Origin: Verrucomicrobiia bacterium
Lineage (GTDB): Bacteria; Verrucomicrobiota; Verrucomicrobiia; Verrucomicrobiales; DEV007
Reading direction: 5' to 3'
NCBI GenBank assembly: GCA_030427505.1
Contig: JAUICH010000024.1
Coordinates: 1 to 64,000 of the forward strand
DNA: 64,000 bases
The position numbers and the translations under genes are program-made. Under the pieces are notes generated by a model. That model was not told the DNA's origin. It saw only the letters and a program-made list of their open reading frames with translations, and did no database searches. Below, piece by piece: positions 1 to 64,000 of the stretch. Numbering within the stretch: position 1 is the stretch's first letter; every line of letters begins with the position of its first letter.

Positions 1-2529
1 TGACGCCATCATCATCCGTGTCCCGGTCGTTCGGATCGGTGCCATAAACAACCGTCTCGGCATAGTCGCTCAAACCATCCCCGTCGCTATCCACGTTCGT
101 GCCTGGCGAGGCGGCATCCAGCGGATCGGTGCCCAGCGTTTTGACTTCGTACCCGTCGGTATAGCCGTCATCATCACTGTCCGGGTCGCCGGCGTCCGTG
201 CCATAGAGCCACTCCTCACCCCGCGTCAGGCCATCGCCATCCGCATCAGTCACTCCGTCGGCTACCGATGTTCCATCCAGGCCAGCGCCGTTTTCGTATC
301 CATCGCTCAACAGATCCCGGTCGGTGTCATACACGGTCGGATCGGTATAGATCGGCGGCGGACTTGTGCCATACGAAGACCCGTAGGAAGAACCATAGGT
401 GGCGCTGTAGGTGGCCCCATAAGAAGAACCGTAGGTCGTCCCATAGGTGGGCGGGTCGTAATACTCCGGTTCGTCCGAATCGCTCCGTCCGTCTCCGTCC
501 GAATCACTCCGGTATACCAGCGTGGCAAAACCGTTGGAGCCATTGATCTCGCCCGAATCGCCCACCCCGTCACCATCCGTATCGGTGGAGGTGGGGTTCC
601 CGCCCTTGCGGTATTCGGTCAGGTTGTCCACCCCATCCATGTCGTAGTCGTCACCTGGCTGATAGTAGTAGCCATAGGAGGACCCGTAAGAACCGGAGTA
701 GCTGGGGCTGTATGTCGAGCCATAGGAAGACCCGTAGGTCGCGCCATACGTGGGCGGTTCCCAACCCACGGCATCATCCCCCAGATAGAGCCGCTCCCAC
801 CAGTCCGGCATCTCGTCGCTGTCTGTGTCTTCCCAGTCAACTCCGACAAACTTCACCGCGTCCAGCGTCACCAGGCCGGAAGTGCCTTCGTTGGAGATTT
901 CCACATAGTGCTCGCTGTCGGCGGGATCGAGCAGGTAGGTGCCCACGTAGACCCACTGGTTGTCCGCGGACTGCTGGTCGAAGCTCAGCGAGTCCACTTC
1001 ATTGGTGCCCGTCTCAGGATCTTCATAACCGACATCCACCGGCACCGCCGGGGCGCGATCCGTATCCGCCGACCACTTCAGGTAGAGTTCGTAGGTGCCC
1101 ACGTTCGGCTCCGTGGGCGTGGCCGGCGGGAGGGTAAAGCGAATCGACTTCTGGCCCTTGTCCGCGTCTCCGTCGTCTAGGTAGTCATCCTCCAGGTAGC
1201 CTTCAGCCGATTGCGTATTCCAGGTACCGGTGATCGCCGCCGATGGAGCCGTTACCGGGTCCAGGGTAATGACATGGTGCGTGACGGCAAACGAACGATC
1301 CATCAAAAGATCGGAGAAGGCCGCTTCCGTGCCCGTGCCCCTGTCTCCCGAGGCATGCGCCGCGCCCGCGAAGGCCGTCACCGCCAGCGGCAGATCCACT
1401 CCGGTCACCACATTCCAGTGCGTCCCGAACTGAGAATAATAAACGAAGATGCTGTTCCCTTCCCGGACCAGACGGAACCAGCCGTCCGGATCGTACCCCG
1501 GCAGGGCGAAAGACTCCGTATCGCCACCAGCAACGCGCCGCCAGCTCAAGACCACATCGTCATTCTCATCAACCCCGAAGAAGACATTCGGCGCGTCCGC
1601 CCGCAAGCTACCGCGAATCATCACCCCGGCTGAGCCTCCCGGCACGGACAGTGACGCATCCGCGTCGAGGCGGCCCGTGATGGCTCCCTTATCGAGGAGC
1701 GATTTCTGATAAAAAGCAAACCCATCCCAAACGCCGCTCATGCCGGTGCCCGAAGAGGTAAGATTCAACTCGCCCGTGGACTCGATGGCGGCGCTGCCAC
1801 CGTTTTCTGTCCCCACTCCCACCAAGCCCCACTTCTGGCTACTGATCCGGTTCGTACTCGTGTTGTCCGGGCTGACCACATACACCTCGAATTCGCCCGT
1901 TTCGGCGGTGAGTCCGTGGGACTTCAGCGCTTCCGCCTTCACCGTAAGAACAGTGCCCACCGCTTGATTGGCCGTGTAGCTGATTTCGTAGGGGGCCGTG
2001 GTATCCGGATCCCCATAGGCTTGGCCATTTACATAGAACTGCACATGCTCGATCGCGCCTCCATCCGGGTCGGAGGCATCCGCGGCCATCGTGAAAGACT
2101 GAAGGCGGACCACGGAGGAGACCGGCTCCGCCGGCGACGTTAGCGTCACGAGGGGCAATGCGTGGACATTCATCGTCACATTGGCCGAACCCAGATAGTT
2201 ACTACTGCTGTCCGTAAACTCCACCGAGCCCTCGTACTGGCCATTTTCCAGCACCGTGGCGTCGAGCAGGAAGTCCAGCGTCACGCTGGCTCCAGCGGCC
2301 AGGGTGCCACTCGCCGGGCTCACGTCCAGCCACTGGTGATCGCCACCCGCCACCGGAGTGAGGTGATTCGTCAGGGTAACCACATAGTCCAGGGAAACGC
2401 CGGTGTAATTCGTGAACTCCACCTCGACGGTCTCCAGTTGGCCCGCGCCCACGCTTTCCACCACGGAGGTGTCCGGGTAGTCGCCCGCGTCGGTGGGCGA
2501 GGTACCGGCCGCCACTTCGTGACTGTCAA
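1..2529 (-). repeat. Tandem coding unit 1 (2,529 bp)
   Basis: Boundaries are arbitrary, set at the recurring TGACGCC anchor. The unit is a whole number of codons (843). Tyr/Ser/Gly tracts lie near 367-462 and 664-756. It resembles unit 3 far more than its neighbour unit 2, and its first 190 bases match unit 4. Confidence 0.9.
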
Positions 2530-5500
2530 TGACGCCGTCACCATCCGTGTCCCGGTTGTTGGGATTCGAGCCGTAGACCTCGGTCTCCACAAAGTCCGGC
2601 AGGCCGTCCCCGTCGGTATCCGTCACCGTGCCCGGATCGGCGCCGTCAGTGGGATCGGTCCCCAGAAGCTTAGCCTCGAAGCCGTCTTCATAGGTATCGT
2701 CGTCGCTGTCGGTGTCGTTGATCGCGGTTCCATAGTGCCACTCTTCACCCCGCGTCAGGCCGTCGCCGTCCGTGTCGGTCACGCCGTCGGCGGCCAAGGT
2801 TCCATCCAGGCCGGCGCCGTTTTCGTATCCGTCGCTCAAGAGATCCCGATCAGTATCATACACCGTGGGATCGGTATAGATCGGCGGCGGATTCGAACCG
2901 TAGGAGGAAGTGTAGGAGGGACTATAGGTGGAGCTATAGGTAGCACCGTATGACGAACCATAGGTCGGCGGGTCGAAGTACTCCGGCTCTTCCGAGTCGC
3001 TCAGCGAGTCACCGTCGGTATCGCTCCGGTTCACCAAAGTGGCGTATCCGTTGGATGCAAAGATCTCCCCAGCATCCCCCACGCCGTCTCCATCCGTGTC
3101 GGTGGAGGTGGGGTTGCCGCCTTTCTGATATTCGGTCAGGTTGTCCACCCCATCCATGTCATAGTCATCTCCCGGCTGGTAGTAGTAGCCGTAGGTCGAG
3201 CCGTAAGACGCCGAATACGTGGCGCCGTAGGAGGAACCATACGAGGAGCCGTAGCTGGCCCCGTAGGTGGGCGTCTCCCAACCGACAGCGTCATCGCCCA
3301 AGTAGAGCCGTTCCCACCAGTCGGCCATTCCGTCGTCATCGGTATCTTCCCAGTCGATGCCGAGGAACTTCACCGCGTCCAGCGTGACGGGATCGATGGT
3401 GCCGGCATTGGAGATCTCCACGTAGTGTTCTGTATCCGACGGGTCCATCCGGTAGGTACCCACGTAGATCCACTGGTTGTCATGATCCTGTTGATCGAAG
3501 TACCGCACTTCCACCACGTTGGTGTTCGTGTCAGGATCTTCGTAGCCGATCTCCACCGGCACGTCCCAGGCATAGGTGTTGTTGCCCGCCCATTTGATGT
3601 ACACTTCGTAGAGCCCCACGTTTGGCTCCGAGGCAGTCACCGGTGGCAGCATGACGCGGATGGACTTCTGGCCTTTGCCCTCGGCTTCGTCGTCCAGATA
3701 ATCGTCATTCAAATAGCCTGGGACCGATTGCGTCGCCCAATCCCCGGTAATCGTGGCGGAGGGCGAGGTCACCGGATCTATGGTGATGGCCCGGTGGTTC
3801 ACGCCATAGGAACGGTCCAGTTGCAGGTCTCTGACGGTTCCCGTGGTGGTGGTATAGTCCCGGTACCCCCCACTATGGGCGGCTCCCACGTAGGCGGCGG
3901 TGGGCAGCGGCAGGTCCACGCCGAACTTAGCCGTCCAGTGGGTGCCATAGGGAGAATAGTAGACCAGCACGGTATTCCCCTCCCGGACCAGACGGAACCA
4001 GCCGTCTCCGTCACAGCCGGATAACTCATGGCGCTCCGTGGCCCCGCCCGCCTCGCGGCGCCAACTCACCTCCACATCCCCAAACCGGTCGACTCCGACG
4101 AACAGGTTCGCGGCATCTCCCCGCAGGCCGGCGCGGATCATCAGGCCAGTGCCGCCTTTGGGTCCGATGGAGCCCGTCGTCCCACCCATGCGGCCCGTGA
4201 TCGACCCCTTGTTCAGCAGGGTCTTGTGATAGAAGACCAACCCGTCCCAATCCCCTTCCATCCCGATGGCCGTGTCGGAACCGAGCACCAAATCGCCCGA
4301 AGGCTGAATGGTGGCGCTGGCATCCTCTACCACGCCGACCCCGGCCAAGCCCCAGTTCTGACTGCTGATCCGGCTGGGATTCGTATCGTCCGGAATGATG
4401 ACGTGCACCACGGCTTCGTCAGATTCCGCCGTGAGTCCATAGGCTTTCAGCACCTCCGCTTTGACGGTAAGCACCGACCCCGCCGGTTCGCTGGCCTGGT
4501 AACTGACTTCATAAGGCGCGGCGGTATCCGGAGCGCCGTAGGCCTGGCCGTTCACGTAGAACTGCACATGCTCTATGGCGCCACCATCGGGATCTGAAGC
4601 GTCCGCGGCCAAGGTGAACGACTGACCGGTCACCACCGTGGAAACCGGCTCCGTGGGAGCGGTCAGGCTCACCACCGGCAACGCGTGAACGTGCATCGTC
4701 ACCGCCACCTGGCCAAGGTAGTTACCCCCGCCATCATTGAAGGTGACTGAGCCGTCGTACTGACCGTTCGCCAGCACGGAAGCGTCCAACTCAAAGTCCA
4801 AGGTCACGCTGCTACCCGCGCCGATGGTGCCCGCGGTGGGAGTGACCGTGAGCCACTGGTGGTCTCCGCCCGTGACGGGCGTGAGCTCGCCACTCAAGGT
4901 GGCGATATAGTCCACCGATCCGCCAACATAGTTGGCAAACTCGACCTGAATCGTCTGAACCGTGCCCACCCCAACGTGTTCCACGACCGAGGTATCCGGG
5001 TAGTCGCCCGCGTCGTTAGGATCGGTCCCGGCCGCCACTTCGTGACTGTCAATCACGCCATCATCATCAGTGTCCCGGTCATTCGGATCGGTCCCGTAAA
5101 CGAGGTTCTCTTCATAGTCCGTCAGGCCATCGCCATCGGTATCGACATCCATGCCCGGATCGTTCGGGTTCATTGGGTCCGAGCTCAGTTGCTTGACCTC
5201 GTATCCGTCTTCGTAACCGTCCCCGTCGCTGTCGGCGTTTGCGATGCCGGTTCCGTAGATCCACTCCTCACCCCGCGTCAGCCCGTCATTGTCCGCGTCA
5301 TCCGTTCCGTCAGCCGCGGCGGAGCCATCCAACCCCTGGCTGTCTTCATAGCCATCGTTCAATAGATCGCGATCGGTATCCCACACCGAAGGATCAGTGT
5401 AGATGGGCGAAGGGTTCGAGCCATAGGTGGCTCCGTAGGAGGACCCATACGAAGCCCCATAGGTGGCGCCGTAGGTGGGCTCATAGGTAGGACTGTAGGT

Positions 5501-8500
5501 CGCTCCATAGGTCGGCGGATCGTAGTACTCCGGCTCTTCCGAATCGCTCAGCCCGTCGCCGTCCGTGTCGCTCCGGTACACCAGGGTCGCAAAACCATTG
5601 GAGGCAAAGATCTCCCCAGCATCCCCCACGCCGTCTCCATCCGTGTCGGTGGAGGTGGGGTTCCCGCCTTTCTGGTATTCGGTCAGGTTGTCCACCCCAT
5701 CCAAGTCGTAGTCGTCACCTGGCTGATAGTAGTAGCCATAGGAGGAGCCGTAAGTACTGGCGTAGCTGGGGCTGTAGGTTGAACCATAGGACGACGCATA
5801 CGTAGGCGGCTCCCACCCCACGGCTTCATTTCCCAGGTAGAGACGCTCCCACCAGTCCGGCATCTTGTCATCGTCCGTGTCTTCCCAGTCAACCCCCACG
5901 AACTTCACGGCGTCCAAGGTCACCAGACCGGAAGTGCCTTCGTTGGAGATTTCCACATAGTGTTCGCTGTCGGCGGGATCGAGCAGGTAGGTCCCCACGT
6001 AGACCCATTGGTTATCGCTCGACTGCTGGTCGAAGCTCAACGAGTCCACTTCATTGGTGCCCGTGTCAGGATCTTCATAACCGACATCCACCGGCACTGC
6101 CGTGGCGCGATCCGTGTCCGCTGACCACTTCAGGTAAAGTTCGTAGGTGCCCACGTTCGGCTCCGTGGCCATGGCTGGCGGGAGCGTGAGCCGAATCGAC
6201 TTCTGACCCTTGTCAGCGTTTCCGTCGTCCAAGTAGTCGTTGTCCAGATACCCGGGAACAGTTTGCGTGTTCCAGGAACCAGTAACCGCCGCCGACGGAG
6301 CCGTCACCGGGTCCAGCGTAATGATGTGGTGCGTGACGGAAAAAGAGCGGTCCAGGAGGAGATCGGAGAAGGCCGTTTCCGTGCCCGTGCCACTGTCTCC
6401 CGAGGCATGCGCCGCGCCCGCGAAGGCCGTTACCGGTAGCGGCAGATCCACTCCAGTCACCGCTGTCCAGTGCGTCCCAAATTGAGAATAGTAAACGAAG
6501 ATACTGTTCCCTTCCCTAACGAGGCGGAACCAGCCATCCGGGTCATACCCCGGCAAGGTGAAGGACTCGGTGTCGCCACCGGTGACGCGCCGCCAGCTCA
6601 GGACGACTTCATCACTTTCATCAACCCCCAGGAAAACGTTTGGCGCGTCCGCCCGCAAACCGCCGCGAATCATCACCCCAGCCGATCCTCCCGGCACGGA
6701 CAGCGATGCATCCGCGTCCAGGCGGCCCGTGATGGCGCCCTTATCAAGGAGCGATTTCTGGTAAAAGACAAACCCATCCCAATCATCGCCAATACCGATA
6801 CCTGAAGAGGTAAGATTCAACTCGCCAGTGGACTCGATGGCGGCGCTGCCGCCAGTTTCGGCGCCCACTTCCACCGCGCCCCATTTCTGACTGCTGATCC
6901 GGTTGACGTTCGTGTTGTCCGAGTTGATCACGTAGACCAGAGCCTCATCCGTTTCGGCGGTGAGCCCGTGGGACTTCAGCGCTTCCGCTTTTACCGTCAG
7001 GATGGTGCCCGCCAATTGATTGGCCGTGTAGCTGATCTCATACGGAGCCGTGGTGTCTGGCGCTCCGTAGGGCTGACCATTCACGTAAAACTGCACGTGT
7101 TCGATCGCGCCCCCATCCGGGTCGGAAGCATCCGCCGCCATCGTGAAGGATTGGAGACGTATCACGGAAGAGGCTGACTCCGCTGGCGCCGTCAGCGTCA
7201 CCAGAGGCAAAGCATACACCTCCATGGTCACGCTGGCCGCCCCCAGATAGTTCCCGCTGCTGTCGGTGAACTCCACCGAGCCCTCGTACTGGCCATTTTC
7301 CAGCACCGTGGCATCGAGCAGGAAGTCCAGCGTCACGCTGGCCCCGGCGGCCAAGGTGCCGCTCGCCGGGCTCACGTCCAGCCACTGGTGATCGCCACCC
7401 GTCACCGGGGTGAGGTGATCCGTCAGGGTGACCACGTAGTCCAGAGATACGCCGGTGTAGTTCGTGAACTCCACCTCGACCGTCTCCGCGTCCCCCGCGC
7501 CCACGCTTTCCACCACGGAGGTGTCCGGGTAGTCACCCGCGTCGGTGGGCGAGGTGCCCGCCGCCACTTCGTGACTGTCGATGACGCCATCATCATCCGT
7601 GTCCCTGTCGTTCGGATCGGAGCCATAGATCACGGTCTCGGCATAGTCGCTCAAACCATCCCCGTCGCTATCCACGTTCGTGCCTGGCGAGGCGGCATCC
7701 AGCGGATCGGTGCCCAGCGTTTTGACTTCGTACCCGTCGGTATAGCCGTCATCATCACTGTCCGGGTCGCTCGCATCCGTGCCATAGATCAGTTCTTCCC
7801 CCCGGGTCAAGCCGTCGCCATCCGCGTCATCCGAGCCGTCGGCGCTGTCGGAGCCGTCCAGGCCCTGAGAGTCTTCGTAACCGTCACTCAGAAGATCCCG
7901 GTCCGTATCCCACATGATGGGATTTGTATAGATCGGGGGCGGAGTCGAATCGTAAGTGGAACCATAGCTCGATCCGTAGGTGGAACTATACGTCGAGCCA
8001 TAGGTGGCGCCGTAGGTCATTCCGTATGTGGGTGGATCGTAGTACTCCGGTTCCTCGGAATCGCTCCGGCCGTCTCCGTCGGAATCGCTCTTAAAGACCG
8101 TGGTCTTGTAGCCATTGGACCCGTTAATCTCTCCGGCATCCCCTACCCCGTCTCCATCGGTATCGGTGGAAGTGGGGTTCCCGCCCTTGCGGTATTCGGT
8201 GAGATTGTTCACCCCATCCTGATCGTAATCATCACCCGGCTGATAGTAATACCCATAGGAGGATCCATAAGACGAACTATAGGTGGAACCATACGACGAG
8301 CCGTAGCTGGACCCATAGGTAGGCGGCTCCCAACCCACGGCCTCGCTACCCAGGTAGAGCCGCTCCCACCAGTCCGCCATTTCGTCATTGTCGCTGTCCT
8401 CCCAGGACACGCCCACGAACTTCACCGCGTCCAGAGTGACCAGACCCGTGGTGCCAGTGTTAGAGATCTCCACATAGTGACCGGTGTCGGACGGATCCAT

Positions 8501-11500
8501 TTGGTAGGTGCCCGCGTAGACCCACTGATTGTCCGCGCCCTGTTGATCGAAGCTCAATTGCTCGACTTGATCTCCGGCACTGCCTTCGCCCCGATAGCCG
8601 ATGTCCACCGGCACCGAATCGGCGCGGTCCGTATCCGCCGACCATTTCAGATACACTTCGTAATAGCCCACGTTGGGCTGCGTGGCCGTCACCGGCGGCA
8701 GGTTGAAACGGATGGACTTCTGGCCCTTGTCCGCGTTCCCGTCATCCAGGTAGTCGCCGTCCAGATAACCCGCGGCCGATTGAGTCGTCCAGCTTCCCGT
8801 GAGCGTGGCGGAGGGAGACGTAATCGGATCCAACGTGACTGGCAGGTGCGTGACGCCATAGGAGCGGTCCAGAAGCAGATCGGAGAAGGCGGCATCCGTC
8901 ACCACCCCACGGGCGTTCGAGCTATGTACCGCCCCAGCGTAGGCCACCGCCCCCAGGGGCAGGTCCACGCCCAGCAGCGGCTCCCAATTCGTGCCGTAGC
9001 GCGCGTAATAGACAAACACGCTGTCTCCATACCGCGCCAGACGGAACCACCCTTCGGGATCGCAACCTGGAAGGACAGAGGACTCTGTCGGACCGCCCGC
9101 CTCACGACGCCAGCTCAGCACCACGTCGCCACTTCCATCCGTGCCCACAAAGACGTTGGCCGCTTCGGCATGCAGGCTGCCGCGAATCATCAGCCCCGTG
9201 CTGCCGCCGGGCGCGCTCAGCGCGGCGTCCGCATCCAGGCGGCCAGTGATGGCGCCCGTATCCAGAAGGGTCTTCTGATAAAACGCAAATCCATCCCAAA
9301 CGTCACCGATGCCGGTGCCGGCGGACACCAGAGTCAGTTCGCCGCTGCTTTCGATGGTGGCGCCTCCGCCGGTTTCCGTGCCCACTTCCACCAGCCCCCA
9401 GTATTGACCGCTGATGCGGGTGGCACTGGTATTGTCGGGAATGATGACGTGCACCAAGGCCTCGCTGGTCTCGGAAAAAATGTTGTCCGGCTTCACCGCT
9501 TTCGCCTTCACCGTGATCGACGAACCCGCCGGTTGGCTGGCCGTATAGTTGACCGAATACGGCGCCGTGGTGTCTGGGGCCCCATAGGCTTGGCCGTTCA
9601 CGTAGAACTGCACATGCTGGACGGAACCGCCATCCGGATCGGTCGCCGTCGCCGTCAGCGGCAGGACATGGCCGGTCGCCACCGTGGACTCCGGCTCCGC
9701 CGGGGAGGTCAGCGTCACCACTGGCGCCTGGCTGACCTGCATGGTTGCCGCGATCTGCGCCACGTAGCCACCTCCTCCGTCGGTAATGGTGACCGTCCCC
9801 TGGAAGGTGCCCGAAGTCAGAGCCGCGGCATCCAGCGTAAAGCTCAGTGTGGTAGTACCACCCTGCGCCACCGTGCCTGTCGCCGGCGCCACGTTCAACC
9901 ACTGGTGATCCCCACCAGTCACCGGCGTCAGGTGCCCGGAAAGGGTGGCCGTGTAGTTCAGGGCCGCTCCTAGATAGTTGACGAGATTGACCGGCAGCAC
10001 CTCCACCGTGCCCGCTTCCACGATCTCCGTGACCGAGCTGTCCATGTAGTCGTTCCCATCGGTGGGCGATGTGCCCTGCGCGACTTCCTGCCCGTCAATG
10101 ACCCCATCGTCATCCGTGTCCCTGTCGTACGGATCCGTGCCATAATTGGTGGTTTCCAGGTAATCGTTCAGACCGTCCCCATCACTGTCCCCGGTCAGGG
10201 AGGGACTGGTGGGATCGTTAGGATCGGTCCCAGTGGACTTCACCTCCAGGCCGTCCCCGTAGGTGTCGTCATCGCTGTCGCTGTCGGAAACGTCTGTGCC
10301 GTAGATCACTTCCTCGCCCAGCGTCAGGGTGTCCGAGTCTCCGTCCACTATCCCGTCACTGCCATCCGAACCATCCAGACCATTGGTATCTTCGTAGCCA
10401 TCCCCCAGCAGGTCCGCGTCCGTGTCAAACATCGTGGGGTCGGTATAAATCGGCGGTGGCGAAGAAGAATAGGAAGGCTCGTAAGAACTCCCATAACTGG
10501 CGCCGTAGCTCGATCCATAGGAACTCCCATAGGTATAGGTGTAGCTGGACCCATAAGAACTTCCGTAGGTATAGGTATAGCTCATCCCATACGTCGGGCC
10601 ATAGGTGGGCGAGTCGTAGGTTTCAGGCTCTTCGGAGTCGGATAGGCCGTCCCCGTCCGTATCCGCCTCGGCCAGGTTGGTGTAGTAGCCGTTGGTGCCG
10701 TAGTACTCTCCGTAGTCGCTCACCCCGTCCCCATCGGTGTCTCCAGTGGTGGGATTGCCGCCCGCGTAAAACTCGTCGCCATTACTCACGCCGTCGTAGT
10801 CGTAGTCGTCCCCAGACCCGTAGTAGTAACCGTAGCTGAAGCCATAGGACCCGGTGTAAGACGAAGTGTAGGATGAGGAATACGTCGATCCGTAGGACGA
10901 GCCATACGAAGACCCGTAGGACGAACCGTAAGAAGAGCCATAGCTCGAACCGTAGGAAGACGAGCCCGTGTCCACCGCGTCTTCGCCAAAGTAAAGCCGC
11001 TCCCACCAGTCGGGCATGCCATCATTGTCCACGTCCTCCCAGGACACACCCACGAACTTCACCGCGTCCAGCGTTACCCGGCCCGTCACGCCGTCATTGG
11101 AGATCTCCACGTAGTGGCTGGAGTTCGCCGGATCCATCGTGTAGGTGCCCGCATAGACCCACTGGTTGTCGGCCTCCCGCTGGTTGAAACTCAGCATGTC
11201 CACCTGGTTGCTCCCGGTGCTGTCGTTGGCATAGCCCACGTCCACCGGCACCGCGTCGTCCCGGTCGGTTCCCGCCGACCATTTCAGGTAAACCTCGTAA
11301 AGACCCACGTTCGGCTCCGTGGACTGCGCTGGCGGCAGCGACACCCTGATCGACTTCTGCCCCTGACCGGAAACTCCATCGTCTAAGTAGTTGTCACCCA
11401 GGTAACCAGCCACGTTCTGAGTCGTCCACTCACCCGTAACCACCGCCGAAGGCGACGATACCGGATCCACCGTCACATCATGGCGACGATAACCAAATGA

Positions 11501-12187
11501 ACGGTCCAGTTGCACAACATCGAACTGTGTTTCGGTCGTCACGGAGGTGTCTCCCGAAGAGTGCGCCGCCCCCGCGTAGGCCGGAACGGTCAGCGGCAGG
11601 TCCACCCCTAACAGAGGCGCCCATATGCTTCCATTCGTGGAGTGATACACCAACACGGTGTCGCCACTCCTTACCAGCCGGTACCAGTCTTCCGCGTCAC
11701 AGCCCGGTAGATCGAAGACTTGGGTCGTCCCTCCAGCCGTCCTTCTCCAGCTCAGAAACACCTCGCCGGAGGTGTCACTTCCCATGAACACATTGGCCGC
11801 ATCCCCTCTCAGGTTGGCCCTGATCATGATCCCAGCAACCCCGCCAGGACTTGATAGTGTCGCAGTTGCATCAAGCCTGCCCGTAACGGCGCCCTGATCC
11901 AGAATTGTCTTATGATAAAAGGTAAACCCGTCCCACTCTCCCCCGATGCCGGATCCCGAAGACTCCAGCAACAGCGTTCCTCCGCTGGAGTTGTAAGTAG
12001 CCGTCGAGCCACTCTCCACCCCCACCTTCGCCAGTCCCCACTTGGGATTCGCGGGATTTACCGTGGCCACTGCCATCGACCAGAGACTCAGGCAAACAGC
12101 CGTCATCACGATCCCGCCAACCAGCCAGAAATAGCGGGGGACCAAGCCTCGCCCCGCTCCGCATAACCATTTTTTGGCTCGCAGCAT
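1..12187 (-). CDS. Giant exported tandem-repeat protein, C-terminus beyond window
   Basis: One frame stays open from ATG at 12187 to base 1 (about 4,062 codons), so the protein is partial here. The N-terminus has a signal peptide: basic MLRAKKW, a hydrophobic core near residues 19-40, a probable cut after SMAVA. Each unit of about 840 residues carries, in order, a DUF1349/concanavalin-like module ([19 protein letters not shown]), a golvesin-C-like module (GQKSIRF, YLKWSAD, HYVEIS), a WWERLY linker, a Tyr/Ser/Gly tract, DTDGDGVGD-type thrombospondin-3 calcium repeats, a second Tyr/Ser/Gly tract, more calcium repeats, a BACON-like sandwich (HQWL) and an Ig-like module ([16 protein letters not shown]). 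Frame continuity is supported by the long antisense shadow frames, which all share one phase. ATG 12187 is the only canonical start after the upstream in-frame stop near 12251. Role unknown; a calcium-stabilised cell-surface or matrix protein is an inference. No catalytic motif seen. Confidence 0.9.
2530..5052 (-). repeat. Tandem coding unit 2 (2,523 bp)
   Basis: Second copy from the left, 841 codons. Tyr/Ser/Gly tracts lie near 2885-2970 and 3176-3276. The middle (about 3361-4620) is clearly more diverged from units 1 and 3 than those are from each other. Confidence 0.9.
5053..7581 (-). repeat. Tandem coding unit 3 (2,529 bp)
   Basis: 843 codons, the same length as unit 1. Tyr/Ser/Gly tracts lie near 5412-5520 and 5730-5815. 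Over 841-1160 versus 5893-6212 it differs from unit 1 by only roughly one base in twelve, judged by eye. Confidence 0.9.
7582..10098 (-). repeat. Tandem coding unit 4 (2,517 bp)
   Basis: 839 codons. Tyr/Ser/Gly tracts lie near 7948-8040 and 8243-8330. Bases 7635-7770 are identical to 54-189 in unit 1. The rest is more diverged. Confidence 0.9.
10099..12187 (-). repeat. N-terminal partial unit with signal peptide
   Basis: First unit of the giant protein. It lacks the BACON-like and Ig-like modules, which start only with the next unit, and begins with the signal peptide followed directly by the concanavalin-like module. Its two Tyr/Ser/Gly tracts (about 10452-10610 and 10816-10966) are the longest in the window, with pairs such as SYGSSYGS repeated many times and a YTYTYGSS variant. 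Confidence 0.85.
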
Positions 12188-12189
12188 GC

Positions 12190-12203
12190 GGGCAAGGCTG
12201 CCC
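12190..12203 (-). promoter_or_regulatory. Hairpin abutting the giant gene's start codon
   Basis: In the mRNA sense the sequence reads GGGCA-GCCT-TGCCC, a 5-bp stem with a 4-base loop that ends two bases before ATG 12187. No Shine-Dalgarno sequence is visible. The hairpin could mask initiation, or could be chance in GC-rich DNA. Confidence 0.3.
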
Positions 12204-12420
12204 AGATTTACCCAAACCGAACAAGCAAAAAATCGTTTTAACTGAGATTTTTATTACAAAAGTCGTTAGAAAGCTGACAATATGAACTTCAAACGGCAGT
12301 TAAAGAGTGTTCATCCGCCGGTCAACTTTTGATCCCCCACAGCTTTGTCTTGTCAATTCGGCCGAGATCAGGCTGTCTTACTGATTCATTATCTCTCATC
12401 CCCTGGTTACCTCCTGTATC

Positions 12421-13410
12421 ATGAAAGTGAAATTCTCCTCTCTCCCGTGGCGGTGCCTGCTGCCCGCCCTCCTGCTCTGCGCCTGCGCTGACAGCGAAGA
12501 AGACGCCTCAAACGGCCGCGTGCGCGTCGAGGAAGTCCGCCCCACCCGCCCTTCGGCGGATGCCACTTCCGCCCGGCTGTTCCGCCTGATAAGGGACAGC
12601 GAGATCGCTCTTACCTTCCAGGCCCCCGGCGAGGATAAAAAGACCCGCCTCACCTTTCCCAGGTTCTCCGGCGAACTCCATGCCACCGAGGACGGTGTCG
12701 CCAAGTCCGCCCACCGCGCGGTCATCGACACGCGTTCTCTCAAGGCCACGGACGCGGACCTGACCAGTTTCCTCCAGTCCTCAGACGGCTTCGCGCCTGA
12801 CAAGACACCCACCGCGCTCCTCTTCGTGGAAACACTTGGCGAGCCCGGGGCCGATGGCCAGCGGGAGGCGGCCGGGTTCGTCGGATTTCGCGGCATCCGC
12901 TACCCCGTGACCTTTCCCGCCTCGACCACGCTGGAAGGAGATCTCCTCACTTTCAATGGCGCAGCGACAGTGACCCTGCAGGAAGAAGATGACGCGGGCT
13001 CCACCGCCACGCTCCGCCAGCACGTCGGCGACGAGCTCATCTTTGAGTTCTCCCTCGTCGCTAAGGAAGACACCAGCGCCCGTCCCCGGCCCAACGTATC
13101 GCCCTCTCCCGCGGGGCGGAAAAAAGAGGATCGGCCCGCCAGCGACTCCGCCAACAAGGACAAAGCCATCGAGCCCACCAAGCATGTGGCCGAGCGCCAG
13201 AACTCCGAGGCCCGCGTCGCGGCCCTCTTCACACGGCTCGACTCCAACCGGGACCAATCCATTTCCGCCGATGAAGCCGGGGAGAACGCTTGGAAACTCC
13301 TGTCCGGTTTCGATGCCAACAACGACGGCACGCTCAACTCCAAGGAGCTCGAAAATCAACGTATCCCGGTCATTCCATCCCCCCGTCCTCAAGCTGCCGC
13401 CGCCCCCTGA
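12421..13410 (+). CDS. Lipoprotein with YceI-like domain and EF-hand pair
   Basis: 329 residues. A signal peptide ends at a probable lipobox (LLCAC, Cys22), so the protein should be membrane-anchored. Residues about 48-190 resemble the YceI fold: IDTRSLKATDADL, an SSDGF step, and RGIRYPVTFPA near the end of the domain. After a charged, Pro/Lys-rich linker come two EF-hand loops, DSNRDQSISADE and DANNDGTLNSKE, each with correctly spaced acidic ligands. It is divergent from the giant calcium-repeat protein, separated by 233 bases that should hold both promoters. YceI proteins bind lipids or isoprenoids; the ligand here is unknown. The EF-hands suggest a calcium-dependent role near the surface, which is inference. 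Confidence 0.8.
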   Translation: MKVKFSSLPWRCLLPALLLCACADSEEDASNGRVRVEEVRPTRPSADATSARLFRLIRDSEIALTFQAPGEDKKTRLTFPRFSGELHATEDGVAKSAHRAVIDTRSLKATDADLTSFLQSSDGFAPDKTPTALLFVETLGEPGADGQREAAGFVGFRGIRYPVTFPASTTLEGDLLTFNGAATVTLQEEDDAGSTATLRQHVGDELIFEFSLVAKEDTSARPRPNVSPSPAGRKKEDRPASDSANKDKAIEPTKHVAERQNSEARVAALFTRLDSNRDQSISADEAGENAWKLLSGFDANNDGTLNSKELENQRIPVIPSPRPQAAAAP

Positions 13411-13435
13411 GAAGAGGCGGTATCTTTCGAATGTC

Positions 13436-13454
13436 CGGCCCGAAATAAGGGCCG
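13436..13454. terminator. Bidirectional stem-loop between convergent genes
   Basis: CGGCCC (13436-13441), loop GAAATAA, GGGCCG (13449-13454). It fits exactly into the 46-base gap between the convergent genes ending at 13410 and 13457. There is no clear U-run on either side. Confidence 0.5.
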
Positions 13455-13456
13455 TC

Positions 13457-14380
13457 TCAAGTAGGCGTGGCGGCGGACTTCCGCCACACCGCCAGCGGTC
13501 TTAGCAGGGACTGCGCTTTGGCTTTCATCCAGTCCAGCTCCTTCACGGAGAGGAACAGCGTTAAATAAGACAGGAGTTGCGCCATGAAATAAGTGAGGTC
13601 GTTCATCGTCGTGGCGATGAACAGGACAAAACCCAGCCCCCCGGCCAGGCCGATGCGCCGCGTCCACGGCAGCACCAGTAGCAGCGGTCCCACCAGTTCG
13701 AAGCCCAACGCCAGATACTGCAACACCGTCCAGCACCACATGGGCGCCACCATCAGCAGCCAGGACGCTAACTCGTTTCGATAGAGTCCCTGCGACTGCG
13801 ACCAGATGACGTCCTGGAAGTTCATCCAGTTCCCGTGCAGTACCTTCGACATGCCCGCCGTGAAAATCTGGAGCAGGATCGTCGCCTGTAGCGTCCTGAC
13901 CGGCCAGGCGGACGACAGCACGGCGTGTCCTCCCGGCTCCGCCGCCGGCCGGATCGGGGGCGCCAGGAACAGAATCAGGAAGCCCGCGATGTAGTGATGG
14001 TTCAGCGCGAAGGAACCCAGCGGATCCGCGCCATGAATATAGACCGCCACGCCAAAGAGCACCCCCAGCCCAGCCCGGCTGAACTTTCCGGCCAACACCA
14101 GGAGTCCCGCGGCCAGCGTCACTACCCCCAGCAACAGGGCGGCCCAGGGTTCCAGCAGAGCATACGGTTCCGGGAGATACGTCCAGTGAACCCGCCGTGA
14201 AAAATGGTACCCTTCCGGTGTCAACCATTCCCGGTACTGCACGAACCTCGCCACGAAAAAATAGTAGAGAAAAGATGCCGTAAAGGCCTTTTCAAACACC
14301 TTCAGCCTCGCCGCTTCTATCGGGCCGGTCCAGAACCTTCCTAACCACTTAAATGGTTTCATCAGCCAATGTCCCGTCAT
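13457..14380 (-). CDS. HTTM-domain (gamma-carboxylase-like) membrane protein
   Basis: 307 residues with multiple hydrophobic spans. The pattern fits HTTM proteins, a family related to vitamin K-dependent gamma-glutamyl carboxylase: RFVQYREWLTPEGYHFS near the N-terminus, HGADPLGSFALNHHY, and GMSKVLHGNWMNFQDV followed by a long hydrophobic C-terminal half. Bacterial HTTM proteins are mostly uncharacterised, and I do not see the soluble lumenal domain of true carboxylases, so carboxylation is not claimed. The ATG overlaps the stop of the upstream gene by 4 bases (ATGA), so the two are translationally coupled. Confidence 0.75.
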   Translation of the reverse strand: MTGHWLMKPFKWLGRFWTGPIEAARLKVFEKAFTASFLYYFFVARFVQYREWLTPEGYHFSRRVHWTYLPEPYALLEPWAALLLGVVTLAAGLLVLAGKFSRAGLGVLFGVAVYIHGADPLGSFALNHHYIAGFLILFLAPPIRPAAEPGGHAVLSSAWPVRTLQATILLQIFTAGMSKVLHGNWMNFQDVIWSQSQGLYRNELASWLLMVAPMWCWTVLQYLALGFELVGPLLLVLPWTRRIGLAGGLGFVLFIATTMNDLTYFMAQLLSYLTLFLSVKELDWMKAKAQSLLRPLAVWRKSAATPT

Positions 14381-15012
14381 GATCCCGGTTCCTTTCTGTC
14401 CATTTCGACATCGTCCGCCTCACTGACCAGGCCTTCCTGCTCGCCCTCGTGATAGAACTTGTAGCTGTTCACCACCACCCTCATCCCTTCCGGCACCTCC
14501 GCCAGTGGCGGGATCTGCCAGTGTTCCCGCGTCTGGGTCAGCTCTCGCGAGCCCGACCGGTAGCGCACCCGCACGTAGCGCATCTCCGTTACCCGTCCCG
14601 CTTCCGGATGTAGCGCTTCGTGCTTCTTCTTGATAAACAACGCCAGGTCCCGCATGACCGCGGGCCGGGCCGGATCTCCTCCCCCCTGCCCCAGCGCCCG
14701 GTACGCCCGTGTCGCATACCCAAACGGACGCATCGGAGAAATGTCCCCATCCGGAACGTCGACCCAGGCATCTCCCCCCTCCTCAGTCTTTACCTGGTAG
14801 TAGTAGTTATCCCAATAAGGAATGCGCCGGATAAACAACGCGGACACCCGCCAGAGGTGATTCAAATACCGCCCTCCCTGCGGAGAATCTTTTCCTGTGA
14901 TACCGGTGTATGCCAGCGGCATCACCCAGTAGACCAGGAAAAACAACGCCAGCGCATAGTGAAGCCAACGAATCGCTTCTGCTTTTTTTCGATTCACGAA
15001 ACCAGATGTCAT
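14377..15012 (-). CDS. Single-span partner of the HTTM protein
   Basis: 211 residues from ATG 15012 (MTSGFVNRKKAEAIRW). The frame stays open to 15402, but that extension runs into the divergent gene at 15281 and is not protein-like. After one transmembrane segment (WLHYALALFFLVYWVMPLAY, about residues 17-36) comes an extracytoplasmic domain with paired Trp/Tyr, YWDNYYYQ, a VRVRYRSGSRELTQTREHW strand pair and an acidic end. The gene overlaps the HTTM gene by 4 bases. Small membrane proteins of this form often sit beside bacterial HTTM genes; a shared complex is inference. Confidence 0.7.
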   Translation of the reverse strand: MTSGFVNRKKAEAIRWLHYALALFFLVYWVMPLAYTGITGKDSPQGGRYLNHLWRVSALFIRRIPYWDNYYYQVKTEEGGDAWVDVPDGDISPMRPFGYATRAYRALGQGGGDPARPAVMRDLALFIKKKHEALHPEAGRVTEMRYVRVRYRSGSRELTQTREHWQIPPLAEVPEGMRVVVNSYKFYHEGEQEGLVSEADDVEMDRKEPGS

Positions 15013-15280
15013 GGGGATTTCCGAAGCCCAGCCTCCCATAACCACCAAGCTCTTTTCAATCAAAACCTTTCTCTTTCGTTTTCGCCAATTCCCAGGAAAG
15101 GCAAGAGCCCGTGGGAATTGATTCCAACATAAGGGCTGGGAACCAGCCTCAACCAGTCCCCGTTTTTCCACAACCGGGGCAGGCTCATCGGGTTGACTCA
15201 ACGGAACCTTCGGGGCCAATGTCAAAACCCTGAGCACAGTCCGACGGCTCGCCCTCCTAAAAAACTCCGCCCCGCAATCC

Positions 15281-17368
15281 ATGAATCGCCTTTTTATCTC
15301 GACCGGTTTTCTCCTCCTGACCTCCGTCTCTTTCTCCGCCGAATCTGCCGTCGCCGTTGACGCCGCCGCCTCTTCTCCGCCCACCGTTCCGGACCTCCCC
15401 ATCCTCGACTCTCCCGGCTGGGGCCCCTGTATGGACGCCGTCGTTCAAGGGGATCACCTCTTCGCCATTGGCAGAGGAAAGCTCTACACTGCGGACATCT
15501 CCGATCCAGAGAAGCCCCGCCTTCTGGGTACCTTGTCGGGACTGGGCAACACCCGCCAACTCGTGGTCGGAAAGGGCGTCGCCTATGTCTCCGCCCGCGA
15601 AGACGGCTTGTTCGTCGTGGACGTCCAAGACCCCACCAAACCTGCCCTTCTCAACCACTACGACACCATCGAACTCGCCACCGGGCTCGACCTCGCTGGC
15701 GACGTTCTCTTCATCGCTCAGCGTCACTATGGCGTCGAGCAGGTGGACGTTTCAGATCCCCGCCAGCCCCGCCACCTCAGTTCCATCCGCACGGGCGAAG
15801 CTCAGTCCATTGCCTACCACGATGGCTACCTCTACACCGGTGTCTGGGGCACTTCGGAAATCGTCACCCTCGACATGACCGATGCCCGCTCACCCAAGAT
15901 CCTGTCCAAGGTTCCCCTCGATGGCTACGGCGACGGCGTCACCGTCCACGGTGGCTACCTCTACGCCGCCACCGGTCATCACTCCCGCGCACCCCACGCC
16001 GCGGAGGGCGACCCCGGTTACGGCCACGGACACGGTCTGGAAATCTTCGACCTTTCCGATCCCGCCAAACCTTCCTTCGTCAGCCGCGTCAAGTTCCCGC
16101 CCTTCTACGGCATCGGAAATGACATGTGGAGTGTTTCCGTCGTAAATGGCCACGCCTTTGTCGCCGACACGCACAACGGCATCTTCGTCGTCGATGTCCG
16201 GGATCCCCAGCATCCCAGTATCGTGGGACGCAGTCATCTTCCCGTGCCCACTGGGAAAGACGTTCCCGCTTTCTACGGTGGCCTGGCCGTGGGCGATGGT
16301 GTCATCTACGGCGCGGGCGGCTGGACGGACCTTCATGTTCTCGCCGCCCCAGGGCTTGCTTCCCCCGTTGCCTCCGGAAACGGAACTCCTCCCACCATCC
16401 GCCCAGTGGTCGAATCTCAAAACGAACGCATCCTCTCCTCCTACCACCCCCAGGGCCAGGTCCATGCCGTCGCCCCCGTGGAGGATCTCCCCCTGGCCGT
16501 TGCCGCCTGCGGCAGCGCCGGACTCCACGTCATCCGCCTCACGGAAGACTCCATCCAGCCCGTCTCCGTTACCGCTACCACCGGCTTCGCCACTGACGTC
16601 TGTCTCCTTGGCCACACCGTCTATGCCGCCGAAGGCACCGGCGGTCTCTCCATTTGGGAACTCTCCCCCGATGGTCGGCTTACAAAGCAAAGCGCCTACC
16701 AGGTGCCCGGCCGCGGCATCCGCTTCGTCGCCGTCCCCGCTCCCGGAAAATACGCCCTCGTCGAAGTAGGCGCCGGTCAACTCCACATCGTCGATGTCTC
16801 AGACCCCACACAGCCCAGCCTCACCCTGCAAGATTCCCACCTCGGTCTCTTCTACGGCTACCAACTCCTCGATAGCCTCGTCGACGGCCGCTATACCGCC
16901 GCCTTCTGGCACGTCGATGGCATTCATTGGTACGACCTCTCCACCCATCCGCCCCGCCTTGAAGGCGCCCACCCCGCCGGCCGCTTCGGCATGGCCGAAG
17001 GCCTCGTCCGGCTCGGCGAGAGCCATGGCCAGAAACTCCTCGCCCCCTACAGAGGCGGCCTCATCAGCTTCGACTTCGAAGAGACCCGCCCCATCACCGA
17101 ACTTCCCATCCACCGGATCGAAGGCGTCCACCTGCGCGGCAAACCCACGCTCGACGAAACCCGCCATCACCTCTACCTGGCCGACCGCGTCCTCGGCGGC
17201 ATCACCATCCTAAACCTCACCACCCCTGACAACCCCGCCGTCCTCGACTCCTTCACCACCCCCGGCAACCCCGGCCGCATCGCCCCCCTCAAGAACGGCT
17301 ACCTCCTCCCCAACGGAAACCAGGGCCTTTTTCTGCTCGCTCCTCCTGAGGCTGAATCCGCCAGGTAA
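15281..17368 (+). CDS. Secreted LVIVD-repeat beta-propeller protein
   Basis: 695 residues with a signal peptide (LFISTGFLLLTSVSFSA). The body is a run of LVIVD-type repeats: ADISDPEKPRLLGTL, VDVQDPTKPALL, VDVSDPRQPRHLSS, LDMTDARSPKILS, FDLSDPAKPSFVS, VDVRDPQHPSIVG, then VDVSDPTQPSL and LTTPDNPAVLDS further on. These form beta-propeller blades, probably two propellers given the length and the break near residues 365-385. LVIVD proteins are surface or periplasmic and generally uncharacterised. It ends 7 bases before the convergent gene at 17375. No catalytic residues recognised. Confidence 0.85.
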   Translation: MNRLFISTGFLLLTSVSFSAESAVAVDAAASSPPTVPDLPILDSPGWGPCMDAVVQGDHLFAIGRGKLYTADISDPEKPRLLGTLSGLGNTRQLVVGKGVAYVSAREDGLFVVDVQDPTKPALLNHYDTIELATGLDLAGDVLFIAQRHYGVEQVDVSDPRQPRHLSSIRTGEAQSIAYHDGYLYTGVWGTSEIVTLDMTDARSPKILSKVPLDGYGDGVTVHGGYLYAATGHHSRAPHAAEGDPGYGHGHGLEIFDLSDPAKPSFVSRVKFPPFYGIGNDMWSVSVVNGHAFVADTHNGIFVVDVRDPQHPSIVGRSHLPVPTGKDVPAFYGGLAVGDGVIYGAGGWTDLHVLAAPGLASPVASGNGTPPTIRPVVESQNERILSSYHPQGQVHAVAPVEDLPLAVAACGSAGLHVIRLTEDSIQPVSVTATTGFATDVCLLGHTVYAAEGTGGLSIWELSPDGRLTKQSAYQVPGRGIRFVAVPAPGKYALVEVGAGQLHIVDVSDPTQPSLTLQDSHLGLFYGYQLLDSLVDGRYTAAFWHVDGIHWYDLSTHPPRLEGAHPAGRFGMAEGLVRLGESHGQKLLAPYRGGLISFDFEETRPITELPIHRIEGVHLRGKPTLDETRHHLYLADRVLGGITILNLTTPDNPAVLDSFTTPGNPGRIAPLKNGYLLPNGNQGLFLLAPPEAESAR

Positions 17369-17374
17369 TTGTCG

Positions 17375-18151
17375 TCACTCCCGCTCCATCGCCAGCGGGA
17401 GTCCATTCACAGACTTGATCACGAAGCCAGCTTCCCGGAGCGCCCTCGTGGAATCGCCCAATTCCTCCGCCCGGGCGGGATCCAGGAGAGGCAGAACAAA
17501 CAAGGGGCGCGCCGTAAACCATTCCCGGCGCGATCGAATAAGCTCACGGGACGGGGCATCGTCGAGCCCCATCACAATGCGCTGGTGAGAAAAACGCTTG
17601 GCCACGGTGTCCGGGACCGGCTCCAGAGGTTGAAGAAACGCGAATAGACTGGCCACCACATCGAAACCCGGCTCTTGGAGACGGGGAAGAATCTCCTCGC
17701 CGAAAAGCGCTCCCAGCGCATTGCTGGGAAGATCGTCCGGATGAGCTTCCGTGGGATACGTCTGGCTTCGCCCGGCGAGGAAATCGGGTCCGCCCTCGCG
17801 GTCCCACTCCAGAAGGAGCGCGGCATCCCGATCCATTTCCCCGGAAGCCACGGCAACCGCGGTGCCCAGGAAATGTACCATGTCCACCGGACCGCCGAGT
17901 GCCGTGACAAGATAGCGGTCCGAGACGGGATCCGACACCACGGCTTTCTCCCAAGCGACATTCCGAATGAGGCTCAGCCTTTCCACCGCTGAAGCCGTGG
18001 CCCACTCTTTGCGGCTCCCTGCTTCTTTTACCAGGCGTTCGAGGGACGAGTCCGATGCTTCGGCGGCATGCCTGGTTGCCAGAAAAGTAAGCAAACACCA
18101 AAAGATCCCGAGGATCTTTGCCTTCAGAATACTTTTTGAGCCGGGATTCAA
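17375..18151 (-). CDS. Exported protein of unknown function
   Basis: 258 residues from a TTG start. No ATG or GTG opens the frame near the signal peptide (SILKAKILGIFWCLLTFLATRHAAEA), so the start is uncertain. The mature part is mostly helical and Glu/Arg-rich, with MVHFLGTAVAVASGEMDRDAA, a DDLPSNALGALFGEE stretch and a C-terminal LPLAMERE. I do not recognise a family. The downstream flank is a convergent propeller gene and the upstream flank is the Yellow-like gene, 102 bases away on the same strand. Confidence 0.6.
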   Translation of the reverse strand: MNPGSKSILKAKILGIFWCLLTFLATRHAAEASDSSLERLVKEAGSRKEWATASAVERLSLIRNVAWEKAVVSDPVSDRYLVTALGGPVDMVHFLGTAVAVASGEMDRDAALLLEWDREGGPDFLAGRSQTYPTEAHPDDLPSNALGALFGEEILPRLQEPGFDVVASLFAFLQPLEPVPDTVAKRFSHQRIVMGLDDAPSRELIRSRREWFTARPLFVLPLLDPARAEELGDSTRALREAGFVIKSVNGLPLAMERE

Positions 18152-18253
18152 GCCAGAGGTCAGAGCAAATTCCGGTCAAGAATACCAGCATCTCGCCCGC
18201 CAGTTCAAGACTCTACGGTCTCCCCGCTTAGGTCCCTGGACACCATCAAAGAA

Positions 18254-19438
18254 TTACCGCCCCACCGTCCCAGAGGACAGCGCTTGCACCTTGAACACCT
18301 GGTAAGGCGGCCGGAGCAGGCCTTCCCCTCCGTTGAACACCGGGGTGCGGTTCAGTTGGCTGCAGAAAAAGTGTAACTTCCCGTCCGTGCCAAAACACAG
18401 GCCATCCGGCCAGCTCATGCGCTCGTCCTGCACCAGGGTGTAGTACCGGCGGTCTTTCTCCGCCAGGTACCCAATGGACTTCGTCCCGATGTCGCAGAAA
18501 TAAATGTTTCCCTTCCCATCGATGGAGACGCAACCGGTATAGGGCTTGAATCCATAGCCTTCCACGCGTCCCTCCAATTCCAGCGGAAAGAGATCGGGAT
18601 TGCGGATGTTCTCCGTCGTAATGCGGAAAAGCTGGGAACCGTTCATGGGGCCGTAGTAGATCCAGTGCCCCCTCCGGTCCACCACGATGGGGTTGGCGCC
18701 GGCCAGCGGCTGCACGTTCGAACCGTCGGGGCGTTTCACCTCCACCGGTTTCCCCTCCAGCAGCAGCACCTTGGACTGCGGCACCACGGAGTAATGCCCC
18801 TGCAAGACCCGGCGGCACAGCCCGGTCCTGAGATCCACCACGATGAGGGCGGCATCGGACCCGCTCGCCGGATCGGTGATGTAGATGAAGGGCGCCTCGG
18901 GATCCAGCGCCAGTCCCGCCAGAAAGGACGTTTCCAGCACCGCGTCCTGCATGATGGTGATGACCCGGTGAAGCTGGTCGTTCTCCGTGTCCCAAGCCAC
19001 CAGCTTGGCCCATTGTTCGCCCCGCCGGCCATTATCCAGCATCCAGACAATGCCTTCCGCGTCACACTGCACGCCCAGCACGGAGTCCAGCACCACGCCG
19101 TGGTAGCCTTCATCGGAATTCATTTCCGCGTTGGGAAAGGGGGTGATTTTTCCGTCCCGGGTCATCTTGACCACCCGGTCGTCCGCCTGAAAAAACTGAT
19201 GCAGGCTCAGAATGTAGTCTCCCTTCGGCGTGATGGTCATCCCGCCGGGCCCCGCGTGCACCTGGCCCGCCAGTTCCAGCCCGCCTTCCTCCCGGTCAAA
19301 AGGAGGGAACGCTCCTCCGTCCACCAGACAAAACCACCATCCCACGGCCAGAACTCCCAACAGCATTACGCCGCGAAACAGCTGATTCTGAAGTTGGTAA
19401 TGTCTCCCCATTACGAATTTCGAGTGCCTGACAAGCAT
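18254..19438 (-). CDS. Yellow/major royal jelly-like protein
   Basis: 394 residues with an N-terminal hydrophobic anchor (MLLGVLAVGWWFCLVDGG). The body is a six-bladed-propeller type sequence with hallmarks of the Yellow/MRJP family: VVLDSVLGVQCDAEGIVWMLDNGRR, ALDPEAPFIYITDP, DLRTGLCRRVLQGH, YYGPMNGSQLFRI, and SWPDGLCFGTDGKLHFF near the end. Bacterial members are secreted and mostly of unknown activity; the family is related to SMP-30/strictosidine-synthase-like hydrolases. An internal ATG at 19411 is an alternative start. Promoter elements should lie in 19439-19632, but I recognise none. Confidence 0.75.
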   Translation of the reverse strand: MLVRHSKFVMGRHYQLQNQLFRGVMLLGVLAVGWWFCLVDGGAFPPFDREEGGLELAGQVHAGPGGMTITPKGDYILSLHQFFQADDRVVKMTRDGKITPFPNAEMNSDEGYHGVVLDSVLGVQCDAEGIVWMLDNGRRGEQWAKLVAWDTENDQLHRVITIMQDAVLETSFLAGLALDPEAPFIYITDPASGSDAALIVVDLRTGLCRRVLQGHYSVVPQSKVLLLEGKPVEVKRPDGSNVQPLAGANPIVVDRRGHWIYYGPMNGSQLFRITTENIRNPDLFPLELEGRVEGYGFKPYTGCVSIDGKGNIYFCDIGTKSIGYLAEKDRRYYTLVQDERMSWPDGLCFGTDGKLHFFCSQLNRTPVFNGGEGLLRPPYQVFKVQALSSGTVGR

Positions 19439-19632
19439 ACTACCCTAGCGCAAGAGAACCCATTCGTCACGGGAATCTACCCGCGCAATACAGCGGCGGC
19501 CTCATACCGCCGCATGGGAATCTTCAGCCAGAAGATAGGCGAAACGACCTTCCCCTCGGCTGCGTCCCGAGATACCGCCTGCTTGGCGCGTTTTTGCTGT
19601 TTTTCTACCCCAGCGCGGTGGCAGCCACGGCT

Positions 19633-21456
19633 TCAGGCCTCTGCTTCCGTGCCCTTCCCTCCCTTTACTGCGGCCGAGGCCAGTTCCGGATATTTCGCCT
19701 CCGCCACGGAAATGCACTTGGCCTCCACCTCAGCAGTGGTCGAAACCTTCAGGAGGTCTTCCATGAAGGCCTTGCACTCTTCAGTGTCCAGCCGGGACAC
19801 CGCGCGCCGCACGCGCAGCAGTTGGACGGCGCCCACACTCAGCTCGTCGATTTCCAGGCCCACGAAGATGGGCGTGAATAGCAGATCCGCCGCGGCCTCC
19901 CCACAAACCCCCACCCAGATGCCATTCCGGTGCGCGGCTTCCACTACCGTCTTCAGAAACCGGATGATCGCCGGGTGATAGGGCTGGTACAGGCCGGCCA
20001 CCCGTTCGTTGACCCGGTCAACCGCGATGGTGTACTGGATCAAGTCATTGGTGCCGATGCTGAAGAAATCCACCTCTCTGGCCAATTCGTCCGCCAGCAG
20101 CACGGCGCTGGGAATCTCGATCATGACGCCCACCTCCATCTCTTCGTCAAAGGGCACATCCTTTTCCCTCAGTTCCTGCCGGGCCTCTTCCAGCAGCTCA
20201 TTGGCCCGCCGCAGCTCCTCCAGGGAAGAGACGAAAGGATACATCAGCCGGACTTTCCCCTCCGCGCTCGCGCGGAGAACCGCCCGGAGCTGCGTCTTGA
20301 AGAGTTTCGGCGACTCCAGGGAAACCCGGATGCCCCGCAGCCCCAGAAAGGGGTTCGGCTCGGGCTCGTCAAACAGCTCCGGCCAGATCTTGTCCCCCCC
20401 GATGTCCAGCGTCCGGATGATGACACCGTGCGGATTCACCGCCCGCGCGGCCTGGGCATAGTTCCGGGCCTGGCGGCGTTCGCTCCGCAGATCTTCCTCG
20501 TTCAGGTAGAAAAACTCCGTCCGGTAGAGCCCCACGCCTTCCGCGCCCTGCTTCTGAATCTGCGGAATCTCGTGAGTGAACTCAATATTCGCGGAAAGGA
20601 TAATCCGGCGCCCGTCCGCGGTCCGGGTCTCCTCGTCCCGTAGCGTTTCCAGGCCTTTTAGGATCTCGGACTCCCGGGCCTTAAACTGGTCGTACTCCGC
20701 CAGGGTCGCCACGGACGGCCGCACGATGGCCAGGCCGCTGTACCCGTCCAAGAGCAGGTCGTCGCCGTTTTCGACCACCTTCCTCAGGCCGTGCAGGCCA
20801 ACCACGGCCGGGACGTTCAGCGAACGCGCCAGGATGGCCGCGTGAGAGGTGGCACTGCCGACCTCCGTCGCGAATCCCTTCACCCGCTCCCGGTCAATGG
20901 TCACGGTATCCGACGGCACCAAGTCGTGCGCCACCAGGATCAGTTGATCGTGGTCCCGCACCTCTTCCTCGGTTTCGTCCGCGATGGGCACGGGAATCAG
21001 GTTCCTCAGCACCCGCCGGGCCACGTCCTCGATGTCGATCGCCCGCTCCCTCAGGTAGGGGTCCGGAATCCTCCGCAGGGAGGTTATGTAGTGCTGAATG
21101 ACCTCATAGTAGACCCGGTCCACGTTCCGGTGCTCGGTCTCCAGCAGCCGGATCACCTCATCGATCACCGCCGCGTCTTCCAGAACCAGCAGGTGGGCAT
21201 CAAAAATGCTGGCGTGTTCCCGGCTGGAGCCCCCTTCCTCCAGTTCCTCCTGCATGTTGCGGATCTGTTCCCGCGTCCGTCCCAGTGCTTCGCGAAAGCG
21301 CAGCTTCTCCCGTTCCACGGCCTTGGACCCCACATACCAGGACAGAGGGGCCACCAGGGTATCCACACTCAGGCGCACCCGGCCACGAGCGATCCCCGGA
21401 GAAACGGCGATCCCTTCAATACGTTGTTCCTGAGTCGCTTCGGCTGAGTCGGCCAT
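19633..21456 (-). CDS. ptsI: PTS enzyme I
   Basis: 607 residues, slightly longer than the usual 570-580. Phosphoenolpyruvate-protein phosphotransferase takes phosphate from PEP on a histidine and passes it to HPr in the cytoplasm. The N-terminal HPr-binding domain is followed by the swivelling phosphohistidine motif GSATSHAAILARSLNVPAVVG (His205), then the PEP-binding TIM barrel with RTEFFYLNE, GGDKIWPELFDEPEPNPFLGLRGIR and SIGTNDLIQYTIAVDR. The conserved CGE of the C-terminus is present. It is the last gene of the lpt-hpf-hprK-ptsH-ptsI run, 110 bases after ptsH. No sugar permease (EIIABC) lies nearby, which suggests a regulatory rather than transport role. Confidence 0.95.
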   Translation of the reverse strand: MADSAEATQEQRIEGIAVSPGIARGRVRLSVDTLVAPLSWYVGSKAVEREKLRFREALGRTREQIRNMQEELEEGGSSREHASIFDAHLLVLEDAAVIDEVIRLLETEHRNVDRVYYEVIQHYITSLRRIPDPYLRERAIDIEDVARRVLRNLIPVPIADETEEEVRDHDQLILVAHDLVPSDTVTIDRERVKGFATEVGSATSHAAILARSLNVPAVVGLHGLRKVVENGDDLLLDGYSGLAIVRPSVATLAEYDQFKARESEILKGLETLRDEETRTADGRRIILSANIEFTHEIPQIQKQGAEGVGLYRTEFFYLNEEDLRSERRQARNYAQAARAVNPHGVIIRTLDIGGDKIWPELFDEPEPNPFLGLRGIRVSLESPKLFKTQLRAVLRASAEGKVRLMYPFVSSLEELRRANELLEEARQELREKDVPFDEEMEVGVMIEIPSAVLLADELAREVDFFSIGTNDLIQYTIAVDRVNERVAGLYQPYHPAIIRFLKTVVEAAHRNGIWVGVCGEAAADLLFTPIFVGLEIDELSVGAVQLLRVRRAVSRLDTEECKAFMEDLLKVSTTAEVEAKCISVAEAKYPELASAAVKGGKGTEAEA

Positions 21457-21566
21457 TTACAAAATCAGACAGAGGCCCATCACGGGACCGGCAAGTGGTC
21501 TGGTAACGGGCTTCCCGATACCACAACATTCCCCCCTTAGACAGCCCAATCTTCCGTGCCGTTGGA

Positions 21567-21836
21567 TCAGGGCTCTTCCTGAAACCCGTTCTGAATCAGG
21601 ACGCCAATACTTTCCAGAGCCTGAACTTCGTCCTCTCCGTCGGCGGAAACGCTTACCGTGGAGCCGCATTCCGCGGCCAGCATCATCAAGCCCATGATGG
21701 ATTTCCCATTCACCTGCTCGCCGTCTTTTCCAACCCAAATCTTGCTCTTGAAGCGATTCGACGTCTTCACGAACATAGCCGCGGGCCGCGCGTGCAGGCC
21801 CTGCTTGTTGATGATCGTGTACTGCTGTTCGAGCAT
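21567..21836 (-). CDS. ptsH: HPr phosphocarrier protein
   Basis: 89 residues. The start at 21836 (MLEQQYTI) is chosen over the upstream ATG at 21866 because it places the phosphorylated histidine at residue 15 (KQGLHARPA) and the kinase-target serine at residue 46 (VNGKSIMGL), the canonical numbers for HPr. His15 accepts phosphate from enzyme I; Ser46 is the target of HprK, whose gene is directly upstream. Both sites are intact, so the HPr can integrate both signals. Length and fold order are normal. Confidence 0.95.
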   Translation of the reverse strand: MLEQQYTIINKQGLHARPAAMFVKTSNRFKSKIWVGKDGEQVNGKSIMGLMMLAAECGSTVSVSADGEDEVQALESIGVLIQNGFQEEP

Positions 21837-21896
21837 GGGTCTTTCGGGAATCTTTACAATGCCCAAGGCGTTGGCAAGTTCCGAGCCAATTCCTGC

Positions 21897-22865
21897 TTAA
21901 ATCAGATTTTTACGACCCTGGCTCATCATTTTCAACAGTTTCTTGTTGAATTCTAAGGCAGAATCATGGCCCATCACCTTCAGTTTCTGATCCAGCGCGG
22001 CTACCTCGATCAACTGCGCCATGTCCCGCCCCGGCGCCACGGGAAGCTCTATATGCGGCACCTTTAGCCCCAGCAGGTTATAATATTTTTTCTCCAGCCC
22101 GACGCGCTCGATGTCCTCGATCTCCCCGGCTGGTTTCAGCGTCACCACCAGGTCCAGCCGCTTCTCCATCCGGATGGTTCCCACCCCGAACAGCGCCGCC
22201 ACGTTGATGATCCCCAATCCCCGCACTTCCATGTGGGAACGCCCCAGCTCCAGGGAAGCGCCAATCAGTTCGCGCCCCTCAATATTCCGGAACCGTACGA
22301 CGTCGTCCGCCACCAGGCTGGAGCCCCTGCGGAGCAGGGCCAGCACGGTTTCGCTCTTACCGCTGCCACTGTCTCCCCGGATCAGGATGCCGATGCCCAT
22401 GACGTCCACCATGCAGCCGTGTTCGGTAATCACGGGGGCAAAATCCCACTCCAGCCGCACCGTGGCCGCGTTGATAAACTTCATCGTCACCAGCGTGGTC
22501 CGGAAAACGGAAAGCTTCGCCCGGTTGGCAATCTCCACCAGACTCAGCGGGAGCGTGTCTCCCCGGCTCACGATGACGCAGGGAATCTTCCGGCGGCACA
22601 GCTCGTTGAACCGTTCCTTCATCTCCTCATCGTCCAAGTGCTTCAGGTAGGAACGCTCCGCCTTTCCGATCACTTGGATGCGGCGATAGGCAAAATACCG
22701 GTAAAATCCCGCCAGCGCCAGGCCGGGGCGGTTGATGGTCGGCTCGCGGACCTGCCGGTGGAAGCCGATCTTGCTGCCCAACAGACGCAGGCGCAACTCC
22801 CGGCCATGGTTCCGGTAGAAGTCCTCCACGGAGATCGACTCCGGGACTTTCACTTTTGGTCCCAT
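21897..22865 (-). CDS. hprK: HPr kinase/phosphorylase
   Basis: 322 residues. A bifunctional enzyme that phosphorylates and dephosphorylates Ser46 of HPr in response to energy and phosphate status. It has a variable N-terminal domain (1-135), a conserved TEHG near His149, the P-loop GDSGSGKS (164-171), ADDVVRF, and the family signature region around LGIINVAALFGVGTIR. The next gene downstream is HPr itself, 60 bases away. HprK in LPS-bearing bacteria is usually linked to regulatory PTS branches; here it sits after hpf in the position ptsN takes in Proteobacteria. Confidence 0.95.
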   Translation of the reverse strand: MGPKVKVPESISVEDFYRNHGRELRLRLLGSKIGFHRQVREPTINRPGLALAGFYRYFAYRRIQVIGKAERSYLKHLDDEEMKERFNELCRRKIPCVIVSRGDTLPLSLVEIANRAKLSVFRTTLVTMKFINAATVRLEWDFAPVITEHGCMVDVMGIGILIRGDSGSGKSETVLALLRRGSSLVADDVVRFRNIEGRELIGASLELGRSHMEVRGLGIINVAALFGVGTIRMEKRLDLVVTLKPAGEIEDIERVGLEKKYYNLLGLKVPHIELPVAPGRDMAQLIEVAALDQKLKVMGHDSALEFNKKLLKMMSQGRKNLI

Positions 22866-22950
22866 TCCGGGCGCTTTCAGGATTGCCGGGTCAGTCGTTG
22901 GGGGCCGCGCCGGGAAAGCCGGCCCCTCACTTCCGCCCGGTGCGGTCCGC

Positions 22951-23538
22951 TCAGGCCACGGCCGGAACCTCTTCCGGCTCGATCATGCCGTAGTCACCGT
23001 CTTTCCGGCGGTACAACACGCTCAGCCGGTTGGTCTTGGCGTTGGTGAAGACGATAAAAGAACGCTCGCTCAATTCCATTTCCATGATCGCTTCGTCCGT
23101 GAAGAGCGGCCGTACGCGATAGTTTTCTTTGTGGACGATCACCGGTTCCACCTCGGATTCGGTTTCCACATCCGGGATGTTCGCGCTGTAGATCTCTTCG
23201 TGCAGGTGCCGGATGTCTTGTTTCCGGGGCCGGTGAGACTTCAGCAGGCGGGTCTTAAACTTCCGCATCCGCCGGGCCACCTTGCTCATCGTCTCGTCGA
23301 TGGAGGCGTACATGTCATCGGTTTCAGTGTCAGCCTCAATCGTGATGTGATTGGCGCAGTAGAGGATGACTTCAGCCTTTTGGCGGTAGTTTTGGACATC
23401 CAGAATGGCCCGGGCTTCGATTATTCGCGGATAGTCCAGGTGCAGTCCCTGGATCTTCTTGGTCGCGTATTCACGCATGGCGTCCGTGATGGACACATGA
23501 CGCCCCGTGACCGTTACAGGTAGGTCGGAGTTTGACAT
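22951..23538 (-). CDS. hpf: Ribosome hibernation promoting factor, long form
   Basis: 195 residues, the long HPF type. The N-terminal domain (residues about 8-105; TGRHVSITDAMREYATKKI, ADTETDDMYASIDETMSKVARR) binds the 30S decoding region. A Lys/Arg-rich linker leads to the C-terminal dimerisation domain (MEMELSERSFIVFTNAKTN, VLYRRKDGDYGMIEP), which pairs two ribosomes into inactive 100S particles. It lies between lptB and hprK, the same place hpf takes between lptB-rpoN and ptsN in E. coli. An AT-richer 139-base gap upstream could hold an internal promoter. Confidence 0.93.
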   Translation of the reverse strand: MSNSDLPVTVTGRHVSITDAMREYATKKIQGLHLDYPRIIEARAILDVQNYRQKAEVILYCANHITIEADTETDDMYASIDETMSKVARRMRKFKTRLLKSHRPRKQDIRHLHEEIYSANIPDVETESEVEPVIVHKENYRVRPLFTDEAIMEMELSERSFIVFTNAKTNRLSVLYRRKDGDYGMIEPEEVPAVA

Positions 23539-23677
23539 AATCTTCTACTGTTTAATTACGAACAAAAAATCCAGCGTGACTCCCTTAAAATAACGGAGTT
23601 CGGAACTTCCATCAGGGCTGGTTCCGCCGCCCTGACGGCCGCGCTGAGAAAAAATTGCCGGGGGGTTTGCGCAGGCA

Positions 23678-24511
23678 TTACATGCTGAAACGGTCACCCA
23701 GGTACAGCTCGCGGCTGACCGGGTCGTTAACCAGAAAGTCCCGGGTGCCCTCCCGGACGACTTTCCCTTCGGAAATCAAATAGGCACGATTCACAATCTC
23801 CAAGGTCTCGCGCACGTTGTGGTCGGTAATCAAGATGGCCAGCCCGGCGTCGCGGAGCGTGGAGATGATCGACTGAATCTCCCCCACCGCAATGGGATCG
23901 ACCCCACTGAAGGGTTCGTCGAGCATGAGAAGGCGGGGATTGGTGACCAGAGAGCGCGCAATCGTGAGACGCCGCTTTTCGCCACCGGAGCAAGTCAGGG
24001 CCACGTTCTTGGCAATATGCGAGATACCAAAGCGCTCCATCAACCGGTGGCAGCGGTCTTTCCTTTCCTGCTTGGTCAGGTCCAGCGTTTCCATGACGGC
24101 CATGATGTTCTGCTCCACCGTCATTTTCCGGAAAATGGACTCTTCCTGCGGAAGGTAGCCCATCCCTTTCCGGGCCCGGACGTACATCGGCTTTTTCGTC
24201 AGATCCTTGCCCGCGAAAATCACCTGTCCGCCATCCGGCGCCACCAAGCCCACGATCATATAAAACGTCGTGGTTTTCCCGGCTCCGTTGGGGCCCAGAA
24301 GCCCCACAATCTCGCCCGGGCGGACATTGATTTCGACGCCGTTCACCACGGCCCTTCCGTCGTAAACTTTTTTCAGTCCCTCCGTCCGCAGCAGAAACTG
24401 AGAGGCGGAACCGGAGGCCTCCGCCGCCCGCTGCTGGTCAGCTTCCGCCTGTTGAAAACGGCGGTTGGTCAAATCTGTGGAAGAGTACGTCCCGGCTTGA
24501 TTGCTATACAT
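23678..24511 (-). CDS. lptB: LPS export ABC transporter ATPase LptB
   Basis: 277 residues; the ATPase that powers LPS extraction from the inner membrane with LptFG and LptC. Walker A is GPNGAGKTT, the Q-loop region is GYLPQEESIF, and Walker B is LLMLDEP followed by FSGVDP, then the H-loop ITDHN. The signature reads CSGGEKRR, with Cys where LptB normally has Leu. A Gln/Ala-rich extension of about 40 residues precedes the usual LptB start; no better start codon is visible within it. Upstream lies lptA, 180 bases away, a larger gap than elsewhere in the run. Confidence 0.93.
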   Translation of the reverse strand: MYSNQAGTYSSTDLTNRRFQQAEADQQRAAEASGSASQFLLRTEGLKKVYDGRAVVNGVEINVRPGEIVGLLGPNGAGKTTTFYMIVGLVAPDGGQVIFAGKDLTKKPMYVRARKGMGYLPQEESIFRKMTVEQNIMAVMETLDLTKQERKDRCHRLMERFGISHIAKNVALTCSGGEKRRLTIARSLVTNPRLLMLDEPFSGVDPIAVGEIQSIISTLRDAGLAILITDHNVRETLEIVNRAYLISEGKVVREGTRDFLVNDPVSRELYLGDRFSM

Positions 24512-24691
24512 GGAAACTGGCCCCTTTCCGGCAGCTGCTCACCGCGAGATCTGATCCGCGTAATTCATTGATAATTCTCACCCTATACGCTCCCCTTCTC
24601 AAGCAAGTTCCTTGCAAGGCAATACACGTAATTTTCACCTCTAACAATACACCACAGGCCTTTGGCGGAAGCTACCGCTTTCCGCTCCGGC

Positions 24692-25861
24692 TTAGTTGTC
24701 TTTGTTTTGGATATCCTCCATGCTTGTCGGCAGGAGGGTCGGCTCGGAAGAATTTTGAGCCTTGATGGGAATGATGACCGTACTCCGCTTGCCGTCCGAG
24801 GTCTCTTTGGGATCCATCATGCCGCCACGGGTTTCGTAGAGACCGTTCTGTCGCAGGATGATCATCGCGCCATCCCCTTTCGGCGCGACCAAACTCTGCC
24901 CGCTCTGCAGGGTCGGTGGGCCGCCGGTCAAAATGATCTCTTCGGTCAAAGCATCGTATTCAGCCTTTCTAGCCTTGCCGATCTGGGGATCGCCGTTCTC
25001 GTTGGAACGGGTAATGATCACCATCGCGCCGGTGGCGATGGCCTTCTTAAAGCCCGGATCTCCCCCGGAAGACTCATTCCCCTGATCGTCCACGGGATTG
25101 AGGAGCACTTCCAGCTCATCGCTCTCCATCACGAACGTCGGGTGATGGACCACCACTTGACCGTCGAACTCCACCACCCGGGTGTTGCTGTCGAATTTAG
25201 AGAACTTGGAAGTGATCTCCATCGTGCTCTGCGCATTCTCCGCCTTTCTCTTCTCTATCCTGGACTTGGGCGCCACCGGCATCGGAACCGCGGGATCTCT
25301 CATCGCCAACGGTATTTCCGGAAAATCGTTGGGCGTCCGCGGCGGTGACGCGGGCTGAGCTGGTTGAGCCGGCGCCGCGGCGGGCGTGGTCACCTTCACC
25401 TGACCAGGGGCGCTGGCCGGAGTCGCGGTAGCCGGAGGAGCTGGCGCCGGTGCGGGGGCCGCCACGGTCTTGTCCGTGGATGCCGGGGCCGCGGGAACGG
25501 GCCTGGCCACCAAAGTAGGCGCGGATGCGGGATTCTCCACCGGGAGCGGCGTGGTTGGCCGGGGCACGGCCACCGGATCGCTCGACTCGCCAGGCTCTTT
25601 ATCAGTCCCTTCATTTTTCCCGCCATTGGTGCTCTTCCGGAAACGCTCCAAGGCAGAACGCGCCAAGGCCGAGGCATTGTCCGCGCTGGACGACGAATCT
25701 TCTTTCTGTTGGGCCAGGTACTTTCCCTGCCCATTGCCGCCGGGCCTGAAAAGACCAGACTGGGACTCGGTTCTCGGGCCGCCCGTCCGGGCAGGCGCGG
25801 CCATCAGTGCCGCCGTGCCGGCTAAAAAGATGAGGGTTACAATCCAAACGTTGGCTTTCAT
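24692..25861 (-). CDS. lptA: LptA/OstA-type periplasmic LPS transport protein
   Basis: 389 residues, about twice the usual LptA. A signal peptide (IVTLIFLAGTAALMAA) is followed by about 170 residues rich in Pro and Ala, then the OstA/LptA beta-jellyroll from about residue 185: TSKFSKFDSNTRVVEFDGQV, TFVMESDELEV, KKAIATGAMVIITR, ARKAEYDALTEEIILTGGP. The protein should bridge the periplasm carrying LPS between LptC and LptD. Its start overlaps the lptC stop by 4 bases. The long Pro/Ala linker is unusual for LptA and may span a wider gap or cross the peptidoglycan; that is inference. Confidence 0.85.
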   Translation of the reverse strand: MKANVWIVTLIFLAGTAALMAAPARTGGPRTESQSGLFRPGGNGQGKYLAQQKEDSSSSADNASALARSALERFRKSTNGGKNEGTDKEPGESSDPVAVPRPTTPLPVENPASAPTLVARPVPAAPASTDKTVAAPAPAPAPPATATPASAPGQVKVTTPAAAPAQPAQPASPPRTPNDFPEIPLAMRDPAVPMPVAPKSRIEKRKAENAQSTMEITSKFSKFDSNTRVVEFDGQVVVHHPTFVMESDELEVLLNPVDDQGNESSGGDPGFKKAIATGAMVIITRSNENGDPQIGKARKAEYDALTEEIILTGGPPTLQSGQSLVAPKGDGAMIILRQNGLYETRGGMMDPKETSDGKRSTVIIPIKAQNSSEPTLLPTSMEDIQNKDN

Positions 25862-26373
25862 GGTGTTGCTTCCGGTTCCGCGGGTTTATTCCCCGCGAGT
25901 TGGCTTGTGTCGTAAATCCACATATGAACGTTGCCGTTCATTTCGCCCTTCTCACTTCTCACATCAAAAATCATCGAATCCGACCGCATATCAAACGTGA
26001 TTCCCGTGATGATCGTTTCCGAATCGCTCGTCAAAATGTCCCGGTCCAAGTGATAGATGCCGCGGTCGGTCTCCAGGATCATCTCCTCCTTCTCTTCCGC
26101 GTTGAACATCACGATCTTCAATTGATCGATCTCCAAGTCCGTCTCGTTCGTCCGGTTCATCTGATCTCCCGTGACGATGGAACTCAGCTTGTTACTCCCG
26201 TAGCTGGGAATCTTGACTCCCACAAAGGAACGGCCGATCGGGAACAAGGCCCCCACATCCACGGGCCGTTCGGTTTCATTACCGGACTCCTTTTCCTGAC
26301 CCACGGCTACCATGGTAAGCGTCAAGACTCCCAGAAACGGCAAAATTCTTCCCTTTCGCATGACCTGCAACAC
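25858..26373 (-). CDS. lptC: LptC-like LPS transport protein
   Basis: 171 residues with an N-terminal hydrophobic segment (ILPFLGVLTLTMVAVG) that could be a signal anchor. The rest is beta-rich in the LptC/OstA style: LSSIVTGDQMNRTNETDLEIDQLKIVMF, ILETDRGIYHLDRDILTSDSETIITG, MIFDVRSEKGEMNGNVHMWI. Assignment rests on this pattern plus the 4-base overlap with lptA and the kdsA-lptC-lptA-lptB order. Sequence conservation in LptC is always low, so it could be a second OstA-like protein. Confidence 0.7.
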   Translation of the reverse strand: MLQVMRKGRILPFLGVLTLTMVAVGQEKESGNETERPVDVGALFPIGRSFVGVKIPSYGSNKLSSIVTGDQMNRTNETDLEIDQLKIVMFNAEEKEEMILETDRGIYHLDRDILTSDSETIITGITFDMRSDSMIFDVRSEKGEMNGNVHMWIYDTSQLAGNKPAEPEATP

Positions 26374-26385
26374 CGCACATTAGCA

Positions 26386-27225
26386 TCAACTACTTGCAGC
26401 GGCACGATGAATTCTCAAAAGCGATCCTAAAACCTCGCCCAACCGGTCAAGCGGAACTTGGTTGGGTCCGTCGGAGAGTGCCTTTTCCGGCTCGGGGTGC
26501 GTTTCCATGAATACCCCATCGCAACCCACCGCCACCGCGGCCCTCGCCAAAACAGGCGCCAGCTTGCCGTCTCCCCCACTGGCGTTCCCCAGGCCCCCCG
26601 GGCGTTGCACGGAGTGAGTCGCATCAAAAACGACGCGGTACCCCTGCTCGCGAATCCAGTAAAGCGACCTCATGTCGGCAACCAAATTATTGTATCCAAA
26701 GGACGTCCCTCTTTCGGTGAAGAAGAAATTAGGATTACCATAATACTTAAACTTCTTTGCAATATTTGCAACGTCCCACGGCGCCAGGAACTGCCCCTTC
26801 TTGACGTTTACCGTCCGGCCAGTTTCCGCGGCAGCCTGGATGAGATCCGTCTGGCGGCATAGAAAGGCTGGAATCTGCAAGAGATCGATGTATTCCGCCG
26901 CGATGGCGGCTTCCTCCGGCAAGTGAATGTCGGTCGTCACTGGCACGCCCAGTTCCTTGCCCACCGCGGCGAGCAGCGAGCAGCCCTCACGGCAGTCCCC
27001 GCCGCGGAAGGAATCCACCGAACTCCGGTTCGCCTTGTCGTAGGAGGCTTTAAAAATGAACCGGGCCCCCGCTTCCGACGCAATCTTTTGGATCTTTCGC
27101 GCCACGTCCCAGATGAAATCCTCGGACTCGATCACACAGGGTCCCAGAATGAACAGCGGGTCCCGGCCGTCCAGGGTCAGATTTCCAATGGGTATTTCGG
27201 GCAGTTCAGGCAGTCCTTCGGTCAT
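26386..27225 (-). CDS. kdsA: 3-deoxy-8-phosphooctulonate synthase
   Basis: 279 residues, the normal length. Condenses PEP with arabinose 5-phosphate to Kdo-8-phosphate for lipid A inner core. Family motifs: LFILGPCVIES, RFIFKASYDKANRSS, PVTTDIHLPEEA, LLQIPAFLCRQTDL, VNVKKGQFLAPWD, VVFDATHSVQRPGG, GCDGVFMETHPEPEKALSDGPNQ. The start at 27225 is chosen because the frame upstream overlaps the M16 peptidase gene and lacks family similarity. It ends 12 bases before lptC starts. Confidence 0.97.
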   Translation of the reverse strand: MTEGLPELPEIPIGNLTLDGRDPLFILGPCVIESEDFIWDVARKIQKIASEAGARFIFKASYDKANRSSVDSFRGGDCREGCSLLAAVGKELGVPVTTDIHLPEEAAIAAEYIDLLQIPAFLCRQTDLIQAAAETGRTVNVKKGQFLAPWDVANIAKKFKYYGNPNFFFTERGTSFGYNNLVADMRSLYWIREQGYRVVFDATHSVQRPGGLGNASGGDGKLAPVLARAAVAVGCDGVFMETHPEPEKALSDGPNQVPLDRLGEVLGSLLRIHRAAASS

Positions 27226-27266
27226 TTCCAATTCGCGCTTCTTCAGGACGACTTCCCTACCCTCTT

Positions 27267-29873
27267 TCACCCTTTTGGCAATAGCCGAACGATCACCCGG
27301 TTCTCCGGAGTGAAATATTTGGCCGCCGCTGCCTTGATCTCCGCGGACTCCACCGCCCGAATCCGTTCCGGAAGGTTCAGGTGGTGATTCCACCCCAGCC
27401 CGTACAATTCGTCCAGGGCAGCCACCCCGGCCAACTCCCGCGCGTTCTGCAGGTGAATCGCCTCTTTTCCCGCAAAAGTATTCTTGGCGCGGGCCAGTTC
27501 GGAATCCGTCAGGCCGCCCGTGGCCACTTGCTCGATCTCATCCAGCAGTTCCCGCTCGGCCAGTTCAGCCTTTTCCAGAGAAGTGGCCACATAAAAGAAA
27601 AAGCAACCCGGATGCAGCCCCACCAGTTGGCTCGCGCCCACGGAATAGGCCAAGCCCAGGTCTTCACGGATGCGGATGAAAAACCGCGAGGCCATGTCGC
27701 TGCACGCCTCGTCCAGGAGATCGAGGGCTAACCGGTCTGGGTGATTCAACCCACAAGTCCGGTAACCAGCCAGCAGAATGACCTGCTCTTTGTTGTGCGT
27801 TTCGGTGAAGTCCGTCTGACCGGCGCCAACAGGCTCGGAAAGCGCCCCCTCACCGGCCACGATGGTCTGCCGCCCTTCCGGAAGCTGGGCGAGACGCCCT
27901 TCCAGCAGCCCGCGGACTTCCTTGGCGTCCACCTTGCCGAACACCGCCAGCACGCCGTTTTGCCCGCACACAAAGTCGCCGTGAAATTGAAGCAATTGCT
28001 CCCGGCTCAGCCCGGATACGGAAGTTTCGTTTCCCGCCGTGGTCAGGCTATAGGGATGCGTGCCGAACAAGCCCCGGCGCAACAGTTTCATCGCCACCGT
28101 CATTGGCCGGTCTTCCTCGGCGCGAATCGAAGCCAACTGATGCACCCGCTCTCGCTCCAGGGACTTCGGCGGAAACGACGGGCAAAGCAAAGCGTCGCTC
28201 AAAATATCCAGCCCCAGCGCCAGATCGGGCTCCATGACACCCACCGACACGCCAAAGCTGTTGTTCCCAAAGCTGCTGCCGATGCCACCTCCCGCGCTCT
28301 CCACCGCGGCGGCCACTTCATCGGAGGTCCGGTTCTCCGTGTCGCGAGTCAGCAGGCGGGCAAAGAGCCGGGTAATGCCATTGTTCTCCGGGGTCTCGGC
28401 CAGCAATCCCCCCCGGAACACGCTGTGCAGAGTGACCAGCGGCACCCGGTTGTCCTCCTGAATCAGCACGGTCAACCCGTTGGGCAGGACCAGCCGTTCC
28501 ACTCCGCGGTCCCGGGCCGGCAGAGTCTTCGCCGGACCTCCATTGGACGCTTGAGGCGGATTCACGGAAACGGAGGTGACTCCGTCCAAAATCAAATACG
28601 TCCGGGCCACCCGCCGCACGTCCTCCGGCGTCACCTTCTGCACGGCGGCAATGTACTCGCGGGAAAATTCCAGGTTCCGCGCCAGGAGCCAGCAACCGCC
28701 CAGTTGGGAGGCCTGCCCCCGCATGGTGCAGAGCGTGTTGAAATGATCGGACAGCAATTGCCGGATGGACTTGGCCAGTTCCTCCGGCGTCACGCCGGAC
28801 TCCTGCACCTCGCGCACGCAATCCCACGCCGCCGCTTCCGCGTCCTGACGCTTGTCCGCGTCGCTCTGGCCGCTGATGATAAACAGTCCCTGGTGCGCCG
28901 GGGTGTAGGCCGCGGCCCCAATGCCGTGCACCAGTTCGCGCTCCTCCCGCAACCGCCGGTAGAGCCGGGAACTGCGGCCGTCGCCCAGGATCAGGGCCAG
29001 AACGTCCAGGGCCGGGGTATCGGCGTTTTCCAGGCTGGGCACGTGCCAGGCCAGCTTCCAGCGGGAGAGATTGGTGGCAAAATCCCGGTGGGCGTCCCGC
29101 CGCCCAAACTGCCTGGGCTCTCCCGGCACAAACACCGGCCGCCGCCACCGCCGCGGCAAAGCCGCGAAATGCTTCTCGATCTGTTCGTGCACCTTCGCGG
29201 TGTCCACGTCGCCGGCCACCACAAAGAACAGGTTATTCGGCACATAGTATCGCTGATAGTAAGCCACCAGATCGTCCCGCGTCACCTGATCGAAGGCGTC
29301 CCGGTACCCGATGACCGGGTGGCGGTAGGGCGTTTCGGCAAAGGCCGTGGAAAACAGCATCTTGCTGAGCACGGAGTCCGGATCGTCATCCCCCATCGCG
29401 AACTCGCGGCGGATCACCTCCTGTTCCTTCGCCAGTTCGCCTTCCGGCAGCGCGGCGTCGCTCACCACCTGACAGAGCACATCCAGGCAGCTCTCGTAAC
29501 CAAACACCGGCACGTCGATCCAATAGACGGTGCGGTCGAAAGACGTGTAGGCGTTGATGTAACCGCCCGAGTCCTGCACGGTCTGCGCGATGGCGTTGGC
29601 GCTCAGCTTGCTCGTCCCCTTGAAAAGCATGTGCTCCAGCAGGTGTGACAACCCGGCGCCCAGCCATTGGTCCTCGTGAATACTCCCGGCGCGGCACCAC
29701 GCCTGCAGGCTCACCACGGGCGCGCTGTGATCTTCGCGCACGATGATCTCGAGCCCGTTAGACAACGTTTTAATGCCGGCTGCAATCTCCGGCAGATCGA
29801 TCTCCGCTTCCTTCACGGTTTGTTTATGAAGCGGCGCCCTTCCCCAGGCTGAAAGAACCATTCTGCGTTCCAT
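27267..29873 (-). CDS. M16 zinc metallopeptidase, two-module
   Basis: 868 residues, carrying two M16 halves in one chain as in pitrilysin/PqqL-type proteins. The N-terminal half has the inverted zinc motif HLLEH (His77, Glu80, His81) and the distal Glu region EQEVIRREFAMGDDDPDS. The second half (from about residue 440) has RLVLPNGLTVLIQEDNRVPLV and GGLLAETPENNGITRLFARLL, where the zinc motif is absent, as usual for the inactive half. The gene overlaps the preceding one by about 50 bases; GTG at 29816 is a plausible shorter start. There is no obvious signal peptide, so cytoplasmic or periplasmic location is open. Confidence 0.9.
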   Translation of the reverse strand: MERRMVLSAWGRAPLHKQTVKEAEIDLPEIAAGIKTLSNGLEIIVREDHSAPVVSLQAWCRAGSIHEDQWLGAGLSHLLEHMLFKGTSKLSANAIAQTVQDSGGYINAYTSFDRTVYWIDVPVFGYESCLDVLCQVVSDAALPEGELAKEQEVIRREFAMGDDDPDSVLSKMLFSTAFAETPYRHPVIGYRDAFDQVTRDDLVAYYQRYYVPNNLFFVVAGDVDTAKVHEQIEKHFAALPRRWRRPVFVPGEPRQFGRRDAHRDFATNLSRWKLAWHVPSLENADTPALDVLALILGDGRSSRLYRRLREERELVHGIGAAAYTPAHQGLFIISGQSDADKRQDAEAAAWDCVREVQESGVTPEELAKSIRQLLSDHFNTLCTMRGQASQLGGCWLLARNLEFSREYIAAVQKVTPEDVRRVARTYLILDGVTSVSVNPPQASNGGPAKTLPARDRGVERLVLPNGLTVLIQEDNRVPLVTLHSVFRGGLLAETPENNGITRLFARLLTRDTENRTSDEVAAAVESAGGGIGSSFGNNSFGVSVGVMEPDLALGLDILSDALLCPSFPPKSLERERVHQLASIRAEEDRPMTVAMKLLRRGLFGTHPYSLTTAGNETSVSGLSREQLLQFHGDFVCGQNGVLAVFGKVDAKEVRGLLEGRLAQLPEGRQTIVAGEGALSEPVGAGQTDFTETHNKEQVILLAGYRTCGLNHPDRLALDLLDEACSDMASRFFIRIREDLGLAYSVGASQLVGLHPGCFFFYVATSLEKAELAERELLDEIEQVATGGLTDSELARAKNTFAGKEAIHLQNARELAGVAALDELYGLGWNHHLNLPERIRAVESAEIKAAAAKYFTPENRVIVRLLPKG

Positions 29874-30276
29874 AGCGGCGCCCAGGCCAGACCTTCACCG
29901 GCCGGAACGGATCGCGAAACGCCTTTTCGAAAGAATACACTCCGCTGAAGTCAGCCCTGGAGTCCGTGTTTGACCGGCCAAAAGCCCCCACTTCGATCAA
30001 CTGAAACACCATCTCTCCCACATCCTCGGACCGGTGAATCCCCCACTGCTCCAAGACCGTGGAAGTCATGGGGCCGAACTCGTTCAGCGCGTACCGGCGA
30101 AACCCTTCCAAGAGCTCTCGTCCGTTCACATGACGATGTTCTTCCGTCTCGTCCTGACGTAGCTCTTTCAAAGTGTAGTCCAAGGCATCCCGGAGAAAGA
30201 AATAGGCATCGGGATGGTACTTCCCGTGTTCTTTCACTACCGAACGAACTGCCTCATCAAATCCGATTTTCTGCAT
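29824..30276 (-). CDS. Conserved protein of a Verrucomicrobia/Planctomycetes family
   Basis: 150 residues, no signal peptide. The core (VVKEHGKYHPDAYFFLRDALDYTLKEL, HVNGRELLEGFRRYALNEFGPM, LEQWGIHRSEDVGEMVFQLIEVG) matches my recollection of a family restricted to Verrucomicrobia and Planctomycetes (the Minf_1886 type). Function is unknown. It precedes and overlaps the M16 peptidase gene. The family recognition is from memory and is a useful taxonomic hint. Confidence 0.75.
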   Translation of the reverse strand: MQKIGFDEAVRSVVKEHGKYHPDAYFFLRDALDYTLKELRQDETEEHRHVNGRELLEGFRRYALNEFGPMTSTVLEQWGIHRSEDVGEMVFQLIEVGAFGRSNTDSRADFSGVYSFEKAFRDPFRPVKVWPGRRYGTQNGSFSLGKGAAS

Positions 30277-30385
30277 CGCCCTTTACGAAAACCAAGGGTT
30301 TCAGGGGAAACCGGGCCGCCGATTTCCATATCCTTGCTACTTCGCTTTTTGCAGGCTCGCAGTCAAGCTAAACCCTTGTTCTTCG

Positions 30386-30526
30386 TCAGGATTCCCCAGC
30401 ATCCTCAGCCGAAGAAACCTCCTCCACCGGAACTTCCCTCCAGCCGCCGCGCCATCCGTACTTCACCAGCGCGCCGATGGCCAGGGCGATCAAAATGGCG
30501 ACCAAGACCACCCTCTCCTTCGGCAT
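30386..30526 (-). CDS. 46-residue single-span membrane protein
   Basis: Starts MPKERVVLVAILIALAIGAL: a short basic end, one clear hydrophobic helix, then Lys/Arg/Trp and an acidic Glu/Ser tail. The start is an ATG at 30526 with a GGAA about 9 bases upstream. It fits into the gap between the genes ending at 30549 and starting at 30276 without overlap. No family recognised; membrane topology is the only prediction. Confidence 0.5.
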   Translation of the reverse strand: MPKERVVLVAILIALAIGALVKYGWRGGWREVPVEEVSSAEDAGES

Positions 30527-30548
30527 AAGCACGGTTCCGAATGGTAAA

Positions 30549-32045
30549 TTACCGGGAAGAGAACTCCCGCTCCAGCTTGTCCAGGTACTCGGAAATCCGG
30601 TCCTTCCGCCGGGGGCCCGGCTGGCGCAGTCTCTTGACGGCCTGCTGGTAGTCTTCAAAGGCCTCACTCTTTTGCGTCACCTTGGTGGCCTCGTAATAAT
30701 TCAGGTAGTCGTCCACCCGTTTCATGGTGTTGAGAATTCTCAGACGCTCTTCATCCAGCGCGGCCAATTCCTCCCCCACTCCCTTCGCTTTCCCGTCCAG
30801 CAGTTGACCCACCACCACGTCGTAGCGCACAATCACCGGCTGCAAGAGCGGGAAGGCCCGGTTATACACCCGCCGTAGCCGGTCCCTCATCTTGGCCAGC
30901 GCTTCTTTCCCGGCGGGCTGGTCCACGAAAAGCCGGTAGTCGCGCACGGTTCCTTCAGAAAAGGGCGGGGCTTTTTCCTGATCCAGGAAGGGTAACTTCC
31001 AGAAACTGTTTCCTTCTTTCTCCCCGGATTCCTCGATTTTTTCAAATTGCACGGACAGAGCGTCCTCAATCAGCCGGTCGGTGCGGTCGACGGGTATGAA
31101 CTCGAAGGCCTGAAGCTCGCCCATGGTGGCGACCTGTAACGTCCACCACTTGTCGAGCGCTGCCTGGTTCCCCCGCGCCACGGGAAAAAACTCCGCCAGT
31201 TGGTCCCGGCCTTTTTTTTCATTTCCAATCAGGGAACCCACATAGCGTTGCAAGGAGGCTTTTCCGTTGGGCTGCTCCAGCAGGGCTTTGACCAGCGCCG
31301 CGGCGGACGCTCCGTAAATCGCTTCCGTAATGGAGTCCGCCACCTCCGGTGGACCGCTCAGCACGTCGTCCACGGAAAGGATCTGGCGGGAGTTCAAGAC
31401 GGTGGAAAAGGTATCGCTCGGGCGGCCTTCGCGCTGGTACTCGATCAATTCCATCAATCCACAGTAGAGCCATTCCGGCGGGCCCAGGGCATTCGTGTCC
31501 ACGCTCAGCCGTTCCTTCCCTTTCGCCAGCATCAGTTCGGTCAGGAAGAGCCGCAGCAACTCGCCGGTCAACTCGTCCCGGCGAAACCCCGCATCCAGAT
31601 TGACCTCCACTTTAAAGGCAAAGTCGCCGCTCGGCAGCATGATGATCTCCCGCCGGGTGTGCGTTTCCCGCGCAAAGTCGGACAGTCCGCCACTAATGCG
31701 TATCTCCACGGGATAGTACCAGGTATCGGGCAGGCCCAGCACACTTTCCAAATCACTCCGCACACTCCTGGCAAAGCGCAGGAAAGCCGACCGGGTCCGG
31801 CCGTCTGTGGAAACTACCGTGAATTGGTCGGCATACGATTTCTGCGTCTTGTCCACCGCCGGCGCCACGCTGCCAGTCGGCGAAAGGGGTAAGACAGGCG
31901 CCCCCGGGACCGGTTCCTGCGCTCGGGAAATGGATTGGCCAGACAGAAAACCCATCACCGCCGCGGCGATGACCACCCGCGCCAAAGCTCCGCGTCCGTG
32001 CCGCCGCCTGAATGTTCCGGTTCCCATATCCACTCCACCATTCAA
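30549..32045 (-). CDS. Exported protein, possibly degenerate peptidase-like
   Basis: 498 residues with a long n-region and a signal core (VVIAAAVMGFLSGQSISRA). Residues about 85-260 resemble the layout of gluzincin peptidases of the MA type: a surface-clamp-like start (WYYPVEIRI), DAGFRRDELTGELLRLFLTELMLAK where the zinc helix would be, and LGPPEWLYCGLMELIEYQ resembling the Glu helix. No HExxH is present, so it should be inactive if related. The C-terminal third is charged and helical. Family not recognised; the peptidase idea is weak inference. Confidence 0.6.
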   Translation of the reverse strand: MNGGVDMGTGTFRRRHGRGALARVVIAAAVMGFLSGQSISRAQEPVPGAPVLPLSPTGSVAPAVDKTQKSYADQFTVVSTDGRTRSAFLRFARSVRSDLESVLGLPDTWYYPVEIRISGGLSDFARETHTRREIIMLPSGDFAFKVEVNLDAGFRRDELTGELLRLFLTELMLAKGKERLSVDTNALGPPEWLYCGLMELIEYQREGRPSDTFSTVLNSRQILSVDDVLSGPPEVADSITEAIYGASAAALVKALLEQPNGKASLQRYVGSLIGNEKKGRDQLAEFFPVARGNQAALDKWWTLQVATMGELQAFEFIPVDRTDRLIEDALSVQFEKIEESGEKEGNSFWKLPFLDQEKAPPFSEGTVRDYRLFVDQPAGKEALAKMRDRLRRVYNRAFPLLQPVIVRYDVVVGQLLDGKAKGVGEELAALDEERLRILNTMKRVDDYLNYYEATKVTQKSEAFEDYQQAVKRLRQPGPRRKDRISEYLDKLEREFSSR

Positions 32046-32139
32046 CCGTCAGCACCGCCGCGAGCCTGGCCCGCGGGCTGACTGCACCAGCCGAACCTCT
32101 ACCTTCCGGCATCGCCCGGAATATTCGCTTCCCGGCGTC

Positions 32140-32883
32140 TCAAAACTTAGGGTCGAGCACAATCTTGTCGTCCTCAAACCGGATGTCGCCCATCTGATTG
32201 AGAACTTCGATCTCTCCCTGCCCGGCCGAAGCCATGTTCTTGAACGCGGCGATGATCGGCTGAAACTGATACTTCTTCATCTTGAAGTGCCCGATGGAAC
32301 CACCTTCGCCCCTCCAGATGAACTGGCTTTGCAGGTTCTTCAGACTCATGCTGAGACTGATCGTCATCGGCATTCCGAAAACTTTCCGGACCATGTAAAT
32401 CTCCGAAGAGTCTTTTTCGAAATCCACGTAAACGGCTTCGAAATTCACGAAAGAAGAGAAAGCGCCCCCCTGGCTGCCTTTCAGCCTGGCATTGAGGTAT
32501 TGATTCACCTCTTCTTCGGTAAAGACGACTTCGGCGTCCCGCTTCACCAGCGACTCCTGAGCCTCCGTCAGCAAGTTCTCCGGCGTGCCTTTGGCCTTGT
32601 AGGGGTAGCCTTGAATAAAGGAAAGATCGCGCGGCAACATCAGCATGGCCATGATGGCGGCAATCCCCAGTGCCACGACCAACAGAAACACCGTGGACAT
32701 GGAGAAGACGGGTTCCGAAGGGGCCTGGTACCGCTGACGCGCGGCTCCACGCGCCGCCGCCGCGCGGGAAGTGCTCGCCGCCCCGGTTCTCCCGGCGGCC
32801 CCCGGCGCCCCCTTTTTACTGGCGGATTTGGCTTTGCGCCGCGGAGGCGCGTTTCGTTTTCTACCGGAGAAATGGGGCTTCAT
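32140..32883 (-). CDS. Membrane-anchored protein of unknown function
   Basis: 247 residues. The first 58 are very basic and Ala/Arg/Lys-rich (nucleic-acid-like composition), followed by one transmembrane helix (TVFLLVVALGIAAIMAMLML), then a domain of about 160 residues with EEVNQYLNARL, FVNFEAVYVDFEKDSSEIYMV and a terminal DIRFEDDKIVLDPKF. The end is beta-rich, like lipid-binding periplasmic folds. I do not recognise it. It sits between the zinc-ribbon gene and the exported protein above, same strand. Confidence 0.65.
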   Translation of the reverse strand: MKPHFSGRKRNAPPRRKAKSASKKGAPGAAGRTGAASTSRAAAARGAARQRYQAPSEPVFSMSTVFLLVVALGIAAIMAMLMLPRDLSFIQGYPYKAKGTPENLLTEAQESLVKRDAEVVFTEEEVNQYLNARLKGSQGGAFSSFVNFEAVYVDFEKDSSEIYMVRKVFGMPMTISLSMSLKNLQSQFIWRGEGGSIGHFKMKKYQFQPIIAAFKNMASAGQGEIEVLNQMGDIRFEDDKIVLDPKF

Positions 32884-32894
32884 CTAAGTATCGC

Positions 32895-33254
32895 TCAGGT
32901 TGAGGGCGTGGAACTGCCCTTACTTTTAGAACTAGAAGAGGCGGAAGAGGAAGCAGAAGATTGAGAAGATTTTTCCCCACCTTTACTGGAAGATCCCGGC
33001 GAACCGCCCGAGTCGGAAGAACTCTTCGAACTCGAGGAATCGCTTTTCGCCGCCTGTTTGTAGGAATCGCTCCGGTAGTCGGTGATGTAGAATCCCGACC
33101 CCTTGAAAATCAGTCCGGCGCCAGCTCCGATCAGCCGCTTCACTTCTCCGCCGCAACCACTCTCGGGACAATCCGTCAGGCGATCGTCCTTCATGGACTG
33201 ATAGACCTCAAAGCGGTGACCGCATTTCTTACATTCGTATTCGTAGGTCGGCAT
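32895..33254 (-). CDS. FmdB-type zinc-ribbon regulatory protein
   Basis: 119 residues from ATG 33254; the longer frame upstream is not protein-like. Starts MPTYEYECKKCGHRFEVYQS, the classic FmdB start, with Cys8, Cys11, Cys29 and Cys34 as a zinc ribbon (CPESGCGG), then LIFKGSGFYITDYR. A Ser/Gly/Lys-rich tail of about 50 residues follows, which is common in this family. FmdB proteins are putative regulators; their targets are unknown. Confidence 0.9.
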   Translation of the reverse strand: MPTYEYECKKCGHRFEVYQSMKDDRLTDCPESGCGGEVKRLIGAGAGLIFKGSGFYITDYRSDSYKQAAKSDSSSSKSSSDSGGSPGSSSKGGEKSSQSSASSSASSSSKSKGSSTPST

Positions 33255-33574
33255 TGGCTTGGCTGAAGCTGTAGAGCTGCTTGGTAGTTGATTCCAGCCG
33301 GACCCGGCGGGCACCCTCCCGCCCCCGGTGGAGCAGTAAAGGGTTAGCGTGATTCCGGGAAAAATCAATCGGCTACGGCAGACCATGCCTCCGGAAAAAG
33401 GGGGGTTCCTTCCTCTCTCAACGGCCTTTCCAAGCGCTTCCCCTTCATTTCGAGATGAATTTCGCTGATAGGACACTACATTTGCGCCGTCTAATCCGAG
33501 AATTCACTCTTCCTTCCGAAATGCGCTCCTGCTCCCGTTTTTGCGACCTGCTTCCCGATTTGCCGAAGGCGCGG

Positions 33575-34201
33575 ATGGTTTCCCCCCTCGCCGCGCTCAC
33601 GGTTCTCTGTCTGCTTTCTTCCTGTGCCAGCGGACCCGCCGGCTACGGCGGAAGTACCCACTACCTTCCAGGCGTCCGTTCCGGCAACAATGAATTTGGC
33701 CTGGGCCCTTCCCCCCAGATGACCAGTAACTTCATGCTGAACGACACCGTTTCCTACTGGGACGGAGAGGGCATCCCCGGCTCTCCGGCCGTGGTGATCA
33801 GCCTTTCTCAGCAGCGGGCCTACTTCTACAAGGGCAATCAACTCGTGGGGGTCTCTCTCATTTCCACGGGAACGGATCAGTATGAAACCCCGACCGGCGA
33901 CTTTAAGATTATCCAGAAGAACAAGGACCACGAGTCCAACCTCTACGGAGACTACAAATATCCCGACGGCACCATCGCCATGAAGGATATCGATACCTCC
34001 AAGGACCCCCAACCGCCCGGGACGGTCTACGATGGCGCGGACATGCCCTACTTCATGCGCTTTACCGGCGGCGTGGGCATGCATGGCGGCTTTCTGCCCG
34101 GCTTCCCTGCTTCTCATGGCTGCGTCCGCATGCCGGAACCGATGGCCAAAATCTACTTTGAGAACGTCAGCAACGGCACCCCCGTGCGAGTCGTCCATTA
34201 A
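33575..34201 (+). CDS. L,D-transpeptidase (YkuD) lipoprotein
   Basis: 208 residues from ATG 33575, chosen because GAAGG lies 5-9 bases upstream and a lipoprotein signal follows at once (lipobox LSSC, Cys17). The frame is open from 33455. The YkuD catalytic domain (from about residue 70) holds VVISLSQQRAYFYKG, STGTDQYETPTGDFKI, GGVGMHGGFLPGF and SHGCVRMP with the nucleophile near Cys183. The enzyme should form 3-3 peptidoglycan cross-links or attach proteins in the periplasm. It is followed 5 bases later by a rhodanese gene. Confidence 0.9.
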   Translation: MVSPLAALTVLCLLSSCASGPAGYGGSTHYLPGVRSGNNEFGLGPSPQMTSNFMLNDTVSYWDGEGIPGSPAVVISLSQQRAYFYKGNQLVGVSLISTGTDQYETPTGDFKIIQKNKDHESNLYGDYKYPDGTIAMKDIDTSKDPQPPGTVYDGADMPYFMRFTGGVGMHGGFLPGFPASHGCVRMPEPMAKIYFENVSNGTPVRVVH

Positions 34202-34206
34202 TCGCC

Positions 34207-34584
34207 GTGGCCGGATCGCCTGAATCAGCGGCGGGTCTGCCGGACCCGGCGGACCTGGAAATCTCAGTGGAGGATGCCTCCAGCCTGCTCGCTTCCGGCG
34301 CCCGGCCGGAAGGTCTGCGCGTCATCGATTGCCGGGAAGAAGACGAGTATCTGATCTGCCGCATCGAAGGCGCGGAACTGGTCCCGCTGTCCCGCTTTGC
34401 CGAAGAAGCAACCGGAAAACTCGGTGACACGGAGGCTCCCTACCTCGTCTACTGCCATCATGGCATGCGGTCCCTGCGGGCCACGCAATTTCTCCGCCGC
34501 CAGGGCTTCGAAAGAGTCTGGAGCCTCGCGGGCGGCATCAATGCCTGGTCGGACCGGATCGATCCCACCGTGCCGCGCTATTGA
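34207..34584 (+). CDS. Rhodanese-domain protein
   Basis: 125 residues from a GTG start 5 bases after the transpeptidase stop. A single rhodanese domain: VIDCREEDEYLICRIEGAELVPL, then the active loop YCHHGMRS with the catalytic Cys, and GFERVWSLAGGINAWSDRIDP. Members transfer sulfane sulfur or act as redox/arsenate-reductase-like enzymes; the substrate is unknown. Cytoplasmic. Confidence 0.88.
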   Translation: MAGSPESAAGLPDPADLEISVEDASSLLASGARPEGLRVIDCREEDEYLICRIEGAELVPLSRFAEEATGKLGDTEAPYLVYCHHGMRSLRATQFLRRQGFERVWSLAGGINAWSDRIDPTVPRY

Positions 34585-34594
34585 GTCGCCGGCC

Positions 34595-34616
34595 GCGGAG
34601 GATAGGCGGGCTCCGC
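34595..34616. terminator. Stem-loop between convergent rhodanese and lexA
   Basis: GCGGAG (34595-34600) pairs with CTCCGC (34611-34616) around a 10-base loop. On the plus strand it is followed by TTCTCTCC, so a weak plus-strand terminator is possible. Confidence 0.35.
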
Positions 34617-34632
34617 TTCTCTCCAGCTGAAA

Positions 34633-35247
34633 TTACCGGGCGCCAAATCCCTGGCGCAGCAAAGCTACCATCACCCCCTGGATGATCAGTTCCCGGGCCG
34701 GGATCAGGTCGGGATAGTCCGCGTTTTCCGCCTTCAGGTAGGGGCGGTTCCGGTCCACAAGGTATCGCTTCAGAGTCGTCTCGCCGTCGATGAGGGCCGC
34801 CACGATGTCGCGGTTCCGGGGATTGCGTTGCTCCAGGACCACGAAGTCGCCACTCAAAATGTGCGCCTCAATCATGGAGTCCCCCCGGACTTTCAAGGCA
34901 AAGACGTTCGCCTTTGGGGAAAGCCCCAGAGAAGTCTTATCCAAAGAAATCTGTCCCTCTGCTTCCGGTTCCGCGTCCGATCCCATGCCGGCGGGAATCT
35001 GGCCATAGACTGGAATGTCGACAATCTCCTCCCGGTCCAGTTCGTCCGGAAAAATCACCGCCCGGGCCTTTCCCGCCAGGCGCTGAATCACGCCCTTACG
35101 CTCCAGCGCGCGAAGGTGACTGACCGCCGCCGTCTGGCTGGCGAATCCAAAGTATTCCTGAATCTCCCGCGTGGAGGGTACGATACCCGTGGTACGATGC
35201 CGTTCCTTGAGAAAGTCCAGGAGTTCCTGTTGTCGGTTTGTAAGCAT
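34633..35247 (-). CDS. lexA: LexA SOS repressor
   Basis: 204 residues. The winged-helix N-terminus (MLTNRQQELLDFLKE, STREIQEYFGFAS, AVSHLRALERKGVI) binds operator DNA. The C-terminal autoprotease has the self-cleavage pair Ala86-Gly87 (GQIPAGMG), Ser124 in GDSMIEAHI and Lys160 in TTLKRYL, so RecA-stimulated cleavage should work. A perfect LexA-type palindrome lies 9 bases upstream of the start, so the gene should be self-repressed. Convergent with the rhodanese gene; divergent from the TPR gene. Confidence 0.97.
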   Translation of the reverse strand: MLTNRQQELLDFLKERHRTTGIVPSTREIQEYFGFASQTAAVSHLRALERKGVIQRLAGKARAVIFPDELDREEIVDIPVYGQIPAGMGSDAEPEAEGQISLDKTSLGLSPKANVFALKVRGDSMIEAHILSGDFVVLEQRNPRNRDIVAALIDGETTLKRYLVDRNRPYLKAENADYPDLIPARELIIQGVMVALLRQGFGAR

Positions 35248-35255
35248 AAGAACAG

Positions 35256-35269
35256 TGTTCTATCGAACA
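35256..35269. promoter_or_regulatory. LexA operator, TGTTC-N4-GAACA
   Basis: TGTTC-TATC-GAACA is a perfect inverted repeat starting 9 bases upstream of lexA. It matches the motif I recall for Verrucomicrobia LexA. An overlapping second palindrome, AGAACA-G-TGTTCT (35249-35261), shares its centre half-site. It may also control the divergent gene at 35304. Confidence 0.75.
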
Positions 35270-35303
35270 GCTTCCCGAAAATCCGGTTTATTGCAACCAA
35301 AAA

Positions 35304-36182
35304 TTGAGCATAGTTCCGCCAAGCCCCTTTCCTCAGCTTTCCATAGCCGTGCCCAGTTTCCGACTTTCCATTTCCCACTTCCCCCTGAGTCTGGCGGCCC
35401 GCCTGGCTTCATTAACCTTCTTACTGTCCTTCGCTGCCTTGCCGCTCGTGGCGCAGGAAGACCCCGCTCCGGCTCCCGCCGCGGACGGCGACCCCAAAGA
35501 GAAACCGGAAGAGGAAAAGCCCTCCCAGTTCCACAAAAACGACAGCGCCAGCGGTCTCCAGATGGGTGTCGTGAATGAGACGGACGCGGGCTCGCTGCCG
35601 GAAGAAGTCCTGGCCCTGGGCGCCAAAGGCGCCATGGCGTCAGCGGATGGAAAATGGGAAGAGGCCGCCAAGGCCTACCGCGCCATGGTCAAAAAGGTGC
35701 CGGACAACGCCCTGGCCCTGGCCAACCTGGGCATTGTCGAATACCGCCTGAAAGACTACCAGTCCGCTCAGCAGCACTTGGAAAAGTCCGTGGCCATCAA
35801 GCCGAACGTGGCGCAGAACTGGCTGACTCTGGGCCTGGTCTACTTCTATACCGAACAGATGGACCTCTCTCTTTCCGCCTTGGCACGGGCTCTGCATGAA
35901 GACCCCAGCGACCCGCGCACCCACCTCTACATGGCGGTCGTGATCCGCCAGCGGGGCTGGGTGGTCGGCGCCGAAACGGAACTGAAGCGAGCCATCACCC
36001 TGGATCCCTCCTACGCGGACGCGCACTTCAATCTGACCTTGATGTATCTGGAACGGAATCCACCTCTTATCGAACTCGCCCGGCGCCACTACTTTGCCGC
36101 CTTGGACGCGGGTGCGAAAGCGGACCCGGAAGTCGAACAAATGCTTTCCGCGACCGTCCCGAAACCCTCCGAAGATCAGTAA
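35304..36182 (+). CDS. Exported TPR protein
   Basis: 292 residues from TTG 35304; GTG 35349 is equally likely and places the signal peptide (ASLTFLLSFAALPLVAQ) closer to the start. After a Pro/Ala/Glu-rich linker come tandem tetratricopeptide repeats from about residue 100: WEEAAKAYRAMVKKVPDNALALANLG, YQSAQQHLEKSVAIKPNVAQNW, MDLSLSALARALHEDP, AETELKRAITLDPSYADAHFNL. It is probably a periplasmic scaffold. The next gene, a D,D-carboxypeptidase, is on the same strand 58 bases on, so a cell-wall link is possible. Confidence 0.82.
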   Translation: MSIVPPSPFPQLSIAVPSFRLSISHFPLSLAARLASLTFLLSFAALPLVAQEDPAPAPAADGDPKEKPEEEKPSQFHKNDSASGLQMGVVNETDAGSLPEEVLALGAKGAMASADGKWEEAAKAYRAMVKKVPDNALALANLGIVEYRLKDYQSAQQHLEKSVAIKPNVAQNWLTLGLVYFYTEQMDLSLSALARALHEDPSDPRTHLYMAVVIRQRGWVVGAETELKRAITLDPSYADAHFNLTLMYLERNPPLIELARRHYFAALDAGAKADPEVEQMLSATVPKPSEDQ

Positions 36183-36240
36183 CCGCTTTCCTTTCCGGGT
36201 TGAAGGAATACACGAAGTCGAAGCGCGATTGGCAGCGAAA

Positions 36241-37281
36241 ATGAATCACCTCAAGCGAACGAGAAACTGGTCCAACATGGATTCGCCACGCCCCCGCCCT
36301 TCTCTTCTGTCGTCACCGCTTCTGGCCCTGGCCGTGGCGGGAGCCATACTCTCCGGATGCGCCACTTACTCGCCGCCACCTCCCGCGCGTCATCCGGCCG
36401 CCCGGGAGCCTCGCCAGCCCTCCGGCCCAGCATATGCGCAAGGCCAGGGAGCCCCCATGAGCCCCACTGGCGCGTTGCGGCCGGTTTCGTATTCTTCGGG
36501 TCAGCCGGCCGGCTACCCGCCCACCGTCCCAAGCTACAAGCCCTCCAAGCCGGCGCCTTCCGTCACCGCCCGCTCCGCTATCGTCATTCACGCCAACAGC
36601 GGGACCGTCATCTACTCGAAAAATGCCGACAGCCCCCGGCCCGTGGCCAGCACGCAAAAACTAATGCTCGCCCTCATCCTGGTGGAAGCCGGAAACCTGG
36701 ACAAGCAAGTGACCGTGGCCGCCAGCGATACCTGGGTGGAGCCGACCAAGATGGGTATTCAGGCCGGACAATCCTACCGCCAGCGGGACCTGCTCCGCGC
36801 CGTGCTGGTCCGCAGCAGCAATGACATCGCCCGCTGCCTGGCCCGCGACCACGCCGGTTCGGAAGCCGCCTTCGCGGAAATGATGAACCGCCGCGCCCGC
36901 CAGCTCGGCATGAACAATTCCCACTTCGTCAACGCCTCCGGCCTACCCGCTCCCAACCAATATTCCACCGCGCGGGATCTCTCCATCCTGGCCGCCGCCG
37001 CCATGCAGTATTCCTTCATCCGGGAAACCGTGAAGACCAAGGAACTGACCTTTCACTTTTCCAACGGCGCCACCAAACATGTGACCACCACCAACAAGGT
37101 GCTGCAACGCGACCCCTACTGCACCGGCATGAAAACCGGCTACACCAACGCCAGCGGACGCTGTCTCGTCAGCAGCGGCACGCACAACGGCCGCAATATC
37201 ATCACCGTCGTCCTCGGCAGCGACGTCCCCCGTGTCTGGGACGAATCCCAGGCTCTCCTCCACTGGGGCCTGGAATTGTAG
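36241..37281 (+). CDS. D-alanyl-D-alanine carboxypeptidase (S11) lipoprotein
   Basis: 346 residues from ATG 36241 (ATG 36277 is an alternative). Lipobox LSGC (Cys40) after a hydrophobic stretch, then a Pro-rich linker to about residue 108. Penicillin-binding motifs are complete: STQK (Ser137, Lys140), SSN (192-194) and KTG (298-300). The family trims the terminal D-Ala of peptidoglycan stem peptides, which would limit 4-3 cross-links. No PBP5-type C-terminal amphipathic anchor is seen; the lipid anchor replaces it. Confidence 0.92.
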   Translation: MNHLKRTRNWSNMDSPRPRPSLLSSPLLALAVAGAILSGCATYSPPPPARHPAAREPRQPSGPAYAQGQGAPMSPTGALRPVSYSSGQPAGYPPTVPSYKPSKPAPSVTARSAIVIHANSGTVIYSKNADSPRPVASTQKLMLALILVEAGNLDKQVTVAASDTWVEPTKMGIQAGQSYRQRDLLRAVLVRSSNDIARCLARDHAGSEAAFAEMMNRRARQLGMNNSHFVNASGLPAPNQYSTARDLSILAAAAMQYSFIRETVKTKELTFHFSNGATKHVTTTNKVLQRDPYCTGMKTGYTNASGRCLVSSGTHNGRNIITVVLGSDVPRVWDESQALLHWGLEL

Positions 37282-37414
37282 CTCAATAGCTCAAGGTCAT
37301 CTCCCCAGAGATTCTGACCGGCCCATCCACCACCTGACAGGCCGCTTGCGATCGCGGCACGCGGTAAAGGCTGGAGAATGCGGAGCTTCCATCCCCTCTC
37401 GCTACCAGCACTAC

Positions 37415-38359
37415 CTAAGCCGCTAGTTTCATCTGCCGGACGGCGTTCCAATACCCCCCGATCCGGTTCACGAAATCATCCGGTTCTTCCGCGTAAATGC
37501 GGTGCCCCAACGGCCAGGCCTTTTCCTGCAATTCCAGCCGTCTCCGGCAACTCAGACCCCACAGCGCCTGCATGGCGGATTCTTCGGGCTCGCTCAATTC
37601 GTCCCCTGGCGCAACTTCGGCCCGGCGCAGTGAATGCTCCAGTTCCGCCAGGTCATGGTCGTCCCCCAGGTAGCTGGTCAGGATATGAATTTCTTCGCCA
37701 GTAGCGGAGAGCACCTCCGGCCACAAAGGCTTCAGCAGCCGCAGGTGATTCCACAGATATTTCGCCCGCTTCCGCCACTCATGCAGGTTCTCAGAGGTGG
37801 GATCTTTCTGAGCTTTGCATAGCGCTTTGCGCCCACGTTTGTAGACCCTCCGCAAACTGGGACGAACCCGCTCGAACGCGTCCTCTCCGCTTCCAATATC
37901 CCATTCTTCCACCCGCTGCCGCGACCGGACGAGTTCCGCGCGAACCTCTTCGAATACAGCCTGCTCGCGCCGCATTTTTCGCAGCAGCCTTTTGTGCCGG
38001 GCCAGCAGCCGCCGCCGGACCGGTCTCAGCGCTCCGTCATCCAGTATCTCCTCAAAACCGGTCTCCAGTTGCGTCACGGTTTCCACGCGTACCCAACTGT
38101 CCCGCAAATCGGACAGCCGCCGTCCCAGATCCCGAAAAAAGGTATTCTCCTCCCGGTAAGCTTCACCCCCCAGTTCGTCACGCACCAGACGGATCACCGC
38201 CCGGATCTTCTTCAGCCGCTTTCTGACGTCATGCACAGCCTCCGCTAGATCCACATTCCGGTGGTCCAGGGAATCCACCGCCTTCTCAAGCTGTTCCTGG
38301 GTCACCCGCCGAACCTCTTGATCCAATTTCTTGTCCGGATCTAGCTGATAAGACATCAT
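37415..38359 (-). CDS. CHAD-domain protein
   Basis: 314 residues, rich in Arg, Lys, Glu and helix-forming, with the conserved histidines of CHAD domains: AEAVHDVRKRLKKIRAVIRLVRDEL near the N-terminus and LHEWRKRAKYLWNHLRLL, LTSYLGDDHDLAELEHSL in the second half. CHAD proteins bind polyphosphate. No CYTH domain is fused. It is convergent with the carboxypeptidase gene (133-base gap) and divergent from the aldehyde dehydrogenase gene. Confidence 0.9.
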   Translation of the reverse strand: MMSYQLDPDKKLDQEVRRVTQEQLEKAVDSLDHRNVDLAEAVHDVRKRLKKIRAVIRLVRDELGGEAYREENTFFRDLGRRLSDLRDSWVRVETVTQLETGFEEILDDGALRPVRRRLLARHKRLLRKMRREQAVFEEVRAELVRSRQRVEEWDIGSGEDAFERVRPSLRRVYKRGRKALCKAQKDPTSENLHEWRKRAKYLWNHLRLLKPLWPEVLSATGEEIHILTSYLGDDHDLAELEHSLRRAEVAPGDELSEPEESAMQALWGLSCRRRLELQEKAWPLGHRIYAEEPDDFVNRIGGYWNAVRQMKLAA

Positions 38360-38383
38360 GTACTGTTACGAACGCCAAGTGAC

Positions 38384-38395
38384 GGAAGCGCTTCC
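38384..38395. promoter_or_regulatory. 12-base palindrome GGAAGCGCTTCC
   Basis: A perfect palindrome in the 120-base divergent gap between the CHAD and aldehyde dehydrogenase genes. Its core AAGCGCTT fits the AA-N-CG-N-TT pattern of LacI-family operators. The same 12-mer also occurs at about 41020, so chance in GC-rich DNA is possible. Confidence 0.3.
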
Positions 38396-38479
38396 CCCCG
38401 CGGTACCGAAACCCATCCGGCCAACCACCCGTAATCCTCCCCCGAACCCAATCGAGAACCTCGAGCATTCACCAATCCC

Positions 38480-39868
38480 ATGAGCCGCCAGATTCAGACC
38501 ATCAACCCCACCACCGGAGAGCCGGATTTCGAATACCAGACCCTTTCCGGAGAAGAAATCGAAGCCAGCCTCGCCCGCGCCGCGGAGCGATTCGAAAGCT
38601 GGCGGCGCACGCCGTTTTCCACCCGCTCCGAAGCGCTTCTCCGCGTGGCCGAAAAATTGGACGCGGGAAAGGACAGCTTCGCCCGGCTCATGGCTCTCGA
38701 AATGGGCAAGCCCCTCGCCCAAGGCCGCGCGGAAACGGAGAAATGCGCCTGGGTCTGCCGCTACTACGCGGAGCACGCGGAGGAATTTCTCCAGGACCAA
38801 ACGATCCCGGCGGGCTCCAGGGAAGACTTCGTCTCCTACCGGCCCATCGGTCCAGTCCTGGCCATCATGCCGTGGAACTTCCCTTTCTGGCAGGTCTTCC
38901 GCTTCGCGGCGCCGAATCTCATGGCGGGTAACGTGGGTCTATTGAAACACGCCTCCAACGTGCCCCGCTGCTCGCTCGCCATTCAGGAAGTGATTGAAGA
39001 AGCGGGCTTCCCGGAAGGCTGCTTCACCTCCCTGCTCATCGATTCCGGGCCGGTCAACGGCATCATCGCCGACCGGCGCGTCCGGGCCGTGACGCTGACC
39101 GGCAGCACCGCCGCCGGGAAGAAAGTCGCCGCCGCCGCGGGCGAACATCTTAAGAAGACCGTCCTCGAACTGGGTGGCAGCGATCCCTACGTGATCCTCG
39201 AAGACGCGGATCTGGACCTGGCCGCCAGAACCTGCGCCACCAGCCGCCTCATCAACAGCGGCCAGAGCTGCATCGCCGCCAAACGCTTCGTCGTGGTGCG
39301 CGAGGTACTGGACGCCTTTACCGAAAAACTCACCGAAGAGATGCGCCAAAAGAAGGTGGGCAATCCCCTGGATGAATCCACCGGCATCGGCCCCCAGGCC
39401 CGCCACGACCTGCGGGACGAGCTACACGAGCAGGTAAAGAAAAGCCTCGAGTCCGGCGCCACCGCCGCCCTCGGCTGCGAGCTTCCTTCCGGCGAGCCCG
39501 GCGCCTACTACCCCGCCTCCGTCCTGACAAACGTCCGGCCCGGTATGCCGGCTTACGATGAAGAACTCTTCGGCCCCGTCGCTTCCATCATTGCCGCCAA
39601 CGACGAAACGGACGCGATTCGTATCGCCAACGCCACGGTCTTCGGCCTCGGCGCCGCCGTCTTCACCCGGGACGAAGCCCGCGGCCGCCGCATCGCCCGC
39701 GAGGAACTGGACGCCGGAGGCTGCGCCGTGAACCGCTTCGTCGCCTCCGACCCTCGCCTCCCCTTCGGCGGCGTCAAGGACAGCGGCTACGGACGCGAGT
39801 TAGGCCTCCACGGCATTCACGAATTCGTGAACATCAAGACAGTGTCCGTCGGCACGGCGGACGCATAG
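38480..39868 (+). CDS. Succinate-semialdehyde dehydrogenase-type aldehyde dehydrogenase
   Basis: 462 residues, the length of E. coli Sad (YneI), and very like it over its whole length: IMPWNFPFWQVFR, LLKHASNVPRCS, TLTGSTAAGKKV, LELGGSDPYVIL (catalytic Glu230), SGQSCIAAKRF (Cys264), FGGVKDSGYGREL. The enzyme oxidises succinate semialdehyde or a similar aldehyde to the acid with NAD(P). Substrate is inferred from similarity only; no GABA transaminase lies nearby. Confidence 0.88.
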   Translation: MSRQIQTINPTTGEPDFEYQTLSGEEIEASLARAAERFESWRRTPFSTRSEALLRVAEKLDAGKDSFARLMALEMGKPLAQGRAETEKCAWVCRYYAEHAEEFLQDQTIPAGSREDFVSYRPIGPVLAIMPWNFPFWQVFRFAAPNLMAGNVGLLKHASNVPRCSLAIQEVIEEAGFPEGCFTSLLIDSGPVNGIIADRRVRAVTLTGSTAAGKKVAAAAGEHLKKTVLELGGSDPYVILEDADLDLAARTCATSRLINSGQSCIAAKRFVVVREVLDAFTEKLTEEMRQKKVGNPLDESTGIGPQARHDLRDELHEQVKKSLESGATAALGCELPSGEPGAYYPASVLTNVRPGMPAYDEELFGPVASIIAANDETDAIRIANATVFGLGAAVFTRDEARGRRIAREELDAGGCAVNRFVASDPRLPFGGVKDSGYGRELGLHGIHEFVNIKTVSVGTADA

Positions 39869-39895
39869 AGCTTCCAAAACATTCTCTCTTTTTCC

Positions 39896-40207
39896 ATGCT
39901 CAACCTCGCCGGTCTCACCACGCTCCTCGCCATCGTTCTCGGCGTGGTCATTCCATTCGCGGGTAGTCTCCATGCGCAGGCCCCTTGGCGGCTCTCCATC
40001 GCATTCGCCGCGGGAGGTTTCCTGGCCGGACTTCTCGCGGCTTTCCTGCTCGACCGGCTCCTGAATTGGCTTCTCCGGGGAGAAGGTAAAGGACTCAAAG
40101 GAAAGCTCAGCTTCATCGCCTATTTCCTCCTGCCGCTCCCGCTCCTCCTTCTCTTCTCCTTTGCCCTCGCCTGGTCCACCGAAAGAGCGGTTAGCTTCTG
40201 GTCATGA
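39896..40207 (+). CDS. Small membrane protein
   Basis: 103 residues with three predicted spans: LTTLLAIVLGVVIPFAG, LSIAFAAGGFLAGLLAAFLL and IAYFLLPLPLLLLFSFALAW, with a basic loop (LLRGEGKGLKGK). No family recognised. It starts 27 bases after the dehydrogenase stop on the same strand, so co-transcription is likely. Confidence 0.6.
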   Translation: MLNLAGLTTLLAIVLGVVIPFAGSLHAQAPWRLSIAFAAGGFLAGLLAAFLLDRLLNWLLRGEGKGLKGKLSFIAYFLLPLPLLLLFSFALAWSTERAVSFWS

Positions 40208-40276
40208 TTCTCCCCGGCTCATCGAGGCTCTTGGGGAGCCAGTGTTATCCGCCCAAGCATTCGCAACAAAGTTCAA

Positions 40277-40936
40277 ATGGCAGCCAGCTTCAATGCAAAG
40301 ACTCCTATTGTGCGGTTCATGGCGGAACGCCTTCCCGAGTATCGGTTCGACCAAGAGGCAAAGCCGAACCTCGTCTTCCGGGAACGGCAAGATGCGGGCC
40401 TTTTCCGGTGCATTGCCATGGGCCGCTCCTCCAAACCCCACGCCATTTATCCTAACTTTGCAGTCACCTACCACGGGAACTGGGGTGGAGAACCCGCGTC
40501 GCCTTTGGGCCGGGAGGCGGGCATTGCCAATCTTAGATTGAACTCCCGAACCGTTCCCGCCGCCGATCAGTGGATTGCCTTCGAGCCAACGGAAAACGGA
40601 TTGGCCGAGGCGTTGGAAGCCTTCTATGAAATTTACCACGGACTCGCCATTCGATTCTTCGAGTCCGCGACGGCGGAACTCACCTCGTCCAAGCTTCTAC
40701 AATTGGCTATCAGCGAAGCAGCAGCGACTCCTGACGAAGCGCGCGAAGGCCTGAAACAATGCCTCGCCGAGGCCAGACACCGGGTGGACCGTCTTGATCA
40801 CCCAGCGTTTCTCAGGCTCAGGGACATCCTCCGATCTGCCTGGACCCCTGACGTCTCCAAGGAGGAGCGGCAATGGACGAACCGGCTCTGCTACGACAGT
40901 CTGATCGCCATACCTCCCGCGAACCGCGCTCCTTAG
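40277..40936 (+). CDS. Protein of unknown function
   Basis: 219 residues, soluble, no signal peptide. The N-terminal half looks like a compact alpha/beta domain (FRERQDAGLFRCIAMGRSSKPHAIYPNFAVTYHG) and the C-terminal half is helical (EALEAFYEIYHGLAIRFFES, EAREGLKQCLAEARHRVDRL). I do not recognise a family. It is followed at once by the start-less hydrophobic frame at 40951. Confidence 0.55.
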   Translation: MAASFNAKTPIVRFMAERLPEYRFDQEAKPNLVFRERQDAGLFRCIAMGRSSKPHAIYPNFAVTYHGNWGGEPASPLGREAGIANLRLNSRTVPAADQWIAFEPTENGLAEALEAFYEIYHGLAIRFFESATAELTSSKLLQLAISEAAATPDEAREGLKQCLAEARHRVDRLDHPAFLRLRDILRSAWTPDVSKEERQWTNRLCYDSLIAIPPANRAP

Positions 40937-40950
40937 GGGCGGTTCAATAA

Positions 40951-41232
40951 ATAGTATCCTTATTTCCCTGGGGCGCTTGGGCCTTCTTCTCTCTCGCCTT
41001 TGCCAGCGGTTTCTTTCTCGGAAGCGCTTCCCTACTCGAACGCTCATTCGAATTCGCCATCGTCAGTGCGCTGGCGATCTACCCCTTTACCTATGCCTTA
41101 CCGGCGGATCACCCGGATCACGAGGTTGCGCTCGATTGGGTTTCCGCGAGTCCCTGGCAGTTCGTATCAATCTTCCCGCTCATGATGGCTGGATACTTCG
41201 CTTTCAGGCTTCTGCTCCGATTCCGCCACTGA
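40951..41232 (+). pseudogene. Hydrophobic reading frame with no start codon
   Basis: 93 codons from just after a TAA to TGA 41230. No ATG, GTG or TTG lies in the N-terminal part; the first codon is ATA. The translation looks like a real membrane protein: FPWGAWAFFSLAFASGFFLG, FEFAIVSALAIYPFTYAL, a polar PADHPDHEVALDW, then FVSIFPLMMAGYFAFRLLL and a basic RFRH end. An AGGGGCGG lies about 10 bases before ATA. Either the 5' part of a gene was lost or a rare ATA start is used. The rest of the 420-base gap (41233-41357) shows nothing else. Confidence 0.45.
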
Positions 41233-41357
41233 GGGGATTCCGCACTACCGGTGACTCGGCGACGGCCCGCTTTTCTATTCGCAAAGCATTTTTGTTTGAC
41301 TCCCTACCGCAACACTCTAAAATTCAGAGTAATTGCACAAACAAAGCATATACCGCC

Positions 41358-42029
41358 ATGAACGATTCCAATCCCGCCATCATCCGCCTCAAGGCCGATC
41401 TCCAGACCGTTCAGTCCGCTTTGGGACATGATCGTCTGCCCTTTAACCGGACCGATGTCTGGTTCTGCGCCGGAGCCGCCCTCGCCCTGGTACCCGTCTT
41501 GGCGGGTCAGATATTCTTTCAACTGCGTGGACTTCCTTTGCTCTTTTCGGCCCTACCCTTCGCCCTCGACTTGCTGGGATACTTCGTTTACATGGCTCTC
41601 AAAGGCCGCCGCGGCTCCAGTACCGAACCGGTCCGCAAGACCGAGTACCGTCTGGCCGTGATTACCACGGCCGCCACGGCCCTGTCCGTCTTCGCCATCA
41701 CCCGGTGGGCCGGGTTCTCAGGGGTGGATCTCCGGATCATCCAGGGCGTTCTGGTCGCCACCCTCGGCGCGGCCTTGATTTGCCTGGCGTTCCTGCCCTA
41801 TCAATCTTCCCGCCGCTACCGTCAGGTCTCGCTGGTCTTTGGTGGGATCATGCTGGCGGGAATCGGCCTTGCCCTCCCTTACTTCAGCAACGACAACCGG
41901 TTCCTCATCGTCTCCGTCTGGGGCCTCGCCGTCCTCGGAGGAAACGCCGCCATTATGGAGATCTTCCTCCGCCGGCAAGAAAACGAATCAGCCGGAATCA
42001 GCGATGCCGCCTCATCCTCCGGCGAGTGA
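41358..42029 (+). CDS. Multi-span membrane protein next to a regulator
   Basis: 223 residues from ATG 41358; the frame is open much further upstream but that part is not protein-like. About six transmembrane segments, for example FCAGAALALVPVLAGQIFF, ALPFALDLLGYFVYMAL, LAVITTAATALSVFAI, GVLVATLGAALICLAFL, VFGGIMLAGIGLALPYF and FLIVSVWGLAVLGGNAAI. No transporter signature seen. A winged-helix regulator follows 39 bases downstream; such pairs are often co-transcribed, with the regulator controlling the pair. Function unknown. Confidence 0.7.
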   Translation: MNDSNPAIIRLKADLQTVQSALGHDRLPFNRTDVWFCAGAALALVPVLAGQIFFQLRGLPLLFSALPFALDLLGYFVYMALKGRRGSSTEPVRKTEYRLAVITTAATALSVFAITRWAGFSGVDLRIIQGVLVATLGAALICLAFLPYQSSRRYRQVSLVFGGIMLAGIGLALPYFSNDNRFLIVSVWGLAVLGGNAAIMEIFLRRQENESAGISDAASSSGE

Positions 42030-42068
42030 GCTTTCCCGGTCCTTCCTCAACCAGTTAACCAGCTCAGC

Positions 42069-42419
42069 ATGAAATCGAATTCCAACCCACCGCCGCCAGC
42101 TCCCATCGATTTCAACGGCATCGACACCGCCGTCCACGGCCCCATCCGCCTCGGCGTCCTCACCGCTCTCCAGCGCGATGGCGAACTCGACTTCACCACC
42201 CTCAAAAAGCGCCTCGAAGTCACCGACGGCGCTCTCGGCACCCACCTCCTCAAGCTCGAAGAAACCGGCTACGTCACCTGCCAGAAAGAATTCGTCGGCC
42301 GCCGCCCCAAAAGCACCTACCACATTTCCCAGGAAGGAAGAAAGGCCCTCTTCCACTACCTCGATTCGATGAAGCGGCTTATCGAGTCACTCGAAGCCAG
42401 CGACAACAGCGCTTCCTGA
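42069..42419 (+). CDS. Winged-helix transcriptional regulator
   Basis: 116 residues. Residues 18-95 form a MarR/PadR-like winged helix: GPIRLGVLTALQRDGELDFTTLKKRLEVTDGALGTHLLKLEETGYV, then a wing (GRRPKSTYHISQEGR) and a dimerisation helix (ALFHYLDSMKRLIESL). No ligand domain is present. It belongs with the membrane protein just upstream; likely a local repressor, which is inference. Confidence 0.85.
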   Translation: MKSNSNPPPPAPIDFNGIDTAVHGPIRLGVLTALQRDGELDFTTLKKRLEVTDGALGTHLLKLEETGYVTCQKEFVGRRPKSTYHISQEGRKALFHYLDSMKRLIESLEASDNSAS

Positions 42420-42427
42420 CGCTTCCA

Positions 42428-42805
42428 CTAATACCGGCCCGGCCCATACAGATCCCGCACCCCGGCAAACCCACCCGTCACGAGAATCCAGTAATGCCGG
42501 GCCGACTCATCGAGATAGATCGTATAGCCAAAGGTATCCGCCGTTCCAGGCTGATGCGGCAAGCTATGGCTCGGCAATCTCGTGACCGCCTCCGGCACCT
42601 CCTTCATCTTAGGTAAAGAAGACACGTCCAGGTCCCATTCCGAGACCTGGTGTTTCTCCGCCACCACCCGAAAAGGGTCCGCTTGCCCTGATCTCCCACA
42701 AGCGGCCCAAAAGGAGACAGCAACCCCTAACAGAACAACCAAAGACCAGTTCTTTCCCTTTTCGGCCATTCTCATTTCAATTGCTTCAAGAAATCCACGG
42801 TTCAC
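42428..42805 (-). CDS. Small lipoprotein of unknown function
   Basis: 125 residues from a GTG start at 42805, chosen because AGGAG lies 6 bases upstream. A signal segment (LVVLLGVAVSFWAAC) ends at a lipobox-like Cys36. The mature part is 89 residues with VSEWDLDVSSLPKMKEVPEAV and a C-terminal FGYTIYLDESARHYWILVTGGF. No family recognised. It is convergent with the winged-helix gene, 8 bases away. Confidence 0.6.
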   Translation of the reverse strand: MNRGFLEAIEMRMAEKGKNWSLVVLLGVAVSFWAACGRSGQADPFRVVAEKHQVSEWDLDVSSLPKMKEVPEAVTRLPSHSLPHQPGTADTFGYTIYLDESARHYWILVTGGFAGVRDLYGPGRY

Positions 42806-42928
42806 TTCCCGCTCCTCGCGTCCCCTACCTATCCGCGCCCATCTGAATCATCAGCGGTTCCCCTCTCCCGGAAAATCTCTGTGCCCTCCGTGTCCTCTGT
42901 GGTTTCCTCACCCCCAAAGCGTTCCGTT

Positions 42929-44035
42929 CTAATTCGCGATCAGTTTCCCCACCATCACGCCCATCACCCAGGCGGGACTTTTTCCCACTTCATAGGTGTG
43001 CAGCGGGTTCAAGGTGCCCGTCTCGTCATCGATCTCATACACCACCAGTTTTCCGCTGCCCTGGCCCGCCGAGACCAGGTGACGTCCGCCGGGCAGGATG
43101 TTGAACGAGCGCGGCGTTTGCTCCGTCGGGAAGCGGCCAATCAGCGTCAGTTCTCCGGATGTCTCATTAATATGGTAGCCCGCCAGGCTGTCGTGCCCGC
43201 GGTTGGAGGCATACAGGTACTTCCCATCCGGCGTGACTTCGATGTGGGCGCAGGTATTCCGTTCCGTGAAATCCTCCGGCAGCGTCGGTATCCGCTGCAC
43301 GATCTCCAGGGTGCCTTTCTCCAGATCGAAATGGCAGAACGTCACGCTACCGCCCTGCTCGTTCACGAAATAGACCCACTCCGGCTTCCGGGGATGAAAA
43401 CAGAAGTGCCGCGGTCCGTCGCCCTCCGGCGGCCTCAGCGCCTCCGGCTCGTTCATGGTCAGCGCGCCCGAGGTGGGGTTGAAACGGAACTGCTGCACCT
43501 TGTTCGTCTCCCCGGTATGCGGCGTGAAAGCGAAGCGGTTCGACACATCCGTCTGGATGGAGTGTGCCTTCACCCCAGTCTCGATCACCTGCCGCGCGGG
43601 GGCACTGACCGTGCCGTCCTCCGCGATGGGGTTCACGCTCACCAACCCTTCCCGGTAGTAGGCCGCCAGCAGGAAGCGCCCGGTGCGGTCCGGATACACA
43701 TAGGCCGCGCTGCCACTGGCGGGCGTCACCTTCACCTCCGTCAGAAGCCCCGTCTTCGGATCGATCGAATAGCTCCCAAAGCTCGTGACCGACCGCAGCG
43801 CCGCATAGAGGTGCCTGCCGTCCGGGCTGACCGCCTGTGCCCCCGGAGATCCGCTCACCGCCACGGAAGGCCCCTCCACCAGCTCGCCAGTCGCCGGCTG
43901 GTGGTCATACATCGCGATCCGGTCCTCGCCGCTGACCGACACATACACCACGGTTTTCGCCTCCACCCGTGCGGCAAGGCCCGGTAAAGTCAGAAAAATG
44001 GTGAGGATGCCCCCCCAAATACGTCTATTAATCAT
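42929..44035 (-). CDS. Lactonase-family seven-bladed propeller, exported
   Basis: 368 residues with a signal peptide (GILTIFLTLPGLAARVEA). Repeats and motifs fit the 6-phosphogluconolactonase/3-carboxymuconate cyclase propeller family: VSGEDRIAMYDHQPATGEL, AVSPDGRHLYAALR, GPRHFCFHPRKPEWVYFVNE, IEVTPDGKYLYASNRGHDSLAGY, FNILPGGRHLVSAG. Cytoplasmic Pgl lacks a signal peptide, so this exported copy probably acts on a different lactone or is a binding protein. Confidence 0.85.
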   Translation of the reverse strand: MINRRIWGGILTIFLTLPGLAARVEAKTVVYVSVSGEDRIAMYDHQPATGELVEGPSVAVSGSPGAQAVSPDGRHLYAALRSVTSFGSYSIDPKTGLLTEVKVTPASGSAAYVYPDRTGRFLLAAYYREGLVSVNPIAEDGTVSAPARQVIETGVKAHSIQTDVSNRFAFTPHTGETNKVQQFRFNPTSGALTMNEPEALRPPEGDGPRHFCFHPRKPEWVYFVNEQGGSVTFCHFDLEKGTLEIVQRIPTLPEDFTERNTCAHIEVTPDGKYLYASNRGHDSLAGYHINETSGELTLIGRFPTEQTPRSFNILPGGRHLVSAGQGSGKLVVYEIDDETGTLNPLHTYEVGKSPAWVMGVMVGKLIAN

Positions 44036-44117
44036 GAACCATTTTTAACCGGATTTCTGACGCCCGTGCCAGCGAATTTGACTGACCGGATTTTTCCGCC
44101 ACTTTAATGCGCCCGAC

Positions 44118-44483
44118 ATGCGTTCCTGTTTGAGATCCAAGATTCACCGCGCCACCGTCACTGAGGCAGACCTCAACTACGTCGGGAGCATTACCATAGA
44201 CAAGACGCTGATCGACGCGGTCGGCCTCTGGCCCGGAGAACGCGTCCTGGTGGTGAGCAATACGACTGGCGCCCGGCTGGAAACCTACGTCATCGAAGGC
44301 GCCCCGGACTCCGGCATCATCGGCATGAACGGCGCCGCCGCCCACCTCATCACCGTCGGCGAAGAACTCATCATCATGGGCTTCGAACTGGTGGAAAAGC
44401 CCATCCAGCCCAAGGTCATCCTCCTGGACGCCGACAACCGCATCCAGAGCTTTCTCCAGGAGGAAGCCCAGATGATGGTCTAA
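44118..44483 (+). CDS. panD: Aspartate 1-decarboxylase
   Basis: 121 residues. Decarboxylates aspartate to beta-alanine for pantothenate and coenzyme A. The proenzyme cleaves itself at Gly23-Ser24 (YVGSITID) to give the pyruvoyl group on Ser24. Other family motifs are present: MRSCLRSKIHRATVTEADLNY, INxNGAAAH-like MNGAAAHL, and DEVIIMG-like EELIIMGFE. Normal length. Divergent from the lactonase-like gene; about 95 bases before the methyltransferase gene. Confidence 0.97.
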   Translation: MRSCLRSKIHRATVTEADLNYVGSITIDKTLIDAVGLWPGERVLVVSNTTGARLETYVIEGAPDSGIIGMNGAAAHLITVGEELIIMGFELVEKPIQPKVILLDADNRIQSFLQEEAQMMV

Positions 44484-44577
44484 GGCACCTTCGCCTCCCG
44501 CCCCCTTTACCCTTCCGGCGTCCCCTAAACCGCTGGCCCCTGTCTGATTGTCAGATTGTCTTCCCCCCAAACGCCCC

Positions 44578-45618
44578 ATGTCCGCCGATCTCACCAAACT
44601 CCCCACCACGGACCCCACTCCCATCCTGCGCTACCGCGATGGGGTCTACGCGGCCGACCTTCTTACCGCCGCCATCGTCCATCTCGACTTTTTCACCCGC
44701 CTGGCGGCCGCTCCCGCCACCTTGGAGGAAATTTGCGACGCCTTTGAATTCCAGCCCCGCCCCACCGATGTGCTGCTGACTCTCTGTCTTTGCAACGGCC
44801 TCGTCGAGCGCCGCGTGGAGGACGGCGTGTTTCAGGTGACGGACCTGGCCCGCGAACACCTGGTGAAGGGGTCGCCCTGGAACCTCACGCCCTACTACCA
44901 GTCCCTGAAAGACCGCCCCGTGGTCATGGACTTCCTCCGCGTGCTGAAGTCCGGGCGTCCCGCCCAATGGAGCGGTTTCGAAGATCAAGAGGCGGACTGG
45001 CATGGCGCCATGGGCGACTCGGACTTTGCCTCCATGTTTACCGGCGCCATGGACTGCCGTGGCGTTTACCTGGGGAAAGCCCTCGCCAACCAATTGGACC
45101 TCTTGAAAAACCAGCGCTTGCTGGACATCGGCGGAGGTGCCGGCATCTACGCTTGCGCCCTGGCGGCGAACTTTCCAAACCTCGCCGCCACTCTGCTGGA
45201 ATTGCCGCCCGTGGACGGCATCGCACGGAAAGCCATCGCGGAGCGCGGCTTTTCGGACCGCGTTACCGTGACGGCGGGCAACATGTTCGAAGCCGATGCC
45301 TACCCCACGGACTGTGACGTGCATTTGTTTTCGAACGTCATGCATGACTGGGACCTCCCGGAGATCCGCCAGCTTCTGGAAAATTCCTTCCGCGCCCTGC
45401 CCGGGGGCGGCCGCATCGCCGTTCACGAAACTTTCCTGAACGCGGAGAAAACCGGCCCTCTGCCAGTCGCGGAATATTCCTGCATTCTCATGCACTCCAC
45501 CCAGGGCCGTTGTTATTCCGCCGCGGAAATGGCGTCTTTGTTAGAAGCCGCCGGATTTCATGCTCCTTCCTTTTCGGTCACCGGGGGAGATCGTGGCGTG
45601 ATCCAGGCTCAAAAATAG
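44578..45618 (+). CDS. SAM-dependent O-methyltransferase
   Basis: 346 residues from ATG 44578. An N-terminal winged-helix dimerisation domain (DLLTAAIVHLDFFTRLAAAPATLEEI, TDLAREHLVKGSPWNL) precedes a class I methyltransferase fold with the SAM loop LLDIGGGAGIYACALAANFPNL, LLELPPVDGIARK, VTAGNMFEADAYPTDCDVHLFSNVMHDW and GGRIAVHETFL. This is the family of plant-type and antibiotic O-methyltransferases such as those acting on hydroxylated aromatics. The substrate is unknown; no biosynthetic cluster is adjacent. Confidence 0.88.
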   Translation: MSADLTKLPTTDPTPILRYRDGVYAADLLTAAIVHLDFFTRLAAAPATLEEICDAFEFQPRPTDVLLTLCLCNGLVERRVEDGVFQVTDLAREHLVKGSPWNLTPYYQSLKDRPVVMDFLRVLKSGRPAQWSGFEDQEADWHGAMGDSDFASMFTGAMDCRGVYLGKALANQLDLLKNQRLLDIGGGAGIYACALAANFPNLAATLLELPPVDGIARKAIAERGFSDRVTVTAGNMFEADAYPTDCDVHLFSNVMHDWDLPEIRQLLENSFRALPGGGRIAVHETFLNAEKTGPLPVAEYSCILMHSTQGRCYSAAEMASLLEAAGFHAPSFSVTGGDRGVIQAQK

Positions 45619-45784
45619 ACTTGACCGCTTGGGAATGCTATGTTGCCACGGGCGGGCAGGAATGTTACGCTCAACTTGATTTTTTCGGTTCTTCCGTGAC
45701 GGGACGGGCAATTCAGGACGCGGCCGGCGTGCCACCGGCAATAGAAAACGCACCTGGTACGCCCTGAACGCGGTACCCAACTGC

Positions 45785-48700
45785 ATGCAGACGACGACTC
45801 AGGAGAAAATTCAATTCACCTGTCCCCATTGTGGTGCCAAGCTGAAAGTGCCCCGCTCCATGGCGGGTGTCACAGGGCCGTGCCCCCGGTGCAAGGAACC
45901 TATTTCCGCTCCCCGGACACTCCCCGGCGAGGATAGCAGCGGAACCCAGGCGGGAAACACCCAAGCCGGCGCCAGCGCGAAACCGCGAGACCCCTGGAAG
46001 GCCGCCGGCACTTCCGAGACGTCCGCTCCTTCGCGCCTTCCCGAGCCGCGCGAACCGGCGGCTCCATCCTCCTATCCGGAAGACAACGACTGGCCCAGCG
46101 TCACCACAAACTTTGGCGCCAAACGGCCACCACTTACCAATGGCCACGCCTCCGGTCCGGAGCCTTCAGCCGTTCAAAAACCCGCCGGCCGCCCCGAAGG
46201 CCAGAATGCGTCGCTCCCCCCCTGGACCCGGAGCGAACCGGGGTCCGCGCCGCGCAGCACGCCTTCGGACGAAGCCAAGCCTTCGATGAGCGCGAAGCCC
46301 CCCGCTTCGCCCTGGGGACCGGCCTCCGTTCCCAAGTCACCCTGGGAAACCGGCACTCCTCCTCATTCGGCGCCGCCCTCTTCCCGGCCGCCTGAGAAAC
46401 CTGCTTCCCCCGCCGCTTCCGCATCTCCCTATGGGACTCAGCGGAAACCGGTGCCCGCGCCGCCTCCGGACACTCCCATGTTCCGTCCGGAGACGATGCC
46501 CATCATCGACCCGAATACCAATCGCAAGAGCCCGGACCAGCCCGCCACCCGCCGGCCATCCCAAGCCCCTCCCCGGGATACGGCCTCCAGCCATACCAGT
46601 TTTCAGACCCCAAATCCGCCCCACCAACCGGCGGCGAAATCACCCGCGATCCCCCCCCACGGCCAACCGGAGCGGATTCCGGCTTCACGCGGTGGTGAAG
46701 GCGGAAAGGTTAAGGAATCCTCCCAGCCGCCGGCTGGACTCGACAAGTCGCGCCAGGGATTCACCCAGTCCGGCCACGGACAATCCATCCCGCCAAAGAA
46801 ATCAGCTGGCCCTCTGTCTAACGGCCGACAGGATTCCACTCCATCCTCTTCTCCACCTCACTCATCCCGGCACCAGGAGGCCGTCCTCCCGGTACCGCCA
46901 CGCTCTGGCAATCCGGCGCCCAGTGGAGAATCGCACGGCATTGACGACGTGCTGCAGCCGGTTTCGCCCTTACCTTCGTCTGCCCTAACTCGCATGCATC
47001 CACATCGCAAGGCCAAGGCATCCCACTGGCGGTCACAGTTCGACAACCGGCCTGAAAAAAAACCGCTCAGTACAAAGGTTCAAGTCGCCATACTCATTGG
47101 GATAGCTGCTCTTTTCCCGATTGTCGGACTGACCATCTTGCTCATCGCGGACGGAAATGTGGAAGGAGGCATTCGCCCGCTCCACCACATTCCAGGATTT
47201 TCGTCCTTCAGCAACGCCGTTCACGGTTCCGGCGACAAGGCAAACCCGAAGCCGGATGAAGACCCGGCGGGCAGCAATTCCGTCGCCGCGGCCGGGAAAC
47301 CTCCCGTCACGCCCGCTCCCGCCAACGAAAGCTCTCCGGTCCCAGCGGCACCCCCAAGTTCCAGCGCCCCGGCGGACGCTACTCCGGAACCGCCGGAACC
47401 CGCCGCGGCCGAACGTCCCGCGGGTCTGCCCCGAGTCGTCATCAACGATGCCGCTACCGCCGGGCGGAGCCCCATCCTTCCTCAAACCGGTTCCACGCTG
47501 GAACACCCGGCCTCAAGCGCCGCTGACGCGGCCCGTCCTCCGGTGGAGCCCGCCGTGGCCGCGGCTTCTCTTCCGCCCCAATCCACGCCCAATACCGCCG
47601 ATCCCGCGGACGCTTCCGCCCTGGAGCTTCCCTCGCGGGATCCCATGGCTGAGAAACCGGTGGCCACACCCACTCTCACCATTTCCATCCCCCCGTCAGC
47701 CGCCTCGCCCGTCCCGGCCCCGGCGGAACCGGAACCCAAAACCGAACCGCCGGCGCCCGCTCCGGCAGCGGCGCGGGCTCCCGAGACACCCGCGAGCCTG
47801 CCTGAACCCGCCCCTGAGATGGCGGCGGCCTTCGAAGCGGATGCTCCACCCGCTCCGGCCCCCTCTCCGGCGCCAGCGGTAGAACCCGATACCACTCCCG
47901 CTCCGGCTCCGGCTCCGGCATCGACCTTGGAACCAGAGCCCGCCATGGCTCGCGCCACGCCCGGCATTTCTGAGCCTTCCGGCGGGCAGGCCATGGAGGA
48001 TGTCCTGGTACTGCCCAACCCCGCCGCGTCTCCACCGCCGAGCAGTCAGCCAGCCTCCAGTACGCCCGCTTCATCCACCGGCGGCTCTTATTCCGCTTCC
48101 ACTTCCAGCGGCACGGGTAGCGGCCTTTTGGGCCCGGTTCGCACCACGCTGGAAACGTTTCTCAACGCGCCTACCTGGCAGGACCGGCTGCCCTACGTAT
48201 TCGAAGCCGACAGCATCCGGGCTGAAATGGCGGATTACTACGCTGCCAACCCCTATGAGCCGGGCCGGAACTACGCCATCGAATTTTGGCAAATGGACCC
48301 GGCGCCAGAACACGGCAATCCCTTTTATGTATACAACGTTTCCGCTAGCGACTCGCCCGAATGGTTCCCCGTGGTCGTCCGGGATACCCCACAGGGCCTG
48401 AAGGTGGATTGGGGGATTTACACGGAATTTTCCGACAAACATTTTCAGCGGTTCCAGACCGCCAAGGAAACAGGCCCCCGCCGCTTCCGCCTGGTGATGC
48501 GCCGCACGGACTACTGGGGCCCTGACCGCGAGATGCTGAAAGACTACGATACTTTCGTCATCGCCACCCCGCATTCCTCGCCCGAATCGGATCTCTTGCA
48601 GGGACCCCACGCCTTTGTCCGCAAAGGCACCAAACTGTCCTCGAAACTGGAGAAAATGGTTCCTTGGAGCGCGGAGCCCCTGGCCGTCATTCTTGAGGTC

Positions 48701-48790
48701 GAGCGCAAAGCCATCTTCAACGGCGGCATGCCTCATCTGGTCATTCGCGAACTCGTCACCGACGGCTGGGATCTGCCAGCCGCGAAGTGA
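45785..48790 (+). CDS. Large zinc-ribbon, Pro-rich membrane protein
   Basis: 1001 residues. An N-terminal zinc ribbon (CPHC at 13-16, CPRC at 33-36) is followed by about 390 residues of Pro/Ser/Ala-rich low complexity, one transmembrane span (about 434-456, VAILIGIAALFPIVGLTILL), another 300 residues rich in Pro/Ala/Glu, and a folded C-terminal domain (about 780-1001; LETFLNAPTWQDRLPYVFE, YYAANPYEP, GLKVDWGIYTEF, VPWSAEPLAVILEVER). The zinc ribbon would be cytoplasmic and the C-terminal domain outside. The C-domain resembles SnoaL-like folds by pattern only. Function unknown. Confidence 0.75.
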   Translation: MQTTTQEKIQFTCPHCGAKLKVPRSMAGVTGPCPRCKEPISAPRTLPGEDSSGTQAGNTQAGASAKPRDPWKAAGTSETSAPSRLPEPREPAAPSSYPEDNDWPSVTTNFGAKRPPLTNGHASGPEPSAVQKPAGRPEGQNASLPPWTRSEPGSAPRSTPSDEAKPSMSAKPPASPWGPASVPKSPWETGTPPHSAPPSSRPPEKPASPAASASPYGTQRKPVPAPPPDTPMFRPETMPIIDPNTNRKSPDQPATRRPSQAPPRDTASSHTSFQTPNPPHQPAAKSPAIPPHGQPERIPASRGGEGGKVKESSQPPAGLDKSRQGFTQSGHGQSIPPKKSAGPLSNGRQDSTPSSSPPHSSRHQEAVLPVPPRSGNPAPSGESHGIDDVLQPVSPLPSSALTRMHPHRKAKASHWRSQFDNRPEKKPLSTKVQVAILIGIAALFPIVGLTILLIADGNVEGGIRPLHHIPGFSSFSNAVHGSGDKANPKPDEDPAGSNSVAAAGKPPVTPAPANESSPVPAAPPSSSAPADATPEPPEPAAAERPAGLPRVVINDAATAGRSPILPQTGSTLEHPASSAADAARPPVEPAVAAASLPPQSTPNTADPADASALELPSRDPMAEKPVATPTLTISIPPSAASPVPAPAEPEPKTEPPAPAPAAARAPETPASLPEPAPEMAAAFEADAPPAPAPSPAPAVEPDTTPAPAPAPASTLEPEPAMARATPGISEPSGGQAMEDVLVLPNPAASPPPSSQPASSTPASSTGGSYSASTSSGTGSGLLGPVRTTLETFLNAPTWQDRLPYVFEADSIRAEMADYYAANPYEPGRNYAIEFWQMDPAPEHGNPFYVYNVSASDSPEWFPVVVRDTPQGLKVDWGIYTEFSDKHFQRFQTAKETGPRRFRLVMRRTDYWGPDREMLKDYDTFVIATPHSSPESDLLQGPHAFVRKGTKLSSKLEKMVPWSAEPLAVILEVERKAIFNGGMPHLVIRELVTDGWDLPAAK

Positions 48791-48818
48791 GGCTTCAAGC
48801 TCCCGCGAATCGAGTCGC

Positions 48819-49262
48819 TCAAGGCGCGGACTGGCCGAACTCCCGCCAGTCTCCTTTCAGCACATAGACTTGTTCCAGGCCCACTTCTCCCCGCAGCCGC
48901 TCCGCCACCTCCGCGCTGCGGCCACAGGTGGTGCCATCGCAGTAGACCACCACGGTTGTTTTGGAAAGTTCGTCCAGCCGGTCGCTCAAGTCCCACATCA
49001 GGTCGGCCCACTCCTCCGCATTTAGAAGCAGAGCTCCGGACACGTGTCCGGCCTCATAGTCCTCCCGCGGCCGGGCATCAATCCAGGTAACATCCGGCCC
49101 AAACCTCTCCCGCACTTCCTGGACCGTCACCTGGAAGGGCAATGACGGGTCCTCCGCCACGGACCGGAGGCTGGGCGCCCGGGGGTGAAGCCAAAACGTC
49201 AGGCCCACCGCCACCGCGCACAGACTCAACAGAATGCCGATTTCGCCCAGTGCTTTGACCAT
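48819..49262 (-). CDS. Membrane-anchored rhodanese
   Basis: 147 residues from ATG 49262 (GGAAG and GAAGAA just upstream); the longer frame from 49310 is less likely. One N-terminal span (LGEIGILLSLCAVAVGLTFWL), then a rhodanese domain: WIDARPREDYEAGHVSGALLL, VVVYCDGTTCGRSAEVAERL with the catalytic Cys, and VYVLKGDWREFG. It probably faces the periplasm. It lies just downstream of the respiratory cluster on the same strand, so a role in thiol or copper chemistry for oxidase assembly is possible but unproven. Confidence 0.85.
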   Translation of the reverse strand: MVKALGEIGILLSLCAVAVGLTFWLHPRAPSLRSVAEDPSLPFQVTVQEVRERFGPDVTWIDARPREDYEAGHVSGALLLNAEEWADLMWDLSDRLDELSKTTVVVYCDGTTCGRSAEVAERLRGEVGLEQVYVLKGDWREFGQSAP

Positions 49263-49371
49263 TTCTTCAACTTCCACCCTGGCCCTCAACCGTGCGGCCC
49301 TTTGACCCATCCTCCTCTTTTTCTACAAACCGCGCTTGGATGGCGGACTCACGGTGCCGTGTTCGCTGACG

Positions 49372-50529
49372 TTAAGGAATGCCCGCAGTACCACGCTCCT
49401 GCCGGCCGGGAGCTTGCACGGCAAAGTAAGCCATTTGTTTTCTCAACTTCTTGATCTTGCTGTCGGTCTCGATCTTAAGCATGCCGAGGATGATCTTGTC
49501 CGTGCTTTCCGGGGTAAGCTCCAGCCAGTAGTCCCGGCCCGGAGTCTCCGTAATGACCCGGCAGGACACGCTGTCGCGGGAACTTTCCGCACTGACCACA
49601 TGCACGGGTTCGTCCCGCAAGGAACGCAAACGGATCCGCTTGGGCGCGGGCGACTCGCCCTGTACCCAAGTGACCATTTTTGGCTCAATCTCAAACGCCG
49701 GATCGATCGCCACCACCACGGTCAATTCCGTCCGGGGATTCTGGGGGTGATCCGTTTCCACGTAGATTTTCTTCACCGCCTCTCCCGCAGCCATCTTGGA
49801 AATGGAATAGGTGGCGCTGACCGTGGCCGCCTCCCCTGGACGCAGAAGGTCCCGGTCGGCCTTGGCCGACAGGCAGGAGCAACTGGAATCCACTTTGGTG
49901 ATCTTGACCGGACGGCCCGTCTGGTTGTTGATGGAAAAAGTAGCCGTAAAAGAATCCGCCTCCACTGACGCCCGGTTCACGGACACGGAGGGCGAGAAAA
50001 CGAGGCCCGCTTCCCCAATAAACTCAGGATAGTTCCCTTCCGCCGCCGGCTTCGCCGGGGGCACGGCGGGCGCCGCCTCCGCGGAGGGAAACCACACATA
50101 GAGCATGAGATAAACGATCACGCCCGTCACGGATACATAAAGCCACAGCGGCAGGGTCATCCGGGCGATCCGCGTGTGGCGGTCGTATCGGCGGCGCAGC
50201 GCGGGCACTACGGTCATGATCACCATGGGCACGATCACGATGGCCAAAATCACATGGGAAATCAAGAGTATGTAGTAGAACGTCCGCACGGGGCCTTCGT
50301 GGGTGAACTTCACGTGCCCGGCCGAATAGTGATAGATTAGATAACAAACCAGAAAGGCCGCGGAAACCGCCAGCGCCAGGGCCATGCAGGTAATGTGGCC
50401 TTTGATCTGCCGGCGCCGGATCAAGAGGAAACCCAGCACCAGCAGCACGGTGCAAACGGTATTGAGGGTGGCATTCACCTTCGGCAGGTCGGAAACGCCA
50501 AAGGCCAGGGTTTGAACAGTGGAGTCCAC
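49372..50529 (-). CDS. DUF420-DUF1573 fusion, oxidase assembly candidate
   Basis: 385 residues. Residues 1-165 form a DUF420 (CtaM/YozB-like) four-to-five-span membrane domain with its conserved histidines (KGHITCM, YLIYHYSAGHVKFTHEGPVR, ILLISHVILA, RRYDRHTRIAR). Known CtaM is needed for maturation of a heme-copper oxidase. Residues about 180-385 form a periplasmic DUF1573 domain with the conserved Cys pair in KVDSSCSCLSA and Ig-like strands. It is the last gene of the cytochrome oxidase cluster, 41 bases after sco. The fusion suggests DUF1573 also serves oxidase assembly, perhaps copper handling (inference). Confidence 0.85.
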   Translation of the reverse strand: MDSTVQTLAFGVSDLPKVNATLNTVCTVLLVLGFLLIRRRQIKGHITCMALALAVSAAFLVCYLIYHYSAGHVKFTHEGPVRTFYYILLISHVILAIVIVPMVIMTVVPALRRRYDRHTRIARMTLPLWLYVSVTGVIVYLMLYVWFPSAEAAPAVPPAKPAAEGNYPEFIGEAGLVFSPSVSVNRASVEADSFTATFSINNQTGRPVKITKVDSSCSCLSAKADRDLLRPGEAATVSATYSISKMAAGEAVKKIYVETDHPQNPRTELTVVVAIDPAFEIEPKMVTWVQGESPAPKRIRLRSLRDEPVHVVSAESSRDSVSCRVITETPGRDYWLELTPESTDKIILGMLKIETDSKIKKLRKQMAYFAVQAPGRQERGTAGIP

Positions 50530-50569
50530 AAGCGGAATTCGTAGAAGGGTTAGATAACGGAAGAATGGC

Positions 50570-51403
50570 TCAAGCCGCGGGGACGGTGGAAGGCTCTTCC
50601 CTCTTGTTTCCGCGGTTGATCAAAACGATCACATAGATCAGGAAAATCGCTCCCAGGATGGCTAAGTAAATCACCCCCCAGTTCACCCCTCGTTTTGTCT
50701 CCTTCTGGTTCAAGAGGAAACGGATGTCCTTTCGGAGTTTCTCCAGCTCGGCTTCGCCAAAGTCAGCATCCATCACCTCATACCATCCCCGAACGTTTCC
50801 CATGCCATCCACCAGCGCCAGGCGTTGATCGTGTGAGTACTTTCCATAGGCCGTAATCTGAGCCGGATCGGTATTTTCCTGTCTCCCGTAGAATTTGAAG
50901 TACTTCATCATGTAACTGCGAATCTCGTTCTCGTCACCCGTCACAAACCACCAGTTCGGTTCGTCCACCCCATGGTCCTTAACCCACTCGTCCATTTTCT
51001 CCGGCGTATCTTCCTTAGGATCCAGGCTGATGGAAACCAGGTGAAATCGCGGATCGGAACTAAACTCCTGCTGTAACCGGCTCTGAATGGCCGCCAATCC
51101 CAGACATCCGGACGGGCAATCCGTATATTGGTAGCCCGCCACCCAGATTTTTCCCTTCAGTTGGCCGAGCGCGACCTCCTGCCCGTCCCGATTTATCAGG
51201 TCCAGGTCTCGCTCCAGCCGGGACCCAAAAATAGGGCGATCATCTTGCTCTATTTGCTCCCCGTATTTCTGATAGGAACGAGTCACGAAAAACGAGCCTG
51301 AGAAAATGATCGCGCAGATCGCGATGATCGTGGCCCAGAAAAGCTTGGGATTGAAATTACGCTCAAATTTTCCGGGCGCGGGATTGGGAGTGGAAGAGTC
51401 CAT
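50570..51403 (-). CDS. SCO1/SenC copper chaperone
   Basis: 277 residues. An N-terminal span (LFWATIIAICAIIFSGSFFV), a thioredoxin-like SCO domain with the copper-binding CPSGC (Cys96, Cys100) and His191 (KYSHDQRLALVDGMG), plus a second C-terminal span (VIYLAILGAIFLIYVIVLI), which most SCO proteins lack. SCO proteins load the CuA site of oxidase subunit II. It lies between ctaB and the DUF420 gene, as expected for an oxidase biogenesis set. Confidence 0.92.
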   Translation of the reverse strand: MDSSTPNPAPGKFERNFNPKLFWATIIAICAIIFSGSFFVTRSYQKYGEQIEQDDRPIFGSRLERDLDLINRDGQEVALGQLKGKIWVAGYQYTDCPSGCLGLAAIQSRLQQEFSSDPRFHLVSISLDPKEDTPEKMDEWVKDHGVDEPNWWFVTGDENEIRSYMMKYFKFYGRQENTDPAQITAYGKYSHDQRLALVDGMGNVRGWYEVMDADFGEAELEKLRKDIRFLLNQKETKRGVNWGVIYLAILGAIFLIYVIVLINRGNKREEPSTVPAA

Positions 51404-51569
51404 CTTTAGGGGAAACGTCTTTCGTTCTGAGGATTAATCAAGCATGCGTGCCCTTATCCGGCTGGCGTATTCGTGTGGGCGCTTGCTGGGGGAAACCAGG
51501 TTTTCGAAAATACGCCATGCGGAACACCGAAGCCGCGAGAAAGTCCCCTATCCTTCCGGCTTCCGGGAC

Positions 51570-52529
51570 CTACTCCGCCCCCCCACCATTCACCCGCCAC
51601 GCCAGCAGGGCCGCCGCCAGTACCACGGGCAAATACAGCAGGGTGGAGAAAAACAACCGCCGCGCCTGATCCCGGGTCCGGTCGCGGCGAAACTTCCACG
51701 CCAGCCACACCAAGACACCGCCCAAGGCCAAGCCTGGAAGGAGGAACCACACCGCCACGTGCCCCGATACCACCGGCAAGACAGGCAGCAACGCCAACAG
51801 CACGGAATAAAAGAGCGCCAGGCCGGTAGTCTTGTTTCCGGTCTCGTCTTCGTTCGACCACATCACGAAACCCGCGCGGCGGTACTCGTCCCGGTACATC
51901 CAGTTGATGGCCAGGAAGTGCGGCATTTGCCACAGGAACAACAAGGCAAAGAGAAAGACCGCTCCCAGGTCGTAGCCGGCCCCGCCCGCGTACCAGCCGA
52001 TCAGAGGGGGCAAAGCGCCCGCCACCGCCCCCACCACGGTATTCCACGAACTGCGCCGCTTCATGGGCGTGTAAACAAACAGATAGATAAACAGCGTCAG
52101 CCCCGCCAACAGGCCTGCCGCCATGTTGACCCGGATGCCGAGATGAATGATCCCAAAAGCCCCCATCAGCCAGCCCAGCACGAAGGCCAGTGCCGTGGGC
52201 ATCCGCTGGGCCGGAAGCGGGCGGCTGGCCGTGCGCTCCATCCGTGCATCCGCGTCCACCTCCATGATTTGATTGAAGACCGCCGAGGCGAAGGCCGCCA
52301 GAAGGGTCCCGATGAGAGTGTCCCACAGCACGTTCCAATTGAAACTGCCGAGCATTCGGCCCGCGGCCAGGTAGCCGAAAATGGTGGTGACCGCGACCAG
52401 CACGCTGAGGCGTGCCTTGGTCAACTGCATGAGATCATGACGCGCCGAGGCCACGGCGTTGCCTTTGGCGCCGGAAACCGCGGCTGCCTTTTCCGCCGGA
52501 TGGTCCACGTTCATGTGTTTGTTTTCCAA
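51570..52529 (-). CDS. ctaB: Heme O synthase (protoheme IX farnesyltransferase)
   Basis: 319 residues with about nine spans. Adds a farnesyl group to heme B. The UbiA-type motif NQIMEVDADARMERTASRPLP (substrate/Mg site) and the second acidic loop around YRDEYRRAGFVMWSNEDETG are present. It is followed by sco and preceded by ctaA in the direction of transcription. The product heme O feeds CtaA to make heme A for the aa3 oxidase subunit encoded upstream. Confidence 0.95.
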   Translation of the reverse strand: MENKHMNVDHPAEKAAAVSGAKGNAVASARHDLMQLTKARLSVLVAVTTIFGYLAAGRMLGSFNWNVLWDTLIGTLLAAFASAVFNQIMEVDADARMERTASRPLPAQRMPTALAFVLGWLMGAFGIIHLGIRVNMAAGLLAGLTLFIYLFVYTPMKRRSSWNTVVGAVAGALPPLIGWYAGGAGYDLGAVFLFALLFLWQMPHFLAINWMYRDEYRRAGFVMWSNEDETGNKTTGLALFYSVLLALLPVLPVVSGHVAVWFLLPGLALGGVLVWLAWKFRRDRTRDQARRLFFSTLLYLPVVLAAALLAWRVNGGGAE

Positions 52530-52594
52530 ATCGATAGCCTCTGACCGGGAAGCCCCATCCTAATCCATTCCCGGCGGCCGGGCAAAACTTCCGC

Positions 52595-53707
52595 TCAGAC
52601 CGAGACTTTTCCCTGGAAACTTCGCACCAGAAACGCAAACGACACGGCCAGGATGCTCAGACCGTTCAACACATGGACGTTCGTCACCCAGAAGGACTTG
52701 CCGGTCATGATCACGCTCACCCCCAGGATCAACTGAACCAGTATCAGGCAGAGCACCAGCAGAGGCAGCCGGGTAGCGCCTTTGGGCTGATCGCCCAGAT
52801 TTTTCGAAACCCAGACCGTCGCGCTCGTCACCAGGCCCAGGACGGCCAGTGCCCAATACTTGTGCAGAAACATCACGCCCAGGATCAGGGAATCGAAGCC
52901 CGGAAATAGCTTTCCATCCGTCAGCAGAATGCCGTCATCCGCCAGGCCAAAGCGGTGGTGGTGCCTCATGACCGCGCCCAGGATCAACTGCGCAAAGACC
53001 GCCAGCCAGAGCGCCGCTCCCCACCGCCGGACCCGGCAGCGTAGTGGTGGCGTCAGCGACAGTCTGCGTTCCTCCCAGCGCCGGGACACGACCATCGCCG
53101 CCAGGACCAGCACGCAGAAGAACGCCTGGCCGAAGCACCCGTGCATGGTGGCGAAGGTGTCTGAAATCTCGGTCACGCGCAAACCGCCCAGGATGGCCTG
53201 TGTCACCACCATCAGTAGCGCCAGAGACGCCACCTTGGTGGCCAGCGGCCATTGGCGTTTCCACCAGCTCCACCCCAGCCACAGCAGCACCGCCACGGCA
53301 CTGGCGGAACCCAGGGAAAAGAATAGTACTTTTCGCTCCGCTGACTCGCGCTCCGCTCCGCCGATGCCGAACAGGCCCACCATCATTCCCAGCCAGAGCA
53401 CCAGAGCCAACAATTCAAAAAACCGTTTCCAACTGTTTACGAAAGTGAACGCAAAGAGCAGGAGGGTCAGCACTCCCGTCAGAGAAGCGATCAGCCGGTG
53501 CCCGTGTTCCAGAAAGTAGGGCCAGTGCTCCAGCCACCCCTCGGGGTTCACGCTGCCCCGGCTCAGGGGCCAGTCCGCGAAGGCCATGCCGGCTTCCTCC
53601 GTCGTCACCGCCGCGCCCCACCATACCAGCAGCAGGGCCACCGCCATCACCACCTTGGCATACACCGCCAGCCAGCCCGGCCATTCCCGCGTCTGTGTTT
53701 GATCCAT
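52595..53707 (-). CDS. ctaA: Heme A synthase
   Basis: 370 residues, eight spans, COX15/CtaA type. Converts heme O to heme A. Conserved features: EAGMAFADWPLSRGSVNPE, the heme-ligand region LEHGHRLIASLTG, the second set FATMHGCFGQAFFC, HHHRFGLADDGILL and LHKYWALAVLGL. It ends 65 bases before ctaB. Presence of CtaA plus CtaB supports a heme A-containing (aa3) oxidase. Confidence 0.94.
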   Translation of the reverse strand: MDQTQTREWPGWLAVYAKVVMAVALLLVWWGAAVTTEEAGMAFADWPLSRGSVNPEGWLEHWPYFLEHGHRLIASLTGVLTLLLFAFTFVNSWKRFFELLALVLWLGMMVGLFGIGGAERESAERKVLFFSLGSASAVAVLLWLGWSWWKRQWPLATKVASLALLMVVTQAILGGLRVTEISDTFATMHGCFGQAFFCVLVLAAMVVSRRWEERRLSLTPPLRCRVRRWGAALWLAVFAQLILGAVMRHHHRFGLADDGILLTDGKLFPGFDSLILGVMFLHKYWALAVLGLVTSATVWVSKNLGDQPKGATRLPLLVLCLILVQLILGVSVIMTGKSFWVTNVHVLNGLSILAVSFAFLVRSFQGKVSV

Positions 53708-53833
53708 GGGGTCGAGTATTCCCTTTTCTCAAGAGGATGGGCGGCAGGCGCCAACCGCCCGGTTCCGGTAACCACGCCACCGGGAGTTCCGCTCTTTCCG
53801 GCCCGAGAGCCGCCAAAATGTAAGCTAAGCTCC

Positions 53834-53860
53834 GGCGCTCCACTCAGGGAGCTGAGCGCC
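53834..53860 (-). terminator. Intercistronic stem-loop after subunit II gene
   Basis: GGCGCTC (53834-53840) and GAGCGCC (53854-53860) form a perfect 7-bp stem around 13 bases, 23 bases past the subunit II stop. There is no U-run, so attenuation or mRNA end protection between the structural and assembly genes is as likely as termination. Confidence 0.4.
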
Positions 53861-53882
53861 TCACAAAACCAGGGGCGCGAAC

Positions 53883-54716
53883 TCAGTTTGAAGCCACGGC
53901 ACCCTTGGAGGATTCCGGACTGGCCGCGCCAGCCGTTTTCTCCGGGGCTTCCGGCTTCAACATCGGAGGCTGGGATTCCACCCAGGCGTCATACTCCTCC
54001 GGCTCCACCACCTCCAGCGTGGCCTTCATCTGGCCGTGACTGGCGCCGCAAAGCTGGGCACAGACAATGTCCCATTCGCCCGTTTTCGTGGGGGTAAACC
54101 ACATCGGAACTTCCTGCCCTGGAATGGCGTCCTGCTGAATCATCATCGGCACCAGAGCCAACCCGTGAATTACGTCTTTGGAAGTGACCTGCACGATGAC
54201 CCGGCGGCCTTTGGGAAGTTTCAGCGTGTTCGGCACGGCGAAGTCGTCGAGAGCATTGGGCTCCCGCACCAAGCCCACGGGGTTCCCGCCCGCGTTGATC
54301 TCATCCAGATCCACCTGACCCATCATCCCGTCTTTGCCGGCATAGTGGAAGGTCCACAAGAACTGCTGTCCGACGGCCCTGACTTTGACCACGTCCGGCG
54401 AATCGGGGAATTTCTCCACGCGCGCCGCCCAGAGAGGGAAAGCGAACCCCAAGAGCAATACCACCTCCACGATGACCACCCCCATCTCCACATGAGTGGA
54501 AAAGTGGTTCGTGATCCCGCTGTAGCTGGCCTTCTTATTCCGGCGGGCGTTAAAGCGGATCAATACGTAAATCATGAAGATCCCCCAGCCCACGGCTAGA
54601 ATCAGCATGAACCAGTGCACCAGGGCCAGCATGTGGTCGAGTTCTTCCCCATGCTCGGAAGCAATCTCGTGCATGCCCTGAAGTTCGTTAATGGGAGATG
54701 CGTTTGCCAGAATCAC
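53883..54716 (-). CDS. coxB: Cytochrome c oxidase subunit II
   Basis: 277 residues. Two N-terminal spans (HMLALVHWFMLILAVGWGIFMIYV, MGVVIVEVVLLLGFAFPLW) and a periplasmic cupredoxin domain with the CuA ligands: the His of SKDVIHGL, then CAQLCGASHGQM with two Cys, His and Met. Gln replaces the usual Glu between the cysteines, where only the backbone carbonyl binds copper. The C-terminal tail is Pro/Glu/Ala-rich and has no CxxCH, so this is an aa3, not caa3, oxidase. Unusually, it comes after subunits I, III and IV in transcription order. Confidence 0.95.
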   Translation of the reverse strand: MILANASPINELQGMHEIASEHGEELDHMLALVHWFMLILAVGWGIFMIYVLIRFNARRNKKASYSGITNHFSTHVEMGVVIVEVVLLLGFAFPLWAARVEKFPDSPDVVKVRAVGQQFLWTFHYAGKDGMMGQVDLDEINAGGNPVGLVREPNALDDFAVPNTLKLPKGRRVIVQVTSKDVIHGLALVPMMIQQDAIPGQEVPMWFTPTKTGEWDIVCAQLCGASHGQMKATLEVVEPEEYDAWVESQPPMLKPEAPEKTAGAASPESSKGAVASN

Positions 54717-54771
54717 GTCTGTTTCTTTGGGTTAAATGTGTTTGGGAAGAGACCTTCGCCCGTCAACCGGA

Positions 54772-54999
54772 CTAAGAGAAGTCTCCCGATTCCAGTTCCA
54801 GATCCGCCTCTTTAGCGGCCAGCTTGGCCCGGCGGTTGAGTTGAAAAATGCAGAATAGCAGGGTGGACAGCATGCCCACCACCACCAGGGCCATAAAGCC
54901 AATCGCCAGGTTTGCGCCCATGACCTGGGGAGATTCCGAATCTCCCAGGCAGACGGAACAGGCCAGCACGGTCTCGAAGCTTTGAGTCAGGTTTTCCAT
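54772..54999 (-). CDS. Small membrane protein in the oxidase cluster
   Basis: 75 residues with one clear span (ANLAIGFMALVVVGMLSTLLFCIF), an N-terminal CSVCLG Cys pair and an acidic C-terminus (EADLELESGDFS). It lies between the small gene at 55025 and coxB on the same strand with short gaps, so it is probably part of the same transcript. An accessory oxidase subunit or assembly factor is inferred from position. Not recognised. Confidence 0.65.
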   Translation of the reverse strand: MENLTQSFETVLACSVCLGDSESPQVMGANLAIGFMALVVVGMLSTLLFCIFQLNRRAKLAAKEADLELESGDFS

Positions 55000-55024
55000 T
55001 TCAGTCAGGGATTACGGCGCGCCA

Positions 55025-55222
55025 TCAGATAATGACGTGCTTCGATTTCTTGTAGAACCACACTCCGTAAATCAATAGACCAATACCCAGTAGCCCACTG
55101 CTGACTCCAAGGGCCCGCACCATCGTGGACTGGTCCTGGGCCAACAACGCCCACACCGCGAAGCCGAATGTCAGCATCACGCTCACCGCGATGAACAGGA
55201 TATGGAAATGCTTCAGGGACAC
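55025..55222 (-). CDS. Small two-span membrane protein in the oxidase cluster
   Basis: 65 residues, two hydrophobic segments (FHILFIAVSVMLTFGFAVWALLA and LGVSSGLLGIGLLIYGVWF) and a basic KKSKH end. It resembles small accessory proteins often found between subunits III/IV and II genes in ACIII-linked oxidase clusters. Position: 38 bases after the subunit IV gene. Function unknown. Confidence 0.65.
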   Translation of the reverse strand: MSLKHFHILFIAVSVMLTFGFAVWALLAQDQSTMVRALGVSSGLLGIGLLIYGVWFYKKSKHVII

Positions 55223-55260
55223 GATCTACTCTCTGTCTCTTACCCGGGCTGAACCTAAAC

Positions 55261-55599
55261 CTAATGGCTGGTAAACGCTTCCTGAATGGGGTTCCACCAG
55301 GAAAACACGATCAAAAACATCATCACAAAGGCGAAACACATCGTGAACAGCATGATCTTGTAGATCATACCCTTCTCGTGATTGAGGTGCATGAAAATCA
55401 GCGCCACCAGCGAGGCTTTAACGATGGCGATCAGAAGTCCCACCGAGTAATCCAAAAACGACTTTCCTGGCTCCCCAAGGTCCAGCCAGGGAATCATCGC
55501 CACGGCCACGGTCACAAACGTACCCACGATCAGCGCGAGAAACACCGCCATGTAGGCCTTCACATGTTTACGGGATTCAGCTGGAGTAAACTCGGACAT
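55261..55599 (-). CDS. Cytochrome c oxidase subunit IV
   Basis: 112 residues with three spans, prokaryotic COX4 type: KAYMAVFLALIVGTFVTVAVAMI, GLLIAIVKASLVALIFMHLNHEKGM (the characteristic KA..LV..FMHL motif), and a third C-terminal span. It stabilises the oxidase core. It starts 55 bases after subunit III. Confidence 0.9.
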   Translation of the reverse strand: MSEFTPAESRKHVKAYMAVFLALIVGTFVTVAVAMIPWLDLGEPGKSFLDYSVGLLIAIVKASLVALIFMHLNHEKGMIYKIMLFTMCFAFVMMFLIVFSWWNPIQEAFTSH

Positions 55600-55653
55600 G
55601 ATTGGTTGAGATAAAAGATTCTGAATGAAAAGGTCCCGGCTGCCTCAGGCGCC

Positions 55654-57111
55654 TTAGAAAAGATACATGACCGGGAACAGGAAGATCCAGACCAGGTCCA
55701 CAAAGTGCCAGAACAGTCCGCCCACTTCCACGCGGTTGGCCATGTGTTCCGGATTCCGCAGAAAGAGTTTCTTCCCAAACAGCATAAAGTAACCCAGCAC
55801 CAAAGCGCCGCCGATCACGTGCAGACCGTGCAGGCCCGTCATCGTAAAGTAGATGGCGTAGTAGGTGTTGTAACGCGGACCATGGTTCCCAATGAACTTG
55901 ATGTCCGAGCGTGGCACCTCAATCACCGGGTAATCGTAGGAGGATTCCGCGCCACCAGCGCCGTCGCCTTCCGGGTCTCCATGGTGAGCGGCCTCTCCAT
56001 GAGCGGCCTCGCCCTCAGCGCCGTGTTCCGCGTGCTCGTGATGGGCGTGCACGTGGTGGATGTTGATACGGTGATTCTGCTTTTGTTTCAGCGGAACTTT
56101 CTCTTCGCTGCCGTAGTAGTCGATCAGGTGCTGCTTGTACTTGTTTTGCAGGTCGAAGAAGCCTTTCTTCACGCCTTCGTCGGCTACGTAGCTCCAGATC
56201 ATGGACTCCTTCTGTTCGTCGAGCGGAACGCGCTGCATGTCGATTTCGTGCACTTCCAGCACCACGGTGTCGCCATTCGGAGCCAGCGATCCGGTTACCT
56301 TTGAGCCGTCCCGGAAGGTGATGGTCTTGTCAGTGTAATTGGTGTGCATGCGCTCACCCGAGGCGATTAAGAACGGCTCGGCGGCCTCCAACGTCACCAC
56401 GGTGTCCACGTCCATAGAAGGCAGCTTGGATTCATCGATCTCCCGGCCCTCTTCTTTCGCGAGTTTCTTCTCTTCCGCCAGCGCTTCCTTGTAGGCTTTC
56501 TTCGCGGCGTTCACGTCGGCGGCATACTTCTTGGCGGCCCAGGAGGCGGGGTCCGTGACTTCCGCTCCATCCGGAGCTTTGAAAACGGGCAGATCGCCAT
56601 GCACGGCCTTCAGGCAGTAGAGATTCTTCGCGGAAATGTCGAAGGTGATGGACTTCCCTTCGAACCGGATCTTGTCGGACATGATGCCGTCTACTTCCTG
56701 CACGATGCCTTCGGCGAGGGAGTTGTCGGTAAACTTGAGACCGTGGTGATGAAACTTGCCGTAATACTCCACGCTTTTCAGCCCCAGGAAGGTCAGGGCG
56801 CACAAAATGACGGCCGCCATCCACAACTGAAACCTAAACCAGTTCCGCATCTTCAGCTGCACCCAAGCCAAGACCACAAACACACTGGAGGCAATCAGCA
56901 CCAGGGTATTGACGAAGCCGATCGGGATGTTCTGAACTTCGGAAGGCCAGGGATTGTCCACCCCGGGCGTAATCCCGATACGCAGGAACACATAGGCGGA
57001 AAACAAGCCACCAAAGAGCATCACTTCAGAGGCCAGGAACAGCCAGATGCCAATCTTGGCGTTATACAGACCGGTGTCCCGGCGGGCGGTCACTTCGTAT
57101 GGGATTTGCAT
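55654..57111 (-). CDS. coxC: Cytochrome c oxidase subunit III with large insertion
   Basis: 485 residues, more than twice a normal ACIII-linked subunit III of about 200. The N-terminal part (1-115) has the first spans (IGIWLFLASEVMLFGGLFSAYVFL, NTLVLIASSVFVVLAWVQL, LWMAAVILCALTFLGLKSVEY), and the C-terminal part (about 412-485) has TYYAIYFTMTGLHGLHVIGGALVLGY and VGGLFWHFVDLVWIFLFPVMYL. Between them is a hydrophilic block of about 290 residues with helical Lys/Glu stretches and a His-rich run (HHVHAHHEHAEHG). The spans needed for the family remain. The insert should lie in the periplasm or cytoplasm and could bind metal. Confidence 0.88.
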   Translation of the reverse strand: MQIPYEVTARRDTGLYNAKIGIWLFLASEVMLFGGLFSAYVFLRIGITPGVDNPWPSEVQNIPIGFVNTLVLIASSVFVVLAWVQLKMRNWFRFQLWMAAVILCALTFLGLKSVEYYGKFHHHGLKFTDNSLAEGIVQEVDGIMSDKIRFEGKSITFDISAKNLYCLKAVHGDLPVFKAPDGAEVTDPASWAAKKYAADVNAAKKAYKEALAEEKKLAKEEGREIDESKLPSMDVDTVVTLEAAEPFLIASGERMHTNYTDKTITFRDGSKVTGSLAPNGDTVVLEVHEIDMQRVPLDEQKESMIWSYVADEGVKKGFFDLQNKYKQHLIDYYGSEEKVPLKQKQNHRINIHHVHAHHEHAEHGAEGEAAHGEAAHHGDPEGDGAGGAESSYDYPVIEVPRSDIKFIGNHGPRYNTYYAIYFTMTGLHGLHVIGGALVLGYFMLFGKKLFLRNPEHMANRVEVGGLFWHFVDLVWIFLFPVMYLF

Positions 57112-57186
57112 GAGCCTAAGAACTTATCTTGTCGCGTGGTGTGACAGTGAGTTTAGCTGACCCGGAGGATCGAGGCATGTGTCTCT

Positions 57187-59118
57187 CTAGTGGCCGCCTT
57201 TCACTTCCAGCTCCTCCTCCGCTGGCGCTTGAGGCGATTCCGGGTCGGGTTCGAACTGCGGCGTGAAGTCACGTTCCGCGCCCGGCACGCTGTATTCGTA
57301 GGGGCCGCGGTAGGCAACCGGTTCCTTCAGGAAGTTGCCGTGCGGTGGCGGCGTCGGGCAAGACCACTCCAGTGTGGTGGCGTCCCACGGGTTGTTGGAG
57401 TTCACCTTTTTACCCTTCGTCATGCTCCAGAAGAAGTTGATGATGAAAGGCACCTGCGCGATAGCGAGACACCAGGCGGACACGGAAGCCACGATGTTCA
57501 GATCGATCATGGTAATGGCCTCGCCGTTCTTAAAGATCTTGCTCAGGAACGATCCGGCTTCCAGAAACTCCTGGCCCGCGATGCGTTCGTAGGCCGCGCC
57601 CCCGTCCGAAGCCCGGCGGTGAAAGCCCGCCATCCCCTGGATGAACATGGGAGCGAAGATGCCGTTCATGAAAAGCAGGGACGGCCAGAAATGCAGGTGC
57701 CCCAGCAGCTCGCTCATGCGGCGTCCGGTCTGTTTCGGGAACCAGAAGTAGATGCCCGCGAAGAGACCGAACAGCGTGCCCGGAGCCACCACGTAGTGGA
57801 AGTGGGCGATCACGTAGTAGGTATCGTGCAGATGCAGGTCGATCATCGAGAACGCAAGCGGCAGCCCCGTCAGACCGCCAATCCCAAACATGGGGATGAA
57901 CGCCGTCGCGAACAGCATGGGCGTATTGAAGCGAATGGAGCCACCCCACATGGAAATGAGGATGGAGGTGATGAGGATGACCGATGGCACGGAAATCAAC
58001 ACCGTCACTGTCTGGAAGAAGGTGCTGACGCCAGCGCCCATGCCCGTGATGTACATGTGGTGAGCCCACACCAGGAAACTGAGGAAGCCCAGCACCATGA
58101 CGGCGTAGACCATGGTCTTATACCCCCACAACGGTTTCCGGGTATTGTTCGGAATGATTTCTCCAACAATGGCGATCGCGGGAAGAATGAGCACGTATAC
58201 CTCGGGGTGCCCCAGGAACCAGAACAAGTGCTGGTAAAGCAGCGGACTGCCACCCCCGGCGGCGTTGAAGAACTGGCCGTTCACGAACAGCCCGGAGGGA
58301 ACGAAGAAACTGGTACCCGCCATACGGTCCATAAGCTGCATGATGGCGGCCACCTCCAGCGGCGGGAACGCCAGCAGAAGCAGGAAGCCCGTAACCAGCA
58401 TGGCCCAGACAAAGAAAGGCATGCGCATCCAGGTCATCCCCTTGCAACGAAGGTTAATGATGGTGGTGATGAAGTTCACCGCGCCCAAGAGGGAGGAAGA
58501 AATCAGGAAAACCATGGCCAACAGCCACTGGGTCTGCCCCGTCCAGAACAGGCTGCCGAAGCTCAGGTCCGTGGTCGTGGCGAGGGGCGAGTAGTTCGTC
58601 CAGCCCGCCTTGGCGGCGCCGGAGGGAAGGAAAAAGCTGGCGAACATCAGCACGCCACCCAGCAGGTAGCTCCAGTAGCTGGCCATGTTCAGCCGCGGGA
58701 AAGCCATATCCGGCGCCCCGATCTGCAGCGGGGTGACGTAGTTCCCGAAGGCCCCAAATGCCAGCGGCACGATGCCCAGGAAGATCATGATGGTGCCGTG
58801 CATGGCGCCAAACATGTTGTAGAGATCCCCCGTCACCATGCCGTTCTCCAACCAGACGCGGAACCATGGCAGGTGCGAAATAAACGGCACCGGACGGCCT
58901 GGATAGGCGATGCTCCAACGCATCACCATCATGAGGAAAAAGCCTAAGGCCAGAAACAACAGGGCGGTGATGCCGTACTGGATACCGATCACCTTGTGGT
59001 CGGTGGAGAAGACATACTTCCTCCAGAATGGAGGATCGTGATGATGCTCCTCGTGGTGGTCGTCGTGACCGTGCACCGCCGTTTCGTGGCTCAGATCAGT
59101 GGAAGATTGTGGGTTCAT
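57187..59118 (-). CDS. coxA: Cytochrome c oxidase subunit I (aa3, type A1)
   Basis: 643 residues, twelve or more spans. All catalytic residues are visible: the low-spin heme His in FGAMHGTIMIF, the CuB His and cross-linked Tyr with the D-channel Glu in GHPEVYVLILPA, the His pair in VWAHHMYITGM, and heme a3/a ligands in HDTYYVIAHFHYVV. The E in HPEVY marks an A1-type, proton-pumping enzyme. The N-terminus is His/Asp-rich (HGHDDHHEEHHH). Reduces O2 with electrons from cytochrome c, and is probably fed by alternative complex III encoded at the right edge. Confidence 0.97.
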   Translation of the reverse strand: MNPQSSTDLSHETAVHGHDDHHEEHHHDPPFWRKYVFSTDHKVIGIQYGITALLFLALGFFLMMVMRWSIAYPGRPVPFISHLPWFRVWLENGMVTGDLYNMFGAMHGTIMIFLGIVPLAFGAFGNYVTPLQIGAPDMAFPRLNMASYWSYLLGGVLMFASFFLPSGAAKAGWTNYSPLATTTDLSFGSLFWTGQTQWLLAMVFLISSSLLGAVNFITTIINLRCKGMTWMRMPFFVWAMLVTGFLLLLAFPPLEVAAIMQLMDRMAGTSFFVPSGLFVNGQFFNAAGGGSPLLYQHLFWFLGHPEVYVLILPAIAIVGEIIPNNTRKPLWGYKTMVYAVMVLGFLSFLVWAHHMYITGMGAGVSTFFQTVTVLISVPSVILITSILISMWGGSIRFNTPMLFATAFIPMFGIGGLTGLPLAFSMIDLHLHDTYYVIAHFHYVVAPGTLFGLFAGIYFWFPKQTGRRMSELLGHLHFWPSLLFMNGIFAPMFIQGMAGFHRRASDGGAAYERIAGQEFLEAGSFLSKIFKNGEAITMIDLNIVASVSAWCLAIAQVPFIINFFWSMTKGKKVNSNNPWDATTLEWSCPTPPPHGNFLKEPVAYRGPYEYSVPGAERDFTPQFEPDPESPQAPAEEELEVKGGH

Positions 59119-59159
59119 GGCGAAATGGTGGCTGGGTAAACGCCCTGAAAGCCCGGGCG

Positions 59160-59191
59160 ATTTCCACTATATAACTATATAATCAAATAAA
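59160..59191 (-). promoter_or_regulatory. AT-rich island upstream of subunit I gene
   Basis: A run of TATATAACTATATAATC-type sequence about 50 bases upstream of the subunit I start, strongly AT-rich against a GC-rich background. On the minus strand it reads TTATATAGTTATATAG, offering -10-like hexamers. A promoter separating oxidase genes from the upstream cytochrome genes is likely but unproven. Confidence 0.35.
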
Positions 59192-59248
59192 GCCAGTGTT
59201 TCTAAAGCCGGGACCGTGCTCCGTCACTCGGTTCGCGGCTGCTTCGAT

Positions 59249-60052
59249 TCACGGTTTGTCAGGGGGAGCTGTCTCGCCCCCGCCCTCTCCGTCAGCGGGT
59301 TGACCCGTTTCCAGGTCCACTTTCGCGCCCGGCAACATGGCATCAGCCGGGATTTCCTTCAACTCTGCTTCCGTCCAAGGCTGGCTGCGCCCGGAGAATT
59401 TCTCCATGGCGGCTTTCATCATTTCCTCTGTCACCACGGCGGCTTGAGGATCTTCGAAATTTCCAAACTCGGTGCGGACGTAGGTCAGCACCTGAGCCAA
59501 GTCTTCGGGACCCAGTGCCTCCCATGGCGCCATCACGTTGTTGTATTGTTTTCCAGCCACGGTGAAGGGCCCCTGAAGCCCCTTGAGGACGATGGCGGCC
59601 ATGCGTTCGTTTCCGCCATGGACCCATTCAGACCCGTTAAGGGGCGGGAACAAGCCGGGCTGACCGTTTCCGTCGGCGCCGTGACAGCTCAAGCAGTTGC
59701 CATACACTTTCTTCCCATCCTTCACCCACCGGTCGATCCATGGGCCCTGCTCTTCCTCTACCGCGGCCCCTTCCACCGCAGGCCGGGGATCCGGGCCCTG
59801 ATGATCGTAGTATGGAAAAGCGTAAATGCTGGAACCAAAGCCGTTGCTATACTGGAAGAAATAGCCACCCGCGAAGATGAACACGAAGATCATCAAAATG
59901 AAATGGCGCAATTCCACGGGCTCGTGACCCGGGCGGGTCATGGGCACATCCTTTTCACGCTCCACGGCGCCGTGGACTTCCGCCACGCCTGCGCCTTCGG
60001 CCTCGTAATCGAGATTCGTTTCCTGATTCGGGTCGTTACTCATGGAATTCAA
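59249..60052 (-). CDS. Membrane-anchored mono-heme cytochrome c
   Basis: 267 residues. One N-terminal span (FILMIFVFIFAGGYFFQY) after a 50-residue cytoplasmic end, then a class I cytochrome c domain with a single CLSCH and a Met ligand candidate in NNVMAPWEAL, plus LAQVLTYVRTEFGN. The C-terminus is Pro/Gly/Glu-rich. In place it corresponds to CcoP, but CcoP carries two hemes; here there is one. It overlaps the CcoO-like gene by 4 bases. It probably shuttles electrons between quinol oxidoreductase and aa3 oxidase (inference). Confidence 0.88.
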   Translation of the reverse strand: MNSMSNDPNQETNLDYEAEGAGVAEVHGAVEREKDVPMTRPGHEPVELRHFILMIFVFIFAGGYFFQYSNGFGSSIYAFPYYDHQGPDPRPAVEGAAVEEEQGPWIDRWVKDGKKVYGNCLSCHGADGNGQPGLFPPLNGSEWVHGGNERMAAIVLKGLQGPFTVAGKQYNNVMAPWEALGPEDLAQVLTYVRTEFGNFEDPQAAVVTEEMMKAAMEKFSGRSQPWTEAELKEIPADAMLPGAKVDLETGQPADGEGGGETAPPDKP

Positions 60053-60717
60053 CTCTGCGGGTTGGCTTCGTCCGCTTCTCCCGCGGCGGCACCGGCCTTG
60101 TCCGGCAAGGGAGCGTCTTTCTTCAGTGAAAGCAGGTAATCCACCAAGGCCTCCGCCTCGCCAGTGGGCACGATCTTCGGATCTCCGCTCACATCACCGT
60201 CCGGGTAGACTTCTTTATAGAGGTGCTTGTAGGCGGGCATGATCGAGTCGGGCGACACGCTGCGCGGATTGTAAAGATGCTGGTGAAGCGAGTCGCGGTC
60301 CGCGATGCGGTAACCCACGTTGCTCAGATCCTGGCCGATGCGCTGATACCCAAGAAACGCGTAGGTTTCGCCCAGGTAATCCGCCGGACGGGTCTCCCGC
60401 TTCGGCGATTCCCGGTCGGTCTCCGGACCAGCCCAGCCCGGACGCCACAGGTCGGCCCCCGCGTAGGTGGGGCGGATCATCTGAGAGTGGCAATAGTTAC
60501 ACCCTTCCCGGGCATAGACTTTGGCCCCAAGGGAAACTTCCCCCGCCCGCGGACCGGGATACACCGTGGAACCATCCGGCGCTTTCATATCTTCCGGATA
60601 GGAAACCGGCTCCAAGGCGCTGAGCTTCACGTAGGGAACCACGATCAGCAACAACCACGGAAGGCCGAACGCGGCGGCCAGTCCAAGATACAATTTAGAG
60701 CAGCAATCTTTCTTCAT
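60049..60717 (-). CDS. CcoO-like mono-heme cytochrome c
   Basis: 222 residues. A single N-terminal span (YLGLAAAFGLPWLLLIVVPYV), then a heme c domain very like CcoO: EGCNYCHSQMIRP, RIGQDLSNVGYRIADRD, HLYNPRSVSPDSIMPAY with the Met axial ligand. Signature residues of cbb3 subunit II are kept. It overlaps both neighbours by 4 bases, so the three proteins are made together. Because its CcoN-like partner lacks active-site histidines, its role may be electron transfer rather than O2 reduction. Confidence 0.9.
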   Translation of the reverse strand: MKKDCCSKLYLGLAAAFGLPWLLLIVVPYVKLSALEPVSYPEDMKAPDGSTVYPGPRAGEVSLGAKVYAREGCNYCHSQMIRPTYAGADLWRPGWAGPETDRESPKRETRPADYLGETYAFLGYQRIGQDLSNVGYRIADRDSLHQHLYNPRSVSPDSIMPAYKHLYKEVYPDGDVSGDPKIVPTGEAEALVDYLLSLKKDAPLPDKAGAAAGEADEANPQS

Positions 60718-62204
60718 GCTTTAGCACCTCCTTTGGCAAGACCCGCGGCGGCTTCATCGGAAGTCAGCGCGGCACCGGGTTTGGAGTGAATCAGCGTGGC
60801 GCCCTGAGAACGCCGCCCCTTTCCGGCGAACATGAGGAGAAGTTGCCAGGCGAAGGTCAAGTTGGCGGAAAGGATCAACAGCCAGGCCACGGCCCGGGCC
60901 ACGATGTGTCCCTTGGTGATATTGACCGAGACCATGAAATCCTTCGACCACTGATTGATGTCGTAGCCCTGGAAGTAGCCCGCCACGACCTGGAAAGCCA
61001 CCAGGGAAATGATGCCGTAAGCGGAGAACCAGAAGTGAAAGCGGATCATGCCAGCGCTGGGCCATTCGCAACCAGTGATGCGCGGAACGATGAAGTAAAT
61101 GGCCCCGAACATGGTCATCGAGAAAAACCCATACACCGCCAGGATGTCCATACCCGCCACCGCGTGGCTGAACTGCAGATACTTTCCGAAAGTGAAATAA
61201 GAACTCATGGCCGTCATCAAGCCCAGCCCGGTAAACATGACCGTGCCGAAGACCGTAAACCGAAGCGACGGGCTGTAGGTGACCAGGTTAAACTTCCCTT
61301 TCAGCGTCTGGTAATGGTTCACGCCTGTCGTGATGACCACCAGAAGCAGGAGGATGCAGGCCGTGCCGCCCATGGCGGGCATCCAGGCAGGGAACGGTCC
61401 GCCGATGTAGCGTTGGAATCCCATCCAGCCCGCGACAATGGCCAAGGTCCAGAATCCGAAAGATGCCAGCGAATAACTGTAAATCGGGCGGCCCGTAATC
61501 TTCGGAATGATGTAGTAGGCCACCGCTAAGGCAATGGGCGTGAACCAGAAGAAGGTCAGGTTGCTGACATACCAAGTATCCACCCCGGCCGACATGACGG
61601 CGGAACCTTTGAAATGGAAGATGATGAGGTTGGCCGTGATGTAGATCCACGGAAACCAGAAGGCCGCGCCAATGAGGTAGTGCTGAGAGATGTACCCTTC
61701 CTTCTCGCGGCGGGAGCCGTAGAGAACCACCACCCAGATAGTGATGAAGAAATAGCAAAGCGCCATCATGGGCCATAGCCAGGACGGGAAGTCCAGCCAC
61801 ACCACCGAGGTGCCGCCCGTGAAAAAGATGGCCAGGATGCCCAGGAAAACCGCCACGTTCCAGACATGCCCCGCCACGATGACGGTGGTCTGCGCGCGCA
61901 GTTGCGCCCGGCTCAAGCGGGCCATCAGCCAGATCATCGTTCCCATTCCCGCCTGCATGGCCCAGCCGTAAATCAGGGCGTTCAGGTGGGCGGGATAGAG
62001 ACGGCCGTAGGTAAGGGCGAAGCAGTCGTCCCACAATCCCGGATTGCGCATCTTAAGGGCGCTCAGGAACCCGAGAGCACAGGCCAAAAGCAGCCAGACG
62101 GCTCCACTGGTGAAGAAGAATAAGACCGGAAGCCGCACCGACTGGTCGATGGCGATGCGGTCCTGCAAATTCTGATTGGCTACCTTTTCGGTTTCGGAAC
62201 TCAT
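60714..62204 (-). CDS. CcoN-like heme-copper family protein lacking catalytic His
   Basis: 496 residues, about twelve spans, with clear CcoN similarity: GRLYPAHLNALIYGW (low-spin heme His kept), YYIIPKITGRPIYSYSLA, GAIYFIVPRITG, FHFWFSAYGII. The Cu-centre residues are not there when aligned by eye with my recollection of Pseudomonas CcoN. WYGHNAVGF becomes WYVSNLTFF, GPHHLHYTALPDW becomes GFQRYIGGPFPAW, and the HVH heme ligands in the GAIY helix become Met-Asp-Ile. It therefore should not reduce O2 or NO. It is followed, with 4-base overlaps, by CcoO-like and mono-heme cytochrome genes. A structural or electron-transfer role is inferred. Confidence 0.85.
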   Translation of the reverse strand: MSSETEKVANQNLQDRIAIDQSVRLPVLFFFTSGAVWLLLACALGFLSALKMRNPGLWDDCFALTYGRLYPAHLNALIYGWAMQAGMGTMIWLMARLSRAQLRAQTTVIVAGHVWNVAVFLGILAIFFTGGTSVVWLDFPSWLWPMMALCYFFITIWVVVLYGSRREKEGYISQHYLIGAAFWFPWIYITANLIIFHFKGSAVMSAGVDTWYVSNLTFFWFTPIALAVAYYIIPKITGRPIYSYSLASFGFWTLAIVAGWMGFQRYIGGPFPAWMPAMGGTACILLLLVVITTGVNHYQTLKGKFNLVTYSPSLRFTVFGTVMFTGLGLMTAMSSYFTFGKYLQFSHAVAGMDILAVYGFFSMTMFGAIYFIVPRITGCEWPSAGMIRFHFWFSAYGIISLVAFQVVAGYFQGYDINQWSKDFMVSVNITKGHIVARAVAWLLILSANLTFAWQLLLMFAGKGRRSQGATLIHSKPGAALTSDEAAAGLAKGGAKA

Positions 62205-62297
62205 TCGAACGTTCGGCTAATACGCGAAGTAATCGTTTTCTGGGAAGTCTCTATCGTGCGCGGGTCGCGACTCTGGCGGTCCGGTTGGTAACGGGCC

Positions 62298-63125
62298 CTA
62301 CTCGGCCTTTTCTTCGGCGGCGGGTTTCTCTTCCGTTTCAGGTTCCGCCGGAGGCGCGGGCGCGGGCTTTTCCCCTTCTTTCGGCTCCGCCGGAGGCGGG
62401 GTGTTGGACTCCGGTGTGGGTCCGGTCGTTCCAGACTCTTTAGGAGCACCCGGAGTTTTGGGAGATTCTGGCTTAGGCTCAGCGCTTCCCGGTTTTTCAG
62501 CGGCGGGTTTTTCCGGCATGGGTTCCGCGGCTGGCTTCCCGGGAGCCGGAGCCGGCGCATTCCCGGCGGGAGTAGCGGGCGCGGGCGCCGGAGCCGGTTT
62601 CTCTTTCTTCTTCTCCGGAGCGGGCGTGTTTCCAGCCGGCTTCTCCGTCGCGGGCGCGGGAGCAGGAGCCGTGGCCGGAGCTTCCCCGGCTTTGGCGGGT
62701 GCTGCTTCGGCGGGCTTGCCAGAAGGCTTCTCTTCAGCGGCCGGCGCGGGCGCTGCTGGAGGCGCCGCCAAGGAAGTGGGCGAACCGGGCACTACCACGG
62801 CTGACTTGGCGGGCTTCTTACCGGTCAGGTCTTTGACCACCAATTCGGTCACGGCATCCACCGGAAGGCGAACCAGACCTTTGGCTTCGTCCACCACGGC
62901 GGGTTCGGTCACCAAGGTGGCCTGGGCCGCGTTGACCTCCTCCGCGAAGGCGTTCCGTTGTTCGATGCGTTCGGCCCGGTAAGCGGGTTCCTTCTGGCGT
63001 TTTCCGAACCCTCCACCAATGGCCACGAAAATCACCATCAGGACTCCGAAAATGACAAAGAGAAGGACACCGCCCCAGAAACTCTGGAACCGTCCTGAAG
63101 GAGAATCTCCCTGTGGTGTGCTCAT
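62298..63125 (-). CDS. Single-span protein with long Pro/Ala tail
   Basis: 275 residues. One span near the N-terminus (WGGVLLFVIFGVLMVIFVAIGGG), a conserved-looking 75-residue region (YRAERIEQRNAFAEEVNAAQATLV, GLVRLPVDAVTELVVKDL), then about 170 residues of Pro/Ala/Glu/Lys low complexity. The Ala/Val-rich core resembles small proteins that follow actF or oxidase genes in some ACIII clusters. It lies between the ActF-like and CcoN-like genes. Function unknown; the tail probably extends across the periplasm. Confidence 0.7.
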   Translation of the reverse strand: MSTPQGDSPSGRFQSFWGGVLLFVIFGVLMVIFVAIGGGFGKRQKEPAYRAERIEQRNAFAEEVNAAQATLVTEPAVVDEAKGLVRLPVDAVTELVVKDLTGKKPAKSAVVVPGSPTSLAAPPAAPAPAAEEKPSGKPAEAAPAKAGEAPATAPAPAPATEKPAGNTPAPEKKKEKPAPAPAPATPAGNAPAPAPGKPAAEPMPEKPAAEKPGSAEPKPESPKTPGAPKESGTTGPTPESNTPPPAEPKEGEKPAPAPPAEPETEEKPAAEEKAE

Positions 63126-63162
63126 AGGTCGCGTTTAAAAATGTCTCGTTCGGTGGTGGGCC

Positions 63163-64000
63163 TCAGTTAACCAAGTTCAAGGATTCCTCCAAGCGCGGAT
63201 CCTGGCATGGATACAAGCTGGCCTTGGCCAACCGGCTCAAAAACAGGAACACCGTCAGGCCGCCCACGGCCACGAAGGCCAGAATGTCGAAGTAGATCGC
63301 GCCCGGGATCACCATCTCCTTACCTTGGGTAAGAGACGGCCCCCGCTCTGGGATGATGATCCAGTAAATGTCGAGCACGTGCATGCACAGGTTCCACAGG
63401 GCGATGCCGGTGAGCACATAAGGAACGGTCTTCACTCTCCGGAGCAACATGCCCGCAAACGGAAGGAAGAAGTGACCGATCACGAGGAAGCCGATGGCGT
63501 AGGCATTCCAGTAGGCGGTGTTGCGTGTCAGGTAGAATTTGGTTTCCTCCGTGATGTTGGCATACCAGATCAGGAAGAACTGAGAGAACGCGATATAGGC
63601 CCAGAACACCACGAAGGAGAACATCAGCTTACCCATGATGTGGTAATGCTCCATGGAAACAACATCCTTCAGGAAGCCCCGGCTCCTTAGCCAGGTAAGC
63701 GCGGCAATGAGAATCGCCATCGAGTTCAAGGCCGAGCCCGCGAAGAGATAGACCCCCCACATGGTGGAAAACCAGGTGTAGTCCAGGGCCATCAACCAGT
63801 CCACGACCACAAAGGTCCAGGAGGCCGCAAACAGAGGCAGGAAGCCGCAGGAACCCCGGCGCATCCAGCGGAAGTAACGGAAGTCCCCCGTCTGGTCCTG
63901 TTTGATCGACCAGCTCCGCAGGAAGTAAATGATCCCTCCCAGCACCAGGAAGTAACCGACGTACCGGGCATACCAGAATACTTCGTTCAGGTAGCCACGC
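63163..64000 (-). CDS. ActF-like subunit of alternative complex III (partial)
   Basis: The frame is open from the right window edge and ends at 63163, about 279 codons shown; the N-terminus is outside. Multiple spans with features of the NrfD-like ActF family: GGIIYFLRSWSIKQDQTGDFRYFRWMRR, FVVVDWLMALDYTWFSTMWGVYLFAG, MGKLMFSFVVFWAYIAFSQFFLIWYANI, EETKFYLTR, and HVLDIYWIIIP. ActF with ActC forms the quinol-oxidising membrane part of alternative complex III, which replaces the bc1 complex and reduces cytochrome c or the oxidase directly. It could be ActC by confusion, but the STMWGVYLF and LDIYWII motifs favour ActF. Confidence 0.85.
   Translation of the reverse strand, partial: RGYLNEVFWYARYVGYFLVLGGIIYFLRSWSIKQDQTGDFRYFRWMRRGSCGFLPLFAASWTFVVVDWLMALDYTWFSTMWGVYLFAGSALNSMAILIAALTWLRSRGFLKDVVSMEHYHIMGKLMFSFVVFWAYIAFSQFFLIWYANITEETKFYLTRNTAYWNAYAIGFLVIGHFFLPFAGMLLRRVKTVPYVLTGIALWNLCMHVLDIYWIIIPERGPSLTQGKEMVIPGAIYFDILAFVAVGGLTVFLFLSRLAKASLYPCQDPRLEESLNLVN

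Follow-up and report, generated by a model that had tools for sequence, protein, structure and literature searches.

Fixed-register tyrosine tracts interrupt the calcium-binding repeats of a giant, probably extracellular verrucomicrobial protein

Introduction

Bacterial surface proteins of giant size that bear TSP3 are known but have been little studied. Fibrillar adhesin-like proteins are described in PMC8286594, in the main text of which DUF1349 and TSP3 are absent, and PMC12057145 describes a giant extracellular protein of ∼6,000 aa in Menyafoubacter (PVC). Here, we analyze a gene for a giant repeat protein at the start of a contig from a Verrucomicrobiia bacterium. "The window" denotes the whole 64,000-nucleotide stretch of DNA examined.

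Results

A giant open frame built of tandem units. The window begins with a single stop-free frame on the minus strand that starts at an ATG and runs off the window. A sequence-only reading had proposed an uninterrupted frame of at least 4,060 residues, which translation bore out at 4,062 codons. Since base 1 of the window is base 1 of contig C37, the gene is truncated by the contig end. The N-terminus has a basic start, a hydrophobic core, and AVA ahead of T43; for this signal-peptide-like start it is true, as previously proposed, that a lectin-like module follows directly. The protein has a pI of 4.05 and carries 6 to 8 DxDxDG motifs per unit.

Four complete units (880, 839, 843, and 841 aa, starting at residues 50, 930, 1769, and 2612) are followed by a fifth, starting at residue 3453 and cut short at 610 residues; whole-unit identity to unit 2 is 63 to 75%. 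The unit length of 839 to 843 codons given earlier thus holds for units 2 to 4 and fails for unit 1, which is longer chiefly because its tyrosine tracts are longer. Each complete unit has the order concanavalin-like module, Golvesin_C, TSP3 calcium array, BACON_2, and Big_7 Ig domain (Table 1). The proposal that unit 1 lacks BACON and Ig modules depends on where the units are cut; with the present boundaries both lie at residues ∼702 to 929 of that unit.

Pfam matches above cutoff comprised 13 stretches of TSP3_bac (PF18884; 132.4 bits against a gathering score of 25), five of Golvesin_C (PF25275; 209 bits against 31.6), four each of Big_7 and BACON_2, and one of DUF1349 (PF07081; 51 bits against 32.4), the only stretch of that family to pass by itself. 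The AlphaFold model of a concanavalin-like module (pLDDT 79.7) agrees with a ConA-type fold: Foldseek placed 3mep and 3o12 at the top (E of 1.7e-7 to 5e-7), followed by many ConA-fold glycan enzymes and lectins. The model of a whole unit was poor (pLDDT 46.6), with tyrosine tracts in 10-residue blocks of 22 to 27; as much of the TSP3 array was equally low, this model is uninformative on tract structure. Over the TSP3 array, the NCBIfam models CglD (NF033765) and MtsD (NF047639), whose names refer to gliding motility and cell-cell cohesion, matched with 127.9 and 58.9 bits, covering part of each model and lying far below the curated cutoffs of 400 and 800 bits; the array of the ortholog described below shows the same distant resemblance. 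CglD and MtsD are proteins of Myxococcus. Together, TSP3_bac, Big_7, Golvesin_C, and the signal-peptide-like start make a long calcium-binding extracellular repeat protein a well-supported prediction.

Table 1. Positions in the window of the giant gene, its predicted modules and tyrosine tracts, and neighboring genes
Feature	Position	Strand	Basis or remark
Giant-protein open frame, at least 4,062 aa	2..12187	-	5' complete, 3' cut at contig edge
Signal-peptide-like N-terminus, residues 1-42	12062..12187	-	Translation read by eye, no predictor
Unit 1 concanavalin-like (DUF1349-type) module	11468..12061	-	Alignment with modeled copy; fold
Unit 1 Golvesin_C	11042..11476	-	Pfam
Unit 1 TSP3 array, two Tyr tracts	9947..11035	-	Reference extends into BACON
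Unit 1 Tyr tract A, 45 aa	10820..10954	-	
Unit 1 Tyr tract B, 45 aa	10469..10603	-	
Unit 1 BACON	9728..10084	-	Pfam
Unit 1 Big_7 Ig	9401..9727	-	Pfam
Unit 2 concanavalin-like	8828..9421	-	Alignment with modeled copy; fold
Unit 2 Golvesin_C	8405..8839	-	Pfam
Unit 2 TSP3 array, two Tyr tracts	7481..8398	-	
Unit 2 Tyr tract A, 25 aa	8243..8317	-	
Unit 2 Tyr tract B, 25 aa	7952..8026	-	
Unit 2 BACON	7211..7567	-	Pfam
Unit 2 Big_7 Ig	6884..7210	-	Pfam
Unit 3 concanavalin-like	6311..6904	-	Alignment with modeled copy
Unit 3 Golvesin_C	5888..6322	-	Pfam
Unit 3 TSP3 array, two Tyr tracts	4958..5881	-	
Unit 3 Tyr tract A, 25 aa	5726..5800	-	
Unit 3 Tyr tract B, 29 aa	5423..5509	-	
Unit 3 BACON	4682..5038	-	Pfam
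Unit 3 Big_7 Ig	4355..4681	-	Pfam
Unit 4 concanavalin-like	3782..4375	-	Alignment with modeled copy
Unit 4 Golvesin_C	3353..3787	-	Pfam
Unit 4 TSP3 array, two Tyr tracts	2432..3346	-	
Unit 4 Tyr tract A, 29 aa	3179..3265	-	
Unit 4 Tyr tract B, 21 aa	2900..2962	-	
Unit 4 BACON	2159..2515	-	Pfam
Unit 4 Big_7 Ig	1832..2158	-	Pfam
Unit 5 concanavalin-like	1259..1852	-	Alignment with modeled copy
Unit 5 Golvesin_C	836..1270	-	Pfam
Unit 5 TSP3 array	2..829	-	Cut by contig edge
Unit 5 Tyr tract A, 29 aa	662..748	-	
Unit 5 Tyr tract B, 25 aa	371..445	-	
Divergent neighbor, YceI-like domain	12421..13410	+	YceI-like above cutoff; weak EF-hand matches below cutoff
Conserved neighbor, membrane-protein-like by eye	13457..14380	-	No Pfam match; 53% identity to ortholog's neighbor
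Conserved neighbor	14377..15402	-	No Pfam match; 44% over 170 aa to ortholog's neighbor

The repeats and the assembly. A trivial explanation for so regular a gene could be that the assembler duplicated or misjoined units. By counts of repeated k-mers, no exact repeat within the gene is longer than 136 bases, and the one of that length lies right at the contig edge (window ∼54 to 189 against 7635 to 7770), and the first 150 bases of the window are 96% identical to 7582 to 7731; that the contig terminates here is consistent with an assembler halting inside a repeat. Certain modules are also 84 to 92% identical from unit to unit. Nevertheless, the protein of unit 2 differs by 25 to 37% from the other units, no exact repeat of 150 bases or more occurs in the gene, and the same unit architecture, in two units, stands at the same locus in another genome, so that we regard such an artifact as very improbable. 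Collapse within the visible part of the gene is likewise unlikely, because the unit copies share a mean blastn identity of only 64 to 75% (one 58-base stretch reaches 84%) and long exact repeats are lacking.

A syntenic ortholog. The second genome, of another genus, encodes a complete ortholog of 3,237 aa with two units, compared with at least five in the window gene. Three neighboring genes have the same order and orientation at both loci, and a relative of the divergent YceI-like neighbor adjoins the ortholog. The DUF1349 match of the ortholog was below cutoff (15.1 bits).

Tyrosine tracts with a fixed register. Two tracts of the pattern [S/T]-Y-x-x, in which tyrosine is each fourth residue, break into every TSP3 array, always at the same two positions. 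There are 10 such tracts in the window gene and 4 in the ortholog, at the same two TSP3 joints, with 6 to 13 tyrosines per tract (6 to 12 in the window gene, 9 to 13 in the ortholog). Across these 14 landmark-bounded tracts, tyrosine occupies all 125 in-register positions, or 97 of 97 once the 28 tract ends, which are tyrosine by definition, are set aside. For no tract region was the register count reached in more than 20 of 20,000 shuffles. In the tyrosine phase the amino-acid entropy is 0 and the third-base entropy is 1.00 bit, a limit that is partly trivial, purines there making stops; TAT and TAC are used 37:35 in the window gene and 19:20 in the ortholog. Tyrosine at every in-register position, spelled about half by TAT and half by TAC, argues that, as judged from these sequences, the register is kept by selection on the peptide and not by DNA slippage.

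The tracts might instead be mere flexible spacers between rigid TSP3 segments, their periodicity the relic of an expanded 12-base repeat. They are of low complexity and variable length, and 12-base repeats are common in DNA: 58 stretches were found in viral contigs, for example, and other frames of some of these read as peptides with tyrosine at period four. Against this account, no two neighboring tetrads share the same DNA sequence (0 of 62 in the window gene and 0 of 35 in the ortholog, where 67 and 33 distinct 12-mers occur among 72 and 39 tetrads, respectively), and the tyrosine is invariant over an evenly mixed third base, within the limit just given. Moreover, the register persists in the ortholog although its other tract residues have largely changed, YGSS having mostly drifted to YSPS or YTPS. 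We consider the spacer account unlikely. We also rejected a simple DNA minisatellite, given the nonidentical neighboring tetrads and the mixed third base.

Alternatively, the tracts could be modification sites, at which the tyrosine or the Ser/Thr before it bears O-glycans, phosphate, or sulfate to give a decorated, hydrated coat. The tracts are rich in Ser/Thr, and one of these residues directly precedes tyrosine in 67 of 72 tetrads of the window gene and 38 of 39 of the ortholog. It is the tyrosine, however, that is invariant, the Ser/Thr being not quite so. Among 29 neighboring frames on one flank, several of them matchless, Pfam recognized HPr kinase as the only kinase, no glycosyltransferase, and no tyrosine-oxidizing enzyme; modifying enzymes may sit elsewhere. 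On this evidence, a role as modification sites seems unlikely.

The ten tyrosine-tetrad tracts are the most distinctive feature of the giant protein and were absent from the sequence-only reading. Strong matches to the tract region occurred in only 2 of 74 family genomes (weaker matches being read in part), indicating an element of limited distribution. When the phylum was searched with a profile at E 1e-25, the window's own genome was the single hit among 387, in a sample that did not include G433. A contig scan returned 10 loci matching chiefly in the TSP3 region, and among 72,556 plasmid records none held a whole unit, six matching 13 to 18% of it in the lectin-like part. No tyrosine-tetrad tracts appeared in other long frames among the bacterial loci examined; pattern matches in viral contigs were rejected as relatives, the matching frames being at most 174 aa, as was a single match in G403 with a frame of only 35 aa. 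A search of titles and abstract openings in a limited literature collection returned no description of such tracts.

The C-terminus. The ortholog ends in a segment with a metalloprotease-like HEIGH...D motif (HEIGHAAGGGD...GLMG), which resembles a metzincin zinc site and Met-turn, so proteins of this kind may not be purely structural. One could picture a secreted degradative or enzyme-targeting protein, not a fiber, in which the repeated glycan-binding units bring a catalytic domain at the C-terminus to its target; the resemblance of the lectin-like module to carbohydrate-active enzymes also fits. Yet the C-terminal segment of the ortholog had no Pfam match and no PDB sequence match, its last 914 aa matched nothing in the window's genome with a threshold of E 0.01 (an empty answer that shows little), and targeting would hardly seem to call for five units. 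We judge this reading quite unlikely.

The whole 1,448-aa C-terminal part of the ortholog had no match in that genome at E 1e-10; its first 540 aa gave only five short matches, all in their TSP3 stretch and four to the window gene itself. The missing 3' end was sought in 110 contig-end stretches of up to 2.5 kb (every contig start, 56 in number, and 54 contig ends; the shortest two contigs were included in full), of which 5 yielded frames of N only. Bases 1 to 21 of the window occurred on none of these stretches except its own contig, and no incoming frame was a convincing continuation of the giant gene; with composition correction off, blastp against the window protein scored best for a Gly/Asp-rich frame (E 4.9e-4). 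Neither the C-terminus nor an anchor or sorting domain was found in the assembly, because no 3' continuation was found there, and no partner for secretion was recognized.

Discussion

The earlier suggestion of a calcium-stabilized surface fiber, adhesin, or matrix protein stands as regards a long calcium-binding extracellular repeat protein; the role itself is plausible from the domains. Specifically, we propose, at about even chances, a secreted, calcium-stiffened, multivalent glycan-binding fiber of the surface or matrix, with tyrosine tracts that would serve self-association or cross-linking. Each of at least five tandem units would display two putative glycan-binding modules, the concanavalin-like DUF1349-type module and Golvesin_C, along with a calcium-stabilized TSP3 rod and two Ig-like spacers (BACON_2 and Big_7). 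Once exported to the surface or matrix, the protein would bind glycans, and the tracts at the two fixed TSP3 joints may act as evenly spaced aromatic stickers. Because in an extended strand all the tyrosines would fall on one face, tracts of neighboring fibers could meet as a beta-like ladder or become joined covalently as dityrosine, which would gather the rigid calcium rods into bundles that form a network or coat. The two species differ in how many units the protein has and in how long its tracts are, so gaining and losing repeats could be a way for reach and stickiness to evolve. More tentatively, and with some doubt on our part, the periodic ladders at the rod joints may be a built-in lateral adhesive of a bacterial extracellular fiber, their tyrosine spacing being what is selected.

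If true, tyrosine tracts whose fixed register is held by selection, lying between calcium-binding repeats, would add a new structural element to those known in bacterial fibers and would serve as a natural model for materials that respond to calcium and oxidation. In the ortholog pair, moreover, a giant gene at one locus offers a clear-cut example of repeat units gained or lost.

Like fibrillar adhesin-like proteins as portrayed in the consulted parts of PMC8286594, the window protein appears to be secreted and combines repeated stalk-type domains (four Big_7, four BACON_2, and a TSP3 array per unit, the stalk class being our own assignment) with a putative binding module, here of modeled lectin-like fold, in the place of a recognized adhesive domain; its binding modules differ in standing in every unit and not at one end. 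With the Menyafoubacter protein, so far as the consulted parts of PMC12057145 describe it, it has in common a secretory signal peptide (signal-peptide-like here), the lack of a transmembrane helix, modules for carbohydrate binding (putative here), and TSP3, which the legend to Fig. 6 of that paper lists; unlike the window protein, that protein has beta-helix and polysaccharide-lyase modules, and tyrosine tracts go unmentioned in those parts. Within the same family, giant proteins of G435 (4,915 aa), G447 (at least 1,939 aa), and G468 (5,555 aa) likewise have TSP3 matches in very long frames, and in G435 and G447 the protein also opens with a signal-peptide-like sequence and has an N-terminal module that looks related by eye. 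The G435 and G447 proteins, however, lack tyrosine-tetrad tracts, and in G447 the giant gene and the conserved neighbor gene are on separate contigs.

In FUS-type prion-like domains and in mussel and silk proteins, tyrosines are spaced by small polar residues in Ser/Gly-rich sequence. The tracts described here can be likened to these by description, with the same kind of spacing; they differ in being bacterial, probably extracellular, strict in their period of four, and set between folded calcium-binding repeats. If our reading is true, they would be a bacterial counterpart of those eukaryotic structural proteins that self-assemble or are cross-linked through tyrosine.

Architecture of a giant repeat gene at a contig edge

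For the giant gene at the start of the window, we established the architecture, the repeat, the conserved tyrosine register, and the conserved locus. The assembly carrying it comprises 6.4 Mb in 56 contigs, and the window starts at base 1 of contig C37. The gene has 4,062 open codons and no stop up to the contig edge, past which the frame continues, bearing out the single uninterrupted frame of at least 4,060 residues claimed in a sequence-only reading. Units start at residues 50, 930, 1769, 2612, and 3453 and span 880, 839, 843, and 841 residues, with 610 residues of the fifth present. The proposed unit size of 839 to 843 codons thus holds for units 2 to 4 and fails for unit 1, chiefly because of the longer Tyr tracts of that unit. 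Unit 1 was also said to lack the BACON and Ig modules; both are present, at about residues 702 to 929, and since the lectin-like module opens every unit, nothing is missing from unit 1. Doubt about copy number is fair at the contig edge, where the longest exact repeat of the gene lies (136 bases, by k-mer counts), whereas the internal copies have diverged, certain modules nonetheless remaining 84 to 92% identical across units.

Pfam stretches in the protein comprise five Golvesin_C, four Big_7, 13 TSP3_bac, four BACON_2, and one DUF1349. The N-terminus opens with a basic segment, passes into a hydrophobic stretch, and has AVA ahead of residue 43, a pattern read by eye as a Sec signal peptide. 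The protein is strongly acidic (pI 4.05), with six to eight DxDxDG motifs in each unit. The fold of the first module, predicted from the five window copies, reached a pLDDT of 79.7, and a Foldseek search with this model returned 3mep and 3o12 as best matches and, after these, glycan enzymes and lectins of the concanavalin fold; prediction for a whole unit was poor (pLDDT 46.6). From this architecture, we predict a secreted, calcium-stiffened, multivalent glycan-binding fiber; alternatively, the role of the protein may be enzyme targeting.

Coordinates of features in the window and at the ortholog locus (L086)
Feature	Location	Strand
Giant repeat gene	2-12187	-
Longest exact repeat of the giant gene	~54-189	
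YceI-like neighbor	12421-13410	+
Membrane-protein-like neighbor	13457-14380	-
Neighbor without Pfam match	14377-15402	-
PEP-utilising enzyme (PTS enzyme I-like), HPr kinase, S30EA ribosomal protein, ABC ATPase, LptA-type, and DAHP-synthase-family genes	19633-27393	
Frame of 1,001 aa with no match in Pfam	45785-48790	
Respiratory cluster: SCO1/SenC, CtaA-like, COX1, COX3, second COX1-family protein, FixO-like protein	49372-62204	
HEIGH segment of the ortholog	L086:14901-16001	

Elsewhere in the assembly, Gly/Asp-rich frames are open across the full 2.5 kb at three contig ends (L241, L248, and L311, on C41, C48, and C55). Two are nearly identical at their beginnings, which suggests that a further family of giant repetitive genes interrupted the assembly.

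Tyr tracts keep a strict period of four

Each TSP3 array holds two Tyr tracts, runs of [S/T]-Y-x-x (example, [25 protein letters not shown]), one past a WWERLY motif and one past an (S)EEPE motif, both flanked by TSP3 repeats. The sequence-only reading had passed over them. With tract bounds set by flanking landmarks rather than by the Tyr, in-register positions from first to last were Tyr in 82 of 82 cases in the 10 window tracts and in 43 of 43 in the four tracts of the ortholog from G433, a genome of another genus; tract ends are Tyr by construction, and without them the pooled count was 97/97. In any tract region, at most 20 of 20,000 shuffles matched the observed register count.

The 72 window tetrads comprise 67 distinct 12-mers, none of the 62 neighboring pairs is identical in DNA, and Tyr codons are divided between TAT (37) and TAC (35); the tract DNA is therefore not a young minisatellite. 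Entropy at these codons is 0 at positions one and two and 1.00 bit at position three, a third-base limit that is partly trivial because a purine there gives a stop. Ser or Thr precedes Tyr in 67 of the 72 tetrads, residue +1 is mostly Gly, and residue +2 is mostly Ser, Ala, Pro, or Tyr.

A Tyr period of four places all Tyr on the same face of an extended strand. The tracts would let neighboring fibers associate or be cross-linked; they may instead be spacers only, or modification sites.

Rarity of the tracts

A DNA pattern for Y-G-[ST]-[ST] twice and then Y, in which W-S-N lets in a few other codons, matched 14 times in the window's genome, every time inside the giant gene. It matched in 0 of 56 relatives (reversed control, 5/57); of 386 further genomes from the phylum, one had a match (reversed control, 6/387). 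These counts understate the kind because G433 lies outside both sets and the pattern misses YSPS-type tracts. The single phylum match sits in a 35-aa frame and was rejected as a tract gene.

Frames 250 aa or longer were compared at 311 loci, which are only small parts of most genomes. Among these 971 frames, tracts of at least five Tyr were confined to the window gene, its G433 ortholog, and eight loci on viral contigs. The viral-contig tracts (L134, L143, L147, L151, L153, L162, L164, and L179) are YVEP or YQQP repeats, read from the longer open frames of 12-base repeats, and so are other tracts with a Tyr period of four. By eye, irregular Tyr-rich inserts were seen near the contig start in the TSP3 relatives L094 (genome G013) and L088 (G434), just ahead of the motif on the C-terminal side of the second Tyr tract; these may be what the tracts grew from.

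An ortholog at a conserved locus in another genus

A profile of the TSP3-plus-tract region, searched against 74 genomes of the family, matched 33 at an E value of 1e-12. The sole strong match outside the window's own genome was in G433 (255.9 bits; next, G013 with 103.6). This gene is complete. Counted from the chosen start, its product is 3,237 aa long and has two units followed by a C-terminal part of 1,448 aa with further TSP3 and a last segment, HEIGHAAGGGD...GLMG. We take HEIGHAAGGGD...GLMGAG to resemble a metzincin-type zinc site with its Met-turn; the segment had no match in Pfam or among PDB sequences. In both ortholog units the tracts occupy the same two joints as in the window gene, their composition shifted mostly to YSPS and YTPS.

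Three genes adjoining the two giant genes correspond in order and orientation, with 44%, 53%, and 28% identity; in the window copy of the least similar, a YceI-like domain is accompanied by weak EF-hand matches. This divergent neighbor is a possible calcium-related partner. The membrane-protein-like neighbor is present in 6 of the 74 family genomes; in the 5 to 16 kb read from the four besides G433 and the window's own, the second neighbor is kept, and no YceI or giant-gene match was found.

In a tree of lectin and golvesin modules, units cluster by species (support, 100/99), and unit multiplication or homogenization was therefore separate in each. Certain copies in the window gene are mosaic: the lectin and golvesin modules are 87 to 90% identical between units 3 and 5, and the BACON modules of units 2 and 4 are 92% identical.

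Comparison with known systems

Related literature describes fibrillar adhesin-like proteins (PMC8286594), giant extracellular proteins of PVC bacteria (PMC12057145), and giant proteins of other organisms (PMC12863079 and PMC11573180); the portions of these four sources consulted contain no mention of Tyr-tetrad tracts. The TSP3 arrays of both the window protein and the ortholog bear a weak likeness, well below the cutoff, to CglD and MtsD, families that NCBIfam names for gliding motility and cell-cell cohesion.
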